DNA of 64,000 nucleotides, from positions 2,108,001-2,172,000 of the forward strand of contig NZ_AP025628.1 of the NCBI RefSeq assembly GCF_025999835.1, written 5' to 3'. The notes beneath the pieces are model-generated. The model had not been told where the DNA came from. It did no database searches and saw only the letters and a program-made list of their open reading frames with translations. This document shows positions 1-64,000 of the stretch, piece by piece. The translations under genes were made by a program, and so were the position numbers. Positions within the stretch are counted from its first letter, which is position 1. Each line of letters starts with the position of its first letter. The DNA comes from Caldinitratiruptor microaerophilus. Its GTDB lineage: Bacteria > Bacillota > Sulfobacillia > Symbiobacteriales > ZC4RG38.

Positions 1-201
1 CACGGCGCTCAGGCGGAACCGGCGCCCCAGCGTCCGGCCGTCGGCCAGCTCGACCGGCCCGGCGTCCTCCCAGACCTCGAACCGGGGATCGTCCACCTGG
101 AGGCTCAGCCTGAGGACGGCCCGCAGGAGCTGCTGCCGGTCGGCGAAGTACCGGCGCTGCCGCCCGCCCTCGAACCGGACCTCGTACCGGGCTCCGTGCA
201 T
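1..201 (-). CDS. hypothetical protein, 3' end beyond window
   Basis: A reading frame starts at an ATG at 199-201 on the minus strand and runs off the left edge, giving 67 visible residues starting MHGARYEVRFEGGRQRRYFA. The ATG is preceded by a good ribosome binding site (GGAGGGAGAG, about 5 nt away). The visible part is a small charged, probably soluble domain with no motif I recognise. It lies 60 nt downstream of the beta subunit gene of locus 1 on the same strand and is probably the last visible gene of that operon. No function is proposed. Confidence 0.6.
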   Translation of the reverse strand, partial: MHGARYEVRFEGGRQRRYFADRQQLLRAVLRLSLQVDDPRFEVWEDAGPVELADGRTLGRRFRLSAV

Positions 202-261
202 GGTCTCTCCCTCCGCGGGGCCGGGGCGGGGAAGCACGGGGCCTCCCCGCCCGCGCGGCCG

Positions 262-1350
262 TCAGGCTCCCCGGGTGCGTGCGACGGGCAGGGCGTACTC
301 GGCCTGCTCGATCGGCACCTGCCGGGCGGGGTCCTCCAGCTCGCGCAGCCACTCGGGCACCTCGACCCCGATCATCTCGAAGTTCCTGTTCGCAGCCCGC
401 TGGAGGGCGGCCACGTGCTCCGGCAGGAGGTGGCCGAACCGCCCCTGCATGGCGAGGTAGTCGGTGACGGGCCGGATGACCGGTGGCTTGAAGTAGCTGT
501 ACTGGCGCGTCCCGGGATCGTACTCCCACACCGGGAACAGGCCGCACTCGACGACCCGCCGGCTGAGCTCGACCGACATCGGGGTCTGGTAGACGAAGCC
601 CTTCTGGCACGGCGTGTAGATGTGCAGGAAGGCCGCCCCCCGGTGGTTGAGGCCCTTCCGGACCTTGTTGATCACGTCGATCGGGTAGCCGATTGTCGTG
701 GTCGCCACGTAGCACCACGGGTGACCCTCGGCCATCATCCTGGCGAGCTGCTTCGGCCACAGCTTCTTCCCCTCGGGGATCACCGGCCCCGGCGGGGTGA
801 AGGTCGTCATGCCGCCGTACGGCGTGGTGGGCGACACCTGGATGCCCGTGTTGGCGTAGCACTCGTTGTCGTAGCAGATGAACAGGGCGTCGTGGTTGCG
901 GTAGAGGGCGCCGGAGAGGGAGCCGAGGCCGATGTCCGAGGCGCTGCCGTCACCCGCCATGACGATGACGTTCGGGTACTCCCCGTCGTACTTCCCCTTG
1001 CGGATCCGCGCCTCGTAGGCGGCCGCCACCCCGGAGGTGAAGGAACCCGCCGAGCCGATCTGGGTGTGGGCCCACGGGATCGTGTACGGGGTGCACAGGT
1101 AGCTCGAGTTGGCCACGTACATGCAGCCCGTCGGCCCCACGGCGATGGTGTTGTTGCCCGCCGCCTTGAGCACCCAGCGGTACTCGATCGCCGGACCGCA
1201 CCCGGCGCAGGTGCGGTGGCCCGCCTGGTACGGGTCTTCCTCGGGGAGGTCGGGGAGGTAGTGGCGGAGCCGCTCCTGGTCGGCCACCGCCGCGCTGCGC
1301 CCGTCTTCGGGGAGCAGCGGAAGATGCTGACGCACCACGGCCTGAGCCAT
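262..1350 (-). CDS. 2-oxoacid:ferredoxin oxidoreductase beta subunit (locus 1, oxalate oxidoreductase-like)
   Basis: 362 residues. This is the TPP-binding catalytic subunit of the pyruvate/2-oxoacid:ferredoxin oxidoreductase family, which decarboxylates a 2-oxoacid and passes electrons to ferredoxin. Visible features: [10 protein letters not shown] near residue 45 and [10 protein letters not shown] (Cys ligands of the proximal 4Fe-4S cluster), the TPP motif GDGSASDIG, and a later Cys in YTPCQKGF that would complete the cluster. The first 40 residues are an extension absent from the locus 2 copy. The start ATG follows GGGAGGAGG. It lies 30 nt behind the alpha gene. Oxalate as substrate is inferred from the alpha subunit; pyruvate or another 2-oxoacid remains possible. 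Confidence 0.88.
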   Translation of the reverse strand: MAQAVVRQHLPLLPEDGRSAAVADQERLRHYLPDLPEEDPYQAGHRTCAGCGPAIEYRWVLKAAGNNTIAVGPTGCMYVANSSYLCTPYTIPWAHTQIGSAGSFTSGVAAAYEARIRKGKYDGEYPNVIVMAGDGSASDIGLGSLSGALYRNHDALFICYDNECYANTGIQVSPTTPYGGMTTFTPPGPVIPEGKKLWPKQLARMMAEGHPWCYVATTTIGYPIDVINKVRKGLNHRGAAFLHIYTPCQKGFVYQTPMSVELSRRVVECGLFPVWEYDPGTRQYSYFKPPVIRPVTDYLAMQGRFGHLLPEHVAALQRAANRNFEMIGVEVPEWLRELEDPARQVPIEQAEYALPVARTRGA

Positions 1351-1380
1351 CGTGTCCGGACCTCCTCCCGGTCTCCGGCC

Positions 1381-2598
1381 TCAGTCCTCGAAGTTCACCC
1401 AGTGGGCCAGCTTCTCGACCTTGCCGGTGCGCAGGGCCTTGAGCATCTTGCCGGCCATCCACAGGAACTCCCGGAGCGGGATCGTCTCACCGCCGAGCCC
1501 CGCCATGAAGGACGTCACGAGCGGCCGGTTCGGCAGGTGGTAGAGGGCCGTCATCACCTCGGGGGTGAGGATCCCGCCGTAGGTGGGCCCGCCGAGCCCC
1601 AGGTTGGTCTCCACGACCCCGACCACCTTGGCCCGCTCCAGCGCCTTCTGCAGGTCCTCGGTGGGGAAGGGCCGCACCCACAGGAGCCGCGCCATCCCGG
1701 CCCTCACGCCCTGCTCCCGCAGCCGCCGCACCGCGAACCGGCAGGTGACCGCGTGGGCGCCCTGGATCACGAACACGATGTCGGCGTCGTCGAGCATGTA
1801 CTCCTCGACGAAGTCCGGGTAGTGGCGCCCGAAGATCTCGCCGAAGAGCCGGGTCTTCTCCCGGATCACCGGGATGGCCTCCTCCATCGCCCGCTGGCGC
1901 TCGAGCTGCAGGGGCGGCCCCTGCTCCGGCATGATCTGGGGCCCGTGGGACACCGGCTTCTTGGGGTCCAGGGCGTAGGGTAGCTTGAAGGGGGGCAGGA
2001 AGTCCTCCACCTGTTCCTGGTCGGGCAGGCGGACCTCGCCGGCGATGTGGGAGACGAAGTAGCCGTCCTGGCAGATCATCTGGGGGAGCAGCACCCGGGG
2101 GTCCTCGCCGATCGCGTAGCCCAGGAGCGTCTTGTCGAAGACCTCCTGCGGGGTGCAGGCCCAGCCCATGATCCAGCCCATGTCCCGGGTGCAGAGGGCG
2201 TCGGTGTGCTCCGAGCCGAAGTCCCCCGGCGGGTCGAGGGTCCGGTCGGCGATGGCCATCTGGATCGGGATGCGGGCTCCCGAGGTGGGCGAGTACAGCT
2301 CGTACGCGTAGGTCACCCCGACGCCGGACGACCCCGTGTAGGCCCGGGCTCCGGCGGAACCCGCCCCCAGGGCGGCGCTCAGCTGCGCGTGCTCGCCGTC
2401 GGCGTGGATGAACTCGGCGTCCAGCAGGCCGTCGGCGATGAACTGGGCCAGGGTCATCATGATCGCCGTGTAGGGGCGGATCGGGTAGGCGGTGACCACG
2501 TCGACGTCGGCATAGAGGGCACCGTAGGCGGCGGCCGTGCAGCCGCTCATGCGCATGGTCTTGGCCCGCAGCTTGCCCGGCTTGGTCGCGATGGCCAA
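1381..2598 (-). CDS. 2-oxoacid:ferredoxin oxidoreductase alpha subunit (locus 1, oxalate oxidoreductase-like)
   Basis: 405 residues with a TTG start behind GGAGGGAG. Family: PorA-type alpha subunit (pyrimidine-binding domain I plus domain II). The substrate motif reads YPIRPYT, with Arg41 where pyruvate enzymes carry Thr (YPITP). A second Arg (IADRT, residue 119) and Asp126-Phe127 (PPGDFG) follow. The 78- and 85-residue spacings match Arg31/Arg109/Asp116 that I remember from the Moorella oxalate oxidoreductase structure. This suggests an oxalate-type active site. TGSSGVGVTYAYE is the conserved domain I stretch. It sits in the order gamma, oxidoreductase, alpha, beta. What is seen is the motif; oxalate specificity is inference. 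Confidence 0.85.
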   Translation of the reverse strand: MAIATKPGKLRAKTMRMSGCTAAAYGALYADVDVVTAYPIRPYTAIMMTLAQFIADGLLDAEFIHADGEHAQLSAALGAGSAGARAYTGSSGVGVTYAYELYSPTSGARIPIQMAIADRTLDPPGDFGSEHTDALCTRDMGWIMGWACTPQEVFDKTLLGYAIGEDPRVLLPQMICQDGYFVSHIAGEVRLPDQEQVEDFLPPFKLPYALDPKKPVSHGPQIMPEQGPPLQLERQRAMEEAIPVIREKTRLFGEIFGRHYPDFVEEYMLDDADIVFVIQGAHAVTCRFAVRRLREQGVRAGMARLLWVRPFPTEDLQKALERAKVVGVVETNLGLGGPTYGGILTPEVMTALYHLPNRPLVTSFMAGLGGETIPLREFLWMAGKMLKALRTGKVEKLAHWVNFED

Positions 2599-2615
2599 GG
2601 GCTCTCCCTCCTCGC

Positions 2616-4472
2616 TCAGTCGTCCCCGTCATGCCCGGCGGCCACGTGGCGCCGGCTGGCGTCGTATTCCGCGATGGCCTCCTCCAGGAGCCGCCGGATG
2701 TCCTCGGACTGCTCGGCATGTGCCCCTTCGTAGACCGCGAAGGCCGTCTCCATGCGGATCACGCCGTCGGTGAACTCGATCTCCTCCACCCGCTCCAGGC
2801 AGCCGGTCGGGCACTCCTGGACGCAGACCAGGCAGCCCTTGCAGTAGTCGAGGCGAATGCGGTAGCGCCCGTTCTCCCGGACATCCCGCATCACGCTCAC
2901 GTCCGGGCACACGATGTAGCAGTTGTCGCAGGCGTTGCACACGCCGCAGCTCATGCAGCGGTCCGCCTCACGGACGGCCTGCTCCTCGGTGTAGCCGAGC
3001 GTCACCTCGATCTCCTGGCTGGTGCGCCGGACCTCGACCGGGGTAAGCGGGACCGGGACTCGCGGCGCGTTCCTGAAGTAGTACGGGTTCAGGCGCTCGT
3101 AGGGCATGACCTCGGCGGGCGGTGGTGGCGTGAGTTGCTCCCCCCGCAGCACCCGGTCGATGTTCTCGGCGGCCCGCTTCCCGTCGCCGAGGGCCTGCAC
3201 CACCATGCCCGGGCCCCGGACGATGTCGCCGCCGGCGAAGATGTTCCCCTCGACCCGGCCGAACTCGTCCGTGACGATGAGGCCGCCTCGCACCAGGTGC
3301 TGCGGCACCCAGTCGAGATGCTGTACCTGGCCGATGGCCACCAGAACCATGTCGCAATCCATCTCGAACTCGGTACCCGGATGCAGCACCGGCCGGATCG
3401 CACCGCCCGGATCCCGCTCGAGGTGCGCCTCGCTGAGGACGACGCCGCTCACTCCGCCCTGGCCGAGGATCCGGACGACGCCGCAGTGGTTCCGCAGCTT
3501 CACGCCCTCGTCCAGGGCCTGCAGCAGGTCCTCCTCGATCGCCGGCATCTCGTGCCGCCCCTCGAGGGCCACCAGGGTCACCTCTTCGGCGCCGAGGCGC
3601 AGGGCCGAGCGGGCCGCGTCCAGCGCAGTGTTGCCCCCGCCCACCACGACGACCTTCCGGCCGACCTTCACCGGCTTGCCGAAGCCGAGCTCACGCAGGA
3701 ACTCGAGCGCCCCGACCACGCCCTGCAGGTCGCTGCCCGGCACCGGCAGCTTGCGGCCGGCGTCCTGGCCCACGGCGACGAAGGCGGCGTCGAACTTCTT
3801 CAGGTCGTCCCACGAGAGGTCGCGGCCAACCCGGTGGTTGCACCTGATCTCGATGCCGCCGAGACCCACGATCTTCTGGATCTCGGCGTCGAGGATCTCC
3901 GCCGGCAGGTGCCAGTGCGGCACGCCGCCCCGCAGCATGCCGCCGGGCCTGCCGAGCGCCTCGAAGATCGTGACCCGGTAGCCCCGCCGGCGCAGGTGGT
4001 AGGCGGCCGCCAGCCCGCCGGGGCCGGAGCCCACCACGGCGACGTGCTGGCCACCCAGTTCGGGGAGCATGTCCTTCAGGGGGTCCTCGGCGAGGGCCAG
4101 GCCGAAGTCGCCCAGGAACCGCTCGACGCTGCGGATCGCGATGGGCTCGTCGTGCCGGCCCCGGTTGCAGGCGGTCTCGCAGGGGTGGTAGCAGACCCGC
4201 CCGGTGACGGAGGGCATCGGGTTGTCCTCGAGGATGGTCAGGTAGCCCTCGAGGTAGCGGCCGTGCTTGACGTAGTCGAGGTACTTCTGGATCTTCTCGC
4301 CGGTGGGGCAGGCGTGGTTGCACGGGGGCGTCTTGTCCCGGTACACCGGCCGGTAGAAGCGCCAGTTGCCGGTGGGGAAGAGCTTCTGCCCGTCCTTCTC
4401 GGTCGGGGCAGGCGTGACCCCCGCGAAGGGGAGCTGGAGGTGCTTGGGGATCCGGGTCCCTCGGGTCGACAT
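2616..4472 (-). CDS. FAD/NAD(P)-dependent oxidoreductase with N- and C-terminal Fe-S domains
   Basis: 618 residues. It belongs to the glutamate synthase small-subunit family of electron-transfer flavoproteins. The N-terminal Fer4_20-type domain has Cys pairs (CNHACPTG, CYHPCETACNRG). An FAD Rossmann motif VVGSGPGGLAAAYHL is near residue 147 and an NAD(P) motif VVVGGGNTALDAARSA is near 280. The C-terminal ferredoxin domain has two 4Fe-4S sets (CMSCGVCNAC...CYIVCP and CKGCLVCVQECPTGC). It occupies the place of the small delta (ferredoxin) subunit in the operon, so it probably links the 2-oxoacid oxidoreductase of locus 1 to NAD(P)H. Direction of flow and any bifurcation are unknown. The ATG follows GGAGGAGG. 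Confidence 0.85.
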   Translation of the reverse strand: MSTRGTRIPKHLQLPFAGVTPAPTEKDGQKLFPTGNWRFYRPVYRDKTPPCNHACPTGEKIQKYLDYVKHGRYLEGYLTILEDNPMPSVTGRVCYHPCETACNRGRHDEPIAIRSVERFLGDFGLALAEDPLKDMLPELGGQHVAVVGSGPGGLAAAYHLRRRGYRVTIFEALGRPGGMLRGGVPHWHLPAEILDAEIQKIVGLGGIEIRCNHRVGRDLSWDDLKKFDAAFVAVGQDAGRKLPVPGSDLQGVVGALEFLRELGFGKPVKVGRKVVVVGGGNTALDAARSALRLGAEEVTLVALEGRHEMPAIEEDLLQALDEGVKLRNHCGVVRILGQGGVSGVVLSEAHLERDPGGAIRPVLHPGTEFEMDCDMVLVAIGQVQHLDWVPQHLVRGGLIVTDEFGRVEGNIFAGGDIVRGPGMVVQALGDGKRAAENIDRVLRGEQLTPPPPAEVMPYERLNPYYFRNAPRVPVPLTPVEVRRTSQEIEVTLGYTEEQAVREADRCMSCGVCNACDNCYIVCPDVSVMRDVRENGRYRIRLDYCKGCLVCVQECPTGCLERVEEIEFTDGVIRMETAFAVYEGAHAEQSEDIRRLLEEAIAEYDASRRHVAAGHDGDD

Positions 4473-4506
4473 GCGCGTACCTCCTCCGGATGCCGCCTGC
4501 AGACGA

Positions 4507-5184
4507 TCAGGCCGTGGCCCTGTGGCTCTCGGACCGGTAGTGCAGGACCTTGCACCCCTCGTAACCCCGGCGCACGGCCTCCTTGTCGTGGCAGCGGGCC
4601 ACCACCGACTCGAGCTTCAGGACCCCGGTGCCGGCGACCAGCGCCCCCAGGAGCGGCGCGGCGATCCCCACCCCGACCTGGCGCTTCTCACCGGCCCCCT
4701 CGGTGGACAGCCGGTCGTAGGCCAGCTCGGGCAGGGAGCGGTTGTACATCCACGGGCTGGAGCCGCGGGGCTCCGCCAGGCGTGCCGCATCGACCGCGAC
4801 GATGGTCTTGAGCTTGGCGAGCATGGCGTCGGGGAGGAAGCGCAGGAGGTACTCCGGCTCCTTTGTGGTGTTGACGATCACCACGCCCTCGCCGTCCGGC
4901 GTCCCACGGAAAAAGTTCACCGCCTTGATGAGCGTCTGCTCCACGAGCACGACGATGTCGGGGCGGGCGTTCTCGTACACGAAGAGCTCTTCGATGGGCG
5001 AGTCGCTCACCCGCGCATACTTGCGGATCAGGCAGTTCGTCCGGTCCGGCGCATCGACGTAGTCGTTGATGTACTGGCTGTAATACCCCTCGTCCGCGGC
5101 CGCTGCGGCGACCACGTTGCAGACGTCGCGGGCCTCCTTGTCCATGATGATTCCCCGGGTCCACGCGGTGATCTCGTGATACAC
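4507..5184 (-). CDS. 2-oxoacid:ferredoxin oxidoreductase gamma subunit (locus 1)
   Basis: 225 residues with a GTG start 7 nt behind GGAGGAGGG. Homologous to the PorG/domain III subunit: it begins with the WTRGIIMDKEARDVCN-like strand, then a Rossmann-like fold with repeated VVIVNTT and IVAVDA strands. Compared with the locus 2 copy it lacks the C-terminal 4Fe-4S domain; that role is taken by the flavoprotein immediately downstream. It is the first oxidoreductase gene after the Cdc48-type ATPase, separated by about 220 nt that contain a possible internal promoter. Confidence 0.8.
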   Translation of the reverse strand: MYHEITAWTRGIIMDKEARDVCNVVAAAAADEGYYSQYINDYVDAPDRTNCLIRKYARVSDSPIEELFVYENARPDIVVLVEQTLIKAVNFFRGTPDGEGVVIVNTTKEPEYLLRFLPDAMLAKLKTIVAVDAARLAEPRGSSPWMYNRSLPELAYDRLSTEGAGEKRQVGVGIAAPLLGALVAGTGVLKLESVVARCHDKEAVRRGYEGCKVLHYRSESHRATA

Positions 5185-5319
5185 GCGGCATCCCTCCTCC
5201 GCACATGCCGGCTCTTGCCGTACAGGAACGTGACCAGCTCCTCGCCGTCAGGTCGACAAGGAACCACCCCCTGACCGGGCCGCGGACGGCCGCCGTGCAA
5301 GTGATTTCTCTTTTGAGGG

Positions 5320-5348
5320 AGTATACAGATACTTTTTGGCACGAATCA
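5320..5348 (-). promoter_or_regulatory. possible internal promoter for locus 1 oxidoreductase genes
   Basis: In the 220-nt gap between the ATPase gene and the gamma gene, the minus strand reads TGATTC, 17 nt, TATACT in an AT-rich patch that stands out from its GC-rich surroundings. The -10 is good and the -35 weak. An inverted repeat AGTAT-ACAG-ATACT overlaps the -10 and might be an operator. The match alone supports this; no other evidence. Confidence 0.35.
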
Positions 5349-5407
5349 CCCAGGCACCAGTAGCTGTTCCGGCCCCCCGCTCCGCCTTCCTGGCCGGCCC
5401 GGGCGGC

Positions 5408-7525
5408 CTAGCCGGCCCCCCTCGAGGCCGGGTGGAGCTGCAGTCCGTCCAGGGCGGCGAGGAAGGCCCCCATCCCGACCGCACGACGCCGGGCCGGGCC
5501 GGGATCCGGTGCCACGGCGCTCCGCGCCCGCCGGCACACCGCCGCGATGGCGGCGGGGCTGAGGCCACAGGACCGCCGGGCGAGTTCGCCCAGGTCGACG
5601 CCTTCGAGGGGCAGGTCGCGAGTGTGCACCTCGTACACTTCACGCAGGTCCTCGTGGGTCAGCGGGGGGAACGGCACGCAGTAGTCGAACCGGCCGGGCC
5701 GGAGGACCGCCGGGTCCACGAGTTCGGGCCGGCTGGTGGCGGCCACCAGCACGACCTCCGGGAACTCCGCCAGGCGGTCGATCTCCCGCAGCAGCTGGGC
5801 CAGGAGCCGGTGCTGGGACCCGGTTTCCTGGCCGGTCCGCCGCGCGGCGATCGCGTCGACGTCGTCGAAGAACAGGACGCAGGGGGCGGCACGCCGGGCC
5901 CGGGCGAAGAGCTCGGCCACGGCCCGCTCGGACTCGCCCTGCCACTTCGAGTACAGGGCAGGCGCCTCGACCTCCAGGAGCGGCAGGCCGGCCTCCCCGG
6001 CGAACGCCCGGGCGACGTAGGTCTTGCCGCAACCCGGCGGGCCGACGAGGAGGATCCCCCGTCCCGGCGCCGGCGCCTCCCGGCGCAGCCACGGCTGGAG
6101 CATGCGCTTGACGGACGCCAGGCCGCCCACGTCGGCCCAGCCGAGGGCGGGCCGCTCGAGGGCCACCTCCCGCGTCGCGCTCGGCTCCACCTCCCGCAGC
6201 GCGGCGAGGAAGTCCTCGTGGCGGACCACGAGGTCGTCGAAGGAGGGGCCGTCCCCCGGCACCAGCGGCCCGTGGCTGGAGAGGTACCGCCGCATGGCCG
6301 CCATGGCCGCCTCCTGGGCGAGCGCCGCCAGGTCGGCTCCGACGAAGCCGGGTGTGCGGTCGGCGAGCTCAGCCAGGTTCACGTCGGGGGCGAGCGGCAG
6401 GCGGCGGGTGTGGATCTGGAGGATCTGCAGCCGCCCGTCCCGGTTGGGCACCCCGATCTCGATCTCCCGGTCGAAGCGGCCGGGCCGGCGGAGCGCCGGG
6501 TCGATGTTCTCCAGGAGGTTCGTGGCGCCGATCACCACGACCTGACCCCGGCCCTGGAAGCCGTCCAGGAGGGCGAGGAACTGGGCGACCAGCCGCTTCT
6601 CGACCTCGCCCGGCACCTCCGCGCGCCGCGGGGCGATGGCGTCGATCTCGTCGAAGAAGATGATGCTGGGGGCGCGGTGCTCGGCCTCGTCGAAGATCTC
6701 CCGCAGCCGGGCCTCGCTCTCGCCGTACAGCTTGCGGACCACCTCGGGGCCGTTGACGTGGATGAAGTAGGCCTGGCTCTCGGCGGCGAGGGCACGGGCC
6801 ACGAGGGTCTTCCCGGTGCCGGGCGGCCCGTAGAGGAGCACGCCCTTCGGGGGCTGCACCCCCAGCCGCTCGAAGAGGCGGGGATACCGCAGCGGCCACT
6901 CGACGATCTCCCGGATGCGGGCGAGCTCGTGGTCCAGGCCCCCCACGTCCCGGTACGAGACGCCGGTCGGCCGCTGGGAAACGATCTCGGCGTCCACGAA
7001 GGTGATGTGCGTGGTGCGGACGATCCGCACCGGGCCGTCCGGAACGGTGGCGGCGACGCGGAAGGCCGGGACAGCCGGGTGCTGCCGCGGGTCGGCGAGG
7101 ACGTTCCCCTTCAGGACGGGGACGCCGCTCAGGGACTCGACCAGCCGGGCCGTGTCCTGCGGAGCCGGGCGGGTGCCGGCGGGCACCAGCCGCGCCAGCC
7201 GGACGGTCACCGCCTTCGAACACTGGACCTTCTCGAGGCGGACGCCCTCGCCGATCCCGACCCCGGCGTTCTGCCGACCAAGCGGCCCGAGCAGCAGGAC
7301 CCGCTCGCCGACCACGTTGGTGGGCATGAACATGGCGACGGCCATGGCCGACTGCCGGCCGGTCAGGCGCACCGTGTCCCCGGGCTCGATCCCCAGCACC
7401 TTCATGTCTGCCGGGTGCAGGTAGACCGCGCCCTGGACATCCCCGCCCACGACGGCGTCCATCACCCGGAAGACCGGCTGCGAGGAGCGCCGGTGCTCGG
7501 ATGCCAGGCCTACAGCGGCGTCCAC
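5408..7525 (-). CDS. Cdc48/VAT-type AAA+ ATPase (locus 1)
   Basis: 705 residues with a GTG start 3 nt after the GntR stop, so probably translationally coupled. Layout: Cdc48 N-terminal double-psi barrel domain (about 1-175), D1 with Walker A GPPGTGKT near 230 and Walker B FFDEIDAIAPRR, then D2 with GPPGCGKT near 490. The pore loops are KLYG in D1 and KWQG in D2; aromatic residues in both rings recall archaeal VAT and predict threading of unfolded protein. Oddity: the D2 Walker B reads FFDDVDAIA, Asp replacing the usual catalytic Glu, so D2 turnover may be slow. Its steady neighbour is a 2-oxoacid oxidoreductase operon, which suggests assembly, repair or disassembly of an Fe-S/TPP enzyme; that role is inference. 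Confidence 0.88.
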   Translation of the reverse strand: MDAAVGLASEHRRSSQPVFRVMDAVVGGDVQGAVYLHPADMKVLGIEPGDTVRLTGRQSAMAVAMFMPTNVVGERVLLLGPLGRQNAGVGIGEGVRLEKVQCSKAVTVRLARLVPAGTRPAPQDTARLVESLSGVPVLKGNVLADPRQHPAVPAFRVAATVPDGPVRIVRTTHITFVDAEIVSQRPTGVSYRDVGGLDHELARIREIVEWPLRYPRLFERLGVQPPKGVLLYGPPGTGKTLVARALAAESQAYFIHVNGPEVVRKLYGESEARLREIFDEAEHRAPSIIFFDEIDAIAPRRAEVPGEVEKRLVAQFLALLDGFQGRGQVVVIGATNLLENIDPALRRPGRFDREIEIGVPNRDGRLQILQIHTRRLPLAPDVNLAELADRTPGFVGADLAALAQEAAMAAMRRYLSSHGPLVPGDGPSFDDLVVRHEDFLAALREVEPSATREVALERPALGWADVGGLASVKRMLQPWLRREAPAPGRGILLVGPPGCGKTYVARAFAGEAGLPLLEVEAPALYSKWQGESERAVAELFARARRAAPCVLFFDDVDAIAARRTGQETGSQHRLLAQLLREIDRLAEFPEVVLVAATSRPELVDPAVLRPGRFDYCVPFPPLTHEDLREVYEVHTRDLPLEGVDLGELARRSCGLSPAAIAAVCRRARSAVAPDPGPARRRAVGMGAFLAALDGLQLHPASRGAG

Positions 7526-7528
7526 GGT

Positions 7529-8236
7529 TCACCCTCTCCCGTTCTCCGCGGCGCCCAGCGCCGCCAGGTACACGTCCCGGGAGCGCCGGATGTGCCTCCG
7601 GGCGGCCGCTTCCGCCGCCTCGGGGTCGCCCACCCGGATGGCCGCCACGATCAGCTGGTGCTCCTGGTGAGCCTCCTCGATCCAGCCGGGCCGTTCGTAG
7701 TTGACCGCCGAGAACTGCTCGACGTATGTCCGCAGCGTTTGCAGCATCTCGTGGAGCCGCGGGCTGTTGGCGACGCGGTAGATCGTGTCGTTGAACTCGT
7801 TGTGGAGGCGGCGGTACTCGTCGAGGTCGGGCGGCGATCGGAGGCAGCAGCGGTCCATCTCGGCCAGCAGGCGGTCCAGGCGCTCCACGTCGGCCGGGGT
7901 GCGCCGCCGGGCGGCCATGGCCGTGACCAGCCCCTCGAGCGCGGCCCGGATCTCGTAGATGTCCAGGATGTCCTGGCGCGACATCCCGCTCACCACGAGG
8001 CCGCGCCGCGGGTACTTCTCGGCCAGACCTTCGACCTCGAGCCGCTGCAGCGCCTCCCGGACCGGCGTGCGGCTGATCCCGAGCTTCTGGGCGAGCTCCC
8101 GCTCCACCAGGCGCTCGCCCCGGGGCAGGGAGCCGTCGAGGATCGCCCGGCGGAGCACCGAGTACACGGCGTCGCGAGCCAGGACCGGGGACTGCGGGTC
8201 GAGCGCGAGGGCGGGAAGGGTGAAGTTCTGGCTCAA
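7529..8236 (-). CDS. GntR-family regulator with FCD ligand domain
   Basis: 235 residues with a TTG start 8 nt behind a GGGGG ribosome binding site. It has an N-terminal winged helix (about 20-85) with the ERELAQKLGISRTPVREAL recognition region, then an all-alpha FCD domain (about 90-225) with the usual metal-ligand pattern (D near LDEYRRLHNEFND and later His). FCD regulators normally bind small carboxylates. It is the first gene of the locus 1 operon and divergent from PEP synthase; four TTGGTAT boxes lie in or beside the gap. It probably senses a carboxylic acid and controls both directions. Confidence 0.85.
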   Translation of the reverse strand: MSQNFTLPALALDPQSPVLARDAVYSVLRRAILDGSLPRGERLVERELAQKLGISRTPVREALQRLEVEGLAEKYPRRGLVVSGMSRQDILDIYEIRAALEGLVTAMAARRRTPADVERLDRLLAEMDRCCLRSPPDLDEYRRLHNEFNDTIYRVANSPRLHEMLQTLRTYVEQFSAVNYERPGWIEEAHQEHQLIVAAIRVGDPEAAEAAARRHIRRSRDVYLAALGAAENGRG

Positions 8237-8263
8237 CGTGCATCCCCCTGGGCACCGCCTCAG

Positions 8264-8279
8264 GTCTCACGTGTGAGAC
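8264..8279. promoter_or_regulatory. perfect 16-bp palindrome upstream of GntR
   Basis: GTCTCAC-GT-GTGAGAC, a perfect 7+2+7 inverted repeat about 28 nt upstream of the GntR start codon. It differs from the TTGGTATACCAA boxes and may be a site for a second regulator. Confidence 0.45.
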
Positions 8280-8300
8280 TGCGCATGTCTTGGCGGCTAG

Positions 8301-8324
8301 TTGGTATGCCGTTTGGTATACCAA
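8301..8324. promoter_or_regulatory. probable GntR operator, tandem TTGGTAT boxes
   Basis: TTGGTATGCC at 8301-8310 is followed by the perfect palindrome TTGGTATACCAA at 8313-8324. The core TGGT-AT-ACCA resembles operators of FadR/FCD regulators (TGGTnnnACCA). It lies 65-90 nt upstream of the GntR gene. Further copies are TTGGTATAC at 8750-8758 in the same gap and TTGGTATACC at 9112-9121 inside the PEP synthase gene. Confidence 0.6.
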
Positions 8325-8981
8325 CTCTTTCTGAACGACATTGTATCTCAAGGCCGAAGAATGCGGTACCCCTTTCGGGGCACCCGGGCGATTCCTTTTT
8401 GCGATCGCCAGTCGGGCACGGGATTTGAAGCGGCTATGGCCAGGGCGCCGCGCGCTCAGGGCGGCTTCCCGTCCGGCTCCCCGGGCGAGCGCAAGAGGAC
8501 CTGCGGCCGGGGTTCACCGCTCTCCCCCGCCGGCCCGTGCGGGGCGAGTTCCGCCTTCATCCCGTTGAGCAGGTACAGGGCCTGATATCACACGCTGCCT
8601 CTCCGGCAGCGTGGTGTCTCCTCCCGCGGCTTCGGTCCACCGGGCCCCGCTCCGGCCCCGGTTCGGCAGTGAGTGTTCAACTCCGAAAGGGGAATTCCTT
8701 CTGACTTGGGATGCCTCATCCCCGGCCCCCATGCCGTCTTGTCCCCGAATTGGTATACGGCCTGACTCCGGCGGCGGGCGGGCGGAATTCCGGGATGAAA
8801 CGCGCGGCGTGCGGGCAGCCCCCCGTCTCCCCGCGGTTCGGCGACGGAAGATGCACGCTGGCGCCGCACTCCGCGCCGTTGGACGGCCGTCCCCTGTTCG
8901 TCCGACATGTCCCTCGATTAGAATTCGGCATGCCACGATCGGAGCCCCCACGTCGGGGGCGCCGGGAAGGAGGAGAGGCGG

Positions 8982-11399
8982 ATGCGTCCGGACAGCACCG
9001 TCCCCGTGGCGCACGCGCGGCCGGGGTGGGTCCTCCCCCTCGCCGCGGCAGGCCGCGGCGCGGCGGACCAGGTGGGCGGAAAGTGCGCCGGCCTGGGTGA
9101 ACTGATCTCACTTGGTATACCGGTGCCGGAAGGTTTCGCGGTGACCGTCCACGCGTTCCGCTACTTCCTCGAGCACAACCGGCTGCGCGAGCCGATCGCC
9201 TCCCTCCTGCGCGAGGCCGGCGCGGCCGACCCCGCCCGGCTCCAGGCGGTGAGCGCGAGGATCCGGGACCTCGTGGAGGCGCAGCCGCTGGGCGACCTGG
9301 ACGCCGCCATCCGGGCCGCGTACCGCCAGCTTGGAGGTGGGGGATGCGCCCTGGTGGCGGTCCGCAGCAGCGCCGTGGCCGAGGACCAGGTGGATGCCAG
9401 CTTTGCCGGGCAGCTGGACACGTACCTGTTCGTCCGCGGGGAGGAGGCCGTGCTGGCGGCGGTGCGCCGGTGCTTCGGTTCGGCGTTCACGGCACGGAGC
9501 CTCGCCTACCGGCGGGAGAGGGGGCTCGATCTGCTGGGCGCGGACATGAGCGTCGCGGTCCAGCGGATGGTGGTGCCGCGTAGCGCCGGCGTCCTGTTCA
9601 CCCTGGACCCGCGGACCGGCGACCGCACCGTCGTGGCCGTCGAGGCCTGCTTCGGCGCCGGTGAGAGCCTTGCCCAGGGGCGGGTGACCCCGGACCTCTA
9701 CCTGGTCGACAAGTCGGGGCCGGACGGCAGCCCGGCGGTCCGCCACCGGCGGATCGAGACGAAGGCGGTCATGACGGTCCCCGACCCGGCGGGGGGCACC
9801 CGCGAGGTCCCCGTGCCGCCGGAACTGCGGCGCCGGGCGTGCCTGACGGACGGGGAACTCCTTGAGCTCGCCCGGTGGGGGATGCGGATCGAACAGCACT
9901 ACGGCGCACCGGTCGACGTCGAGTGGGCCCTGGAGGAGGAGACCGGCCGCCTCTACATCCTCCAGGCCCGCCCGGAGACCGTCTGGAGCCGGCGCGGGCC
10001 CGCTCCGCCGGACCCCCGGGCGAACGGGGGCGGCCACCCCGAGGTGGGTCCCGCGGCCCGGGTGATCCTGCGCGGGCTCGGCGCGTCGCCCGGCGTGGCC
10101 ACCGGGCGCGTCCGGGTGATCCGCGACGTCGCGGAGATCCCCCGGTTCCGGCCGGGCGAGATCCTGGTCACCGAGATGACCACCACCGAGTGGCTCCCGG
10201 CGATGCGTGCCGCCGCGGCGCTCGTGACCGACGCGGGCGGGGTGACGTGCCACGCGGCGATCGTGTCACGGGAACTCGGGATCCCGTGCGTCGTGGGGAC
10301 CGGAAGCGCTACCCGGACGCTGGTGACGGGGCAGGAGGTCACGGTGGACGCCGTGCTGGGGACCGTCTACGAGGGTCGGGTGGACGGCACCCGGCGAGGC
10401 GCTCCGGGCGCCACGGGCACCCCCGCGGGGCCGGCGCCGGGCGCAGGTGCGCCCGGAGCGTCCGCCATCACCCCGGTGACCGCCACGCGCCTCTTCATGA
10501 TCCTCGGCAACCTGGAGCGGCTGCCGGAGGTCCGGTCGCTCCCCTTCGACGGGATCGGCATGATGCGGATCGAGTTCCTGATCGCCGAGCGGATCGGGGT
10601 GCACCCGCTGCACCTCATCGACCAGGGCCGGGCGGACGAGTTCGTCGACCGCCTCGCCGGCGGGATCGCCGAGCTGGCCGGGGCCGTGGCGCCCCGCCCG
10701 GTCATCGTGCGCTTCAGCGACCTCAAGACGAACGAGTACCGCGTGCTGCGGGGGGGAGCGGACCACGAGCCGGTCGAGGCCAACCCCATGATCGGCTGGC
10801 GGGGCGCCGCCCGGTACGTCAGCGCCGAGTACGAGGCGGCGTTCCGCCTCGAGGTCCGGGCCGTGCGCCGCGTGCGGGAGGCCGGGGGCCTGCGCAACGT
10901 CCACGTGATGATCCCCTTCGCCCGCAGGACACGGGAGGTGGAGGCCATCCACCGGATCCTCGCGGAGGAAGGGCTCCGCCGCGGGCCGGACTTCCAGGTG
11001 TGGATCATGACCGAGGTCCCCAGCAACTTCATCCTCGCCGACCGCTTCGCCCGGCTCTGCGACGGCTTCGCGATCGGCACGAACGACGTGGTCCAGACGA
11101 ACCTGGGGGTCGACCGGGACTCGGAGCTCCTCGCCCGCATGGGCTACTTCGACGAGCTCAGCCCCGCCGTGCTCGCCCCGATCGGACACCTGATCGACGC
11201 CGCCCACCGCAATCGCATCCCGGCGATGGTGTGCGGCCAGGCTCCCTCCGTGTACCCCGAGTTCTGCGAGTACGTGGTCCGCCGCGGGGCGGACATCCTC
11301 GGGCTTCAGCCCGACGCCGTGGCACGCACCCGGGAGATCGTGGCGGCCGTCGAGCAGCAGATGCTGATCGAGGGCCTGGCGGGGAGGCGGTCGCCGTGA
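8982..11399 (+). CDS. ppsA: phosphoenolpyruvate synthase
   Basis: 805 residues; ATG behind AAGGAGGAG. It makes PEP from pyruvate, ATP and water for gluconeogenesis. Domains in order: ATP-grasp PPDK N-terminal domain (GGKCAGLGEL near residue 35; RSSAVAEDQ near 128), swivelling His domain (GGVTCHAAIVSRELG, phospho-His about 424), and C-terminal PEP/pyruvate TIM barrel (TNDVVQTNLG; VCGQAPS with catalytic Cys about 751). All key residues are present. A Gly/Pro/Ala-rich linker follows the swivel domain at about 475-500. The gene overlaps the next by 4 nt and is divergent from GntR, with candidate operators upstream and within the first 50 codons. Confidence 0.93.
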   Translation: MRPDSTVPVAHARPGWVLPLAAAGRGAADQVGGKCAGLGELISLGIPVPEGFAVTVHAFRYFLEHNRLREPIASLLREAGAADPARLQAVSARIRDLVEAQPLGDLDAAIRAAYRQLGGGGCALVAVRSSAVAEDQVDASFAGQLDTYLFVRGEEAVLAAVRRCFGSAFTARSLAYRRERGLDLLGADMSVAVQRMVVPRSAGVLFTLDPRTGDRTVVAVEACFGAGESLAQGRVTPDLYLVDKSGPDGSPAVRHRRIETKAVMTVPDPAGGTREVPVPPELRRRACLTDGELLELARWGMRIEQHYGAPVDVEWALEEETGRLYILQARPETVWSRRGPAPPDPRANGGGHPEVGPAARVILRGLGASPGVATGRVRVIRDVAEIPRFRPGEILVTEMTTTEWLPAMRAAAALVTDAGGVTCHAAIVSRELGIPCVVGTGSATRTLVTGQEVTVDAVLGTVYEGRVDGTRRGAPGATGTPAGPAPGAGAPGASAITPVTATRLFMILGNLERLPEVRSLPFDGIGMMRIEFLIAERIGVHPLHLIDQGRADEFVDRLAGGIAELAGAVAPRPVIVRFSDLKTNEYRVLRGGADHEPVEANPMIGWRGAARYVSAEYEAAFRLEVRAVRRVREAGGLRNVHVMIPFARRTREVEAIHRILAEEGLRRGPDFQVWIMTEVPSNFILADRFARLCDGFAIGTNDVVQTNLGVDRDSELLARMGYFDELSPAVLAPIGHLIDAAHRNRIPAMVCGQAPSVYPEFCEYVVRRGADILGLQPDAVARTREIVAAVEQQMLIEGLAGRRSP

Positions 11400-12379
11400 G
11401 GGACGAGAGGATCCCCACCGCCACCCGGATCTACGTAAACCTTGACGGGCCCGTGACGGAGCCGCCGCTCGAGTCGCTTCCCGCCGACGGGGTCGGCCTC
11501 CTCCGGCTGGGACCGCTCCTCGCCGGCGGCCCCGACCCGGCGCACCCGATCCTGCGGGTGGAGCAGGGGCGGGGCGAGGAGCTCGCCTTCGGGCTGGCCG
11601 GCCACATCGCCCGGGTAGCCCGCGCCGTGTACCCGCGCCCCGTGTGGGTCTGCTTCAGCGACCTCACCTCGGCCGAGCTCCGGGCCCTCCCCGGCGGCGA
11701 GCGCCACGAGCCCGCGGAGAACAACCCGGCGATCGGGCGGCGCGGCTGCGCCCGGCTCGTGAGCCCGGACTACCGGCCCGCCTTCCGGCTCGAGTGCCGG
11801 GCGGTCCGGGAGGTGCGGGAGTCGGAAGGCCTTCGCAACGTCCACGTCCTCCTCCCATTCCCCCGCCTGCCGGGCGAGGTCGAGGCGGTCCAGGCGATCA
11901 TGCGAGACGAGGGCCTGGTCCGTTCCCGGGACTTCGAGGTGTGGGTCTCGGCCGAGGTGCCGAGCGCCGTCATCCTGGCCGAGGACTTCGCCCGCCTGTG
12001 CGACGGGTTCACCGTGCCGATCGAAGGCCTCGCCCGGCTCGTCCTGGCCGCCGACGGGGCGTCCGAGCGCCTGCGCCGCCTGGGCTACCCCGACCCGGCG
12101 GACGACGCCGTCCGGGAGGCCGCCCTTCGCCTCGCGGAGGCCGCGCGCCGGCACGGGCGGGCCGTGTGCGTGGCCGGGGAGGGTGGCCTCGACCCCGGCC
12201 TCGTCGATTTCCTGGTCGACCTGGGGGTGGACGCCGTGAGCGTCCCCCCGGGGGCGCTCGTTCCGACCCGCCGGCGCGTGGCGGAGGCCGAGCGGCGGCT
12301 CCTCCTCCGGCGGGTCGTCGCCGACCGCCGCGGCCGGGATCCGGCCGCCGGCCGCTGGTGGGTCTCGCATCCAACCTGA
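11396..12379 (+). CDS. stand-alone degenerate PEP synthase C-terminal domain (pseudoenzyme)
   Basis: 327 residues with a GTG start overlapping the PEP synthase stop (GTGA). It aligns along its length with the C-terminal barrel of the gene just upstream: GVGLLRLGPLLAG vs GIGMMRIEFLIAE, PVWVCFSDLTSAELRAL vs PVIVRFSDLKTNEYRVL, NNPAIGRRGCAR vs NPMIGWRGAAR, GLRNVHVLLPF vs GLRNVHVMIPF. The catalytic parts have decayed: TNDVVQTNLG became PIEGLARLVLA and VCGQAPS became VAGEGGL. So it is a duplicated domain without the catalytic Cys, probably a regulatory or scaffolding partner of PEP synthase. It is not a sequence error, since the frame is intact and coupled. Confidence 0.8.
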   Translation: MRDERIPTATRIYVNLDGPVTEPPLESLPADGVGLLRLGPLLAGGPDPAHPILRVEQGRGEELAFGLAGHIARVARAVYPRPVWVCFSDLTSAELRALPGGERHEPAENNPAIGRRGCARLVSPDYRPAFRLECRAVREVRESEGLRNVHVLLPFPRLPGEVEAVQAIMRDEGLVRSRDFEVWVSAEVPSAVILAEDFARLCDGFTVPIEGLARLVLAADGASERLRRLGYPDPADDAVREAALRLAEAARRHGRAVCVAGEGGLDPGLVDFLVDLGVDAVSVPPGALVPTRRRVAEAERRLLLRRVVADRRGRDPAAGRWWVSHPT

Positions 12380-12397
12380 TCACGGGAGGGCATGAAC

Positions 12398-13426
12398 ATG
12401 AGGAAGATCCGGGTCGGAATCACCGGGTACGGGACGATCGGGCGCCGGGTGGCGGACGCGGTGGCGAGGCAACCGGACATGGAGCTCGTGGGCATCGCGA
12501 AGGTGAGGCCCGACTACAAGGCACGCCTCATCGCCGAGCGAGGCTACCCGCTCTACGGCGCCGACGAGGAGTCCCTCGCCGCGCTGCGCGCCGCCGGGCT
12601 CCCGGCCCGGGGCGTCGTGGCCGATCTCGTGGCGGGATGCGACGTGGTGGTCGACACCCTGCCCCCCAAGCAGGCCAGCCGGCTCCTGCCCATCTACCAG
12701 GCCTCGGAGGCCCGGGTGATCTTCCAAGGCGGCGAGCCGGCCGGCATCGCCGAGGTATCGTTCAACGCCCAGAGCAACTACGAGGCGGCGGTAGGGCGGC
12801 GCACGGTGCGGGTGGTCTCCTGCAACACGACGGGCCTCTGCCGGGCGCTCGGCACCATCGACCGCGCCTTCGGGGTCGAGAAGGCGCGGGTGGTGCTAGC
12901 CCGCAAGGCCACCGATCCGGACGACCCGGACACCGGCCCGGTCGACGCCGTGGTGCTCGACCCCGCCCCGGCCCAGCTCCCGTCCCACCACGGCCGGAGC
13001 GTTGCCACGGTGCTCCCGCACCTGAAGGTCATCTCGATGGCGGCGAAGGTCCCCACCACCCACGCCCACTTCCACAGCCTCCTGATCACCGTGAAGGACC
13101 GGAACGTGACCGCAGGGGCCGTGGTCCGCGCCTTCGAGGAGGCCACCCGCGTCGTCCTCCTCGACAGCCGCGAGGGGTTCCGTTCGACGGCGCAGGTCTT
13201 CGACTACGCCCGGGAGCTCGGCCGCAGCCGGTCCGACCTGTACGAGCTGGCAGTGTGGCGGGACTCCGTCACGGTCGTGGACGACGAGGTGTACTTCTTC
13301 ATGGCCGTGCACCAGGAAGCGATTGTGATCCCGGAGAACGTCGACGCCATCCGGGCGGTCACGGGAACCATGGACCGGGACGAGTCGATCCGCCTCACCA
13401 ACCGGACGCTCGGGATCCTCAAGTGA
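12398..13426 (+). CDS. type II (archaeal-type) glyceraldehyde-3-phosphate dehydrogenase
   Basis: 342 residues. It interconverts glyceraldehyde-3-phosphate and 1,3-bisphosphoglycerate with NAD(P). The nucleotide motif GITGYGTIGRRVAD is at the N-terminus and the catalytic Cys is about residue 142 in VVSCNTTGLCR, the hallmark of the archaeal class, unlike bacterial GapA (SCTTN). VDTLPPKQ and PTTHAHFHS are also class-typical. I chose the second ATG (12398) because GGAGGG is 7 nt upstream of it but only 1 nt from the ATG at 12392. It lies 12-18 nt after the PEP synthase pair, so the three genes form a gluconeogenic operon. The 3' end overlaps a convergent small gene by 8 nt. Confidence 0.9.
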   Translation: MRKIRVGITGYGTIGRRVADAVARQPDMELVGIAKVRPDYKARLIAERGYPLYGADEESLAALRAAGLPARGVVADLVAGCDVVVDTLPPKQASRLLPIYQASEARVIFQGGEPAGIAEVSFNAQSNYEAAVGRRTVRVVSCNTTGLCRALGTIDRAFGVEKARVVLARKATDPDDPDTGPVDAVVLDPAPAQLPSHHGRSVATVLPHLKVISMAAKVPTTHAHFHSLLITVKDRNVTAGAVVRAFEEATRVVLLDSREGFRSTAQVFDYARELGRSRSDLYELAVWRDSVTVVDDEVYFFMAVHQEAIVIPENVDAIRAVTGTMDRDESIRLTNRTLGILK

Positions 13427-13628
13427 GGCCGGCTACGAGCAGTCCGATGCCCAGCCCGATCCAGACCAGGCCGAGGAGCCTCGCTTCCCACGCCTGGAGA
13501 AGCGGCGGGCCCGTCCCGGCACCCTCGCGCGGGAGCATCCGCCGGTAGCGCGCCGCCACCTCCGGCGCCCAGACCAGCATCCAGACCCCCCAGGCGATCA
13601 GGGCGGTGGGAAGGAGCCATCCGGGCAC
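13419..13628 (-). CDS. small membrane protein, 69 residues
   Basis: Two predicted membrane helices (about 4-22 and 48-67) with a basic loop RYRRMLPREG between them. It begins 3 nt after the preceding membrane protein gene and is the last gene of the locus 2 operon. Its stop overlaps the end of the convergent GAPDH gene. No family recognised. It could be a small subunit of the transporter encoded two genes upstream; that rests on position only. Confidence 0.55.
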   Translation of the reverse strand: MPGWLLPTALIAWGVWMLVWAPEVAARYRRMLPREGAGTGPPLLQAWEARLLGLVWIGLGIGLLVAGLT

Positions 13629-13631
13629 GGC

Positions 13632-14054
13632 TCACCCCTCCTCGCGCAGCCACGGCCGCAGCAGGGCGTGCACCTGCACGTGCAGCAGCAGGAACCCGAT
13701 GCCGTAGACCCCTCCCACCGCCGCCTGGAAGGTGAGAAAGGCGCCCGCACCCTGGCGTCCGAAGGCCGGCTGGCCGGATCCCCACGCCAGCACGACCTGC
13801 TGGAGGGTCCGGGCCACCGGAAAGGCCAGCGCCCAGTAGGCCACGACCTCCGCGAGGCCGCCGGGCCGCACCCGCCCGAGTTCGAGCAGGAGATCATAGC
13901 CCGCCCCCAGGAGCGCCAGCGGTATCCCGAGGGTGAAAGCCGCCAGCGCGGCGGTGGCGGGCGGGGCGCCGGCCAGCGCGGCCAGCGCCCCCGCCACGAC
14001 GCCGGTGAGAAGACCTGTCAGGAGCCCGGTGACGGTTCGCCTGAGCAGCCTCAC
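13632..14054 (-). CDS. hypothetical membrane protein, 140 residues
   Basis: Four hydrophobic segments (about 8-30, 33-55, 66-88, 100-125) with short charged ends. Not recognised. It lies between the Nramp-like transporter gene and the 69-residue membrane protein, all on one strand, so it is probably co-transcribed with the oxidoreductase of locus 2. Confidence 0.6.
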   Translation of the reverse strand: MRLLRRTVTGLLTGLLTGVVAGALAALAGAPPATAALAAFTLGIPLALLGAGYDLLLELGRVRPGGLAEVVAYWALAFPVARTLQQVVLAWGSGQPAFGRQGAGAFLTFQAAVGGVYGIGFLLLHVQVHALLRPWLREEG

Positions 14055-14102
14055 GGGGCTCGCCCCCTGCTGCGTCGCCTGCCGGACGGGCAGGACCCGC
14101 GC

Positions 14103-15563
14103 TCAGCCCTTCGGGATGGCCCCGAGGAAGAGGACGCTGTAGAAGAGCCCGCCCAGGTAGAACACCGTGGCAACCCCGAGGAGGAGGTTCGTGAGCCACC
14201 CGGGCCGCAGCGGCCGGGGCAGCAGGCGGTTGTTGGTGAAGAGCAGCAGCAGCGAGTAGGCGCCCATCACGAAGGCAGAGAGAAATGCGAGCGTGTCGAG
14301 GATGAACGCCGGACCCCTGGGCGAGCCGGCGAGGAGCGTGAGGATGCCGAAGCCGATGACCCCCCAGAGGAAGCCGTAGTAGATCTTGCTCATGCTCCAG
14401 CGGCGGGCGCCCGGCACGAAGTAGTACGTCATGTCCGCCTGGCCCCGGGAGAAGGCGTCGAAGATGCCGAAGGTCATCTTCCACCCGACGATGGCCACGA
14501 ACACGAAGAAGAGCGCCCGCGTGACCGACCCGCCCACCGAGCCGAAGGCGTTCGCCATGCCGGCCAGGGCGGCCGTCTGCTTGCCGGCGAGGATGAGGTC
14601 CCGCACCTGCGGGTCCATCCGGGCGGCGGACATCGCCATGATCGTGTAGATGATGGTGGTCAGCATCGTGAGGCCCCAGAACAGGACCCAGGCGTCGAAC
14701 GCGTTCCACCGCCGCCAGGCCGCCCACTTCCGCATCTCGCCCGGGTCACTGGTGTCGAAGGTGAAGCCCCGGCTGGGCATGGTCTCCTCCTCGCCCCTGG
14801 CGAGAAGGCCCTTGATCCGCGGGATGTAGGCACCCATGCCCGCGCCCTTGTCCCGGAGGTACAGCGTGTACCACATCTGCTGCATCCCCGAGGGGCCGGC
14901 AAAGGCGATGGAGCCCACGATCACCGGGAACCACTTGGCGCTCAGCACCTCCGCCGGCAGGTAGCCGAAGGAGAACAGGCCGCGGATCGTGTCCCAGAGG
15001 TCGCCCCAGGTCCCGACCATGGCGGCGATGATCGCCGACCCGATGACCAGGACGGAGATGAGGGTGGACAGCACCCCTTCGACGACGCTGTACACCTGTT
15101 TCGAGAACGTCAGGATCAGCCCGATCAGGATGAGCCCGCCAATTGCCCCGACCTGCCAGGGAATCCCCGTCAGCGTCTGGAGGGACTCCGCGCCGAGGGA
15201 GACGTGGCCGGGCCAGATGTACACCAGGATGGCGACCGCCCAGAAGAACCACATCACCAGGCGGCTCAGGCGGGCAGCACCGAAGAAGATGCTTTCCCCG
15301 GTGGCCATCGCCCAGCGGGCCATCTCCATCATCACGACCAGCTGCAGGGTGACGCCGACGAGGAACAGCCAGCGGATCTCCGGGCCGAAGAGGATCACCA
15401 GACGCGGCCACATGAACGTCTCGCCGAGGCCGACGCCCAGGGCGGTCAGGACCATGCCCGGGCCGAGCAGGTGCACCGCGCTGGGGGCCTCGGGCAGGGA
15501 CCGGATCGGGAGCGGTTCCTCCCGCCCCATCGGGACGGCACCGGGTTTGACGGCCTCCACCAT
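14103..15563 (-). CDS. Nramp-superfamily-like transporter lacking metal motifs
   Basis: 486 residues, about 11 hydrophobic helices. The first helix, GPGMVLTALGVGLGETF, matches the Nramp helix 1 pattern, but the metal-binding DPGN is replaced by GETF. The helix 6 MPH motif is absent (GPSGMQQMWY in the equivalent place). A cytoplasmic loop (about 235-285) is unusually long and charged. It follows the beta subunit gene by about 57 nt. Members without DPGN/MPH are unlikely to carry Mn or Fe in the usual way. The operon suggests import of the oxidoreductase substrate or a cofactor, but this is inference. Confidence 0.7.
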   Translation of the reverse strand: MVEAVKPGAVPMGREEPLPIRSLPEAPSAVHLLGPGMVLTALGVGLGETFMWPRLVILFGPEIRWLFLVGVTLQLVVMMEMARWAMATGESIFFGAARLSRLVMWFFWAVAILVYIWPGHVSLGAESLQTLTGIPWQVGAIGGLILIGLILTFSKQVYSVVEGVLSTLISVLVIGSAIIAAMVGTWGDLWDTIRGLFSFGYLPAEVLSAKWFPVIVGSIAFAGPSGMQQMWYTLYLRDKGAGMGAYIPRIKGLLARGEEETMPSRGFTFDTSDPGEMRKWAAWRRWNAFDAWVLFWGLTMLTTIIYTIMAMSAARMDPQVRDLILAGKQTAALAGMANAFGSVGGSVTRALFFVFVAIVGWKMTFGIFDAFSRGQADMTYYFVPGARRWSMSKIYYGFLWGVIGFGILTLLAGSPRGPAFILDTLAFLSAFVMGAYSLLLLFTNNRLLPRPLRPGWLTNLLLGVATVFYLGGLFYSVLFLGAIPKG

Positions 15564-15620
15564 GTGCTCGCTACCTCCTTTCCGGCTCGTCGTCGTGACG
15601 GACGCCGACGGGATGTACGC

Positions 15621-16586
<966 letters not shown>

Positions 16587-17789
16587 TCACATCGGCAGAT
16601 CGAAGGGAAGCCAGTACCCGTCCCGCTCCACCTTCCCCGTCCTCGCCACCGTCTGCAGGACGTGGGCCATGTGGTAGAACTCCTCGCGGCTGATGACCTC
16701 CCCGCCGAGACCGGCGACGAAGCCGACGATCTTCGTCCGGTCGCCGAGCCCGTAGCAGGCGGCGCGCACCTCGGCTGCGAGCGGGCCCGCCCCGGCCGCC
16801 ACGCCGAAGTCCACGCTGTTGTCCACGACCCCGACCGCCTTGAACCGGGAGAGGCTCTCCCGCAACTCCTGCGTCGGGAACGGCCGGATCCAGCGCAGGC
16901 GAATGACCCCCACCTTGTCGCCCAGGTTGCGGAGCTTCTGCGCCACCGTCCGGGCCGTGAGGGCGTGCGCGCCCTGGAGCACGAAGACGACCTCGGCGTC
17001 GTCGGTGAGGTACTCATCGAGGAAGGGGGCGTAGTTGCGGCCGAAGGCCCGGTTGAAGTCCTCGGTCACCTCGTAGATGACCCGGCGCGCCTCTTCCATG
17101 GCCTGCTGACGCTGGTACTGCAGCGGAGGGCCCATCTCGGGCTCGATCTGCGGGCCCAGGGACATGGGATGCCTCGGGTCGAGCACGTGGCGGGGCCTGT
17201 AGGGCGGCAGCCACTCCCGCACCTGCTCGTCGGGGTAGATCTCCACCTCGTCCGCCACGTGCGAGACGAAGTACCCGTCCTGGCAGGAGAACTGGGGAAG
17301 GCTGACCCGGGGGTCCTCGCCGACCCGGTATAGGAAGATCGTGTTGTCGAGCGCTTCCTGCGGGGTCGCCGCCCAGCCCATGATCCAGCCCTGGTTGCGG
17401 AAGGTCATCGCGTCCGTGTGCTCGGACCCGAAGTCGCCGGGCGGGTCGAGGGTGCGGTCGGCGATCGCCATCTGCACGGGCAGCCGCTCGCCGGAGATGG
17501 GGGAGTACACCTCGGCCGCGTAGGTGACCCCGACGCCGGAGCTGCCAGTGAAGGTGCGGGCACCGGAAGCGGCGGCGCCGTACACGATGCTCAGCTGGTC
17601 ATGCTCGCCCGCCCCGTGCAGGAACTCGGCGTCCAGCTCGCCGTCGGCGATCATCCGGGCCAGTTCCGACATGATGCCCGTGTAGGGCCGGATGGGGTAG
17701 GACGAGATGACGTCCACGTCGGCGAGGCGCACCCCGTGGGCGACCGCCACGCACCCGGTGATCAGGCGGCGCTTCGTGGCGACGGCCAT
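16587..17789 (-). CDS. oxalate oxidoreductase-like alpha subunit (locus 2)
   Basis: 400 residues; ATG behind GGGAGGGAG. PorA-type alpha subunit. SSYPIRPYTGIMSEL has Arg34 in place of the Thr of pyruvate enzymes; IADRT gives Arg112 and PPGDFG gives Asp119-Phe120. These offsets equal Arg31, Arg109, Asp116 and Phe117, the oxalate-binding and switch-loop residues of the Moorella enzyme as I recall them, shifted by 3. TGSSGVGVTYAAE is the conserved domain I loop. The gene order gamma-delta, alpha, beta and the sizes also fit oxalate oxidoreductase, which splits oxalate into two CO2 and reduces ferredoxin. Confidence 0.88.
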   Translation of the reverse strand: MAVATKRRLITGCVAVAHGVRLADVDVISSYPIRPYTGIMSELARMIADGELDAEFLHGAGEHDQLSIVYGAAASGARTFTGSSGVGVTYAAEVYSPISGERLPVQMAIADRTLDPPGDFGSEHTDAMTFRNQGWIMGWAATPQEALDNTIFLYRVGEDPRVSLPQFSCQDGYFVSHVADEVEIYPDEQVREWLPPYRPRHVLDPRHPMSLGPQIEPEMGPPLQYQRQQAMEEARRVIYEVTEDFNRAFGRNYAPFLDEYLTDDAEVVFVLQGAHALTARTVAQKLRNLGDKVGVIRLRWIRPFPTQELRESLSRFKAVGVVDNSVDFGVAAGAGPLAAEVRAACYGLGDRTKIVGFVAGLGGEVISREEFYHMAHVLQTVARTGKVERDGYWLPFDLPM

Positions 17790-17801
17790 GCTGCTCCCTC
17801 C

Positions 17802-18758
17802 CTAGACGGCGAAATCGAGCTCGGGGACGTCCTTGAAGGCCTCGGTGGGGCAGACCTGCGTGCAGATGCCGCAGCCCTTGCAGTACTCGTAGTCGACCTG
17901 GACCGCCGTCTCCGTCAGCGTGATGCAGGCGTCCGGGCAGTCCACGACGCAGATCATGCACTGCGTGCACAGCTCAGGGGTGAGGACCGGCCGCGTGATC
18001 CGCCACGTGCCGGTCACCATCTTGTCGTTGCGGCGCTCCGGCGCGTCGACGGTCCCGGCGAAGGGCGCCTCGAGGTACCGCTTCGGCTGGGAGTCGCCGG
18101 CCCAGGGCTTGCCGAGGCCCCGCTCGAAGAGCTCCTGCGCCGGGGTGATGGTGGCCGTGTCGTACCCCCGCTGCGCGGCGGGCGGGTCCTTGACCACGGC
18201 CAGGAGGGACTCGAGCGTCGCCAACCCCGTGGCCCGGACGACCGCCCCGGCCAGGGGCCCTGCCCACCCTCCGCCGATGCCGGTCGCATCCGTCGCGCCT
18301 TCCTGCCCCGACAGGCTCTTGACGGCGCTGGAGATCCCCGAGGCGTCCACCGTCACGATCGACTTGAGGTTGGGGTGGCGCGGCAGGAAGCGCGCCAGCT
18401 CGGCGGCAGGCCGCTTCGAGTTCACCACCAGCACGGCGCCCGGGGTGATGTGGTCCAGGACGGGGCCACGGATGAGGGATTCCTCGACGATCACCACCAC
18501 GTCGTGGGCGTAGTTCTCGTAAAGGAAGCGCGACTCGATCGGCTCCGCGCTGATCCGCGCGTAGGCCGTCACGGGGACGTTCACGCGGTCGGGCAGGTCC
18601 ACGTAGTTCTCGAAGGCCTGGACGTGCTTTCCCTCACGCATCGCCGCATTCGCCAGGGCGAAGGCCACGTCGCGCCCTTCCTTGCCCAGGATGACACCCC
18701 GGCTCCACACGGTGACCTGCTTGAGGGTCGGCTCGGCGAACAGGTCCTCAGGCCGCAT
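17802..18758 (-). CDS. oxalate oxidoreductase-like gamma-delta fusion subunit (locus 2)
   Basis: 318 residues. The N-terminal gamma domain (about 1-235) begins with VWSRGVILGKEGRDVAFAL. The C-terminal ferredoxin domain (about 255-318) has two 4Fe-4S motifs, CTQCMICVVDCPDAC and CKGCGICTQVCPTEA. A gamma-delta fusion of about 315 residues is the arrangement of Moorella oxalate oxidoreductase. I start at ATG 18758, 8 nt behind GGAGGGG; the upstream GTG has no spacing. It follows the Cdc48-type gene by 29 nt and precedes alpha by 12 nt. Confidence 0.88.
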   Translation of the reverse strand: MRPEDLFAEPTLKQVTVWSRGVILGKEGRDVAFALANAAMREGKHVQAFENYVDLPDRVNVPVTAYARISAEPIESRFLYENYAHDVVVIVEESLIRGPVLDHITPGAVLVVNSKRPAAELARFLPRHPNLKSIVTVDASGISSAVKSLSGQEGATDATGIGGGWAGPLAGAVVRATGLATLESLLAVVKDPPAAQRGYDTATITPAQELFERGLGKPWAGDSQPKRYLEAPFAGTVDAPERRNDKMVTGTWRITRPVLTPELCTQCMICVVDCPDACITLTETAVQVDYEYCKGCGICTQVCPTEAFKDVPELDFAV

Positions 18759-18787
18759 GGGCAGCACCCCTCCTTCACGGCTTGCCG

Positions 18788-20980
18788 TCAGCGTGCTTCC
18801 ACGCGTCGCGGCGGCGGCATCCCTCCGCTACCTCCTTCCATCTCCGCCAGCGCCAACCGGAAGTGGCGGGCGCCGACGCGGGGGGCAGGGGCCGTCCCCG
18901 GCGCTGCCGGCGGCCGGCCGCCTGCTCCCTCCGCTTCCTCGAACCACTCGTCGGCCGCCAGGAGAGCGGCCCGCTGGCAGAGCGCACGCAGTTCGGCACC
19001 GGACCAGCCCGCGGTGGCCTCCGCGAGCGCCCCCAGGTCCACGTCCCCGGCCAGCGGCAGCCGGCGGGTGTGCACCGCGAGGATCTCCTCCCGCTCGGCC
19101 ACGTCCGGCAGCGGGAACTCCAGGATGTAGTCGAACCGGCCCGGTCGCAGCAGGGCGGGCTCCAGGCGATCCGGCCGGTTCGTCGCGGCGATCACCAGGA
19201 CGCCGGGGTGCTCCCGGATCCCGTCCATCTCGGCCAGGAGCTGGCTGACCGCGCGCTCGCCCGCCTCGGTGGCGCCGGCTGCGCCCCGGGCCGGGGCCAG
19301 GGCGTCGAGTTCGTCGATGAACAGAATGCAGGGTGACGCCTGGCGCGCCTTGCGGAACAGGTCCCGCAGCGCCTTCTCCGTTTCGCCCATCCACTTGCGG
19401 AAGAGGGATGGGCCTTCGACCCCGATGAAGTTCGCCCGCACGCTCGAGGCCAGGGCCCGCGCCACCAGCGTCTTGCCGGTCCCCGCGGGGCCGGTGAAGA
19501 GGATGCCCCGGGGCAGGTGGAGGCCGAATCCCGCCAGCAGGTCACCGTACCGCAGGGGACGCTCCACGAGCACCCGGAGGCGGGTCCGGATCTGGCTGAG
19601 CCCGCCCACGTGCTCCCAGGTCTCCCGCGGCCGCTCCAGCACCAGCTCCCGCGTGGCGCTCGGCTCCACCTCGCCCAGGGCGTGCCGGAAGTCGGCCATG
19701 GTCACCTGGATCCCGCCGGAATCGGCGCCCGCCTCGGGGTCCAGCCGGATCTCCGGCAGCAGGCGCCTCAGCGCCGCCATGCCGGCCTCGCGGCAGAGCG
19801 CCGCGAGGTCGGCGCCCACGAAGCCGTGGGTCACGTCCGCCAGTTCCTCGAGGTCGACATCCGCAGCCAGGGCCATGCCGCGCGTGTGGATGCGGAGGAT
19901 GGCCAGGCGGCCGTCGCGATCCGGCACCGGGATGGGGATCTCCCGGTCGAACCGGCCGGGGCGCCGCAGCGCCGGATCGAGCAGCTCCGGGATGTTCGTG
20001 GCGCCCACGACGATGACGTCCCCGCGCTCCTCCAGCCCGTCCATGAGCGCGAGCAGCTGCCCCACGACGCGCTTTTCCACGTCACCGTGGACCGCCTCGC
20101 GCCGGGGGGCCAGCGCGTCGAGTTCGTCGAGGAAGATCACGCTGGGGGCGTGCCGGCGCGCCTCGTCGAATACCTCCCGCAGCCGGGCCTCGCTCTCGCC
20201 GTAGTACTTGCGCATGATCGCGGGGCCGTCGACGTGGACGAAGTGCAGCCGGCTGTCGGCGGCGATGGCCCGGGCGATGAGGGTCTTGCCGGTCCCCGGC
20301 GGGCCGTAGAGGAGGACGCCCCGGGGCGGCCGCACGCCGAGCCGGCGGAACAGCGCGGGGTACTTGAGCGGAAGCTCCACGAGCTCGCGCACCCGGGCCA
20401 GCTCGCGGTCGAGCCCGCCCACGTCCTCGTAGGTGACCGCGCCCGCCCGCGGCGGCTCCACGTCGACCGCCGCGATGCGGATCCGCGTGCCCTCCTGGAC
20501 AAGCACCGCCCCGCGCGGGGCCGTGCCGGTCACCGTGAAGAGGAGCGGCTCCCCGCCGAACCGCGGGACCGCCACCACGTCCCCGGCCACCACCGCGCAG
20601 CCCAGGAGACGGCGGTGGAGGAGCGGCACGGGGTCCTCTCCGTGGGCGATCCCACCGGGGTCCGACGGGGTCAGGACCACCGCCCGCGCCGGGCTCACCC
20701 CGATGCGCTGGACCGTGACCTCCTCGTCGAGTCCGACCCCGGAGTTCTGGCGCGTCGTGCCGTCGATCCGGAGCGTGCGGGGCGGCGTGCCGGAGTCGGC
20801 GGGCAGCGCCCGGGCGACCGTCGCCCGCAACCCCGCGATCTGCACGACCTCGCCGGGGCTCAGGCCCAGGTACGTCATCTCGGCTACTCCCAGGCGGGCG
20901 ATGCCCCGGTGGAGGTCCTCAGGCAGGGCTTCGGCGACGCGCAGGCGGAGGCTCCGCCGGCCCGTCTCGGGCTCCTCCAC
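18788..20980 (-). CDS. Cdc48/VAT-type AAA+ ATPase (locus 2)
   Basis: 730 residues with GTG start behind AGGGGGGTG. Cdc48 N-domain (about 1-180), D1 Walker A GPPGTGKT near 225 with Walker B FLDELDALAPRR, D2 GPAGTGKT near 495 with FIDELDALAPARG. Pore loops KYYG (D1) and KWMG (D2) are aromatic, like archaeal VAT, indicating an unfoldase. Unlike the locus 1 paralogue, both Walker B motifs have the catalytic Glu. The C-terminal tail (about 690-730) is Gly/Pro-rich. It is the first gene of the locus 2 operon; nothing in the sequence names its substrate. Confidence 0.9.
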   Translation of the reverse strand: MEEPETGRRSLRLRVAEALPEDLHRGIARLGVAEMTYLGLSPGEVVQIAGLRATVARALPADSGTPPRTLRIDGTTRQNSGVGLDEEVTVQRIGVSPARAVVLTPSDPGGIAHGEDPVPLLHRRLLGCAVVAGDVVAVPRFGGEPLLFTVTGTAPRGAVLVQEGTRIRIAAVDVEPPRAGAVTYEDVGGLDRELARVRELVELPLKYPALFRRLGVRPPRGVLLYGPPGTGKTLIARAIAADSRLHFVHVDGPAIMRKYYGESEARLREVFDEARRHAPSVIFLDELDALAPRREAVHGDVEKRVVGQLLALMDGLEERGDVIVVGATNIPELLDPALRRPGRFDREIPIPVPDRDGRLAILRIHTRGMALAADVDLEELADVTHGFVGADLAALCREAGMAALRRLLPEIRLDPEAGADSGGIQVTMADFRHALGEVEPSATRELVLERPRETWEHVGGLSQIRTRLRVLVERPLRYGDLLAGFGLHLPRGILFTGPAGTGKTLVARALASSVRANFIGVEGPSLFRKWMGETEKALRDLFRKARQASPCILFIDELDALAPARGAAGATEAGERAVSQLLAEMDGIREHPGVLVIAATNRPDRLEPALLRPGRFDYILEFPLPDVAEREEILAVHTRRLPLAGDVDLGALAEATAGWSGAELRALCQRAALLAADEWFEEAEGAGGRPPAAPGTAPAPRVGARHFRLALAEMEGGSGGMPPPRRVEAR

Positions 20981-21166
20981 GGCATCACCCCCCTGCCGAG
21001 AGACGTCCCTGGCACGAAGCTACCCGCGGCGCCCGGTCAAGGCCCAGTCGCCACGCGGGCAAGCCGCACGGTCCTCCCGGGCCGACTTGCTACCCCGGTG
21101 GCCAACCGTCCCTGACCAGGTGGACAGATCGGAGCCGGCGGCCCTGGACCGGACCGCGCGCCCGCG

Positions 21167-21205
21167 CGCGGGAGCCCGGGGGCGATGCACCCCCGGGCTC
21201 CCGCG
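21167..21205. terminator. strong hairpin, probable transcription terminator
   Basis: A perfect 16-bp stem (arms 21167-21182 and 21190-21205) with a 7-nt loop CGATGCA, 45 nt downstream of the response regulator gene on the minus strand. No U-tract follows, so it may rely on stem strength or Rho. The rest of the gap 20981-21249 shows nothing else I can support. Confidence 0.6.
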
Positions 21206-21249
21206 TTGCCGGCGGCCAAGGACACAGGAAGGATACAAGGCCGTCCGCT

Positions 21250-21903
21250 TCACGTCCCTCTCCACAGGCCCGTGCGGGCCGCGTGGGCCACGAGTTCGGT
21301 CCGGTTCCGCAGGTTGAGCTTCCGGAGGACGTTGCGCAGGTGGAGCTTCACCGTGCTGACGGACAGGAATAGCCGGCGGGCGATCTCCCGGTTCGAGTAG
21401 CCCTGGGCCACCAGGGTCACGAGCTCCCGCTCGCGAGGGGTGAGGGGCACGGCGTCGCCCTCCCCGGGCAGCAGGTGGCGCTCCTCCAACGAGGTGAACA
21501 GCTTGAGCGTGATGCTGCCGGAGATGGGCATCGCCCCCGCCGCGGCCGCCCGCACGTGCGCCCACAGCTCCTCCGGGGCCACGGTCTTGAGGAGGTAGCC
21601 ACGGGCTCCGGCCCGCAGCGCCGCCAGCAGGCTGGCCTCGTCGTCCAGGTAGGTCAGGACGACCACCCGGGCTTCCGGAACCTCCCGGACGATCCGGCGG
21701 GTGGCCTCGAGGCCGCTCTCGTCCGGGAGGGAGAGGTCCATCAGCACCACGTCGGGGCGCAGGGTCCGCGCCCTCTCCACCGCCTCCCGGGCGGTGCCCG
21801 CCTCCCCGACCACCTCCAGCCCGCCCAGCAGCCGCAAGGCGTCGGCCGTTCCCCTGCGGAAGATGGCATGGTCGTCGACGAGGAGCACGCGGATCGGCTC
21901 CAC
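21250..21903 (-). CDS. NarL/LuxR-family response regulator
   Basis: 217 residues; GTG start behind AGGGGGG, 12 nt after the histidine kinase gene. Receiver domain 1-120: acidic pair in VLLVDDHAIFRRG, phospho-acceptor Asp about 55 in DVVLMDLSLPDESG, Thr in VVVLTYLDDEA and Lys in GYLLKTVAPE. C-terminal LuxR helix-turn-helix (about 150-210): LTPRERELVTLVAQGYSNREIA. It works with the kinase upstream. Targets are not shown by the sequence, but the divergent FetAB-like genes are close by. Confidence 0.92.
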   Translation of the reverse strand: MEPIRVLLVDDHAIFRRGTADALRLLGGLEVVGEAGTAREAVERARTLRPDVVLMDLSLPDESGLEATRRIVREVPEARVVVLTYLDDEASLLAALRAGARGYLLKTVAPEELWAHVRAAAAGAMPISGSITLKLFTSLEERHLLPGEGDAVPLTPRERELVTLVAQGYSNREIARRLFLSVSTVKLHLRNVLRKLNLRNRTELVAHAARTGLWRGT

Positions 21904-21915
21904 CGGGCGACCCCC

Positions 21916-23427
21916 CTACCGGTGCGGTACCGTCAGGACGACCGTGCAACCGGAGCCGGGAGCGGACGTCACGGTGAGGGCGCCCCCGACGCGCCGGGCC
22001 CTCTCGGCCATGATGGCCAGCCCGAAACCGCCCCCGGCGTGCTCCGGCACAAACCCGCGGCCGTTGTCGGTGACGGTGAACGTGTGCAGGGCTCCCATGA
22101 AGCTCCAGCGCACCTCCACCCGGCTGCCACCCGAGTGCTTGCGGGCGTTGGTGACGGCTTCCTGCACCACCCGCAGGATCTGCAGGGCGACGGGGGCAGG
22201 GACGTGGGGGCGGTGCGCGGGAGCCTCAACTAGCCGTACTTCCAGGCCGGTCTGCCGGGCGAAGCGGTGCAGGTACTCCTGCAGCGCGGGCAGGAGATCG
22301 CCGCCGGCCGCCGGCGCCAGCAGGTCCCCGAGGGCCAGGCGGAGCTCCCGATGCGCCTTCTCGGACAGGTCCAGGACCTCCTCGAACTGCGCGGCCAGGC
22401 TGGCAGCGTCCGGAGCGCTCCCGAGGAGCCAGCGGACCAGCTTCAGCTTCTGAGTCAGGGCGGCGAGCAGTTGCGCCAGCCCGTCGTGCAGCTCCGCGGC
22501 CAGCCACTCCCGCTCGGCCCGCACGGATGCGGCCTGGGCGCTGAGTGCCCACTCGGCGTCCGACAGCACCTCGCCGGCCAGGCCCGCCAGTACCCGGAGC
22601 ACGCGCTCGTGTTCCGGCCCGTACTCTACGGGCCGGCGGCTGGCCACCATGAGAACCCCGGTGGGTTCGCTCCGGACGGTCACCGGCACGGCCAGTGCGG
22701 CCTTCAACCGTTCGGACCGCATCGTGGGATGCTTCTCGGGCGGATCGGGCGCGTCCTCCGGAAAGCGGGCGATCCGAAGCGGCCGGCCCAGGCTCACGAC
22801 CCGGCCGCGAATCCCCTGGCCGAGCCGGACCCGCGTCTCGGCCGTGCGGCTGGACCGGTTGCCGTCCTGGACGAGCCACGCCACCTCCGAAGCGTTGACG
22901 TCCACACGGCCGAGGGCCGCGTAATCCGCGGACAGGAGTTCCCGTGCGGCGTGTACCAGGGAGCGCAGGACCGTCCGCCCCGGTTCCGTGATCGGGTCCA
23001 GGGGCTCCCCCCGCGCCGTCGGCGCGCCGGGGGCGAGGTGGAAACGCGGTCGGAGCAACAGGACGGCGTGCGGGCGGGTTCCGGGAATCGGGGTACAACT
23101 GCCCTCCACCCACACCCGGGCACCGTCCGGCCCTACGGCCGTCTCGAAATGGGAGGTCGCGACCTCGTGGCGCAGCGCCTCGGCCCCCCAGCAGTTCCCG
23201 CAGGCAGCGCCGGGGGCTTCCGGGGGTCCGCACCGCAGGAGAGCGCTGCAGGTCGCCGCCTGGCGGCGCGAGCCGGGGGGATCCCCCACGAGCGCTCGCG
23301 CGGCCCGGTTCATGTAGCGGACGTGCCGCCCCCCGTCGATGATGACCATGGCTTCCCCCAGGTGATCACATGCAGCCACGAGGGCCTGGGGGACGAAACC
23401 CTCCACGTAGCGGCGCTCGATGGCCAC
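21916..23427 (-). CDS. sensor histidine kinase, PAS-GAF-HisKA_3, with Cys cluster
   Basis: 503 residues from a GTG at 23427 with GAGGAGGGG upstream; a longer frame from a TTG has no ribosome site. Order: PAS domain (about 10-110) containing a CxxxxxxC...CxxC set (CSALLRCG, ACGNCWG), GAF domain (about 155-300), dimerisation/phospho-acceptor box LAAELHDGLAQLL, and HATPase with N-box EAVTNARKHSGG and G-box GGGFGLAIM. No membrane helix, so cytoplasmic. The Cys cluster could bind an Fe-S cluster or zinc and sense redox state, as in other Cys-rich PAS kinases; this is inference. Confidence 0.88.
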   Translation of the reverse strand: MAIERRYVEGFVPQALVAACDHLGEAMVIIDGGRHVRYMNRAARALVGDPPGSRRQAATCSALLRCGPPEAPGAACGNCWGAEALRHEVATSHFETAVGPDGARVWVEGSCTPIPGTRPHAVLLLRPRFHLAPGAPTARGEPLDPITEPGRTVLRSLVHAARELLSADYAALGRVDVNASEVAWLVQDGNRSSRTAETRVRLGQGIRGRVVSLGRPLRIARFPEDAPDPPEKHPTMRSERLKAALAVPVTVRSEPTGVLMVASRRPVEYGPEHERVLRVLAGLAGEVLSDAEWALSAQAASVRAEREWLAAELHDGLAQLLAALTQKLKLVRWLLGSAPDAASLAAQFEEVLDLSEKAHRELRLALGDLLAPAAGGDLLPALQEYLHRFARQTGLEVRLVEAPAHRPHVPAPVALQILRVVQEAVTNARKHSGGSRVEVRWSFMGALHTFTVTDNGRGFVPEHAGGGFGLAIMAERARRVGGALTVTSAPGSGCTVVLTVPHR

Positions 23428-23457
23428 GGCACGCCCCTCCTCGGGAGAGGCCGACCG

Positions 23458-23477
23458 ATTCGAATGTCCATTCGAAT
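23458..23477. promoter_or_regulatory. tandem ATTCGAAT boxes upstream of histidine kinase
   Basis: The palindrome ATTCGAAT occurs at 23458-23465 and 23470-23477, separated by 4 nt (GTCC) and each followed by GT. A further palindrome GGTCTAGACC is at 23508-23517. They lie 31-90 nt upstream of the kinase start in the divergent gap (23428-23678) shared with the ABC transporter, a place expected for operators. Confidence 0.45.
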
Positions 23478-23678
23478 GTGTCCTTCTAGTCCAATTATGC
23501 ACTCGTGGGTCTAGACCGGCTATGGTCAAAAAGCACTAGCCACAGCGCCGGGCCACGCAAGCCGCAAGACCGGAGACTCGAACTTGACATCCGTGCCGGC
23601 CGGGGAGAAGCTCTTGGAGGATGCTCGTAGCCGTCGCAGCCCGGCCGGGCTCACGGCCGGGTCCACGGGAGGGAAGCC

Positions 23679-24461
23679 ATGAACCGCCCTGTGCCGGCCA
23701 CGCATGCGGCGGTCGAGTTCGTGGACGTGGTCTTCCGCCGGCCCGCGGCGGGGGAACGCGGCAACGGGGTCGCCGTGCTGGACGGGGTCAGCTTCACCCT
23801 GAACCGGGGGGAAGTGCTGGCCATCGTCGGCCCCAGCGGCGCGGGCAAGACGACGCTCCTCCACCTGGTGAACCGCCTGCTGGAGGCGGACGGAGGGGAA
23901 GTCCGGGTCGGCGGCCGCCGGGTGCGCGACTGGCCGCCCCCGGCACTCCGGCGCCACGCCGGCCTGGTTTTCCAGTCCGCCCCCATGCTGCCCGGCACGG
24001 TGTTCGACAACCTCGAGGCACCGCTCCGCTTGGCGGGCCGCGCCCTGTCCCGGGCGGAAGCGGCCCGGTGGCTGGAGGCCGTGGAACTGGATCCTGCCCT
24101 GCTCGAGCAGGACGCTGCGACCCTCTCGAGCGGGCAGAAGCAGCGGGTCGCCCTCCTCCGCACCCTGGCCACCGAGCCGGCCGTCCTCCTCGTCGACGAG
24201 GTCACCTCGGCCCTCGACATGGCCTCCGCCCGGGTGGTGGAATCGCTCGTCCTGGACCGGGTGCGGACCCGGGGGCTGAGCGTGCTGTGGGTCACCCACG
24301 ACGAAGCCCAGGCGCGCCGGGTGGCCCACCGCGTCCTGCATCTCGAGGGCGGCCGGGTGCGGTACCTCGGTCCCGTGGACGGCTACCGGTGGCCCGCGCA
24401 CCCGACCGATGGGCCGGGGAAGGTAGCCTGCCGGCCCGCTGGGGAGGGAGGCGGGTCGTGA
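23679..24461 (+). CDS. ABC transporter ATP-binding protein, FetA-like
   Basis: 260 residues; ATG behind GGGAGGGAAG. Walker A GPSGAGKTTLLHLVN near residue 50, Q-loop FQSAPMLPG, signature LSSGQKQRVALLR, Walker B VLLVDEVTSALD, switch His in VTHDEAQ. It overlaps the permease gene by 4 nt. The pair matches the YbbL/FetA-YbbM/FetB iron or metal exporter family. Export of iron is family knowledge; the true substrate is not visible. Confidence 0.82.
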   Translation: MNRPVPATHAAVEFVDVVFRRPAAGERGNGVAVLDGVSFTLNRGEVLAIVGPSGAGKTTLLHLVNRLLEADGGEVRVGGRRVRDWPPPALRRHAGLVFQSAPMLPGTVFDNLEAPLRLAGRALSRAEAARWLEAVELDPALLEQDAATLSSGQKQRVALLRTLATEPAVLLVDEVTSALDMASARVVESLVLDRVRTRGLSVLWVTHDEAQARRVAHRVLHLEGGRVRYLGPVDGYRWPAHPTDGPGKVACRPAGEGGGS

Positions 24462-25228
24462 GCACCGCGGCGCTCCTGTGGACCCTCTCCTTCACGGCGC
24501 TGGCCGCCGTGCTGTCAGTGTACCAACGTCTGGGGCTCGAACGCGACATCGCCGTCGGTGCCGTGCGGGCGGGCGTTCAGCTCCTCGCCGTCGGCTACGT
24601 GCTGCGCCTCGTGTTCCGGGCCCACTCGTGGCTTTACACGGGGCTGATGCTGACGGTGATGGTCGCCGCCGCCGTCCAGGTTGCGACCCGCCGGGGCGGC
24701 GGGATGCCGGGCACCCGGAGCCGGGTGGCCGTGGCCATCGCTGCCGCCGAGATCGTGACGGTCGGCCTCATGCTCGTCACGGGCCAGATCCGCTTCGTGG
24801 CGGAGCACGTCATCCCCCTCAGCGGGATGGTCGTCGGCCAGTCGATGGTCACCGCCGGTCTGCTCCTGAACCGGCTGCGTTCGGAGGTCGGGCTGCGCCG
24901 GGAGGAGGTCCAGGTCTGGCTCTCCCTCGGGGCGTCGCCCCGGCAGGCCGTCGACCGGGCGCTGCGGAGCGCGGTGCGGGCGTCGATGATCCCCTCGATC
25001 GACAGCCTCAAGACCGTCGGGCTCGTGCAGCTGCCGGGGATGATGACCGGCCAGATCCTCGCGGGGGCAGACCCCGTGGTGGCGGTGCGCTACCAGATCC
25101 TCGTCATGTTCAGCCTCACCAGCGCCGCCGCACTCACGAGCATTCTGCTTGGTCTCCTGGCCTACCCGCTCTTGTTCACGCCCGCCCAGCAGCTCCGTCC
25201 CATCGAAGGGTCTCCGGCGGCAGACTAG
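24458..25228 (+). CDS. ABC transporter permease, FetB/UPF0014 family
   Basis: 256 residues, GTG start overlapping the ATPase stop (GTGA). Seven hydrophobic helices. Conserved family stretches: PLSGMVVGQSMVTAGLLLNR, LSLGASPRQAVDRALR (coupling helix) and GLVQLPGMMTGQILAG. Membrane partner of the preceding ATPase. It precedes the ABM-domain gene by 18 nt, so the three probably form one transcript. Confidence 0.85.
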   Translation: MSTAALLWTLSFTALAAVLSVYQRLGLERDIAVGAVRAGVQLLAVGYVLRLVFRAHSWLYTGLMLTVMVAAAVQVATRRGGGMPGTRSRVAVAIAAAEIVTVGLMLVTGQIRFVAEHVIPLSGMVVGQSMVTAGLLLNRLRSEVGLRREEVQVWLSLGASPRQAVDRALRSAVRASMIPSIDSLKTVGLVQLPGMMTGQILAGADPVVAVRYQILVMFSLTSAAALTSILLGLLAYPLLFTPAQQLRPIEGSPAAD

Positions 25229-25246
25229 CAGACGGGAGGGAGAAGC

Positions 25247-25567
25247 GTGTTCGTGGCCGTGAACCACCTGATCGTCAAGCCGGGCCACGGTGCGGAGGTC
25301 GAGCGCCGGTTCGCTGCGCGAAGCGGGGTCGAACGGCAGCCCGGGTTCGTCCGGTTCGAGCTGTGGCGCCTGCGCAAACAAGCGGACCACGAGGAGTACC
25401 TCGTGGTCACGCACTGGGAGTCCGAAGAGGCCCACGCCGACTGGGTGCAGTCGGAGGCGTTCCGCCGGGCCCACGCCGGCGGGCGGCCGGACTTCTTCCT
25501 GGACAGCCACCTGTCGTTCTACGACGTCCGGCTGACCTCCGGCCCGGCCGCGCCCGCCTCTTCCTGA
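25247..25567 (+). CDS. antibiotic biosynthesis monooxygenase (ABM) domain protein, HmoA-like
   Basis: 106 residues, GTG start behind GGGAGGGAG. A single dimeric ferredoxin-like ABM domain: VNHLIVKPGHGAEVERRF, PGFVRFELWR, EYLVVTHWESEEAHADWVQS. This family includes IsdG/HmoA heme-degrading enzymes and quinol monooxygenases. Co-transcription with a FetAB-like exporter makes a link to heme or iron plausible. The C-terminal 15 residues are low complexity. Confidence 0.7.
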   Translation: MFVAVNHLIVKPGHGAEVERRFAARSGVERQPGFVRFELWRLRKQADHEEYLVVTHWESEEAHADWVQSEAFRRAHAGGRPDFFLDSHLSFYDVRLTSGPAAPASS

Positions 25568-25592
25568 TCCCGTCCGGCGTCCGAGCCCGGGC

Positions 25593-26444
25593 CTACTTGA
25601 CGACGACGACGGGTCCCGGGGCGAGCCGCACCAGCCGCTCGCTGACGCTCCCGAGGAAGAGCTCGCCGAGGAGGCCGAGACCCCGGCTGCCGACCACCGC
25701 CAGGTCGTAGCCACCGGTCCGGTACTCGGCCAGGAGCTGGTCGGCCGCGCTGCCGGTCGCGGCCAGCGGCCGGACGCGGTCGGCGGGAACCCGGGCGAGG
25801 TCGGCGGTGCGGTTCACCACGTCCCGGGCGGCCCGGTCCACCGCCACGTCGAACGACAGGTCGGTCTGCTCGAACAGGGCCCGCGCCTCGGGCGACAGGT
25901 GGAGAACGTGGAGCGCCGTGATCTCCGCCTCGGGGGCCCAGCGAAGGGCGAAGGCCAGGGCGCGGGCGCTGTGGGCGGAGCCGTCGACCCCGACCAGCAC
26001 CCGACGGAGCGGCCGGGCGTGGTCGTGCCGCGCGACGAGCACGGGGACGCGGGCATGGTGGACGACCTCCGTGCTCACGCTGCCCAGGAAGAGGCTGGCC
26101 GCGAGGCCCAGGCCCCGGCTTCCCATGGCGATGAGGCCGGCTCCCACCTCGTCGGCCACCGCGAGCACCGCGGGCGCCGCCGCCCCCTGGCGGAGGTGGG
26201 TCCGCACTGGCACTCCCTCGACCGATGCGGCCATCCGGTCGAGGAGTTCCTGGCCGTCCTCCCGGGCCTCCTGCAGGGTCCGGGCGTACTCGATCGCCAT
26301 GCCCTCGGAGATGGGGAGCGGTACGTGGTAGGCATGCACGAGATGGAGGACGGGTTCGGGCACCGAGCGGGCGAGCTCCCGGGCCCAGCCGAGGGCCTTC
26401 TGGGCGTGTTCGGAGCCGTCACAGGCCACGACGATGTTCGTCAT
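25593..26444 (-). CDS. tandem universal stress protein (UspA family)
   Basis: 283 residues from an ATG at 26444, 9 nt behind GGAGG; the longer TTG frame lacks a ribosome site. Two Usp domains: 1-145 and 150-283. Each starts with the strand (IVVACDGSEHAQKAL; VLVGVDGSAHSARAL) and ends with an ATP-binding GxxG-x9-GS motif (GSRGLGLAASLFLGS; GSRGLGLLGELFLGS), so it probably binds ATP. Single gene, convergent to the ABM gene. Its upstream gap has an AT-rich patch but no clear promoter. Confidence 0.88.
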   Translation of the reverse strand: MTNIVVACDGSEHAQKALGWARELARSVPEPVLHLVHAYHVPLPISEGMAIEYARTLQEAREDGQELLDRMAASVEGVPVRTHLRQGAAAPAVLAVADEVGAGLIAMGSRGLGLAASLFLGSVSTEVVHHARVPVLVARHDHARPLRRVLVGVDGSAHSARALAFALRWAPEAEITALHVLHLSPEARALFEQTDLSFDVAVDRAARDVVNRTADLARVPADRVRPLAATGSAADQLLAEYRTGGYDLAVVGSRGLGLLGELFLGSVSERLVRLAPGPVVVVK

Positions 26445-26552
26445 CCGGGTGAACCTCCAGTCCGCCAAGTGTTGGTCGGCATATCATTTAGGCGCACTAA
26501 TAGTAATCCCCTGCAAACGCACGCACGGACCGGCCGGTGATCCACAACACGG

Positions 26553-26584
26553 GCGCCGGACCCTGACGGGCGCGGGTCCGGCGC
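26553..26584 (-). terminator. hairpin downstream of tctA
   Basis: A perfect 11-bp stem (26553-26563 and 26574-26584) with a 10-nt loop, 26 nt past the tctA stop on the minus strand. No strong U-tract. Probable end of the transport operon. Confidence 0.5.
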
Positions 26585-26609
26585 GATGCGTGTCGCTCGG
26601 AACCATGGC

Positions 26610-28139
26610 TCAGGTGCCGTAACGAGTCCCCCGGGCCTCGGCCACGACCACGCGGCGGCTACGCAGCATGCCGGCCACGACCGGCGCCAGGAGCGAGACG
26701 ACCGTCAGGAGCAGCAGCACCAGGGCGATCGGGCGCGTGACGAAGATCGCCGGCGAGCCCCGCGACAGCAGGAACGACCGCCGCAGGGCCGTCTCCAGGT
26801 CGGGACCCAGCACCAGCGCGAGGATCAGCGGCGCCACGGGCACGCGGAGCTTGGTGAGGAAGTACCCCAGGATCCCCGCCACCAGGACGACCCCCACGTC
26901 GAACAGGCTGTTGTCGATGGCGTACCCGCCCACCAGGCTGAGGACCGCCACCAGCACCATCAGGATCGGCGCCGGCAGGGCCAGCACCTTCACCACCGCC
27001 GGGATGGCGAGCGTGTTGATCGCCAGCAGCATCAGGTTGGCGATGTAGAAGCTGGCGATGAGCCCCCACACGAAGTCGGGGTTGTCCCGGAACAGGAGCG
27101 GCCCCGGGCGAAGCCCCCACATCATCAGCCCGCCCATCAGCACCGCCGTCGTCCCCGAACCCGGGATCCCCAGCGACAGGAGCGGCACGTACGCGGCGAT
27201 GGCGGCGGCGTTGTTCGCGCTCTCCGGCGCGGCCACGCCTTCGATCGCCCCGCGGCCGAACTTCGCCGGGTTTCGGGAGACCTGCCGTTCCACCGTGTAC
27301 GCCAGGAACGACGACGTGGTCGCCCCGGCACCCGGCAGGAGCCCCACGAAGAAGCCGACGACCGTCCCCCGCACGATGGCCCACACCGACGACGCCCACT
27401 CGGCCGCCGACGGCAGGACGTTCCGGATCGAGAGACCTGTCCACTGCGTGGACCAGCGCTCCTGCCTCTCCAGCCACACGAGGACCTGGGTGATGCCGAA
27501 GAGCCCGATCACGACCGGCAGGAGCGGGATGCCGTCCAGGAGCTCGATGCTCCCGAAGTTGAACCGGGCGTTCCCGTTCACGCTGTCCATCCCGACCAGC
27601 GCCAGCAGGAGGCCGATCACGCCCGAGATGAGGCCCTTGACCGGCGACTCCCCGGTGAGCCACCCCAGGCTGGTGAGCGCCAGCAGCATCAGCATCGCCA
27701 TCTCCGGCGGCCCGAAGCGGAGCCCGAACCGGGCCAACGGCGGCGCGAAGAAGCTGAGCATGATGATGGCGAACGTGCCGGCGACGAACGAGCCGACCGC
27801 CGCCACGAAGAGCGCCTGGCCGGCCCGGCCCTGCTTGGCCAGCATGTGACCGTCGAGCCCGGTCATGATGGCGGCGGAGTCACCCGGGATGTCGATCAGC
27901 ACCGCGCTGATCGTGCTCCCGTACATGACCCCGTAGTAGATGCCGCTCAGCATGATGATCGCGGCCGTCGGGTCCATCCCGAACGTGAGCGGCAGCAGGA
28001 GCGCCACCCCCGAGACGGAGCCGATCCCCGGCAGCGCCCCGATCACCTCCCCCGCCACCACCCCGATGACGGCGAAGAGGAGGTGGTTCGGCTCGAGGGC
28101 GACCGCAAACCCTCTCAGCAGGTAGTCCCAGGTGCTCAC
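26610..28139 (-). CDS. tctA: tripartite tricarboxylate transporter large permease TctA
   Basis: 509 residues, about 11-12 membrane helices, GTG start behind GGAGGTGG. Signature segments ALPGIGSVSGVALLLPLTFG and YYGVMYGSTISAVLIDIPG identify TctA; a repeated inverted half has LLPGAGATTSSFLAY and LSLGIPGSGTTAVLMG. It works with TctB and the binding protein TctC, driven by an ion gradient. Substrate of this family: citrate or other carboxylates; not decidable here. It follows tctB by 12 nt. Confidence 0.92.
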   Translation of the reverse strand: MSTWDYLLRGFAVALEPNHLLFAVIGVVAGEVIGALPGIGSVSGVALLLPLTFGMDPTAAIIMLSGIYYGVMYGSTISAVLIDIPGDSAAIMTGLDGHMLAKQGRAGQALFVAAVGSFVAGTFAIIMLSFFAPPLARFGLRFGPPEMAMLMLLALTSLGWLTGESPVKGLISGVIGLLLALVGMDSVNGNARFNFGSIELLDGIPLLPVVIGLFGITQVLVWLERQERWSTQWTGLSIRNVLPSAAEWASSVWAIVRGTVVGFFVGLLPGAGATTSSFLAYTVERQVSRNPAKFGRGAIEGVAAPESANNAAAIAAYVPLLSLGIPGSGTTAVLMGGLMMWGLRPGPLLFRDNPDFVWGLIASFYIANLMLLAINTLAIPAVVKVLALPAPILMVLVAVLSLVGGYAIDNSLFDVGVVLVAGILGYFLTKLRVPVAPLILALVLGPDLETALRRSFLLSRGSPAIFVTRPIALVLLLLTVVSLLAPVVAGMLRSRRVVVAEARGTRYGT

Positions 28140-28151
28140 GCCTCCACCTCC

Positions 28152-28592
28152 TCAGATGCCCAGAAGACCCACCGGCAGCGGCACCTTGAGCCAGTAGCTG
28201 AAGATGAGGTAGACCCCGCCGCCCGTACACAGCATCACGAGGAGGCCGGTGCGCCAGGGGTACCGGCCCACGAGCCGCGTCCAGAGGAGCGCGAAGAGGG
28301 ACAGCGCCAGAAGCATGCCGAGGTAGTTCATGAGAAGTGCCGTACCGATCAAGGCCGCCATCCCCAGCAGCGCGGCGCGCAGATCCCCCTTCCCCCACAG
28401 GCGCTCTCCTCGCCCCCGGGTGCCGATCCACAGCCACACGCCGAGGATCGCCGCCAGCCCACCGACCAGGATCGGGAAGAAACCCGTGCCCGGACCGGTG
28501 GTGGAGGTCCAGTAGCCGTAACGCCAGCCCTGCCACGTGACCGCGAGGCCGACGAGCAACAGGATCGAGGCCAGCACTCTGTCCGGGTGCAT
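28152..28592 (-). CDS. tctB: tripartite tricarboxylate transporter small permease TctB
   Basis: 146 residues, four membrane helices. ATG behind GAGGAGGGA. TctB proteins are poorly conserved; size, helix pattern (GTGFFPILVGGLAAILGVWLW is typical) and position between tctC and tctA support the call. Confidence 0.82.
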   Translation of the reverse strand: MHPDRVLASILLLVGLAVTWQGWRYGYWTSTTGPGTGFFPILVGGLAAILGVWLWIGTRGRGERLWGKGDLRAALLGMAALIGTALLMNYLGMLLALSLFALLWTRLVGRYPWRTGLLVMLCTGGGVYLIFSYWLKVPLPVGLLGI

Positions 28593-28708
28593 GTGGTGTC
28601 CCTCCTCGGGCGCCCTCCCCCCGCCGGGCCGGGGCGCAAGGGCGGGGCCTCCGCCCCGCCCTCACCCCGGCGTCCGCGGCCGAGACTCGTGCCTTCCGGC
28701 AGCCGGCG

Positions 28709-29761
28709 CTACTTGATCACGCCGATGTCCTTGAGGATCTGCGCGTACCGGGGCTCCTCTTCGGCGATGAGCTTCTTGAAGTCTTCTGGCCCCAGGTAGC
28801 GGATCGTCAGGCCGTTCTTCTTGGCGTAACGCTCCTGCCAGCCCGGATCCTCGGTGACCTTCTTGAGCGTGTCGGCCCAGAACTTCACGGCGTCCGCCGG
28901 CATGTCGGGCGGGCCGACCACCCCGCGGAACTGGCGGAACACCACGTCGAGGCCCGACTCCTTGAAGGTGGGGACGTCCGGGAACATCGGCATGCGCTCC
29001 GGGGCCGCCACCGCGATCGGGCGGACCAGGCCGGCCTCGATCTGCGACATCGCCTCGTTCGGGTTGGCCCAGGCCACGTCGACCTGCTTGCCGAGCAGGT
29101 TCGTCATGACCTCGCCGCCGCTCTCGAACGGGATGTAGTTGAGCTTGACGCCGGCGGCCTTCTCCACGATGCCGGTGAGCATGTGGTCCTCGGCGCCGGT
29201 GGCGGTCCCGCCGATGCTGACGGCCTTCTCACCGCTCCTGGCCTTGTTGATGAAGTCCTGAACCGTCTTGAACGGCGAGTCCTTGGTGACCACCAGGAGG
29301 AACTCGTCCATCGCCAGGTTCGCCAGGGGGGTGAACGTGCTCGCCTTGATGCCGCCCTGCACCGTCAGGGGCGCGGACACCTGGCCGCTGATGAACGTCA
29401 TGATCGTGTACGCGTCGCCCTTCTTCTGGGCCACGTAAGCGCCGCCCACCTGGCCGCTGGACCCGGGCTTGTTGACGACGACCACCGGCTGGGACAGGGC
29501 CTTGGTGTCCTGCAGGGACTGGACGATGTTGCGTGCCAGCACGTCGCTGCCGCCGCCCGCGGCGTAGGGTACGACGAACTCGATCGGCTTGTCCGGGTAC
29601 GACGCCTTCGCCTGGGCCTGCGGCTGGGTCTGGCCCGACGGCTGCGTCTGGGCCTGGCTCCCCCCGGCCTGCGGCTTGGTTCCACCTCCTCCCCCACACC
29701 CGGCGAGAACCATCGCCACCACGCCGGCAGCCAACAGGGCCACGAACCTCTTCCCTCGCAT
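28709..29761 (-). CDS. tctC: tripartite tricarboxylate transporter substrate-binding lipoprotein TctC
   Basis: 350 residues from ATG 29761 behind GGGAGGG. N-terminal lipoprotein signal ends in LAGC (Cys 22), followed by a Gly/Gln/Pro spacer of about 25 residues. The mature part is a Bug/TctC periplasmic-binding fold: YPDKPIEFVVPYAAGGGSDV and later VDVAWANPNEAM. Anchored outside the membrane, it delivers ligand to TctAB. It lies 116 nt before tctB. The ligand pocket Asp/Gly loop is present but does not reveal the ligand. Confidence 0.92.
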   Translation of the reverse strand: MRGKRFVALLAAGVVAMVLAGCGGGGGTKPQAGGSQAQTQPSGQTQPQAQAKASYPDKPIEFVVPYAAGGGSDVLARNIVQSLQDTKALSQPVVVVNKPGSSGQVGGAYVAQKKGDAYTIMTFISGQVSAPLTVQGGIKASTFTPLANLAMDEFLLVVTKDSPFKTVQDFINKARSGEKAVSIGGTATGAEDHMLTGIVEKAAGVKLNYIPFESGGEVMTNLLGKQVDVAWANPNEAMSQIEAGLVRPIAVAAPERMPMFPDVPTFKESGLDVVFRQFRGVVGPPDMPADAVKFWADTLKKVTEDPGWQERYAKKNGLTIRYLGPEDFKKLIAEEEPRYAQILKDIGVIK

Positions 29762-30023
29762 CGCTCTCCCTCCCAAACTTGATTGCGAAGCTTGAGCGGC
29801 ACCCCCGACCGGGGTCGGCGCCGCGCCCCCCCTGAGCTTGGCGTGGTCGGCCCCCTTCCGGACTCACCCGGCGCACCACTCGGGCATACGAATGATTTGG
29901 CTATCCCCTTACGACCTTTTCACTAGTCAGACGCAAGCAAGGACAGTACGGCCCGGGGACCGTCCGGAAGCGGGTCTTGCTCTGCGGCGCGCCGGGCCGG
30001 CGCCCGGCGCGGCCGCTCCCTCG

Positions 30024-30803
30024 CTACCGCCCGCGGAAGACGGGCTTACGCTTCTCGAGAAAAGCGGTCACGCCTTCCCGGAAGTCCTCACTCGTGTAGG
30101 CCATGGCGATCAGGTCTTCTCCGCCCTCGAACCGGCGGTGCGCCTGCAGCCGGCGGATGGCCTCCTTCGTCACCCGGATCGTGATGGGCGCGTGCTCGGC
30201 GATCTCCAGGGCCACGGCGCGCACGTACTCGTACAGCCGCTCCGCCGGCACGACCTCGTTCACCAGTCCGGCCTGCCGGGCTTCCTCCGCCTCGACGAGC
30301 CGGGCCCGGAAGATCATCTCCTTGGCACGACCCGGCCCCAGGAGGTCGACCAGCCGGGCGTAGTTCGCCATGGAGAGGCAGTTGCCCAGCGTGCGGGCGA
30401 TCGGGATCCCGATCTTGCTCTCCGGCGTGCAGTACCGCAGGTCGCAGGCCAGGGCGATGCCGGCGCCGCCGCCCACCGCGTACCCCTCGATGGCGGCGAT
30501 GGTGGGCTTGGTGACAGACTCCAGCCGCGAGACGACGCGGTCCATCCGCCGCTCGTACTCGATCCCGTCCTCCGCCGTGCGGAACGACGTGAACTGGCTG
30601 ATGTCCGTACCGGCGACGAACGCCTTCCCGCCGGCTCCCCGCAGGATCAGCACCCGGATCTCGGGGTCGGCGTCGACCGTCTCGCACGCCGCCACCAGCC
30701 CGTCGTACATCGCCCACGTCATGGCGTTGCGGGCGTGGGGGCGGTTGAACGTCACGATCGCCAGGGGACCGTCGCGCTCGAACAGGAGCTCCGGCTCACT
30801 CAC
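30024..30803 (-). CDS. enoyl-CoA hydratase/isomerase (crotonase) family protein
   Basis: 259 residues from GTG 30803, 8 nt behind GGGAGG; an earlier GTG sits inside the ribosome site. Oxyanion-hole segments: AGGKAFVAGTDISQF and EGYAVGGGAGIALACDLRY. Typical 260-residue crotonase length. Overlaps the CoA transferase gene end by 8 nt, so the two are translated together. It probably hydrates or isomerises the acyl-CoA made by that enzyme. The exact reaction cannot be told from sequence. Confidence 0.88.
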   Translation of the reverse strand: MSEPELLFERDGPLAIVTFNRPHARNAMTWAMYDGLVAACETVDADPEIRVLILRGAGGKAFVAGTDISQFTSFRTAEDGIEYERRMDRVVSRLESVTKPTIAAIEGYAVGGGAGIALACDLRYCTPESKIGIPIARTLGNCLSMANYARLVDLLGPGRAKEMIFRARLVEAEEARQAGLVNEVVPAERLYEYVRAVALEIAEHAPITIRVTKEAIRRLQAHRRFEGGEDLIAMAYTSEDFREGVTAFLEKRKPVFRGR

Positions 30804-32037
30804 CGGCTGCACCTCCCGCCCGGCGGGTTTCTGCCGCTTCCCCGCGGCGGGCCATGGTGACCACGCCCGCCTCCGCCAGCGTCCGGATGTCCTCGTCGCT
30901 GTACCCGAGCTCCCGCAGCACCTCGGCGGTGTGCTCGCCGTAGAGCGGGGAGGGGCGCCGGATGCGCGCCGGCGTCTCCGACAGCTTCACCGCCGGCCCC
31001 AGCACCCGGATCCGCCCGCCCACGGGGTGGTCGATCTCCTGCACCATCCCCCGCTCCTGGACGTGCGGGTCGGCGAAGACCTCCGCGTAGTTGAGGATCG
31101 GCCCGCACGGGACCCCCGCCTCGTCCAGGACCTTCAGCCAGTGTGCCCGCGGCCGGGTCGAGGTGACCTCCTCGATCTCCCGGGCGAGCTGGTGGCGGTT
31201 CTTCACCCGGTTCGTGTCGTCCCTGTACTCCGGCCGCTCGATCAGGTCCGGGCGGCCGATCGCGTGGGCGAACCGCTCCCACGTGCGCTGGTTGGCGGCG
31301 CCCAGCGTGATGTAGCCGTCCGCACAGCGGATCGCCTGGTACGGAGCGGACATGCGGTGCGCCGACCCCATGGGCTCCGGGATGCCGCGCCCGGAGAAGT
31401 ACTGCGCCGACTCCCACACCGAAAGGGCAACGCCCGCTTCCAGGAGGGAGGCGTCGATGTACTGCCCCTCGCCCGTCCGGAGCCGGTGCACGTACGCAGC
31501 CAGGATCGCCTGCAGCGCGAACAGCCCGGCCCCCAGGTCGGTGATCGGGATCCCGCACTTCATCGGCGGCAGCCCGACCTCCCCGGTGATCGACATGATG
31601 CCGGACATCCCCTGCGCCACCAGGTCGAACCCGCCCCGCTGGGCGTAGGGTCCCGTGTGGCCGAACCCCGAGATCGAGGCGTAGATCAGCCCCGGGTTCA
31701 CCTTCCGCAGGTCCTCGTACCCCAGGCCGAACGAGTCCATGACGCCGGGACGGTAGTTCTCCACCAGGATGTCGGACCGGGCCGCCAGGGACCGGAAGAT
31801 CTCGCGGCCCCGCTCGTCCTTCAGGTTCAGCACGATCCCCCGCTTGTTGCGGTTGATCGCCCAGAAGCTCGGGCTCTCCGTTCCCAGGCTGCCGGCCATC
31901 TTCCGGGTGGGGTCGCCCCCTGGGGGCTCCACCTTGATCACGTCGGCCCCCATGTCGCCCAGGAGCATCGTGCAGAACGGCCCCGCCATCACCTGGGTGA
32001 CGTCGAGCACCCTGACCCCGCTCAGCGCCTGCTTCAC
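30796..32037 (-). CDS. family III CoA transferase (CaiB/BaiF)
   Basis: 413 residues from GTG 32037, behind GAGGAGG; the start overlaps the GntR stop (GTGA). N-terminal VLDVTQVMAGPFCTMLLGDMG with GADVIKVEPPGGD is diagnostic; the catalytic Asp is in CGIPITDLGAG. The enzyme moves CoA between carboxylic acids. With a crotonase downstream and a carboxylate transporter after it, it probably activates an imported acid. Formyl-CoA:oxalate CoA transferase belongs to this family, but no oxalyl-CoA decarboxylase is present in the window. Confidence 0.9.
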   Translation of the reverse strand: MKQALSGVRVLDVTQVMAGPFCTMLLGDMGADVIKVEPPGGDPTRKMAGSLGTESPSFWAINRNKRGIVLNLKDERGREIFRSLAARSDILVENYRPGVMDSFGLGYEDLRKVNPGLIYASISGFGHTGPYAQRGGFDLVAQGMSGIMSITGEVGLPPMKCGIPITDLGAGLFALQAILAAYVHRLRTGEGQYIDASLLEAGVALSVWESAQYFSGRGIPEPMGSAHRMSAPYQAIRCADGYITLGAANQRTWERFAHAIGRPDLIERPEYRDDTNRVKNRHQLAREIEEVTSTRPRAHWLKVLDEAGVPCGPILNYAEVFADPHVQERGMVQEIDHPVGGRIRVLGPAVKLSETPARIRRPSPLYGEHTAEVLRELGYSDEDIRTLAEAGVVTMARRGEAAETRRAGGAAGE

Positions 32038-32732
32038 CCGGCTACCTCCTCGTGGCCCCGCGTCTCCGACCGTGCACGGGCCAGCGCCCGCCGCCCCCGC
32101 ACCAGGTCCCCCTGCAGGTGCGCCTCGATCCGGGCTACCGCCCCGCCCGGATCGCGGGCCGCGATCCGCTCCAGCACGGCCTCGTGTTCCCGGAGCACCT
32201 GCTCCTCGTCTTCCGGGGCGCTGAGCGCGTTGGCCCGGAAGAGCACCATCTGGCTCCAGAGCTGCTCCAGGAGGCGAAGCGTCCACGGGTTGCCGCCCGC
32301 CAGGGCGATCTCCCGGTGGAAGTCCACGTTGACGTTGAGGAGTTCGGGCAGGTCGCCGCGCTGCATCGCCGCCCGGGCGTTCTCGAGCGCCGCGCGCATC
32401 CGGGCGAGGCTCTCCCCGTCTGCCCGCTCGGCCGCCCGCCGCACGGCCAGGCGCTCCAGCGCGATGCGGCATTCGTACATCAGTTCGACCTCCGCCAGGT
32501 CGAGCGCCGGCACGGCCAGCCCGCCCTCGTCCTGGCGGAGCAGCCCCTCGGCCTGCAGCTGGCGGATCGCCTCGCGGAGCGGCGTGCGGCTGATGCCCAG
32601 CTGCTCGGCGAGCTGGGTCTCCGCCAGCCGCTCGCCCGGCCGCAGCTGCCCCCGGAGGATGGCGAGGCGCAGAACGTCACGAGCCTTCTGGTACAGCGGC
32701 GGGCTCTTGATCGACGAGGGCTCGAGCGGCAT
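32034..32732 (-). CDS. GntR-family regulator with FCD domain
   Basis: 232 residues from ATG 32732 with GGGGTGGGG just upstream. Winged helix 15-80 (ETQLAEQLGISRTPLREAI) and FCD domain 90-220 with NVDFHREIALAGGN. First gene of a locus with CoA transferase, crotonase and TctCBA on the same strand; probably its local regulator, responding to the acid or its CoA ester. A paralogue of the GntR at 7.5-8.2 kb. Confidence 0.88.
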   Translation of the reverse strand: MPLEPSSIKSPPLYQKARDVLRLAILRGQLRPGERLAETQLAEQLGISRTPLREAIRQLQAEGLLRQDEGGLAVPALDLAEVELMYECRIALERLAVRRAAERADGESLARMRAALENARAAMQRGDLPELLNVNVDFHREIALAGGNPWTLRLLEQLWSQMVLFRANALSAPEDEEQVLREHEAVLERIAARDPGGAVARIEAHLQGDLVRGRRALARARSETRGHEEVAG

Positions 32733-32780
32733 GTCCCCACCCCTTTGCCGGTCCGGGTCGCGTGCGGCCACGGTGGCACC

Positions 32781-32806
32781 TGTGCACACTGTATACCGCA
32801 CACGGT
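32781..32806. promoter_or_regulatory. possible operator/promoter region of the GntR-CoA transferase locus
   Basis: TGTGCACA (32781-32788) and GTATAC (32791-32796) followed by CGCACACGGTG form overlapping dyads about 50 nt upstream of the gene. FCD regulators often bind such T(G)GTnnAC(A) dyads. Weak evidence, no defined -35/-10. Confidence 0.3.
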
Positions 32807-32883
32807 GATTTCCACACACATGCGTGAATTCCTGCCGGGATGGATCAGGTCGCACAAAAGATTTGCAGCGGCCTCCCCGGGCC

Positions 32884-33576
32884 TCACAGCTCCAACCGCA
32901 CCTGCAGCCCGCGGAGGAAGCTCCGCCGGTGCAGGGGGCAGGGGCCCCATCGGGCCAGGGCGGCGATGTGCTCGGGCGTTCCGTACCCCTTGTGCCGCGC
33001 GAACCCGTACTGCGGGTACTGCCGGTCCCACTCCAGGGCGAGGCGGTCCCGGGTGACCTTGGCGACGATCGACGCCGCCGCCACGCTCAGCACCTTGCGG
33101 TCGCCCCCCACCACGGCCCGCTGGCGGCCGCCGTACCCCGGCAGCGGCGCGTCGCCGTCGACGAGGACGAACTGGACGCCGACGGGCGGGGTGAGGCCGG
33201 CGAGCGCGGCCTCCATGGCCTCCAGGGCCGCGTTGCGGATGTTCACCCGGTCGATCCGCTCGGGCTCCACGATCCCGATGCCCACGGCGAGCGCCCGCTC
33301 GCGGATCACGTCGTAGGCTTCCTCCCGCTGACGGGCGGTGAGGCGCTTCGAGTCGTCCACCCCCGGCAGCTCGGTGCCCGGCGCGAGGACCACGGCTGCG
33401 GCGACCACCGGCCCGGCGAGCGGGCCCCGGCCCGCCTCGTCCACCCCGGCGACGGCCACCAGGCCCCGCCGCCACAGCACGCGCTCCATCCGCAGGTCCG
33501 CCACGTCCCGTCCCTCCACGGGGCTGTCCCCCACCAGATGTCCGATGTTCTCGGCCGCGCGCCGGGCCTCCTGCAC
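32884..33576 (-). CDS. rnhB: ribonuclease HII
   Basis: 230 residues. Removes RNA from RNA/DNA hybrids, including single ribonucleotides. Motifs: VAGVDEAGRGPLAGP with the first Asp-Glu pair, DDSKRLTARQR, the Asp in VQFVLVDGD, and VAAASIVAKVTRDR. Complete catalytic set. The start is uncertain: the GTG at 33576 lacks a clear ribosome site and an ATG at 33489 would drop 29 residues. It is divergent from the selenoprotein gene. Confidence 0.92.
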   Translation of the reverse strand: MQEARRAAENIGHLVGDSPVEGRDVADLRMERVLWRRGLVAVAGVDEAGRGPLAGPVVAAAVVLAPGTELPGVDDSKRLTARQREEAYDVIRERALAVGIGIVEPERIDRVNIRNAALEAMEAALAGLTPPVGVQFVLVDGDAPLPGYGGRQRAVVGGDRKVLSVAAASIVAKVTRDRLALEWDRQYPQYGFARHKGYGTPEHIAALARWGPCPLHRRSFLRGLQVRLEL

Positions 33577-33662
33577 CGCCGGGGCGGCAGGAGGGGATCA
33601 CCGGCCGCCCATGCGGGCCGCACCGTCCGGGGTGCGCGGGCAGAAGGCGCGCCGGGGCCTGG

Positions 33663-33692
33663 TTGAGATCGGCGCCGCCGCCGTGCTATCCT
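33663..33692 (+). promoter_or_regulatory. promoter of the peroxiredoxin gene
   Basis: TTGAGA (33663-33668), 18-nt spacer, TGC immediately before TATCCT (33687-33692), giving an extended -10. It is 34 nt upstream of the GTG start at 33727. Confidence 0.6.
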
Positions 33693-33726
33693 GGGCTTGT
33701 CCAGCCCCGAGAACGGAGGGATCCGG

Positions 33727-34215
33727 GTGGCAGAGATCCCAGGCGCCCCCGTCGCGGAGGGAAGCCCGGCCCCGGACTTCACCCTGCCCGCCCAGGACGG
33801 GCGGGAGGTCTCCCTGCGCGACTTCCGCGGGAAGAACGTGGTCCTGTACTTCTACTCGAAGGACGACACCCCGGGCTGAACCCGCGAGGCGAGCTCGTTC
33901 CGGGACCTCCACGGCGAGTTCGAGCGCGCCGGCACGGTGGTCCTCGGGGTGAGCCGGGACAGTGTGCGGTCGCACACCCGGTTCGCGGAGAAGCTGGGCC
34001 TCCCGTTCCTCCTGCTGAGCGACGCGGAGGGGAAGGTAGCGACCCTCTACGGGGTCCTCAAGGAGAAGGTCCGCTACGGCAAGCCGTCGGTGGGGATCGA
34101 GCGGTCGACCTTCGTGATCGACCGTGACGGGGTCGTCCGCAAGGCGTACCGGAACGTGAAGGTCGACGGCCACGCCGAGAAGGTGCTCGATTTCGTCCGG
34201 ACGAACCTGACGTGA
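33727..34215 (+). CDS. bcp: Bcp-type peroxiredoxin, probable selenoprotein (in-frame TGA = Sec51)
   Basis: 162 residues if TGA at 33877-33879 is read as selenocysteine. GTG start 6 nt behind GGAGGG. Before the [22 protein letters not shown] and [13 protein letters not shown]; after it: [43 protein letters not shown]. In Bcp proteins the motif is DTPGCT, so the TGA falls exactly on the peroxidatic Cys. Both sides are well conserved and in the same frame, and a hairpin of SECIS type follows (separate entry). No other Cys exists in the protein, so it would be a one-Sec enzyme reduced by an external thiol. An inactivated pseudogene is the alternative. Automatic annotation would split or truncate it. 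Confidence 0.85.
33891..33921 (+). promoter_or_regulatory. bacterial SECIS-like hairpin after the in-frame TGA
   Basis: Stem GAGCTCG / CGAGTTC (33891-33897 with 33915-33921, one G-U), a two-T bulge (33898-33899), upper stem CCG/CGG, and a 9-nt apical loop GGACCTCCA (33903-33911). The loop begins 23 nt after TGA. Bacterial SECIS elements known to bind SelB have a bulged U, a short upper stem and a G at the loop start, within about 16-37 nt of UGA; this matches all. Confidence 0.7.
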
Positions 34216-34233
34216 GTTGCCGGACTCCCGCGC

Positions 34234-34265
34234 GGGGGAGGCGGGCTCATCCGCCCGCCTCCCCC
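34234..34265. terminator. bidirectional hairpin between peroxiredoxin and aldo/keto reductase
   Basis: Perfect 13-bp stem (34234-34246 with 34253-34265) and loop TCATCC, which contains the stop codon of the convergent aldo/keto reductase gene. No U-tract. Confidence 0.55.
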
Positions 34266-35203
34266 GCCGCGGCTTCGGCGGCCCGGCTGAGGGCGGCCAC
34301 CTGCTCGTCCGTCAGCCGCCACTCGAGCGCGGCCAGGCTCTGGGCGAACTGCTCCGGGGAGGACGAGCCCACGATCGCCGTCGACACGGCCGGGTTCGCC
34401 AGCACCCAGTTGAGGGCGACCTCCAGGGGAGGCCGGCCCAGGCCGGCGGCGAACCGCTCGACCGCCCCGGCGATCGCCAGGTTGCGCGGGGTGAGGCGAA
34501 GCTGCTGCCAGCTGGGGTTCTGGTAGCCCCGGGAGCCGGGCGGGGCCTCGCCGCCGCGGTACTTGCCCGTGAGCACGCCGCCGGCGATGGGGCTGTAGAC
34601 GAGGACCCCCACCCCGAGCTGCAGGCAGCACGGGAACAGCTCTCGCTCCGGTTCCCGGTGGGCCAGGTTGTAGCGGGGCTGCACCGAGACGAAGGGCTCG
34701 AGACCGAGCCGCTCGCTCACCCCGAGAGCCCAGGCGATCTGCCAGGCCGCCCAGTTCGAACAGCCGATGTAGCGGACCTTACCCTGGCGCACGAGGTCGT
34801 CGAGCGCGCGGAGCGTCTCCTCCACGGGCACCTCCGGGTCGAACCGGTGCACCTGGTAGAGGTCGATGTAGTCGGTGCCCAGGCGCCGCAGGCTCGCCTC
34901 CACCGCCTGCATGACGTGATGGCGGCTGAGCCCCCGGTCGTTGGGGCCCGGACCGGTGGGCATGTACACCTTCGTGGCCAGCACCACCTTGTCGCGGCGC
35001 CCCTCCAGGGCCCGGCCCACGATGCGCTCGCTCTCGCCCCCGGCGTAGACGTCGGCGGTGTCGATGACGTTGACGCCTGCGTCGAGGGCCTGGTGGATGA
35101 TCCGGATGGCAGTCGGTTCCTCCACCTTCTCGCCGAACGTCATCGTCCCCACGCTCAACACGGACACCTTGAGCCCGCTTCTGCCGAGCCGGCGGTACTC
35201 CAC
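34247..35203 (-). CDS. aldo/keto reductase
   Basis: 318 residues, GTG start behind GGGAGGGG. NADPH-dependent carbonyl reductase with a TIM barrel. Catalytic tetrad: Asp in NVIDTADVYAGG with Tyr four residues on, Lys in VVLATKVYMPTG, His in YIDLYQVHRFDP. C-terminal NADPH-binding loop: VSTAIVGSSSPEQF. Resembles the YghZ/AKR11-14 general-stress type. Single gene; substrate unknown. Confidence 0.9.
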   Translation of the reverse strand: MEYRRLGRSGLKVSVLSVGTMTFGEKVEEPTAIRIIHQALDAGVNVIDTADVYAGGESERIVGRALEGRRDKVVLATKVYMPTGPGPNDRGLSRHHVMQAVEASLRRLGTDYIDLYQVHRFDPEVPVEETLRALDDLVRQGKVRYIGCSNWAAWQIAWALGVSERLGLEPFVSVQPRYNLAHREPERELFPCCLQLGVGVLVYSPIAGGVLTGKYRGGEAPPGSRGYQNPSWQQLRLTPRNLAIAGAVERFAAGLGRPPLEVALNWVLANPAVSTAIVGSSSPEQFAQSLAALEWRLTDEQVAALSRAAEAAAGEAGG

Positions 35204-35444
35204 GCGCCGTCCCCTCCCGGACGATCTGCTTGCTCAAGTCAAGACTACCCTTCCCGGCCGGGCCCGCGCGCTCCTGCCAGCCCCCCTCACGATACCGAAG
35301 CGGGGGCTGGTATGTCCTCGAGTGCCACCGCGGACGACAGAACGCCGACTTGCGAGTAACGCCGGGGCGGATCGGGCCTCAGGACCCGTCGTCGTCGGGG
35401 CGCCTGGGACATCGCAGTACATGACCCGCCGGGCGGGCCGGCGT

Positions 35445-35456
35445 TCACATATGTGA
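35445..35456. promoter_or_regulatory. perfect palindrome TCACATATGTGA
   Basis: A 12-bp perfect dyad with TCACA/TGTGA half sites like those of Crp/Fnr-family or GntR regulators. No gene starts within 200 nt, so its function is unclear; it is 240 nt upstream of the aldo/keto reductase. Confidence 0.3.
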
Positions 35457-35604
35457 CCGGAGACCGCGGCGACGTGAAGAGCCACCGCACGATCCCGAGG
35501 CCCGATCACGCAAACCCCGGTTTTACCATGCGCCAGTGAGGTGCCAGGAGGCGCATGTCCCACCAGACGGAACAAAACGCACATCTTGAACCCCGGGAGC
35601 TTAC

Positions 35605-35626
35605 CTTGCCTGTCAAGATCTGCGTC
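35605..35626 (+). repeat. 22-nt dispersed repeat, copy 1
   Basis: CTTGCCTGTCAA-GAT-CTGCGTC differs at only two positions from the copy at 35765-35786. The reverse strand contains TTGACAGGC, also present in the tRNA promoter at 35922. Confidence 0.6.
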
Positions 35627-35736
35627 CCCACGTCCGCGCAAGGGCTCGAATGGGCAGGGTTTGGCGGGCGCAAGGGGTTTCAGTCGACCCACGCATGGCG
35701 TTATGTCACCAGCGCCAGGGCACCGGCCGGCACGAA

Positions 35737-35785
35737 ACGCAGAAGTTGACAGGCGGAGACCGATCTTGCCTGTCAACTTCTGCGT
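35737..35785. repeat. perfect 18-bp inverted repeat (long hairpin)
   Basis: Left arm 35737-35754 (ACGCAGAAGTTGACAGGC) pairs perfectly with the right arm 35768-35785 around a 13-nt spacer. The right arm includes the second copy of the 22-nt repeat (35765-35786). No T-run follows, so it is not a typical terminator. Confidence 0.75.
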
Positions 35786-35921
35786 CAGGCGGCAACGAGT
35801 CGCATGGACAGCCGGCACAAGCATTCGGGAAACGGTGCGACATCCCCTTCCGCGCCATTTCGGCCGGATTGGTAGAAAGCGCAACCGTAATTTCGCGCGT
35901 GCACCCCTGAAGTGAGGCCCG

Positions 35922-35950
35922 TTGACAGGCGGCCAGGTGCTGGCTAGAAT
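35922..35950 (+). promoter_or_regulatory. sigma-A promoter of tRNA-Leu(GAG)
   Basis: TTGACA (35922-35927), exactly 17 nt, TAGAAT (35945-35950), 14 nt before the mature tRNA 5' end. Near consensus. Confidence 0.85.
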
Positions 35951-35964
35951 GAGCTTGCCGACAC

Positions 35965-36049
35965 GTCGGAGTGGCGGAACTGGCAGACGCGTACGTTTGA
36001 GGGGCGTATGGCGCAAGCCGTGCGGGTTCAAGTCCCGCCTCCGACACCA
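35965..36049 (+). tRNA. tRNA-Leu (GAG)
   Basis: 85 nt including encoded CCA. Acceptor stem GTCGGAG pairs with CTCCGAC; discriminator A. Anticodon stem TACGT/GCGTA with loop TTGAGGG gives anticodon GAG (35999-36001). Long variable arm (class II), T-loop GGTTCAAGTCC. Decodes CUC/CUU. Confidence 0.95.
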
Positions 36050-36144
36050 GGCTTGTAGAGCGGGTTTCCGGCTTCACCGGTTCTCAGCCCGGCTGGTTCC
36101 CGACCGGAATGGGAACTTGCAACGCCAGAACCCGGTCTTGTAGA

Positions 36145-36323
36145 CCGACGCCCGGTGCGGCTACAGCGGGCGTCGGCAGGCGGCTCTGGTGGCCGCCGGT
36201 CTCTCCGTCCGAAGCCGTCCGGGTGATGCCATCCAAGGCCCGGACGGCTTCGTCGTCACTCCCCGCTCGGCGCGCCGGGTGATGCGGCGGCCCGCAGGTC
36301 ATGCAGGTGCAGGCGGGCTTTTT
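36145..36323 (+). terminator. three hairpins after tRNA-Leu, last one a Rho-independent terminator
   Basis: Hairpin A: CCGACGCCCG with CGGGCGTCGG (36145-36176). Hairpin B: 14 bp perfect, 36210-36223 with 36239-36252. Hairpin C: GCCCGC (36290-36295) with GCGGGC (36313-36318) followed by TTTTT (36319-36323), the typical terminator form on the plus strand. The rest of the gap 36050-36423 holds no gene I can support. Confidence 0.6.
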
Positions 36324-36423
36324 GCCCCCACACATTCCTCGCCGGCGGTCCTCCACCCGCTCCGAGAGGGGCCGGCGAGACCACGAAGCCGATCAGAGTC
36401 CCGCTCTTCGAAAAGCGAGGCGC

Positions 36424-36996
36424 TCATCGGCTCATGCCCTGATCACGAACGCGTTTCTCCCGTTCGGCGAAGTGTCTCCGTATCGTGACGGCCACGCGTG
36501 CCATTTCTTCCTGGGTACATGCTGTCCGTCGCAAGCGGTCAAGCAGAGTCCGCTCGCTCACCAGACCTGCCCGCACGACGGCCGAACAAAACTCGAGGTC
36601 CTTTGGCCTGCCCGCGAGGTACTTGCTCACGAGAAGGTCATGGGGTTCCAGGCAATATCCCGTGATCCCCATCGTATTTGCGTTCTCGACCGGGATCAGC
36701 CGGTCCCGCCAGCCATCCGGAAGCCGTGCAGTCGTTTCGTCCACACCGTGGGCATAGATGCCGAACGTGTCGTGGAACATGGACCCTTCCCCCAGGGTCC
36801 CGTCGATCAGGTCCGCCTTCTTGCCGTCCGGATCGTTCACGGGGAGAAGGTAGGCTTCCATTGATTCCGTGGCCTCGGGAGGAAGTCCGGAGGGGAAGCG
36901 CCCCAGGATGGCCTGGCTGCCCAGGACGATCACCTCACGATCCCCCAGGATCGCGCCGGCGGCCCGGATGATATGCTCCAGCTCATCGCGCCGCAC
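36424..36996 (-). CDS. DUF6036-type nucleotidyltransferase-like protein (possible toxin)
   Basis: 190 residues from GTG 36996 behind GGAGGCG. It opens with a nucleotidyltransferase-like segment, REVIVLGSQAILGRFPSG, followed by ADLIDGTLGEG and then CLEPHDLLVSKYLAGRPKD. This pattern is that of small DUF6036/AbiEii-like proteins often found as one half of two-gene modules. The start overlaps the upstream gene by 14 nt. AbiEii-like toxins modify tRNA or act in phage defence; for this gene that is inference only. It could also be a harmless orphan. Confidence 0.6.
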   Translation of the reverse strand: MRRDELEHIIRAAGAILGDREVIVLGSQAILGRFPSGLPPEATESMEAYLLPVNDPDGKKADLIDGTLGEGSMFHDTFGIYAHGVDETTARLPDGWRDRLIPVENANTMGITGYCLEPHDLLVSKYLAGRPKDLEFCSAVVRAGLVSERTLLDRLRRTACTQEEMARVAVTIRRHFAEREKRVRDQGMSR

Positions 36997-37324
36997 GGCT
37001 TCGCCTCCATTCCCTGGCAAACTCTCGGAAGGCGGCCGAGCGCTCCCGCGGCGGGACGACGCCCGCGAACGGCGTGCACTGGCGCAGGGCTCTGGCGTCC
37101 TCGCCGGGCGACACCATCACGTTGAGAAGCTCGTCCAGGGGGCCCTCCAGGAGAGCCTGCCATCTCGCCATGTACGGCTCGGAATTCGGATGTTGACGCC
37201 GGAGCCGGGCCAGGTTCGCCCGCGCCTTGGCGAGCACGCGCTCGGGTTGGGCCTTCAGCTTCTCCGCCACGAGCTGATGGTAGCGGATCGACCACTCCTC
37301 GACGCGGCGGTGCGTGCTCTCCAT
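36983..37324 (-). CDS. partner of the DUF6036 protein (possible antitoxin)
   Basis: 113 residues from ATG 37324, behind GGGGGGAG. Predicted all-helical: RVEEWSIRYHQLVAEKLKAQ, then WQALLEGPLDELLNVMVSPG, a Pro-containing turn, and a basic end. No family name recalled. Its end overlaps the start of the nucleotidyltransferase-like gene, a usual sign of toxin-antitoxin coupling, with the antitoxin first. Confidence 0.55.
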   Translation of the reverse strand: MESTHRRVEEWSIRYHQLVAEKLKAQPERVLAKARANLARLRRQHPNSEPYMARWQALLEGPLDELLNVMVSPGEDARALRQCTPFAGVVPPRERSAAFREFAREWRRSRAAR

Positions 37325-37483
37325 AGCGCACTCCCCCCAGGTAGAGTGTATCATGCTCGGCGGCGGGCAGGGCTCCGGCCCGAGGCGGCACCCGCCGCCG
37401 GATCCGGATGGGTACCGTGCCTGTGTTCGCAATCGTCCTGTGGCGTCCCACGGCCGCCTGGCCGCGCAGACGTCGCGGACGTC

Positions 37484-37672
37484 CTACCGGACGAACAGGA
37501 GCCAGAAGAGGAAGTACACCGCCAGGACGGCCGCGATGAACAGGACCACGACCGGCAGGACGATCTGGTACGTGGCGATGATGAGCGCGAGGACGTCCTG
37601 CCAACCCAGCCGCGGCCGGCCCGGCTCAGCGGCTTCCTCCGGGCGGTCGGGCGGACGGCGATCCCTGGTCAG
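37484..37672 (-). CDS. small membrane protein, probable CTG start
   Basis: 62 residues. The N-terminal 25 residues are charged and Pro-rich, then one or two hydrophobic helices (QDVLALIIATYQ...VLAVYFLFWLLFV) to the end. AGGAGGT lies 8 nt upstream of a CTG at 37672 and no ATG, GTG or TTG fits between; the only in-frame alternative starts 75 nt further upstream within the transglycosylase gene without a ribosome site. It overlaps that gene by 47 nt and ends the polA operon. Confidence 0.5.
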   Translation of the reverse strand: MTRDRRPPDRPEEAAEPGRPRLGWQDVLALIIATYQIVLPVVVLFIAAVLAVYFLFWLLFVR

Positions 37673-38255
37673 GCGGCACCACCTCCTGCTCCGGCGCCTC
37701 CGGGTTGCCGTAGATCCACGCGTAGAACCGGTAGGACCGAAGCACACGCTGGACGAAGGCCCGTGTCTCCGGGAAAGGAATCGCCGAAAGGTCGCCGGCG
37801 CTCCCGCTCCAGCGGCCCTCCTCGAGCCAGTTGCGCACCGGGCCGTCCCCCCCGTTGTACGCGGCCAGGGCAGCCGGCACCTTGCCGTCGAACTGGCGCA
37901 CGAGGTAGGCGAGATACCAGGTCCCCACCCGGATGTTGATCGTCGGGTCGTACAGGTCGTCCGGGCGGATGGGCCCGAGGCCGATGCGGTCCGCCACCCA
38001 GTGGCCCGTCTCGGGCATGACCTGCATGAGCCCCCGCGCCCCCTGGGGCGACGTGCTCCCCGGCCGCCAGTGACTCTCCGTCCGGATCACCGCGGCCACG
38101 AGCCACGGGCTGAGCCCGTTCTCCCGCGCCGACCGGATCACCAGCTCCCGGTGGGGCAGCGGGTAGAACCGGGTGAGGATGGCGCGCGCCCCGCGCGGGA
38201 CGAGCGCGACCAGGACGGCAAGAGCCAGCGCCCAGGCGAGCAGGCGGCGCTTCAT
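37626..38255 (-). CDS. lytic transglycosylase, SLT domain, exported
   Basis: 209 residues; ATG overlaps the coaE stop (ATGA). Signal/anchor helix 4-24. SLT domain about 45-180: catalytic Glu in VAAVIRTESHWRPG, then GARGLMQVMPET, INIRVGTWYLAYL and ALAAYNGGDGPV, all canonical. Cleaves peptidoglycan glycan strands. The tail is Pro-rich. Resembles YjbJ/Slt of Firmicutes; the position behind coaE is common in clostridia. Confidence 0.9.
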   Translation of the reverse strand: MKRRLLAWALALAVLVALVPRGARAILTRFYPLPHRELVIRSARENGLSPWLVAAVIRTESHWRPGSTSPQGARGLMQVMPETGHWVADRIGLGPIRPDDLYDPTINIRVGTWYLAYLVRQFDGKVPAALAAYNGGDGPVRNWLEEGRWSGSAGDLSAIPFPETRAFVQRVLRSYRFYAWIYGNPEAPEQEVVPPDQGSPSARPPGGSR

Positions 38256-38896
38256 CGCCCGGCCTCCCCGCCCCCCGCCGCGGCCAGGACGGCCCGCCAC
38301 GCGGCCTCCACCTGGGCGCGGGTGGCGGCAGGGTCGCCGCGGTTGTCGATCACCACGTCCGCCAGCCGCCGCTTCTCTTCGAGCGGCATCTGGGCGTCGA
38401 TCCGCCGGCGCGCCTCGGCCTCGTCCAGGCCGTCCCGGGCCACGAGCCGGCGCAGCTGCGTCGGGGGGTCGACGTAGACGACCCAGACCTGGTCGACGTG
38501 CGCCTGATACCCGGTCTCGAAGAGGAGGGGGATGTCGAGGACCACCGCCCGAGCCCCCGCCCGGGCGGCTGCCTCCACTTCCTCTGCCATGCGCCGCCGG
38601 ACGATCGGGTGCACGATCGCCTCCAGGCGCCGGCGCGCCTCCGGATCCGAGAAGACGCGCCGCGCCAGGGCGGCCCGGTCGAGTTCGCCGTCCGGCCCGA
38701 CCACCCCGGGGCCGAATGCGGCGACGATGGGGCCGTACGCCTCGCCGCCCCGGGCCTCCACCGCGTGGACGATGCGGTCCGCGTCCACGACGGCCGCGCC
38801 GAGCTCGCGCAGGATCGCGACCACGGTCGACTTGCCGCTGGCGATGCCCCCCGTCAGCCCGATCCGGAGGACCTTGCCGGGACCCTTACTCGCCAT
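38252..38896 (-). CDS. coaE: dephospho-CoA kinase
   Basis: 214 residues. Last step of CoA synthesis. P-loop GLTGGIASGKSTV at 13-25, VVDADRIVH, and VVLDIPLLFETG; length normal. It overlaps the preceding gene by 11 nt and the transglycosylase by 4 nt, in the conserved polA-mutM-x-coaE order. Confidence 0.95.
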   Translation of the reverse strand: MASKGPGKVLRIGLTGGIASGKSTVVAILRELGAAVVDADRIVHAVEARGGEAYGPIVAAFGPGVVGPDGELDRAALARRVFSDPEARRRLEAIVHPIVRRRMAEEVEAAARAGARAVVLDIPLLFETGYQAHVDQVWVVYVDPPTQLRRLVARDGLDEAEARRRIDAQMPLEEKRRLADVVIDNRGDPAATRAQVEAAWRAVLAAAGGGEAGR

Positions 38897-39161
38897 CGCG
38901 ACCGCCGGCGTCGTCGTCCCCGGGCGAGACGGCCCCCGGCGGCTCGAGCGCGCCGGCCGGCGGCGCGTCGACGCGGTAGCGCTCGAAGGCCTTCAAGGTG
39001 GACTCGCGCAGCTCCTTCTCGGAGTTCACCACGAGCCGCCAGCGCCCGCCCGGCTGCGGCACGATGTGGATCTCGCCGGTCACGCCCAGGCCTTCCCAGA
39101 GGCGCCGGGCCACCTCCCGCATCTCGCTCTCCCGATCGAACTCGAAGGTCAGGAACTGCAA
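38886..39161 (-). CDS. conserved small protein between mutM and coaE
   Basis: 91 residues. N-terminal two-thirds form an alpha/beta unit (MQFLTFEFDRESEMREVARR; GRWRLVVNSEKELRESTLKAF), resembling a small ACT/ferredoxin-like fold; the last 25 residues are acidic and Pro-rich. The frame overlaps coaE by 11 nt, which supports coupling. Function unknown. Confidence 0.65.
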   Translation of the reverse strand: MQFLTFEFDRESEMREVARRLWEGLGVTGEIHIVPQPGGRWRLVVNSEKELRESTLKAFERYRVDAPPAGALEPPGAVSPGDDDAGGRDGE

Positions 39162-39230
39162 CCTCCGTCACCCTTTCCGGTGCGACTCCTGCCCGCCGGG
39201 GGGCCGGGCCGTGGGCCCGGGGCGGCCCCG

Positions 39231-40055
39231 TCAGGCCTGGCAGCGGGGGCAGAGATGCGTGCCCCGGCCGGCCACCCGGATCTTGGCGATCGGCCTGCCG
39301 CAGCGCGGGCACGGCTCTCCCTCCCGGTCGTAGACCCGCAGCTCGCTGTAGAAATCGCCGGGGCGGGCCTCCCCGTCGAGGTAGAGGGAGAACGTCGTGC
39401 CCCGCCGCGCGATCGCGTTGTCCAGGACCTCCCGCACGGCGCGGTGAAGGCGCTCGACCTCGGCCCCGCCGAGGGCCCCGGCAGGGCGGGCGGGGTGGAT
39501 CCCCGCCCGGAACAGGGCCTCGTCCGCGTAGATGTTGCCCAGGCCGGCCACGGCCCGCTGATCCAGCAGCACGGCCTTGACGGCCGCCCGGCGGCCCTTC
39601 AGCTCCGCGGCCAGCTGCTCCGGACCCCAGTCCGGGTCCAGGGGTTCGGGGCCCAGCGTGCGGAGCCCTGCCGGCGCGCCCTCGTCGCCCGGCCCCACGA
39701 GGTGGAAGCCCCCGAACGTGCGCTGGTCCTCGTAGCGCAGCTCGGTCCCGTCGTCCAGGCCAAGGACGACGTGGGTGTGCCGGGCCCGCGGAACCTCCGG
39801 GGAGACCACGTAGAGCCGGCCCGACATGCGCAGGTGGCACACGAGCGTCCGGTCGCCGTCCAGCGGCAGGAGCAGGTACTTGCCCCGGCGTCCCGGCTCG
39901 CCGAAGGTCCGTCCGGTGAGGGCGCTCCGGAACGCGTCCGGGGCGGGGTGGCGGATCTGGCCGGGCCGGATCACGTCCACCCGCCGGACCTGCCGGCCGG
40001 GCAGGCGGCGCGCGAGGGTGCGGCGGAGGGTCTCCACTTCCGGCAGCTCGGGCAT
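39231..40055 (-). CDS. mutM: formamidopyrimidine-DNA glycosylase
   Basis: 274 residues. Excises 8-oxoguanine and nicks the site. MPELPEVETLRR with catalytic Pro2-Glu3, RRGKYLLLPL with the essential Lys, HLRMSG, and a C-terminal zinc finger CPRCGRP...CPRCQ. It follows polA by 13 nt. Confidence 0.95.
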   Translation of the reverse strand: MPELPEVETLRRTLARRLPGRQVRRVDVIRPGQIRHPAPDAFRSALTGRTFGEPGRRGKYLLLPLDGDRTLVCHLRMSGRLYVVSPEVPRARHTHVVLGLDDGTELRYEDQRTFGGFHLVGPGDEGAPAGLRTLGPEPLDPDWGPEQLAAELKGRRAAVKAVLLDQRAVAGLGNIYADEALFRAGIHPARPAGALGGAEVERLHRAVREVLDNAIARRGTTFSLYLDGEARPGDFYSELRVYDREGEPCPRCGRPIAKIRVAGRGTHLCPRCQA

Positions 40056-40068
40056 CCGCCGCCTCCCC

Positions 40069-42795
40069 CTAGCTGCGGGCGGCCAGCCACTCGTCGGCCG
40101 GCACCATGTCGTACCAGTTGGGGCCCACCCGGGTCTCCACGGCCAGGGGGACCGACAGCCGCATCGCTCCCGTCATCTCGCGCTCGGCGATCTCCCGCAG
40201 GCGGGGGATCTCCTCGGGCGGCGCCTCGAAGACCAGCTCGTCGTGGACCTGCAGGAGCATCCGGGCCCGCAGCCCCGCCCGGCGCACCTCCCGGTCGACA
40301 GCGATCATGGCGAGCTTCATGAGGTCGGCGGCGGTCCCCTGGATGGGCGTGTTGATGGCCGCCCGCTCGGCATTCTGCCGCACGGCGAACGTGCGGGAGT
40401 GGATGTCCGGGAGGAAGCGGCGCCGCCCGAGCAGCGTCGTGACGTAACCCTTCTCCCTGGCCTCCCGCACCTTTTCCTCCATGTAGCGCTTGACGCCCGG
40501 ATACCGTTCGAAGTACCGCTCGATGAACGCCCGGGCCTCCCCGCGGCCGATCCGCAGCGCCCGGGCAAGGCCGAAGTCACTTTGACCATAGAGCAGGCCG
40601 AAATTTACAGTTTTTGCCATGCGCCGCTGTTCCTTCGTCACCTGGTCGATCTCCAGGCCGAACACCTCCGCCGCCGTGCGGGCGTGCACGTCCTGGCCCT
40701 GCTCGAACGCCTCCCGCAGGGCCGGGTCGCCGGAGAAGTGAGCGGCGATGCGCAGTTCGATCTGCGAGTAGTCCGCCGCGAACAGGACCCAGCCCTCCGC
40801 CGGGACGAAGACCTTGCGGAGCCGGCGGCCCTCCTCCTCCCGGATCGGGATGTTCTGCAGGTTCGGGTCGGCGCTCGACAGCCGGCCGGTGGCGGCGACC
40901 GTCTGGTTGAACGTCGTGTGGACGCGGCCGTCCGGCTCGACCAGCTCCTTGAGGCCGTCCACGTAAGTACCCTTGAGCTTCACGAGCGTCCGGTAATCCA
41001 GGATCTTCGCCGGCACGTCGTGGAGCGCGGCGAGTTCCTCGAGCACCTCGGCGTCGGTCGAGTAGCCCGTCTTGGTCCGCTTGACGGTCGGCAGGCCGAG
41101 CTTCTCGAACAGGACCTCGCCCAGCTGCTTCGTGGAGTTGATGTTGAACTGCATCCCTGCCGCCGTCCAGATCTCCTGCTGCAGCGCCACGATCCGGTCG
41201 TCGAGCTCGCGGCCGATGGCTTCGAGCTGTTCCCGGTCCACCCGGATCCCCGTGGCCTCCATCCGGGCCAGGATCGGCAGGAGGGGCATCTCGACCTCCG
41301 CGAAGAGCGGCCAGAGGCCGGCCTCCTCCAGGTCCCGCCGCATCGCCTCCCGCAGGCGCCCGAGGCGGGCGGCGGCGGCGGCCCGCCCGCCCGGCGATGC
41401 GGGGTCGGGCACCTCGCCGAGCCCGTACTGCCGGAGCAGGTCGTCAACCCGGTACGTGCTCCGGCCCGGGTCCAGCAGGTAGGCGGCCACGGCGCCGTCG
41501 AAGGCCGGCGGGGCCGCCGCCACGCCCCGCCGCAGGAGCCAGACGTAAAACGGCTTGACGTCAAACGCTGCCAGGTCCGTCGCCCGGGACCAGTACGCGT
41601 CCAGCCCGGGCAGCGCCGCCGGCTCGAACCATACGGCGGTCGCGGCGCCCCCGTCCAGCGGGGCCAGGGCGACCCCCTGCGGCTCCCCTCGCCCGTACGG
41701 CCCGACGGGCCCTCCGGCGGGCACGGGCTGTACCGGGGCGATGAGCCCGGCCGTCCCCGGCAACGCGTCCGCCAGGCGGGCAGCGGGCGCCGCGTCCGCC
41801 ACAAGCTCGATCTGCAGCGCTGGCCCGGCGGGGGCCGCCTCGCTCCCGGCTGCCGCGAGCGCCGCGTCCGGGGGCCCGGCCCCGCCCTCGGCCGCGGAGG
41901 ACTCCGGCACGTCCACCGGAGGCGTCACCCGCGGCAGGAGCGAGCGGAACTCCAGCTGCTTGAACAGGCGCTGCGCCTCGGCGTAGTCGGGCTCCTGGCG
42001 CCCGAGTGCGTCGAGGTCGACCTCGATGGGCACCTGCCGGTCGATCGTCGCCAGCCGCCGGGAGAGCCGGGCGTCCGCCTCGTGCTCGCGCAGGCGCTCC
42101 TGCAGTTTCCGGCCCGGCACCCGGTCGATGTTCGCCAGGATCCCCTCGAGCGTGCCGAACGCCTGGAGGAGACGAACGGCCGTCTTCTCCCCCACCCCGG
42201 GCACGCCGGGGATGTTGTCCGACGGGTCGCCCATGAGGCTCTTGAGGTCGACCACCTGCTCGGGGGTGATCCCGTAGGCGGCCCGGACGGCGGCCCGGTC
42301 CATCCGGGCCACGTCCGTGACCCCCCGCCGCGTGAGCAGCACGGTGACGTGGTCGTCCACCAGCTGCAGGGCGTCCCGGTCGCCGGTGACGATCACCGTG
42401 GGGATCCCCCGCTCCGAGGCGATCCGGGAGAGGGTGCCGATGAGGTCGTCCGCCTCGTAGCCCGCAAGTTCGAGATAGGGCACGCGCAGCGCCCGCAGCA
42501 CCTCCCGCAGCGGGCCGAGCTGCACCTTGAAGTCGTCGGGAGCCGCCTGCCGGGTCGCCTTGTAGGCCGCGTACCATTCGTCGCGGAAGGTGGGGCCGGG
42601 AACGTCGAAGGCCACCGCCAGGTGCGTGGGCTGCTCGTCGTCCAGCACCTTGTACAGCATCCGGAGGAAGCCGAAGATGGCCCCGGTCGGGAAGCCCCCC
42701 GAAGCGCGAAACTCCTGGAACGAAAAATAGGCCCGGTAGGCCAGGCTGTTGCCGTCGATCAGGACGAGCTTCCCCGCTCCCGGCAATTCCTTCAC
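40069..42795 (-). CDS. polA: DNA polymerase I, proofreading domain inactive
   Basis: 908 residues. 5'-3' exonuclease domain 1-~300 (VLIDGNSLAYRAYF, YEADDLIGTLSR, GDRDALQLVDD, SLMGDPSDNIPGVPGVG). The middle 3'-5' exonuclease domain (~320-490) lacks the DxE metal motif and is Ala/Pro/Gly-rich, as in Taq and Bacillus enzymes, so no proofreading is expected. Polymerase domain: motif A ADYSQIELRIAAHFSGD, motif B RRMAKTVNFGLLYG, motif C LLQVHDELVFEAP. First gene of the repair/CoA operon. Confidence 0.96.
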   Translation of the reverse strand: MKELPGAGKLVLIDGNSLAYRAYFSFQEFRASGGFPTGAIFGFLRMLYKVLDDEQPTHLAVAFDVPGPTFRDEWYAAYKATRQAAPDDFKVQLGPLREVLRALRVPYLELAGYEADDLIGTLSRIASERGIPTVIVTGDRDALQLVDDHVTVLLTRRGVTDVARMDRAAVRAAYGITPEQVVDLKSLMGDPSDNIPGVPGVGEKTAVRLLQAFGTLEGILANIDRVPGRKLQERLREHEADARLSRRLATIDRQVPIEVDLDALGRQEPDYAEAQRLFKQLEFRSLLPRVTPPVDVPESSAAEGGAGPPDAALAAAGSEAAPAGPALQIELVADAAPAARLADALPGTAGLIAPVQPVPAGGPVGPYGRGEPQGVALAPLDGGAATAVWFEPAALPGLDAYWSRATDLAAFDVKPFYVWLLRRGVAAAPPAFDGAVAAYLLDPGRSTYRVDDLLRQYGLGEVPDPASPGGRAAAAARLGRLREAMRRDLEEAGLWPLFAEVEMPLLPILARMEATGIRVDREQLEAIGRELDDRIVALQQEIWTAAGMQFNINSTKQLGEVLFEKLGLPTVKRTKTGYSTDAEVLEELAALHDVPAKILDYRTLVKLKGTYVDGLKELVEPDGRVHTTFNQTVAATGRLSSADPNLQNIPIREEEGRRLRKVFVPAEGWVLFAADYSQIELRIAAHFSGDPALREAFEQGQDVHARTAAEVFGLEIDQVTKEQRRMAKTVNFGLLYGQSDFGLARALRIGRGEARAFIERYFERYPGVKRYMEEKVREAREKGYVTTLLGRRRFLPDIHSRTFAVRQNAERAAINTPIQGTAADLMKLAMIAVDREVRRAGLRARMLLQVHDELVFEAPPEEIPRLREIAEREMTGAMRLSVPLAVETRVGPNWYDMVPADEWLAARS

Positions 42796-42885
42796 CTCAC
42801 TGCCGCTGCCGCCGTCACCACTCTACCACAAGAGGCGCCGGGACGGGTACCGGCCCCTCCGGAAGGCGCGGGCCGCCAACAGTCC

Positions 42886-42915
42886 GGGGGCCGCCACCCC
42901 CGGGTGACGGCCCCC
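42886..42915 (-). terminator. hairpin after anti-sigma factor gene
   Basis: GGGGGCCG (42886-42893) pairs with CGGCCCCC (42908-42915), with further CACC/GGTG pairing inside. It lies 27 nt past the anti-sigma stop and 90 nt before polA on the same strand, so it probably separates the two operons. Confidence 0.5.
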
Positions 42916-42941
42916 GATTGTGCCCGCCCCATGCGAAGGCG

Positions 42942-44192
42942 TCACGGCTGCGGCGCGGGCCCGGCGGGCTCCGCCGGTGCTGCTGCCGCCGCGACCTTCT
43001 CCACGGTGACGACGAACTCGACCCTGTGGGCCCGGTCCCACCAGTAGTCCCGGTTGCGCTCCGCCGTCTCCAGGATGGCCTCCAGCTTGGCCCGCTGCGC
43101 GGCGGCGTCCTGCGGGGTCCACACGCCCGTACGCACGTACTCGTCCAGATTCGCCAGGGTCTCTTTCGCGGCCCGGATGTCGTCGTAAGCGGCGGTGTAT
43201 TGCTCGGAGTAGTCCACCTGGCCCGACTCCTCCGACGCCACCCGTCCCGTCTGCCGCAGCGCGATCTCCCGCAGCGCGGCCCGGGCCTCGTCCTGCTTGT
43301 CCGCCGGTACCCAGTAGATCCGCTCTTCGGACGGAACGACACCGCCGCCGAGTCCGGCGATCGCCGTCTCGACCGCCCGGAGCGCCTGGTCGATGTCCGG
43401 GACCTCCAGCCTCACCCTGTACGTGATGGCAACGAGCGTGCCTTTCTCGACGCGGGCCGGTTTGGCGCCTTCGGCGCCCGCCACGCCCGCGCTGAGGCCG
43501 TTGACCGGGATCGAAGGCTCCATCCCGGGAAGTGTCGGCGTACCCGCCTGTTCCCCGGGTTGCGGCCCGCCCGCCCCCGGCTTGGCGCCCGGTGTCTGGG
43601 CCCGTACGCCGGCGCCGGGGCCCGGCGTGCTCCGCCCCGTCACCGGCCCCGAACCGCTCGAACCGCTGCTCGGCCCTGCTGCGACGGATCCGGCGCCGTC
43701 CGGACGGGCAGCCGGTGCGCCGGGGCCGTCGACCCGGGTAACGTCCGCTGCCGTCGCAGGCGCCGTGGATGGGCCGGTCAGCCCCGCCCCGCCGGCCAGA
43801 GGCACCGGACGCGTGCCGCCGAACGGACCGGCCGGCGAGTAGGCCAGCGCGAGGATGGCGGCGGCAGCCGCAGCCGCCGCGGCGGGAACCCCGGCCCGGC
43901 GCCAGCTCCGGCGCACCCGCTCCCAAGCCGGCACCACAGCCGGACGGGCGGCAGCGACCGGCGGCGGCAGGGCCGCAAGCCGGGCATGAAGGCTCTCGCG
44001 GAACCCCGGCGGAACCTCCAGGTCCGGGTCCGCCAGGTCGTGCAGCATCGCGACGGTCCGGCGCAGGAGGGCCTCTTCTGTGGCGCACGCGGCGCAGCGC
44101 CCCAGGTGGTGCTCCACCTGAAGGCGCGCGAGTTCATGGAGCTCCCCGTCGATGTACGCAGAAAGGTGCTGTCGGACGCCCTCACAGTTCAC
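42942..44192 (-). CDS. zinc-finger anti-sigma factor with DUF4349 domain
   Basis: 416 residues. N-terminal ZAS domain (about 1-45) with HHLGRCAAC, the His-x3-Cys-x2-Cys zinc motif that holds the sigma factor; one membrane helix near 105-122; a Gly/Pro/Ala-rich extracytoplasmic linker (about 125-250); C-terminal DUF4349-like coiled domain (about 265-405: GGGVVPSEERIYW, EARAALREIALRQTG, YDDIRAAKETLANL). It overlaps the sigma gene by 11 nt. The outer DUF4349 part may sense an envelope signal. Confidence 0.85.
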   Translation of the reverse strand: MNCEGVRQHLSAYIDGELHELARLQVEHHLGRCAACATEEALLRRTVAMLHDLADPDLEVPPGFRESLHARLAALPPPVAAARPAVVPAWERVRRSWRRAGVPAAAAAAAAAILALAYSPAGPFGGTRPVPLAGGAGLTGPSTAPATAADVTRVDGPGAPAARPDGAGSVAAGPSSGSSGSGPVTGRSTPGPGAGVRAQTPGAKPGAGGPQPGEQAGTPTLPGMEPSIPVNGLSAGVAGAEGAKPARVEKGTLVAITYRVRLEVPDIDQALRAVETAIAGLGGGVVPSEERIYWVPADKQDEARAALREIALRQTGRVASEESGQVDYSEQYTAAYDDIRAAKETLANLDEYVRTGVWTPQDAAAQRAKLEAILETAERNRDYWWDRAHRVEFVVTVEKVAAAAAPAEPAGPAPQP

Positions 44193-44820
44193 CGCCGCGT
44201 CGCCTCCTGGCTCTATAGACGGCGGCAGGTGCGAAAAGTTCCCTGTCGGCCAGACGCGACCGGAGGGCTTCCTTGAGAGCAGCCCGGGCGCGGTTGAGCC
44301 GGCTCTTCACCGTCCCCAGGGATACGCCCAGCACGTCGCGGATCTGCTCGTAGGTGAGATCCTGAAAATCGCGGAGAATGAGGATGTCCCGGTGGTCTTC
44401 GTCGAGGTCCAGCACGGCCTCCCGCACCAGTCGCTGGAGTTCGCGGCGCTCCAGGGCCTGCTCGGGTCCGTCAGCCGGGTCCGCCCACTGGCGGGCCAGC
44501 TCACCATCGTCTTTGTCCATCGGCTCGTCGAGAGAGGACACCCGTTGCCGCTGCCGGCGCCGGAGTTCATCCCGACACGCGTTGTAGACGATCCGGTGCA
44601 GCCACGTCGAGAAGGACGAGTCGCCCCGGAACTCCGCGAGCGACGTGTAAGCCCGGACGAACGCCTCCTGGGCCATGTCGCTGGCGTCTTCGTGGTTGCC
44701 GGTCAGGCGGTACGCCAGACCGTAGACCCGCTTCTCGTACTGGCTGATGAGAGCCTCGAAGGCCGCCACGTCGCCTGCGCGGGCCCGCTCGACGAGGCGC
44801 GACTCGTCGCTCGAGTTCAC
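44182..44820 (-). CDS. ECF RNA polymerase sigma factor (SigW/RpoE-like)
   Basis: 212 residues from GTG 44820, 8 nt behind GGAGGGA. Region 2: YRLTGNHEDASDMAQEAFVRAY, FRGDSSFSTWLHRIVYNACRD. Region 4: DLDEDHRDILILRDFQDLTYEQI and GVSLGTVKSRLNRAR. Full ECF layout. Coupled to its anti-sigma factor. I see no clear ECF promoter upstream, so autoregulation is not shown. Confidence 0.92.
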   Translation of the reverse strand: MNSSDESRLVERARAGDVAAFEALISQYEKRVYGLAYRLTGNHEDASDMAQEAFVRAYTSLAEFRGDSSFSTWLHRIVYNACRDELRRRQRQRVSSLDEPMDKDDGELARQWADPADGPEQALERRELQRLVREAVLDLDEDHRDILILRDFQDLTYEQIRDVLGVSLGTVKSRLNRARAALKEALRSRLADRELFAPAAVYRARRRRGGEL

Positions 44821-45172
44821 CCTGCCGCTCCCTCCACACGGACGCAGCCCTGACGGGAGATCCCGTGGCGACATCTGCTGGCTCCATGTTCGGGACTGGG
44901 AATGTGAAATCCTGTTGGGACACCCTGCCGGCGGCGCGCGCCCGAACCGGCACCCCTGCCGGCCCTGGCAATGGTAACCCGGCCAGGGGAGGCTGACAAC
45001 CGGGGTGCCACCGCCTGCCGCCCGGATCGCCGGGTCCACGTCCGGCTACCAGTCTCTTCGCCCGGCGCCGGCGCTTTGCGGGGGTCGCGTGCCGGCCACG
45101 CCGCCGGCGCCGCACCGCCCGCCGGTTACCGGGGCTTCGGGCGAGGCATCCTACCGGCGGGAGGGAACGTGC
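44821..45172. other. 350-nt gap without supported gene
   Basis: GC-rich sequence between the sigma factor start and a possible small plus-strand gene. No frame with a ribosome site and no clear promoter pattern. Confidence 0.4.
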
Positions 45173-45376
45173 ATGCCAGAAGGGCCCGAAGTGGCACCGC
45201 CCGGAAAGGTCGAACCGGAGCGCGGGACCCGCCCCCTCACCCCCGGCGCGGGGATGAGCACCGGGGTCCACCGCCCGGAGGACGACCGGGAACCCAAGGC
45301 GCCGGCCCGCGGGGTCGGGGCTGCGGGAACCCGTCCGGAGGAGAAACACAGCGGCGGCAGGCGGGTGTCCGGGTAG
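45173..45376 (+). CDS. possible small hypothetical protein, 67 residues
   Basis: ATG 6 nt behind GGGAGGGA; product is hydrophilic, Pro/Gly/Arg/Glu-rich with no predicted fold. Its stop lies in the loop of a hairpin (AGGCGGGTG 45359-45367 with CACCCGCCT 45378-45386). Only the ribosome site and the downstream hairpin support it; it may be non-coding. Confidence 0.3.
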   Translation: MPEGPEVAPPGKVEPERGTRPLTPGAGMSTGVHRPEDDREPKAPARGVGAAGTRPEEKHSGGRRVSG

Positions 45377-45403
45377 GCACCCGCCTATCTCGCCCCGGCC
45401 GTG

Positions 45404-45412
45404 TGATATAAT
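45404..45412 (+). promoter_or_regulatory. extended -10 promoter of tRNA-Leu(CAA)
   Basis: TGATATAAT: a TGn extension directly before a perfect TATAAT (45407-45412), 18 nt before the tRNA 5' end. The -35 region is poor, as is common with extended -10 promoters. Confidence 0.75.
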
Positions 45413-45430
45413 AGGGGCGTGAGTGCTCGC

Positions 45431-45518
45431 CGGAGTATCCGAACTGGCACAGGAGCCCGACTCAAAATCGGGTGGGGTAGCCCCCCGTGTGGGTTCGACT
45501 CCCACCTCCGGCACCAGC
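45431..45518 (+). tRNA. tRNA-Leu (CAA)
   Basis: 88 nt including encoded CCA. Acceptor GCCGGAG pairs with CTCCGGC. Anticodon stem CCCGA/TCGGG, loop CTCAAAA, anticodon CAA (45465-45467), decoding UUG. Long variable arm and T-loop GGTTCGACTCC. Confidence 0.95.
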
Positions 45519-45523
45519 AAGGC

Positions 45524-45558
45524 GAAGGTCCGGGTCCGACTGGCCCGGACCTTCGCGC
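45524..45558. terminator. hairpin after tRNA-Leu(CAA)
   Basis: Perfect 13-bp stem GCGAAGGTCCGGG (45524-45536) with 45546-45558, 9-nt loop; 5 nt after the tRNA and 10 nt from the stop of the convergent lipoprotein gene. Probably serves both strands. Confidence 0.65.
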
Positions 45559-45568
45559 GCCGCCGGCC

Positions 45569-46261
45569 TCACTCCCAGTTCACCTCGAGCCGGACAGGCC
45601 CCTCCTGGCGGGGAATGCGCACCAGGTGGTACGGCTGGCTCAGCGCCGCGGTGACGGCGGCCCCCGGGGCGGGCGAGCGGGTCCGGACGGACAGGATCAG
45701 CCGGTCACCCAGGCGCTCCACCCCCACCACCTCGACCGCGTAGCCGCCGCTCGACTTCTCCCCGAGCGAGACGGCGATTACCGAGTACGCGTGGAAGTCG
45801 ATCTCCGGGGGAGGCGGGGCGGGCACGCGGGGGGACACGTGGCGCTGCCAGAGTTCTGCCCACGACCCGGCGTCGGTCACCAGCACTGCGGCCCGGTCGG
45901 TCAGGCCGGAGTAGTACCCCTTCTCCAGGGTCTGGAAGGGGACGGGCCCCCGGGGCCCGGGCGAGACCGGCTCCACAGGGTGCTCGGACGGCCCGGACGG
46001 TTCGCCGCCTGCCTTGCCGGACGCGGGCGGGCTCTCCGGCCGCCCCGGAGCGGCGGGAACGGCAGGAGCCGGCCCGGGTGCCGGCTCGCCCGGGGCGCCG
46101 GCCCCGGGAACCCCCGGGCCGCCGGGGCTCGCTGCCGGCGGCGATCCGCCGACGGACGGCGGTGTCCCGCGCGCCGGCGGCCGGCCGCACGCGCCCAGCG
46201 CCAGGACGAGCAGGAGTGCGGCCGCTGCGGACAGGGGCCGCAGGGCATGCACGCGTCTCAC
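45569..46261 (-). CDS. lipoprotein with PrcB-like C-terminal domain
   Basis: 230 residues from GTG 46261 behind GAGGTGAG. Lipoprotein signal with lipobox ALGAC (Cys about 20), then a Pro/Gly/Ala spacer to about 105, then a PrcB_C-like domain (about 110-230): VTDAGSWAELWQRHVSP, EIDFHAYSVIAVSLGEKSSGGY, YHLVRIPRQEGPV. PrcB in Treponema is a partner of a surface protease; here only the fold is supported. Confidence 0.75.
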   Translation of the reverse strand: MRRVHALRPLSAAAALLLVLALGACGRPPARGTPPSVGGSPPAASPGGPGVPGAGAPGEPAPGPAPAVPAAPGRPESPPASGKAGGEPSGPSEHPVEPVSPGPRGPVPFQTLEKGYYSGLTDRAAVLVTDAGSWAELWQRHVSPRVPAPPPPEIDFHAYSVIAVSLGEKSSGGYAVEVVGVERLGDRLILSVRTRSPAPGAAVTAALSQPYHLVRIPRQEGPVRLEVNWE

Positions 46262-46329
46262 GGCGCTCACCTCTACCCGATTGGACGGGCCGGGCCGGCC
46301 CGGCGTTTCCCCCCGCTGTCCGGGAATTG

Positions 46330-46353
46330 TTGACAGGCCGCAGCGTCCGGTGC
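46330..46353 (+). promoter_or_regulatory. possible promoter of the SDR gene
   Basis: Consensus -35 TTGACA at 46330-46335 with a weak -10 TTCGAT 18 nt on (to about 46359 at most). Upstream of the SDR start at 46385. Confidence 0.35.
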
Positions 46354-46384
46354 TTCGATGGTGACAGCGGGAGGGGATGGGCCC

Positions 46385-47185
46385 ATGCAGATCGCGGGGG
46401 CGGTGGCCCTGGTCACGGGGGCGTCGAGCGGCATCGGGCGCGAGGTCGCGCTGGCGCTCGGGCGCCGGGGGGCGGCCGTCGCGCTGATCGGCCGGGACGA
46501 GACCCGGCTCGGCGAGGTGGCCGCGCAGTGCCGCGCCGCAGGCGCCGCGGCGGCTCTGCCGCTTCGCGCCGACGTCGCCGACTGGGAGGCGGTGAACACC
46601 GTGGTGGGGGAGCTGGAGCGAACCCTGGGGCCCGCCGACATCCTCGTGAACAGCGCCGGCGTGATGTACACGGGACCCGTCCACCGCATGGCGCCGGAGC
46701 ATTTCGCCGAGATGGTCCGCACCAACTACCTCGGCACCGTCTACCCCACCCGGGCGGTGCTGCCGGGGATGATCGCCCGCAGGCGGGGCAGCATCGTCAA
46801 CCTCTCCTCCCTCGCCGGCCGCGTGGCCGCCCGGGGCTACGGCGGCTACGCCCCCACCAAGTACGCGGTTGCCGGGTTCACCGACGCCCTCCGGCAGGAA
46901 GTCGCCCACCGGGGGATCCACGTCTGCGGCGTGTACCCCGGTCCCGTCGACACCCCGATGGTCCGGGATCGGGAGGGGAAAGGGCCTGCGGATCCGTTTC
47001 CCCTGGTCCCGCTCCTTCGCCCGGAGCGCGTCGCGGAGGCCGTGGTCCGGGCGATCGAGCGGCGCCGGCGGCACGTGTACCTTCCCGCCGGCGCCGGGCT
47101 GGTCGGCCTCCTGTACACGCTCTGGCCCCAACCCGTGGAGTGGATCTACGCGCGCTTCCCCATCGGCCAGAACCGGGTCGACTGA
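46385..47185 (+). CDS. short-chain dehydrogenase/reductase
   Basis: 266 residues, ATG behind GGGAGGGGA. Classical SDR: cofactor motif TGASSGIGREVALAL near 14, VNSAGVMYTG, catalytic Ser in SIVNLSSLAG, Tyr and Lys in YAPTKYAVAG, then VYPGPVDTPM. NADP preference suggested by Arg after the second strand (LIGRDETRL). The C-terminal tail (VGLLYTLWPQPVEWIY) is hydrophobic, as in membrane-associated SDRs. Substrate unknown. Confidence 0.92.
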   Translation: MQIAGAVALVTGASSGIGREVALALGRRGAAVALIGRDETRLGEVAAQCRAAGAAAALPLRADVADWEAVNTVVGELERTLGPADILVNSAGVMYTGPVHRMAPEHFAEMVRTNYLGTVYPTRAVLPGMIARRRGSIVNLSSLAGRVAARGYGGYAPTKYAVAGFTDALRQEVAHRGIHVCGVYPGPVDTPMVRDREGKGPADPFPLVPLLRPERVAEAVVRAIERRRRHVYLPAGAGLVGLLYTLWPQPVEWIYARFPIGQNRVD

Positions 47186-47204
47186 GAACCGAGCCGAGAG
47201 GCGA

Positions 47205-47239
47205 AAGGCCCCCTCACCGGACCCGGGTGAGGGGGCCTT
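47205..47239. terminator. bidirectional terminator between SDR and mrp
   Basis: Perfect 14-bp stem AAGGCCCCCTCACC (47205-47218) with 47226-47239, 7-nt loop, located 20 nt after the SDR stop and 16 nt after the convergent mrp stop. Confidence 0.7.
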
Positions 47240-47254
47240 CGTCCGCAGTGCCGG

Positions 47255-48364
47255 TCACACCACGCGGCGGGCCTCGCCGGCGACGGAGACCGGCGGGGCG
47301 AGCTCCACGACGCGGCGGGCGACCTCGAAGAACGCCCTGGCCGCCAGGGAGTCGGGATCCTCGACCACCACCGGGTCGCCGACGTCCCCGCCCAGGCGTA
47401 CCTCGCCCTGGAGCGGGATGCGCCCCAGCACCTCGGTACCGAGCTGCGCGGCCAGGGACTGGGCGCCGCCCTTGCCGAAGATGTAGTGCTCCTTCGAGCA
47501 CTGGTCGCACACGAAGTACGCCATGTTCTCGACGATGCCGAGGATGCGCTGGTTCACCTTCTGGGCCATCGCGCCCACCCGGATGGCGACCTGCGAGGCG
47601 GCCGCCTGCGGAGTCGTGACGATCAGGATCTGGGCGCCGGGCAGCATCTGGGCGATGGACAGGGCGACGTCGCCGGTGCCGGGCGGGAGGTCGATGAGAA
47701 GGTACTGGATGTCGCCCCAGAGCACGTTCGTGAGGAACTGCTCGATCATCTTGGTGAGCATCGGGCCGCGCCAGATGATCGGCGTGTCCTCGTCGACCAG
47801 CGACCCGGCCGAGATGAACCGCACCCCGTGGTTCTCGACCGGCACGATGCTCTGCTCGTCCAGCACGACCGGGCGGTTCATGTTCCCCATCATGCGCGGG
47901 ATGGAGAAGCCGTAGATGTCCGCGTCCAGGATGCCGACCGGGTAGCCGAGGCGCTCCAGCGCGACCGCCAGGTTCACGGTGACGGTGGACTTCCCCACCC
48001 CGCCCTTGCCGGACGCCACCCCGATGATGCGGTACTTCTCCGCCAGCCGCGCCGTGTTCGCGGTGGGCATGGGCGCGCCCCGCACCTTCGCCGCGACGGC
48101 CGCCCGCTCCTCGTCGGTCATCGCGCCGAAGTGGAGGTTGATCTGGCCGATATCCGGGATCTCCCGCCGCAGCCTCTCCACGACGTCCCGCTCGAAGGTC
48201 GCCTTGAGCGGGCAACCGGGCACGGTCAGGTTGATCGTCAGGTCGACGTCGTTTCCGTGGATCCGGACTTCCTTCACCATGTCCAGTTCCACGACGCTGC
48301 GCCGCAGTTCCGGATCCATGACCCCCTTGAGGGCCTCCATGATGGCCTCGTGGGTGACCGCCAT
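47255..48364 (-). CDS. Mrp/ApbC-family Fe-S cluster carrier ATPase
   Basis: 369 residues; ATG behind GGGAGGGA. N-terminal MIP18/DUF59 domain (about 1-85), then the P-loop ATPase with GVASGKGGVGKSTV near 115, switch DADIYGFS, LLIDLPPGTGD, and the cluster-binding CDQC near 290. Dimeric carrier that hands 4Fe-4S clusters to target proteins. Relevant to the many Fe-S proteins of this window, though not linked by operon. Confidence 0.93.
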   Translation of the reverse strand: MAVTHEAIMEALKGVMDPELRRSVVELDMVKEVRIHGNDVDLTINLTVPGCPLKATFERDVVERLRREIPDIGQINLHFGAMTDEERAAVAAKVRGAPMPTANTARLAEKYRIIGVASGKGGVGKSTVTVNLAVALERLGYPVGILDADIYGFSIPRMMGNMNRPVVLDEQSIVPVENHGVRFISAGSLVDEDTPIIWRGPMLTKMIEQFLTNVLWGDIQYLLIDLPPGTGDVALSIAQMLPGAQILIVTTPQAAASQVAIRVGAMAQKVNQRILGIVENMAYFVCDQCSKEHYIFGKGGAQSLAAQLGTEVLGRIPLQGEVRLGGDVGDPVVVEDPDSLAARAFFEVARRVVELAPPVSVAGEARRVV

Positions 48365-48458
48365 CCGCTTATCCCTCCCGGACGGCCCCTCTGGGGCCCA
48401 TCCCCTCGTAGTTTACCCCTTCCGGGGTCGCCGGCTGGTGACCCGAATCACTATCCCC

Positions 48459-48488
48459 TTTATACCATAGTCCTGTTGCAAACCACAA
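48459..48488 (-). promoter_or_regulatory. promoter of mrp
   Basis: On the minus strand TTGTGG, 18 nt, TATAAA (48464 to 48459) about 95 nt upstream of the mrp start, in an AT-rich patch. Confidence 0.5.
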
Positions 48489-48610
48489 CGAACGGCGGTC
48501 CGGCGGAGGCCGGCGCGCCCCGGCCGTCACCCGTTCTGGGCAGGCGACGTAACCTGTTAACGTCACCGGCCGGTGGCCGGCCGGACCATCCTCCGGAGGA
48601 GGAGTCTCCC

Positions 48611-49048
48611 ATGCCCCATCGGATCGCCGCGGCCGTCCAGCCCCTCGCCCGCCTGCACGCCCGGGAGATGGCCGATGCCTTCGAGGCACTGTGCGCGCAC
48701 GCCTGCGAGATGACCGGGATCTCGTCCGCCCTGGTCGCCCAGGGAATGTCGCCCGGCGCGGCGCACATGCTGGCCAGGCAGTGGCACGCGGCCGGTCTGA
48801 CCATCCACCCCGAGGTCCGCGCGGCAGCGCTGATGCCCGGCGTGATGGGCGTCCCGGGGATGATGGGGATGCCCGCCGTGATGGGCATGCCCGCCATGAT
48901 GGGCATGCCGGTCGGTGCCTTCGGGATCTCGCCCTGGGCGGCCGGCATCACGGCAGCGCCCTGGCTCGGCGTACCCGGCCTCGCCGGCATCACGGCCGGC
49001 GCGGTGCCGCGCCTCGGGCTCGCCGGGCTCCTGCTCGACCCCGACTGA
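48611..49048 (+). CDS. small protein with Met/Gly/Pro repeat
   Basis: 145 residues, ATG with GGAGGAGGA 8 nt upstream. N-terminal part (1-~65) is helical with two Cys and two His (FEALCAHACEMTG). The middle (~78-105) is built of repeats such as GVMGVPGMMGMPAVMGMP, with 10 Met in about 25 residues, and the end is hydrophobic Gly/Ala/Pro/Leu. No family recognised. Met-rich plus Cys/His could bind Cu(I), or the protein may be a coat or surface component. Divergent from mrp. Confidence 0.65.
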   Translation: MPHRIAAAVQPLARLHAREMADAFEALCAHACEMTGISSALVAQGMSPGAAHMLARQWHAAGLTIHPEVRAAALMPGVMGVPGMMGMPAVMGMPAMMGMPVGAFGISPWAAGITAAPWLGVPGLAGITAGAVPRLGLAGLLLDPD

Positions 49049-49078
49049 GGCGGCCGCCCCACGCCACCCCGGGCACGC

Positions 49079-50836
49079 TCACCGCACCGTCGCCTTGCCC
49101 CGGTACACGAGCCCCCGGGTGGCGTCGACCGTGACCGTGTCCCCGTCGGCGATGCGGGCGGTGGCCCCCTGTGCCCCCACCACGACCGGGATGCCCAGCG
49201 AGAGGCAGACGACCGCCGCGTGAGAGGTGAGACCGCCCTCCTCGGTCACGACGGCCGCCGCCCGCTCCATGGCGGGGACGAAGTCGGCATCGGTGAAGGA
49301 GGCCACGAGCACGTCGCCCCGGCCGACCCGGTCCAGGTCGGCGGGCCCGCGCACGACGCGGGCCACGCCCACCACGGCCCGGCGGCCGATCCCCGTGCCC
49401 CGCGCCAGCACCTCCGCCACCGTCTCGACGCGGATGAGGTTCGTGGTGCCCTGGATCCCCAGCGGCACCCCCGCCGTGATCACCACCAGGTCGCCGCCCC
49501 GGACCAGCCCGGACTCCAGCGCCCCCTCGATGGCCCGGTCCATCATCGTGTCGGTGGAGGTGGCCTCCTCCTTCACCACCGGATGGACCCCCCAGACCAG
49601 CGTGAGCTGGCGGGAGACCCGCGGGTTCGGGGTGACGGCGATGATCGGCGCCCGGGGCCGGTACTTGGAGACCATCCGGGCGGTGAAGCCGGAGGCCGTC
49701 GCCGTGATGATGGCCGCGGCGCCGAGGTCCGCCGCGGTGGCGACCGTCCCGTGGGAGATCGCCTCGGTGACGGTGGCGAGCCGCTCCCCCGCCTGGCGGC
49801 GCTTGCGGGCGAGGATGGCGGCGTAGTCCAGCGCCTCCTCCGTGCGCTCGGCGATGCGGGCCATCGTCTGCACGGCCTCGACCGGGTGCGCGCCGGCGGC
49901 CGTCTCGGCAGAGAGCATCACGGCGTCGGTACCGTCGTAGATGGCGTTGGCCACGTCCGAAGCCTCCGCCCGCGTCGGGCGGGGCCGCTGCACCATGGAC
50001 TCGAGCATCTGCGTGGCGGTGATCACGGGCTTGCCGAAGCGGTTGGCCCGTTCGATCATCGCCTTCTGCATGAGGGGGACCTCTTCGGTCGGCACCTCCA
50101 CCCCCAGGTCGCCCCGGGCCACCATCAGCCCGTCGGCGATCTGCAGGATCTCGTCGAGGTTGTCGAAGCCCTCCTGGGACTCCACCTTGGCGATGATCTG
50201 CTGATCGCCCCCGGCCTCCTCGAGCACCCGGCGGATGGCCAGCACGTCGGCCGCCTTGCGCACGAAGGAGGCGGCGATGAAGTCGACCCCCTCGGCGACG
50301 CCGAAGCGGATGTCCTCGACGTCCTTCTCGGCCAGGGCGGGGAGCGACACGCGGATCCCGGGGAGGTTGACCTTCTTGCGGTCCGAGAGCACGCCGCCCA
50401 CGACCACGCGGCAGTGGACGTCCGGGCCCGCCACCGACTCCACTTCCAGGACGATGTTCCCGTCGTCGAGATACACCGGCCGGCCGGGTCGCACGTCCTC
50501 CGTGAGCCCGGGGTACTCGACGTAAACCCCCTCCGCCGTGCCGGGGCGCGGCCGGGTGCTGAGCGTGAAGGGCTGCCCCTCCCGGAGGGTCACACGTCCC
50601 CCCTCGAAGGTGCCGATGCGGATCTCGGGTCCCTTCAGGTCGAGCATGACGCCCACCGTGGCGCCGGTGATCCGCACGGCCTCCCGGATGGCGGCCAGGC
50701 GGCGGCGGTGGTCCTCGAGGACGCCGTGCGACATGTTGAGCCGCGCCACGTTCATGCCGGCACGGATGAGGCGGACGAGCACGTCCACGTTTTCGCTCGC
50801 GGGTCCGATGGTGGCCACGATCTTCGTCCTACGCAC
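49079..50836 (-). CDS. pyk: pyruvate kinase with C-terminal PEP-utilising domain
   Basis: 585 residues; GTG start behind GGGAGG. Barrel with MLDLKGPEIR, IIAKVESQEGFDN, MVARGDLGVE and TATQMLESM; the extra C-terminal swivel domain (~490-585) has GGLTSHAAVVCLSLG, as in Bacillus-type enzymes. Opposite direction of PEP synthase in metabolism. It follows pfkA by 31 nt, so the glycolytic pair is one operon. Confidence 0.95.
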   Translation of the reverse strand: MRRTKIVATIGPASENVDVLVRLIRAGMNVARLNMSHGVLEDHRRRLAAIREAVRITGATVGVMLDLKGPEIRIGTFEGGRVTLREGQPFTLSTRPRPGTAEGVYVEYPGLTEDVRPGRPVYLDDGNIVLEVESVAGPDVHCRVVVGGVLSDRKKVNLPGIRVSLPALAEKDVEDIRFGVAEGVDFIAASFVRKAADVLAIRRVLEEAGGDQQIIAKVESQEGFDNLDEILQIADGLMVARGDLGVEVPTEEVPLMQKAMIERANRFGKPVITATQMLESMVQRPRPTRAEASDVANAIYDGTDAVMLSAETAAGAHPVEAVQTMARIAERTEEALDYAAILARKRRQAGERLATVTEAISHGTVATAADLGAAAIITATASGFTARMVSKYRPRAPIIAVTPNPRVSRQLTLVWGVHPVVKEEATSTDTMMDRAIEGALESGLVRGGDLVVITAGVPLGIQGTTNLIRVETVAEVLARGTGIGRRAVVGVARVVRGPADLDRVGRGDVLVASFTDADFVPAMERAAAVVTEEGGLTSHAAVVCLSLGIPVVVGAQGATARIADGDTVTVDATRGLVYRGKATVR

Positions 50837-50867
50837 GGTCCGGCCTCCCTGATTCGCTCCCCCGGTT

Positions 50868-52226
<1,359 letters not shown>

Positions 52227-52263
52227 TTACCGCCGTGCCCGGTCCCCTATCCGGCGCGCGCAA

Positions 52264-52298
52264 GGGCCCCCGCGGCCGGCGACCGGCTGCGGGGGCCC
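52264..52298 (-). terminator. strong hairpin after tpx
   Basis: 16-bp stem with one G-U (52264-52279 with 52283-52298) and triloop CGA, 18 nt beyond the tpx stop on the minus strand; no clear U-tract. Confidence 0.55.
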
Positions 52299-52315
52299 GC
52301 TCGCGTACACGTACC

Positions 52316-52840
52316 CTACGAAACCCTGGCCGCCGCCTGGCGGGCTGCGGCGATGGCCGCCTCGTAGTTCGGGTGGTTGTGGGCGTCCGGCACGTACTCC
52401 ACGTAGGTGACCTTTCCGCTTGCATCCACGACGAAGACGGCCCGCGCCAGGAGCCGCAGCTCCTTCACGAGCACCCCGTACGCCTGGCCGAAGGAGGCGT
52501 CCCGATGGTCGGACAGGGTGATCACGCGCTCCACGCCGGCGGCCCCGCACCAGCGCTTCTGCGCGAACGGAAGGTCCATGGAGATGGTCAGGATCGTGAC
52601 CCCGGGGAGGCCCGTGGCCTCCTCGTTGAAGCGCCGGGTCTCCGCGTCGCACACGCCCGTGTCCAGCGACGGGACCGAGGCCAGGATGAGGGGCTTGCCC
52701 GCGAAGTCCTTCAGGGAGACGGGCTTCAGGTCAGTGCCGAGGGCGGTGAAGTCCGGGGCCGTGTCCCCGACCTTGATCTCCGGGCCGATGAGGGTGACAG
52801 GCTTGCCGCCGAAGCTGACGACGCCGGTGCGCTCGACCAT
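52316..52840 (-). CDS. tpx: thiol peroxidase
   Basis: 174 residues; ATG behind the excellent AAGGAGGT. Atypical 2-Cys peroxiredoxin: peroxidatic Cys in SVPSLDTGVCDAETRRF and resolving Cys in FAQKRWCGAAG. Reduces peroxides with thioredoxin. Second peroxidase in this window besides the Sec-containing one. It has its own promoter, so it need not be co-transcribed with the methionine operon upstream. Confidence 0.95.
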   Translation of the reverse strand: MVERTGVVSFGGKPVTLIGPEIKVGDTAPDFTALGTDLKPVSLKDFAGKPLILASVPSLDTGVCDAETRRFNEEATGLPGVTILTISMDLPFAQKRWCGAAGVERVITLSDHRDASFGQAYGVLVKELRLLARAVFVVDASGKVTYVEYVPDAHNHPNYEAAIAAARQAAARVS

Positions 52841-52907
52841 CGGCTGTTACCTCCTTGCGGACCAGTCCCTTCGGGCCGCGCAGCCAGCGGGACTTTGTAC
52901 ACGCCAA

Positions 52908-52936
52908 AGTTTAGCACCGGGGGTGGACCGCGTCAA
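52908..52936 (-). promoter_or_regulatory. promoter of tpx
   Basis: On the minus strand TTGACG (52936-52931), 17 nt, TAAACT (52913-52908), 70 nt upstream of the tpx start and overlapping the last codons of the preceding gene. Confidence 0.75.
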
Positions 52937-54573
52937 CGAACGCCGGCGGGGAAGGCGAGGGCGGCCATGAACACCGCCTCGAAGTCGGGGTGGGTGGCCA
53001 GGTCCACGTGGCGGATCCGCTGCGCCAGGACCGCCGCGCGCCGGCGCGCCTCCCGGCTCAGCAGGGCGAGCTTGGCGCCCTGTGCGGCCAGGTTGCCCGC
53101 CGGGACGACGCGCTCCGGGGGTACCTGCGGCAGGAGGCCCGTGGCCAGCGCCGCCTCCCGGCGCAGGTAGTTCCCGAAGCCGCCGGCCAGGAGCACGGCG
53201 TCCAGTTCCGCCGGCGTCACGCCCGCGCTCCGGAGGAGCACCTCCACCCCGCTCCGGACCGCGCCCTTGGCCAGCTGGAGCTGGCGCAGGTCCCGCTGGG
53301 TGAGCACGACCGTCGGCTCGCCCGGCGGCTCGGCCAGGACGAAGGCCAGCCCCTCCCACGCGCCCTCCCGGATGCGGCCGGCCAGAGGCCCGCGCGCGTG
53401 CAGGCGCCCGTCCGGGTCCAGGGCACCCGTGGCAAGGAGCACCTGCGCGGCGTCGAGGAGACCCGACCCGCACACCCCCCGGGCCACGGCCCGGTCGCCA
53501 CCGGCCACGCCGACGCGCAGGCCGGCCCCGTCCCACTCCACGGACTCCACCGCCCCAGGGCCGGCCCGCATGCCCATCGAAAGCTCGCCGCCCTCGAACG
53601 CCGGCCCCGCCGGGGCGGAGGCGGCCCACAGCTCGCCGCGGTGGGCCAGCACGGCCTCCCCGTTCGTCCCGATGTCGACGACCAGAACAGTTTCCCCGGT
53701 CCGGTCCAGCCCCGCCGCCAGGGCGCAGGCGACGGCGTCCGCCCCCACGAAGCCGGCCACGACCGGAAGCGTGTGCACCGGGGCCTGCGGGTGGATGCCC
53801 AGGTCCCCCAGGGCCGCCGCCGGGGTGTCGAGGCCGCCGCGCACGACGGGGCGGTAGGGCGCGACGGCCAGGCCCTCCACCGGCAGGCCGAGGAACAGGT
53901 GGTGCATGGCGGTGTTGCCGACGACCGCGGCGGCCACCGCCGCCTCGGGCGGCAGGCCAGCCCGGCGCAGGAGCCGGCGGGAAAGGTAAGCCACGGCCCG
54001 CACGGCCAGCGCCTGAAGCGCCCGCCGTTCGTCCGGTCCTGCCATGGCGTGGGTGAGCCGGGACATGAGGTCGGCGCCGTACACCGACTGGGGGTTCGGG
54101 AGCGTGGCCGCGCCCAGTTCCTCGCCGGTCTCCAGGTCGAGGAGGGCCGCGACGATCGTCGTCGTGCCCAGGTCGACCGCCAGCCCCACCGGGCGCGCCC
54201 CCCGGGGGGCGAGGTGGAGCGGCGCCCACGGCTCGACCGGCACGTGCCCGCTCAGGCGCCCCAGGCCTGCCTTGCGGGGGTCGGCCGCGCCCCCGGGCAG
54301 GATCGCCACCTCCAGGACCCCTGCCGCCCGGTGCTGGCACGAGAGGCGGAAGCCCAGCTCGAGCTCGGCCGGGCTCAGGTGCTCCCGGTCTGCCGCCGAG
54401 GGCGGCGGCACGTCGCCTCCCAGGCGCACCCGGCACTTGCGGCACGTGCCCCGTGCGCCGCAGGGAGTCTCCACGTGGAACCCGTGCTCGTTCAGGGCGA
54501 TGTGCAGGGGCGTGCCGGCCGGCACCTCCACCGCCCGGCCGCCCACGACCAGCCGCGCGGTGCTCTCCGTCAT
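52933..54573 (-). CDS. RACo-like corrinoid activation protein (2Fe-2S + ASKHA, DUF4445)
   Basis: 546 residues. N-terminal 2Fe-2S ferredoxin domain (1-~90: CGARGTCRKC and FRLSCQHRA), linker, then a large ASKHA ATPase domain (~120-546) with VGLAVDLGTTTIVAALLD, VLVVDIGTNGEAVL and VLLAGGFGNYL. This family reduces inactive Co(II) corrinoid proteins using ATP. The gene overlaps the metH core gene by 4 nt, so its target here is almost certainly the cobalamin of MetH. Its presence fits the lack of an attached reactivation domain in MetH. Confidence 0.85.
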   Translation of the reverse strand: MTESTARLVVGGRAVEVPAGTPLHIALNEHGFHVETPCGARGTCRKCRVRLGGDVPPPSAADREHLSPAELELGFRLSCQHRAAGVLEVAILPGGAADPRKAGLGRLSGHVPVEPWAPLHLAPRGARPVGLAVDLGTTTIVAALLDLETGEELGAATLPNPQSVYGADLMSRLTHAMAGPDERRALQALAVRAVAYLSRRLLRRAGLPPEAAVAAAVVGNTAMHHLFLGLPVEGLAVAPYRPVVRGGLDTPAAALGDLGIHPQAPVHTLPVVAGFVGADAVACALAAGLDRTGETVLVVDIGTNGEAVLAHRGELWAASAPAGPAFEGGELSMGMRAGPGAVESVEWDGAGLRVGVAGGDRAVARGVCGSGLLDAAQVLLATGALDPDGRLHARGPLAGRIREGAWEGLAFVLAEPPGEPTVVLTQRDLRQLQLAKGAVRSGVEVLLRSAGVTPAELDAVLLAGGFGNYLRREAALATGLLPQVPPERVVPAGNLAAQGAKLALLSREARRRAAVLAQRIRHVDLATHPDFEAVFMAALAFPAGVR

Positions 54574-57164
54574 GCCTCCGCTCCCGCCCCGCGCCGGGCC
54601 CGGACCGCCTCCAGCACGCGCAGGGCCTCGCGCACGGCCTCCTGGGCGTCGCGCCCGTGGCCGGCGGCGCCGATCTCGTCGGCGTACCGGCGGCTGGTGG
54701 CGGCTCCGCCGATCAGGACGGGCATGTCGCTCCCCCGCTGGCGGAAAAGTTCGATGACCTTGCGCATCTGGGGCATCGTCGTCGTCATGAGGGCGCTCAG
54801 GCCCACCATGTCCGCCCCTTCCTCGAGGGCCCGCTCGACCACGACCTCGTTCTTCACGTCCCGCCCGAGGTCGATCACGCGGAAGCCGTAGTTCTCCAGC
54901 AGGACGGCCACGATGTTCTTGCCGATGTCGTGAATGTCCCCCTGCACGGTGGCCAGCACCACGGTGCCGATCTCCGCGCGGCCCGTCCGCTCCTTCTGCA
55001 GCTCGGGCTTGAGCCGCGCGAAGGCCTGCTTCATCGCGGTCGCCGAGAGCATGAGCTGGGGCAGGAAGTAGATGCCCGCCCCGAAGAGACGGCCCACCTC
55101 CTCGATCGCCGGGATGAGCGCCTCGTTCAGGATGGCCATGGGCCCCATGCCGTCGGCCAGGGCGGCCTCCACGTTCTCGAGCACCCGGTCCCGGTCCCCG
55201 TCCAGGATGCCCCGGTACAGGGCCTGCTTCCGGGCGCCGTGGGGGTCGTCGGGGCCGTGGATGACGGGGGGGATGGGCCGGTCGCCGCCGCTGAGCGGCG
55301 CGGCGGCCCCCGCGCTGCCGGGGCCGTCGCCGGCGGTCCCCGCAGGTAGCGCCGGGCCGGGTGCCGGCCCCCCGGTCGGGCGGTCCAGGAGCCGGCGGGC
55401 CTCCTCCAGGCTGTGCACGAGGGTCTTCTTGCCCAGGACGGCCACGTACTCCCGGGCGTCACGGTCCCGGTTGAGGAAGAGGCGCACCGCCCGGATCGTG
55501 TCCATGATCCGCTCGTCGAGGGGGTTCGTGATGACCATGTCCAGCCCTTCGCCCAGGGCCATGGCCAGGTAGACGGCGTTGAGGAATCCCCGGTTCGGCA
55601 GGCCGAAGGAGATGTTGGAGAGCCCCAGCGAGGTGCGCACGCCGAGCTCTTCCTTCACCAGCCGGATCGCCCGCAGCGTTTCCTTCGCCCCCGCCTGCTG
55701 GGCGCCGGCGGTGAGGGTGAGGACGTCGATCACGATGTCCTGGCGGGGGACCCCGGCCGCCAGGGCGTGGTCCACCAGCCGGCGGGCGACCGCGAGCCGC
55801 TGCGAGGCCGTGGCGGGGATGCCCTTCTCGTCCAGCGTCAGGCCGATCACCCCGGCGCCCCAGCGGCGGGCGATGGGCAAGACCTTCTCGAGCCGCTCCG
55901 GCTCGCCGGAGAACGAGTTCACCAGCGCCTTGCCCACGAAGGCCTTCAGCCCCGCCTCCAGGACCTCCGGCCCCGGCGAGTCGATGCTCAGCGGAACGTC
56001 GGCGACCTCCTGCACCGCCCGCACGGCGGCGGCCATGGCGGCGGCCTCGTCGATGCCCGGCACGCCCACGTTCACGTCCAGCATCACGGCGCCGGCGGCA
56101 ACCTGCGCCCGGGCGTCCTCCCGGACCATGGCCAGGCGCCCGGCGCGGAGCTCGGCGCTGAGCTTCTTCCGCCCCGTGGGGTTGATCCGCTCCCCGATCA
56201 CCATGGGCAGGTCTCGCTCCAGGAGGAACACGCTGCGGGTGCGGGACGCGAAGGCGGCAACCTCCGCCCGGGCGTCCTGGCGTCGCGGCGGCCGGAGCCC
56301 CGCCACCGCCGTGGCCAGGAGGCGGATGTGCTCGGGCGTGGTGCCGCAGCAGCCGCCCACGATGCTCGCCCCGGCCTCGACCAGGCGCGGCCCGTACGCG
56401 GCGAACTCCTCCGGGCCCATCGGGAACACGGTGCGGCCGTCCGGCTGCAGGAGAGGCAGCCCGGCGTTCGGCTGCACGGAGACGGGCACCCGGGCGACCC
56501 GCGCCATCCGGGCGACGAGGCCCGTCAGGGCATCGGGGCCCACCGAGCAGTTCAGCCCGACCACGGCCGCCCCGAGGCTCTGGAGCACGACCACGGCCGT
56601 CTCCGGGTCCGTCCCGGTGAACGTGCGCCCCGTGCGGTCCATCGTCATCTGGGCGATGATCGGGATGCCGGGCGCGTGGTCCCGGCATGCCAGGATCGCC
56701 GCCCGCATCTCGTTCAGGTCGGCGATGGTCTCGATGATGATCAGGTCCGGCCGGGCCTCCGCCAGGGCGCGGGCCTGCGCGGCGTACTGCGCGTAAGCCT
56801 CGTCCCACGGGTAGGGTCCGAGCGGCTCGAGCAGCTGGCCCAGCGGGCCCACCGAGGCGGCGACCAGGGCCCGGTCGCCCGCTGCCTCGCGGGCGAGCCG
56901 GACGGCGGCGACGTTGATCTCGCGCACGCGGTCCGCCAGGCCGTAGTGGCCCAGCCGCAGGGGGACGGCACCGAAGGTGTTGGTCTCCACGACCTGGGCG
57001 CCGGCCGCCACGTAGTCCGCGTGGATGGCCCGCACCACGTCCGGCCGCTCGAGGTTCCACAGCTCCGGGCAACCCCCCGCCGGAAGCCCCCGGGCCTGGA
57101 GCTGCGTCCCCATCGCCCCGTCGAACACCACGACGCCGTGACGCAGCCGTTCGAAGAAGTCCAC
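54570..57164 (-). CDS. metH: cobalamin-dependent methionine synthase core (no reactivation domain)
   Basis: 864 residues from GTG 57164. Homocysteine domain (1-~300; zinc Cys in GLNCSVGP and GGCCGTTPEH), methyl-tetrahydrofolate pterin domain (~335-590; VIGERINPTGRKK), a Gly/Pro/Ala linker (~600-650), cap and cobalamin domains (~660-864; cobalt-ligand His in GDIHDIGKN, then VGLSALMTTTM). E. coli MetH has about 1227 residues; the missing 350 correspond to the AdoMet-dependent reactivation domain, which is encoded separately just upstream. Transfers methyl from methyl-THF to homocysteine. Confidence 0.93.
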   Translation of the reverse strand: MDFFERLRHGVVVFDGAMGTQLQARGLPAGGCPELWNLERPDVVRAIHADYVAAGAQVVETNTFGAVPLRLGHYGLADRVREINVAAVRLAREAAGDRALVAASVGPLGQLLEPLGPYPWDEAYAQYAAQARALAEARPDLIIIETIADLNEMRAAILACRDHAPGIPIIAQMTMDRTGRTFTGTDPETAVVVLQSLGAAVVGLNCSVGPDALTGLVARMARVARVPVSVQPNAGLPLLQPDGRTVFPMGPEEFAAYGPRLVEAGASIVGGCCGTTPEHIRLLATAVAGLRPPRRQDARAEVAAFASRTRSVFLLERDLPMVIGERINPTGRKKLSAELRAGRLAMVREDARAQVAAGAVMLDVNVGVPGIDEAAAMAAAVRAVQEVADVPLSIDSPGPEVLEAGLKAFVGKALVNSFSGEPERLEKVLPIARRWGAGVIGLTLDEKGIPATASQRLAVARRLVDHALAAGVPRQDIVIDVLTLTAGAQQAGAKETLRAIRLVKEELGVRTSLGLSNISFGLPNRGFLNAVYLAMALGEGLDMVITNPLDERIMDTIRAVRLFLNRDRDAREYVAVLGKKTLVHSLEEARRLLDRPTGGPAPGPALPAGTAGDGPGSAGAAAPLSGGDRPIPPVIHGPDDPHGARKQALYRGILDGDRDRVLENVEAALADGMGPMAILNEALIPAIEEVGRLFGAGIYFLPQLMLSATAMKQAFARLKPELQKERTGRAEIGTVVLATVQGDIHDIGKNIVAVLLENYGFRVIDLGRDVKNEVVVERALEEGADMVGLSALMTTTMPQMRKVIELFRQRGSDMPVLIGGAATSRRYADEIGAAGHGRDAQEAVREALRVLEAVRARRGAGAEA

Positions 57165-57210
57165 TACCCAACACCCCTGTACGAGCGTGCGAAAAGCGCC
57201 CCGGCGGGCT

Positions 57211-57933
57211 TCAGGCCCCCCGGGGCGGCAGGCGATAGGCGCAGTCGACCCGGTCGCAGGCGCCACAGCCGGAGAGCGGGGCGGCCGGACGGTCACCCGC
57301 CCACCCCAACACCACCGCCGCCGACTTGCGGGGCACGAGGGCCCCGCCGGACGTGGTACCCACGCCGATCCGGTCCCCGCCGGCCAGCTCGAGCAGGCCG
57401 GCCAGGGCCGCCGGATCCCAGTCGGCGTAACCGGGGCCGAACGGATCGGTGAGGCGGAGTCCGGCACCGGCGGCCTCCCGGGCGACCCGGGCGCGCACCT
57501 CGCCCAGCCAGGCCTCCACGGCGGCCGATCCGGCGGCGTCGACCGCCACGGCCAGCGCGTGCTCGTTCCTGGCGAAGAGGGCGTCCAGGGCCTCATCGAT
57601 CGCCGGGCCCAGCGTGAGCACGGCGACGGTCACCGCCCGGGAGCCCGCAAGCCCCTCCGCCAGCCGGCGGCTGCGCAGCACGTCTCCAGTGGCCAGCGCC
57701 ACCCCGTCGGGTCCCGCCCCGGCCACCGCGCAGGTGAAGACCGCCGCGCGGGGCACGGCCAGGCGGCGCGCCAGCTCGGAGGCCCGCTCCACCGTTTCCA
57801 TGGCGGCCGGGGTGGCCCGGGTGCGCCCGCGGCGGTATCCCAGGTAGTGGAGCACCCGCGCCCGGGAGGGCACGACGGGGCGGGCCGGGATGAGGATGGC
57901 GGGACGGGGGCCGGCCGCCGTGGTCGGGTTCAC
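57211..57933 (-). CDS. stand-alone methionine synthase reactivation-domain protein
   Basis: 240 residues, GTG overlapping the metF stop (GTGA). Similar to the MetH activation domain fold (as in Thermotoga TM0269): VLTLGPAIDEALDALF, AVDAAGSAAVEAWLGEV, GLRLTDPFGPGYADWD. The end carries CGACDRVDCAYR, three Cys that may bind a metal. It lies between metF and the metH core in one transcript and presumably supports re-methylation of oxidised cobalamin. Confidence 0.82.
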   Translation of the reverse strand: MNPTTAAGPRPAILIPARPVVPSRARVLHYLGYRRGRTRATPAAMETVERASELARRLAVPRAAVFTCAVAGAGPDGVALATGDVLRSRRLAEGLAGSRAVTVAVLTLGPAIDEALDALFARNEHALAVAVDAAGSAAVEAWLGEVRARVAREAAGAGLRLTDPFGPGYADWDPAALAGLLELAGGDRIGVGTTSGGALVPRKSAAVVLGWAGDRPAAPLSGCGACDRVDCAYRLPPRGA

Positions 57934-58862
57934 GCGGTGGCCCCCCCGACCGCTGCCCGCAGCGCCGGGTGGCTGCGGCGCAGGCCCATCTCCTCCATCC
58001 GGTCCAGCAGGCCGAGCACCAGGCGGGCCGAGTTCATCGGGAACAGGTGCACGCCGTGGACCCGGGGCGCGATCGCCGCGATCACCTCGGCGGCGATCCG
58101 GACGCCCTCGTCCCGGTCGCCGCGCTCCATCCGCTCGAGCACCCGGGGCGGGATCCGGACCCCGGGGACGTTCCGGGCCAGGTACAGGGCGTTCCGGTAG
58201 CTCTTCAGCGGCATGATGCCGTACAGGATGGGGAAGTTCTCGAGCCCGCGCCGGGCCAGGTGCTCCTGGAAGCGTTCCACCACGGCAGGGTCGTAGACGG
58301 GCTGGGTCTGGGCGAAGTGGGCGCCTGCCTCCACCTTGGCCAGCAGGCGGTCGACCTCGCGGGCGGGGTCGTCGGAGGCCGGGCTCGTGGCGACCCCGAT
58401 CGCGAAGCCCGTGCGACCCCCGAGCTCCCGGCCCGCCACCGTGTACCCCCGGTTGAGGTTCGCGGCGATCGCGACCAGCCCGGCGGCGTCGCACTGGAAC
58501 ACGCCGGCGGCGTCCGGCTGGTCACCCCGCTCCGGGTCGTCCCCGCGCAGGGCGAGGATGTTGCGCACGCCCAGCCCCGCGGCCCCCAGGAGCTCCGCCT
58601 GCAGCCCGATCAGGTTGCGGTCCCGGCAGGTGAGGTGGAAGATGCATTCCACCTGCAGGTCGCGCTGGAGGAGGTGCGCCAGGGTGATGGGGCTCATGCG
58701 AACGCTGGCCATGGGGCAATCTGCCACGTTGACGGCGTCCACCCGGTCCGCGAAGAGCCGGACGAACGCCACTGCCTCGGCCGGGTCGGGACCCCTTGGC
58801 GGGTCCACCTCCACGGTCACCGTGAACTCGCGCTGCTGCAGCCTGTGCAGGAGCCGCGCCAC
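57930..58862 (-). CDS. metF: 5,10-methylenetetrahydrofolate reductase
   Basis: 310 residues from GTG 58862 with AGGGGGTG 6 nt upstream. A longer frame to 59027 runs through the riboswitch and is not coding. TIM barrel: VTVEVDPPRGPDP, ADCPMASVRMSP, ILALRGDDPERG, FAQTQPVYDP, ILYGIMPLKSYRNA. Supplies methyl-THF to MetH. First gene of the SAM-controlled operon. Confidence 0.92.
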   Translation of the reverse strand: MARLLHRLQQREFTVTVEVDPPRGPDPAEAVAFVRLFADRVDAVNVADCPMASVRMSPITLAHLLQRDLQVECIFHLTCRDRNLIGLQAELLGAAGLGVRNILALRGDDPERGDQPDAAGVFQCDAAGLVAIAANLNRGYTVAGRELGGRTGFAIGVATSPASDDPAREVDRLLAKVEAGAHFAQTQPVYDPAVVERFQEHLARRGLENFPILYGIMPLKSYRNALYLARNVPGVRIPPRVLERMERGDRDEGVRIAAEVIAAIAPRVHGVHLFPMNSARLVLGLLDRMEEMGLRRSHPALRAAVGGATA

Positions 58863-58889
58863 CAGCCGCACCCCCTGGCGATACGTCGA

Positions 58890-58911
58890 CCCCCCTCCGG
58901 GCGGAGGGGGG
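58890..58911 (-). promoter_or_regulatory. expression-platform hairpin of the SAM riboswitch
   Basis: 9-bp stem CCCCCCTCC/GGAGGGGGG with a 4-nt loop, between the riboswitch aptamer and the metF ribosome site. No U-tract, so control may be of translation or by an unusual terminator. Confidence 0.5.
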
Positions 58912-58941
58912 TGAAAGCGTACGTGGGTCCGCGTCACCCCG

Positions 58942-59061
58942 CTCTCATCTCCCGGTGCCCAAGAGGCCACCGCAGGATTTGGCACCGCTGCAGCCAACCT
59001 GTGCGGCTGCCGGTTGCCGGGCGTCATCGGGCCAGTCCCTCAGCCTGCTCTCGATAAGAGA
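58942..59061 (-). ncRNA. SAM-I riboswitch (S-box)
   Basis: On the minus strand the S-box core reads CTCTTATCGAGAGCAGG, GAGGGACTGGCCC, GATGACGCCCGGCAACC, then CGGTGCCAAATCCTGC and a closing GAGATGAGAG that pairs with the first CTCTTATC. All conserved blocks are in order with normal spacing (about 120 nt). It turns off the metF-reactivation-metH-RACo operon when S-adenosylmethionine is high. Confidence 0.95.
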
Positions 59062-59101
59062 CGGGTCCGGATTCAGTTGTAACGAAAACCCGTATGGTCT
59101 T

Positions 59102-59130
59102 AAGTTACCAGCACCCGGCCGTGCGGGCAA
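59102..59130 (-). promoter_or_regulatory. promoter of the SAM-controlled methionine operon
   Basis: Minus strand TTGCCC (59130-59125), 17 nt, TAACTT (59107-59102), about 40 nt upstream of the riboswitch 5' end. Confidence 0.5.
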
Positions 59131-59221
59131 ACCGCCGAAAGCCCGGATTGCGGCCGTTCACGGGCTACGGCCGTCCCAAAGCGCCGCCGCAGCGTGGCGC
59201 GCGCCCCCGCACGGCCCCGTC

Positions 59222-59458
59222 CTACTTGCGGCGGATCTGCACCCGCCAGACCTCGGGGCCCTGCTCCAGGTACTCCCACTCGAACCGCCCCGCGCGCTCG
59301 GCAGCGAACTGGTAGTAGAGAGGCTTGGGGTCGTGGTCGTTCACGAGGACCATGGCCTCGCCCGCGCCCAGGCTCTCGAAGGTCTGGAAGATCAGCGGAT
59401 GCCGCTGGAAGGGCGGGACCTGCCGGACGTCGAGGACCTTGGCACCGTCCTGGCTCAT
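59222..59458 (-). CDS. DUF2249 domain protein
   Basis: 78 residues from ATG 59458 with AGGGAGG 8 nt upstream. Small TusA-like fold: VLDVRQVPPFQRHPLIFQTF, AMVLVNDHDPKPLYYQF, FEWEYLEQGPEVWRVQI. DUF2249 proteins accompany nitric-oxide and nitrate metabolism in many bacteria; here it stands alone. No Cys, so not a sulfur carrier of TusA type. Confidence 0.85.
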   Translation of the reverse strand: MSQDGAKVLDVRQVPPFQRHPLIFQTFESLGAGEAMVLVNDHDPKPLYYQFAAERAGRFEWEYLEQGPEVWRVQIRRK

Positions 59459-59521
59459 GGAGCGAACCTCCCTTTTTACAACCTCGCTATTGACTTTTCC
59501 ACCGAAGTAGCCCCCGTGCCA

Positions 59522-59554
59522 GTGACGTGCGTCACCACACGGCGTCACCACACG
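59522..59554. promoter_or_regulatory. CGTCAC/GTGACG repeat cluster upstream of DUF2249 gene
   Basis: GTGACG-TG-CGTCAC (59522-59535) is an inverted repeat, overlapped by a perfect tandem 13-nt repeat GCGTCACCACACG at 59529-59541 and 59542-59554. It lies 65-95 nt upstream of the DUF2249 gene and 100 nt before the DsbA gene; likely regulator binding sites. Confidence 0.5.
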
Positions 59555-59654
59555 GTTGGAAGCCAGCGTGCGGACACCGCGCGGTGGCGGCGGGGGAGAA
59601 ATGTGCTGTACACTTGGGGACGGGCCCCGAGACCTGGCGCGAGGTGGGACGTCC

Positions 59655-60401
59655 ATGGGGAAGAGGCGAAATCCGGCGCAGCCGCCGGGGCGCGGGACGG
59701 CGCGCCGGCGCAGCGGGATCTCCGGGGGCGCCATGGCCGCCGTCGCGGCCGTCGCCGCCCTGGCGGTGTTGCTCGCCATCTGGTTCGGCACGGGACCGGC
59801 TCCGGACGCGCCGGCCGGAGGCAGCGGCGGCCCGGCCGGCACGACCGCCGGTGACACCGCTGGTGTGCCGGCCCGGAGCGGCGGCCGGACGGTGGGCAGG
59901 GCCGACGCGCCGGTGGTCGTGGAGATGTACTCCGACTTCCAGTGCCCCCACTGCGCGACGGCCGCCCGCGAGGTGGTCCCGCCGCTGCTGAGGGAGTACG
60001 CCGACGCCGGGCAGGTACGGTTCGTCGCCCGGTACTTCCCCATCCTCGGCCCTGGCTCGACGCTGGCGGCGGAGGCAGCGGCGTGCGCCGACCGGCAGGG
60101 CCGGTTCTGGGCGTACCACGACGAGCTGTTCCGCCGCGGCGAGAGCGGCGATCGCAGTGCGTTCACGCTGTCCGGCCTGCACGAGATCGCCGGAGACCTG
60201 GGGCTCGACGGAGCGCGTTTCCGGAGCTGCCTCGAGAACCACGAGACCCGCGGCGAGGTCCAGGCCGACTACGACCAGGGCACACGGCTCGGCGTGCGGG
60301 CCACCCCGACGTTCCTGATCAACGGGGTGAAGATCGAGGGGGCCCTGCCGTACGCGGAGATCAAGCGCCTGGTCGACGTGGCCCTGAAGGAGAAGCGCTG
60401 A
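59655..60401 (+). CDS. membrane-anchored DsbA-family thiol-disulfide oxidoreductase
   Basis: 248 residues from ATG 59655 behind GAGGTGGGA. Basic N-terminus, one membrane helix (~27-48), Gly/Thr/Ala spacer, then a DsbA/DsbG-like thioredoxin domain with active site SDFQCPHCATAA near residue 100 and cis-Pro loop VRATPTFLINGVKI. Catalyses disulfide formation or exchange outside the membrane. Its stop shares one base with the ATG of the VKOR gene, its likely re-oxidant. Confidence 0.9.
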   Translation: MGKRRNPAQPPGRGTARRRSGISGGAMAAVAAVAALAVLLAIWFGTGPAPDAPAGGSGGPAGTTAGDTAGVPARSGGRTVGRADAPVVVEMYSDFQCPHCATAAREVVPPLLREYADAGQVRFVARYFPILGPGSTLAAEAAACADRQGRFWAYHDELFRRGESGDRSAFTLSGLHEIAGDLGLDGARFRSCLENHETRGEVQADYDQGTRLGVRATPTFLINGVKIEGALPYAEIKRLVDVALKEKR

Positions 60402-60820
60402 TGCGGGTCGGCTGGGCCGTCGCCGCGACCAGCCTGGCCGGGGCGGCCGTCTCTGGCTACCTCCTGTGGCACAAGCTCACGGGGGGCCCCGTGCTGTGCC
60501 TGGCGGGGGGCGGCTGCAGGGCCGTCAACGCGAGCCCGTGGGCCCAGCTGTTCGGAATCCCCGTCGCGGGGGTGGGGCTGGCGGTCTACCTGGCGCTGAC
60601 CCTGCTCGGCGTCCTCTGGGCCCGGTCCGGCGGGGCGGGCGGCTGGGCGGCGCTCGGCGCCTTCGGGCTGGCCCTGGGCGGCTTCCTGTACTCGGCCTAC
60701 CTCACCTGGGTCGAGGCCGCCGTCCTGCACGCCTACTGCAGCTGGTGCCTCCTCTCGGCGGGGCTCATGACGCTGGATCTGGTGCTGGTGGGCGGGGGCC
60801 TCCTCCTCCCCGGCCGGTGA
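60401..60820 (+). CDS. vitamin K epoxide reductase (VKOR) family protein
   Basis: 139 residues, four to five membrane helices. Loop Cys pair in LCLAGGGCRAVNAS and redox motif YCSWCLLSA, the CxxC of VKOR/DsbB-like quinone-linked enzymes; the conserved Ser of VNAS is present. Re-oxidises the DsbA-like partner and passes electrons to quinone. The two genes overlap by one base. Confidence 0.9.
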   Translation: MRVGWAVAATSLAGAAVSGYLLWHKLTGGPVLCLAGGGCRAVNASPWAQLFGIPVAGVGLAVYLALTLLGVLWARSGGAGGWAALGAFGLALGGFLYSAYLTWVEAAVLHAYCSWCLLSAGLMTLDLVLVGGGLLLPGR

Positions 60821-60874
60821 CCGGCGCGGGCGGGCGCTCACTGCCTTCGCGCCCATTTCGTGGAAGGAAATACC

Positions 60875-60904
60875 TTGCATTCCCACGACCGCCAACGCTA
60901 TAGT
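60875..60904 (+). promoter_or_regulatory. possible upstream promoter of the sugar nucleotide cluster
   Basis: TTGCAT (60875-60880), 18 nt, TATAGT (60899-60904), 190 nt upstream of the next gene. Confidence 0.5.
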
Positions 60905-61026
60905 GAAACATGGAGTTTTTGCTGTCCAGCGGCTTCGGCGGCTCCGGCGCCCGGTGCGCGTGCCGTGCTTTCTGCGGGCTCCGCGGGTGGCCGTAACTTT
61001 CGCCTTCACTTTTGCAGTCCTTCACC

Positions 61027-61056
61027 TTGGCAGCCAGCTAGTTTGAGTGCTAATAT
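61027..61056 (+). promoter_or_regulatory. promoter overlapped by CIRCE-like element
   Basis: Promoter: TTGGCA (61027-61032), 18 nt, TAATAT (61051-61056). CIRCE-like: TTGGCAGCC (61027-61035), exactly 9 nt, GAGTGCTAA (61045-61053). The right arm is identical to the CIRCE consensus and the left arm matches TTAGCACTC at 6 of 9 positions. HrcA binding here would block the promoter. Confidence 0.5.
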
Positions 61057-61095
61057 GCAGCGCTGAGGAAATCCGGGTTGCAGGAGGGAATTCGC

Positions 61096-62148
61096 GTGCA
61101 GGTGAAAGCGGTTCTGCTGGCCGGCGGCCTCGGGACACGGCTGCATCCCCTCACCGAACACCTCCCCAAGCCCATGGTTCCCGTGCTGGGAAGGCCCTGG
61201 CTGGAGCGCCTCCTGGAGGACCTGGCGAAGCAGCGGGTGACCGAGGCCGTCTGCGCCCTCCGGCACGAGCCGGAGGCCATCATGGATCGAATCGGCGACG
61301 GCGAGTCCCTCGGGCTGCCGGTGCGGTACCGGATCGAGCCGGCACCCCTCGGCACCGGCGGTGCCATCCGGTACGCGGCGCAAGGCATCGGGGAAACTTT
61401 CCTCGTGTTCAACGCGGACGTGGCCCACCAGTTCGACCTGAAAAAGCTGGTGGATTTCCATCGTGAGCGCAGGGCGCTCGTGACCATCGGTCTCGTCGCC
61501 CTGGAGGACGTTTCGGGCTACGGCGTCGTGGAGCGAGACGACGCCGGTCGGGTGCTCCGCTTCGTGGAGAAGCCCGAGCCCGGCGAGGTGCGAAGCCCCT
61601 TCGTCAACGCCGGCGTCTACGTGTTCGAGCCCGCCGCGCTCGAGTACATCCCCGAAGGCAGGGAAGTATCCGTCGAGCGGGAGACCTTCCCCGCGCTGCT
61701 GGCTGCGGGCGAGCCGGTGTATGCGACCGTCCTCGACGGATACTGGTCGGATCTCGGAACCAGGGAACGCTACCTCCGGGTGCATCGCGACATCCTCGCG
61801 GGACGCTGGCCGCTCCCGGAGGTGGGCCTGCAACCCGCCCGGGATCGGGTCTGGCAGGATCCCAGCGCCCGTGTTCACCCGGAGGCGGAGCTCGTCCCCC
61901 CCGTCTGGCTGGGGCCCCGGAGTGTCGTCGAGTCCGGCGCCGTGGTCGGCCCGTGGGTGGTCCTCGGGCCGGGCAGCCGCATCGGCGCCGGCGCCCGGGT
62001 GCAGGATGCCGTGCTCTGGGAAGGGGCGCGCGTGGGCCCCGGCGCTCAGCTGGAGAGTTCGGTCCTCGGCCGCGGGGCCTCCGTCCCCGGCGGGGTCCGG
62101 TGCTGGGAGTGCCTGGTTGCCCCCTCCCCGGCCACGGCGGGGAGGTGA
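61096..62148 (+). CDS. sugar nucleotidyltransferase with hexapeptide-repeat tail (GDP-mannose pyrophosphorylase-like)
   Basis: 350 residues from GTG 61096, 7 nt behind GGAGGG. Nucleotidyltransferase domain: LLAGGLGTRLHPLT, PKPMVPVLGRP, FLVFNADV, FVEKPEPG, VNAGVYVFEP. C-terminal left-handed beta-helix (~255-350) with repeated hexapeptides (SVVESGAVVG, SRIGAGARV). Makes an NDP-sugar, most like the GDP-mannose or glucose type, for the glycosyltransferase that follows. Confidence 0.88.
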   Translation: MQVKAVLLAGGLGTRLHPLTEHLPKPMVPVLGRPWLERLLEDLAKQRVTEAVCALRHEPEAIMDRIGDGESLGLPVRYRIEPAPLGTGGAIRYAAQGIGETFLVFNADVAHQFDLKKLVDFHRERRALVTIGLVALEDVSGYGVVERDDAGRVLRFVEKPEPGEVRSPFVNAGVYVFEPAALEYIPEGREVSVERETFPALLAAGEPVYATVLDGYWSDLGTRERYLRVHRDILAGRWPLPEVGLQPARDRVWQDPSARVHPEAELVPPVWLGPRSVVESGAVVGPWVVLGPGSRIGAGARVQDAVLWEGARVGPGAQLESSVLGRGASVPGGVRCWECLVAPSPATAGR

Positions 62149-62153
62149 GACGT

Positions 62154-63341
62154 TTGAAGCTCGCGATCGTCTCGACGTGGCCCCCGCGCCGCTGCGGCCT
62201 TGCCTCGTTCGCGGCCTGGCTGCGCGCCGGGCTGTCCGACGCCCGCCACGGGCCCCTGCCCGTGGTGGCGGTCTCGAAGCGGCCGGGCGAGTTCCCTTAC
62301 GGCCCCGAGGTGATCTTCGAGATCGTTCAGGAGGATCCGGAGAGCTACCGTGAGGCCGCGCGCCTGCTGAACCAGGCCGCCGTCGATGCCGTGCTGCTCC
62401 AGCACGAGTACGGGATCTACGGCGGCCAGGACGGGCGCATGGTGCTCGAGCTGGCATCCGAGCTGGAGGTCCCCCTCATCACCACTGCCCACACGGTGCG
62501 GTCGGAGCCGACCCCGGGCCAGCGGGAGGTCCTCTCCCGGCTCGCGTACCGTTCCGAGCGGGTCGTGGTGATGGCCCGGCGGGCCGTGACCCTGATGGAG
62601 TCGGTGTACGGGGTGCCGGCGAGCAAGACCGTCCCGATCCCCCACGGCGTGCCCGCCCCCCCACCGGCCCGGCGGGTGCGCGAGCTGCGGCGAACCCTCG
62701 GCGCCCGGGGGCGCGTGCTCCTCATGACCCTGGGCCTCCTGGGCCCGGGCAAGGGAATCGAACTCGCCCTGGAGGCCGTGGCGCTTGCCCGGAAGAAGTG
62801 CCCCGAGATCCTCTACCTGGTCATCGGCGCCACCCACCCGGGTGAACTCGCCTACCGGGGCGAGGCGTACCGCGAAGCGCTCGTGCGCCGGACCGAAGCC
62901 CTGGGCCTCGAGGAGCACGTCCGCTTCATCAACCGGTATCTCGACGAGGACGAGGTCCTGGCCCACATGGCGGCGGCGGACATCTACATCACCCCATACC
63001 CGGGGCGTGAGCAGATCTCCAGCGGCACGCTGGCCTTCGCCGTCGGCCTGGGGCGCCCCGTGATCTCGACGCCGTACGCCTATGCCGAGGAACTCCTGAG
63101 CCGCGGCGCGGGGGTTCTCGTCCCCTTCGGCGATGCGGAGGCCATGGCCCGGGCCATCGAAGAGCTCGCGACGGATCCGTCCCTGCGCGAGGCGGTTTCG
63201 GAGCGTGCCGCGCGGGTGGGCGCGACCATGGGGTGGCCGCGCGTCGCCCGCCAGTACGCAGCCCTGGTGGCGGGGCTCCAGGAAACCCGGACTGCGCACG
63301 TGGAGGTGAAGGCCGATGTCCCCTCTCTCCGCTCCCGCTAG
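62154..63341 (+). CDS. family 4 glycosyltransferase
   Basis: 395 residues from TTG 62154 behind GGAGGTGA. GT-B fold: N-terminal LAIVSTWPPRRCGLASF, LLQHEYGIYGGQDG, ITTAHTV; C-terminal domain TVPIPHGVP, LLMTLGLLGPGKG, FINRYLDEDEVLAHM, SSGTLAFAVGLGRPVIS. Retaining transferase of an NDP-sugar; acceptor unknown. Overlaps the next gene by 26 nt. Confidence 0.87.
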   Translation: MKLAIVSTWPPRRCGLASFAAWLRAGLSDARHGPLPVVAVSKRPGEFPYGPEVIFEIVQEDPESYREAARLLNQAAVDAVLLQHEYGIYGGQDGRMVLELASELEVPLITTAHTVRSEPTPGQREVLSRLAYRSERVVVMARRAVTLMESVYGVPASKTVPIPHGVPAPPPARRVRELRRTLGARGRVLLMTLGLLGPGKGIELALEAVALARKKCPEILYLVIGATHPGELAYRGEAYREALVRRTEALGLEEHVRFINRYLDEDEVLAHMAAADIYITPYPGREQISSGTLAFAVGLGRPVISTPYAYAEELLSRGAGVLVPFGDAEAMARAIEELATDPSLREAVSERAARVGATMGWPRVARQYAALVAGLQETRTAHVEVKADVPSLRSR

Positions 63342-64000
63342 GCCGCGGCTCCGGGATCCGCACCTGCCGGAGGCGGGCCGGTCCGCGCCGGTTCTCCCGG
63401 CGCCCCGCCTCGAGCACCTGCGGCGCATGACCGACGACACGGGTCTCATCCAGCACGCGCTGGGTCCCGTGCCCAACCGAAAGCTCGGCTACACCACGGA
63501 CGACAACGCGCGGGCTCTCCTGGTGGCCCTCCTCGCCTGGCAGCAGGGCGACCTGGGAGCCCGGGTCCTCGCCGACACCTACCTGGCCTTCCTGGCCTAC
63601 GCGCAGGAGCCGGACGGTTCCTTCCACAACCTCTTCGCCTACGACCGACGGCCGCTCGAGGAGGAACCCTCGGAGGACTGCCAGGGCCGGGCCCTGTGGG
63701 CCCTGGCGGCGGCCGCCCGGGCGTGGGGCGGCACCCCGGCCGGCACGGTCGCCGCCCGGCTGTTCGACCGGGGGCTCGACGCCTTCGCCCGCCCGGTGCA
63801 GCCGCGGGGGCAGGCGCAGCTGATCCTGGCCGGAGCCACCCTGCTCGACCCCGAAGGCGGGCCGTCCCTGACCGATACCCCGCCGGCCCTGCCGGAGAGC
63901 GTCCTGCAGCGGGTCCGCAGCGCCTTGATCCTGGCGGCCACGGATCTCGTCCTCCGGTACCGGCACGAGAGCGGGGAGGGCTGGCACTGGTTCGAGCCGG
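63316..64000 (+). CDS. alpha/alpha-barrel (six-hairpin glycosidase-like) protein, 3' end beyond window
   Basis: ATG behind GGAGGTGAAG within the end of the glycosyltransferase gene; 228 residues visible, open to the window edge. Motifs KLGYTTDDNARALLVAL, DGSFHNLFAYDRRPLEEE and SEDCQGRALWAL are typical of a six-hairpin family found with GT4 enzymes and GH130 phosphorylases. Probably acts on the glycan made or degraded by this cluster. The rest of the gene is needed to judge catalytic residues. Confidence 0.75.
   Translation, partial: MSPLSAPARPRLRDPHLPEAGRSAPVLPAPRLEHLRRMTDDTGLIQHALGPVPNRKLGYTTDDNARALLVALLAWQQGDLGARVLADTYLAFLAYAQEPDGSFHNLFAYDRRPLEEEPSEDCQGRALWALAAAARAWGGTPAGTVAARLFDRGLDAFARPVQPRGQAQLILAGATLLDPEGGPSLTDTPPALPESVLQRVRSALILAATDLVLRYRHESGEGWHWFEP

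Follow-up and report, generated by a model that had tools for sequence, protein, structure and literature searches.

In the genome of Caldinitratiruptor microaerophilus two gene clusters for 2-oxoacid:ferredoxin oxidoreductases (OFORs) raise the question whether both enzymes act on oxalate, and to which acceptor each of them passes the electrons. Both clusters are located on the minus strand of a window of 64,000 nucleotides (G000:C1:2108001-2172000, 72% GC), which is the whole stretch of DNA analysed here; cluster A comprises positions 262-5184 and cluster B positions 15621-18767. The degradation of oxalate is usually tracked by the genes oxc, frc and oxdC. In a 2023 survey of oxalotrophy the word oxidoreductase is absent (PMC10192776), and a gut study set oxalate oxidoreductase (OOR) aside because of too little information (PMC8062136). 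A sequence-only reading of the window had proposed oxalate-type enzymes in two copies. On the evidence presented here the window probably holds two OORs dependent on thiamine diphosphate (ThDP) and iron-sulfur clusters, of which the cluster B enzyme would reduce ferredoxin and the cluster A enzyme would reduce NAD+ via FAD.

Cluster B is of the Moorella type and consists of a gamma-delta fusion subunit bearing two 4Fe-4S motifs (17802-18767), an alpha subunit (alpha1, 16587-17789) and a beta subunit (beta1, 15621-16586, likely start at 16571), all on the minus strand. The three subunits exceed the cut-offs of the NCBIfam OOR models with 810 bits for alpha (NF045791, cut-off 500), 612 bits for beta (NF045792, cut-off 590) and 573 bits for gamma-delta (NF045790, the delta model, cut-off 230). 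Among solved structures, the OOR of Moorella thermoacetica (5C4I) is the top PDB match for the two alphas as well as the two betas of the window, far ahead of the pyruvate enzymes. Alpha1 is 69% identical to chain A (E 8.8e-189), beta1 matches chain C with E 2e-157, and the best PDB match of gamma-delta is chain B. The likeness in layout and subunit size to the Moorella enzyme, which the sequence-only reading had noticed, holds with 321, 400 and 316-321 amino acids for gamma-delta, alpha and beta versus 315, 395 and 314 in 5C4I, and all pocket residues are shared as well.

Cluster A differs from the Moorella OOR by split gamma and delta subunits and by an additional flavoprotein. Its genes, also on the minus strand, encode an OOR-type gamma without the ferredoxin half (4507-5184), the flavoprotein (2616-4472), an OOR-type alpha (alpha2, 1381-2598) with a TTG start preceded by GAGGAGGGAG, and an OOR-type beta (beta2, 262-1350). 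Alpha2 shares 54% identity with 5C4I chain A and passes the alpha model (545 bits, cut-off 500); beta2 matches chain C with E 8e-117 and stays below its cut-off (438 versus 590), as does gamma (178 versus 230), the latter because the subunit is split. Gamma covers positions 14-207 of the 316 in the delta model and residues 507-569 of the flavoprotein cover positions 257-316, i.e. the two are complementary halves of the same model. A three-subunit enzyme with fused gamma-delta is thus absent from cluster A, and the delta half resides on the flavoprotein instead. Clostridium, too, has OOR loci with separate gamma and delta subunits, L036 for example. Since beta and gamma do not reach their cut-offs, cluster A is filed as a variant inside the OOR clade and not as a plain OOR. 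The cysteine motifs for the 4Fe-4S cluster of beta (TCAGC, GPTGC and (A/T)PC(P/Q)KG) are retained in both betas. A predicted structure of alpha2 (AlphaFold) has 5C4I as its best fold match (TM 0.86); its pocket loop is of low confidence, so that the model is silent on the pocket residues.

These residues can be read from the alignment. In the Moorella OOR, Arg31 gives rise to a unique YPIRP motif, is a feature of oxalate binding and serves together with Asp116 a bait-and-switch mechanism, and Arg109 is the sole residue common to this OOR and a Sulfolobus enzyme (PMC5020499). Alpha1 reads SSYPIRPYTG and ADRTLDPPGDFG, and its R34, R112 and D119-F120 align with R31, R109 and D116-F117 of Moorella; the equivalents in alpha2 are R41, R119 and D126-F127. 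Both alphas carry YPIRPY with Arg in place of Thr, followed by the equivalents of R109, D116 and F117 at +78, +85 and +86, in agreement with the motif and the spacing given by the sequence-only reading. Its choice of diagnostic residues stood in part. R31 and F117 belong, with Y33, D112, P113, G118 and E120, to a set that all 84 alphas of the OOR clade possess and that none of 23 other OFOR alphas has, a count which for R31 is partly a matter of construction, because 80 of the OOR loci were found by a pattern containing IRPYT, and which for D112, F117 and the rest is free of such selection. The complete set is present, too, in three alphas (L090-L092) that were found by an unbiased profile and not by this pattern. 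R109 and D116 are the weaker diagnostics, since R109 is shared by all alignable non-OOR alphas, pyruvate enzymes included, and D116 by a few outgroup members.

Gene order, membership of the subunits in their families, residues and phylogeny are direct observations, and the last of these was obtained from 90 alphas (IQ-TREE, LG+C20, quick mode, SH-aLRT support). Both window alphas fall inside one OOR clade of 71 rows with a support of 100, apart from all sampled YPITP-type enzymes and hence not among the pyruvate or other 2-oxoacid clades, a placement that the sequence-only reading had named as one that would refute it. Alpha1 is placed at the base of a mainly Bacillota clade holding 5C4I and Moorella stamsii (support 83), and alpha2 in a clade of eight rows with Actinomycetota (support 100). 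The superfamily PF01855 is common to OOR and pyruvate enzymes, and one could take both enzymes for 2-oxoacid:ferredoxin oxidoreductases of the ordinary kind, for pyruvate or another substrate, in which the Arg is there by chance. This is hardly conceivable in view of the tree, the family models and the diagnostic columns, by which such an identity is ruled out. The PFOR of Methanosarcina acetivorans (9BT4) has the same fold and belongs to the same superfamily, but it reads YPITP, lacks D112 and F117 and is only about 32% identical to the window alphas, compared to 69 and 54% for the OOR; moreover, six other PF01855 loci in the genome could fill such roles.

One or both enzymes might use the same Arg pocket for another small dicarboxylate-like 2-oxoacid, e.g. 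glyoxylate, mesoxalate or oxamate, and a deeper sister of the OOR clade, the alpha L093, retains R31 in YPIRPYDS, yet DPPGDFG is replaced by DDPGAFG, so that R31 by itself need not mean oxalate. The L093 gene (locus L119, G023:C49:40000-58000) adjoins an OxlT-like MFS family gene and a GntR gene, and its product possibly has another dicarboxylate specificity. The transporters also differ among the OOR operons. However, both window alphas possess the full OOR residue set and an oxalate/formate-type antiporter occurs in related operons, which makes the use of another acid quite improbable.

Oxalate as the substrate of both enzymes is further supported by the antiporters in related operons and by the missing oxalyl-CoA decarboxylase. 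The antiporter in the OOR operon L022 passes the oxalate/formate antiporter model (398 bits, cut-off 335), and of 33 OOR loci of the Moorella type, 13 contain a member of its MFS family. Elsewhere the OOR loci encode a member of the lactate-permease family, as is the case in Moorella, or Tct proteins. The MFS protein of the actinobacterial operons matches the oxalate/formate antiporter only weakly. In the Caldinitratiruptor genome no oxalyl-CoA decarboxylase exceeds the cut-off (best match 197 bits, cut-off 739), and the same was found in six of seven actinobacterial genomes with cluster A-type operons, the completeness of which is not stated. The canonical CoA route was rejected for Caldinitratiruptor, as the CoA-transferase at 30796-32037 likewise passes no cut-off for formyl-CoA or oxalate CoA-transferases.

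Within the window, cluster B is followed by a gene for an Nramp-family transporter (14103-15563, minus strand; NF037982 397 bits, cut-off 50), a candidate transporter for the cluster B substrate, and by a gene for a small protein (13632-14054, minus strand) without match in Pfam or NCBIfam. Homologues of both (57 and 45% identity, respectively) are located in the same arrangement right behind the OOR operon L084 of Actinomadura. Neither the Nramp nor the Tct family is specific for oxalate. Another cluster with TctA and TctC transporter genes is located inside the window at 26610-29776, close to genes for an enoyl-CoA hydratase (30024-30812), the family III CoA-transferase mentioned above and a GntR-family protein (32034-32855).

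The second part of the question concerns the acceptor of cluster A. The sequence-only reading had recognised an NAD(P)H-linked module at one locus, and this module is indeed encoded between gamma and alpha. The flavoprotein (NF009410 550 bits, cut-off 516) is a GltD-like protein with an N-terminal 4Fe-4S domain (Fer4_20), FAD and pyridine-nucleotide Rossmann folds (Pyr_redox_2, PF07992) and the C-terminal OOR delta ferredoxin domain. The loss of arginines together with a nearby acidic residue in a Rossmann fold is the usual sign of a preference for NAD+ over NADP+. Behind the second Rossmann motif, where NADP-type proteins have YRR, all eight members in the alignment, i.e. cluster A and seven actinobacterial proteins, read (S/A)LE; YRR occurs in each of the five solved relatives aligned and is retained in three betaproteobacterial GltD-like proteins of the same alignment. 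NAD+ is therefore predicted as the acceptor and, judged by this one motif, is more likely than NADP+. The closest solved relatives of the module, Nfn-type and formate-dehydrogenase-linked proteins, have the same fold, and both enzymes could be OORs of which the cluster A flavoprotein uses NADP+ or bifurcates electrons to two acceptors like Nfn. This appears unlikely, as none of the eight members has the YRR that the five solved relatives share, and no second flavin subunit was seen in the operon.

An OFOR that passes electrons via a GltD-like flavoprotein to NAD+ is known in the phenylglyoxylate:NAD+ oxidoreductase (PadEFGHI), in which gamma, delta and the flavoprotein are separate subunits. 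Cluster A would work towards NAD+ in a comparable way but has delta and flavoprotein fused. The relationship does not extend to the alphas: both stay below the cut-off of the PadG-type alpha model, with 261 bits for alpha1 and 259 for alpha2 versus 700.

From the sequences we infer substrate, direction of the reaction, NAD+ preference and the roles of the transporters and AAA+ proteins. Both enzymes would bind oxalate at the equivalents of Arg31 and Arg109; ThDP would attack it, and two CO2 would be released without coenzyme A, while two electrons would pass via the 4Fe-4S clusters of beta and delta. In cluster B they would be delivered to ferredoxin, as in Moorella. In cluster A the fusion of the delta ferredoxin domain to the GltD-like FAD module suggests a path from ThDP via the beta cluster and the delta clusters to FAD and NAD+, and the reaction would be oxalate + NAD+ + H+ -> 2 CO2 + NADH.

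Each of the clusters has its own gene for a CDC48-like AAA+ ATPase on the minus strand. The first (18788-20980; TIGR01243 813 bits, cut-off 803) is a double AAA+ ATPase encoded 20 bp upstream of gamma-delta, the second (5408-7525; 672 bits, below the same cut-off) belongs to cluster A; both proteins consist of CDC48_N and two AAA domains and are 49% identical to each other. Among OOR loci with enough flank, all 24 of the Moorella type and 22 of 26 of the Proteobacteria/Nitrospirota type have a CDC48-like gene upstream in the same orientation, that is 46 of 50 loci of the ferredoxin type across phyla. No such gene adjoins the actinobacterial cluster A-type operons (0 of 5 with enough flank), and none was found in 20 control regions of 9-18 kb around other PF01855 alphas (L130-L149), six of them from the Caldinitratiruptor genome. 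From the constancy of this linkage a role of the ATPase in assembly or rescue of OOR may be guessed. In the open-access literature, a scope that left the primary OOR papers outside, no earlier mention of the AAA+ neighbour or of NAD-linked OOR relatives was found.

At the head of cluster A a GntR/FCD-type regulator is encoded (7529-8236, minus strand; PF00392 and PF07729), whose family is represented at 20 of 24 Moorella-type and 22 of 26 other OOR loci. The opposite end reaches the border of the window with the start of a gene for a small conserved orphan protein (1-237, minus strand), which continues outside. Beyond the border (L115, genome 2090001-2108300) two more orphans are followed by TctA-TctC-TctB; Tct genes are also part of two of the actinobacterial operons. 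The three orphans (L115:17356-18237) recur in actinobacterial operons of the cluster A type in matching gene order and belong to no family over cut-off. For one of them (F17) an all-beta structure is predicted (pLDDT 78), with no PDB match below E 0.001.

The Actinomycetota operons L073, L078, L080-L082, L084, L085 and L087 share with cluster A the order gamma, flavoprotein-delta, alpha and beta, an alpha identity of 72-79% and the downstream orphans, and differ from it by the missing CDC48-like neighbour. Judged by these sequences, cluster A seems to have been acquired from Actinomycetota or to be shared with them. The spread of OOR-type alphas covers, at the least, Bacillota, Pseudomonadota, Nitrospirota and Actinomycetota, and in a sample of 398 genomes of the phylum, 29 of which bear OOR, only the Caldinitratiruptor genome has two OOR alphas.

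The host differs from Moorella in its pathway, as this genome contains no match for the acetyl-CoA synthase CdhC, by which an acetogen-type host was rejected, and has a RuBisCO large subunit (642 bits, cut-off 438). The latter is encoded at locus L129 (genome 196127-197011), next to a LysR-type gene and the first part of a gene for a P-loop kinase-like protein, and suggests a Calvin cycle, into which, as a speculation, NADH and CO2 from OOR could be fed. Between the two clusters an archaeal-type (type II) glyceraldehyde-3-phosphate dehydrogenase (12392-13426; NF003251 445 bits, cut-off 185) is encoded in this bacterial genome. Oxalate is a strong inhibitor of PPDK. A PPDK/PEP-synthase-like gene (8982-11399) is followed by one with the PEP-utiliser C-terminal domain only (11396-12379), and PPDK-family genes recur near the OOR loci L041, L046, L056, L061 and L079.

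The branch of cluster A is unstudied and mainly actinobacterial, and it appears to pass electrons to NAD+ and not to ferredoxin. A more far-reaching and rather doubtful proposal is that cluster A and the related actinobacterial operons represent the first OORs to reduce NAD+, working in one step without ferredoxin or CoA in aerobic actinomycetes, and that ferredoxin-type OORs need a dedicated CDC48-like ATPase, perhaps similar to Rubisco activase. The near-constant AAA+ neighbour makes a function in maturation or rescue directly testable. An NAD+-linked OOR, if true, would give aerobic actinomycetes a direct reaction from oxalate to NADH, a point of relevance to the oxalate-carbonate pathway; such an enzyme could also serve in practice to make NADH from an inexpensive acid.
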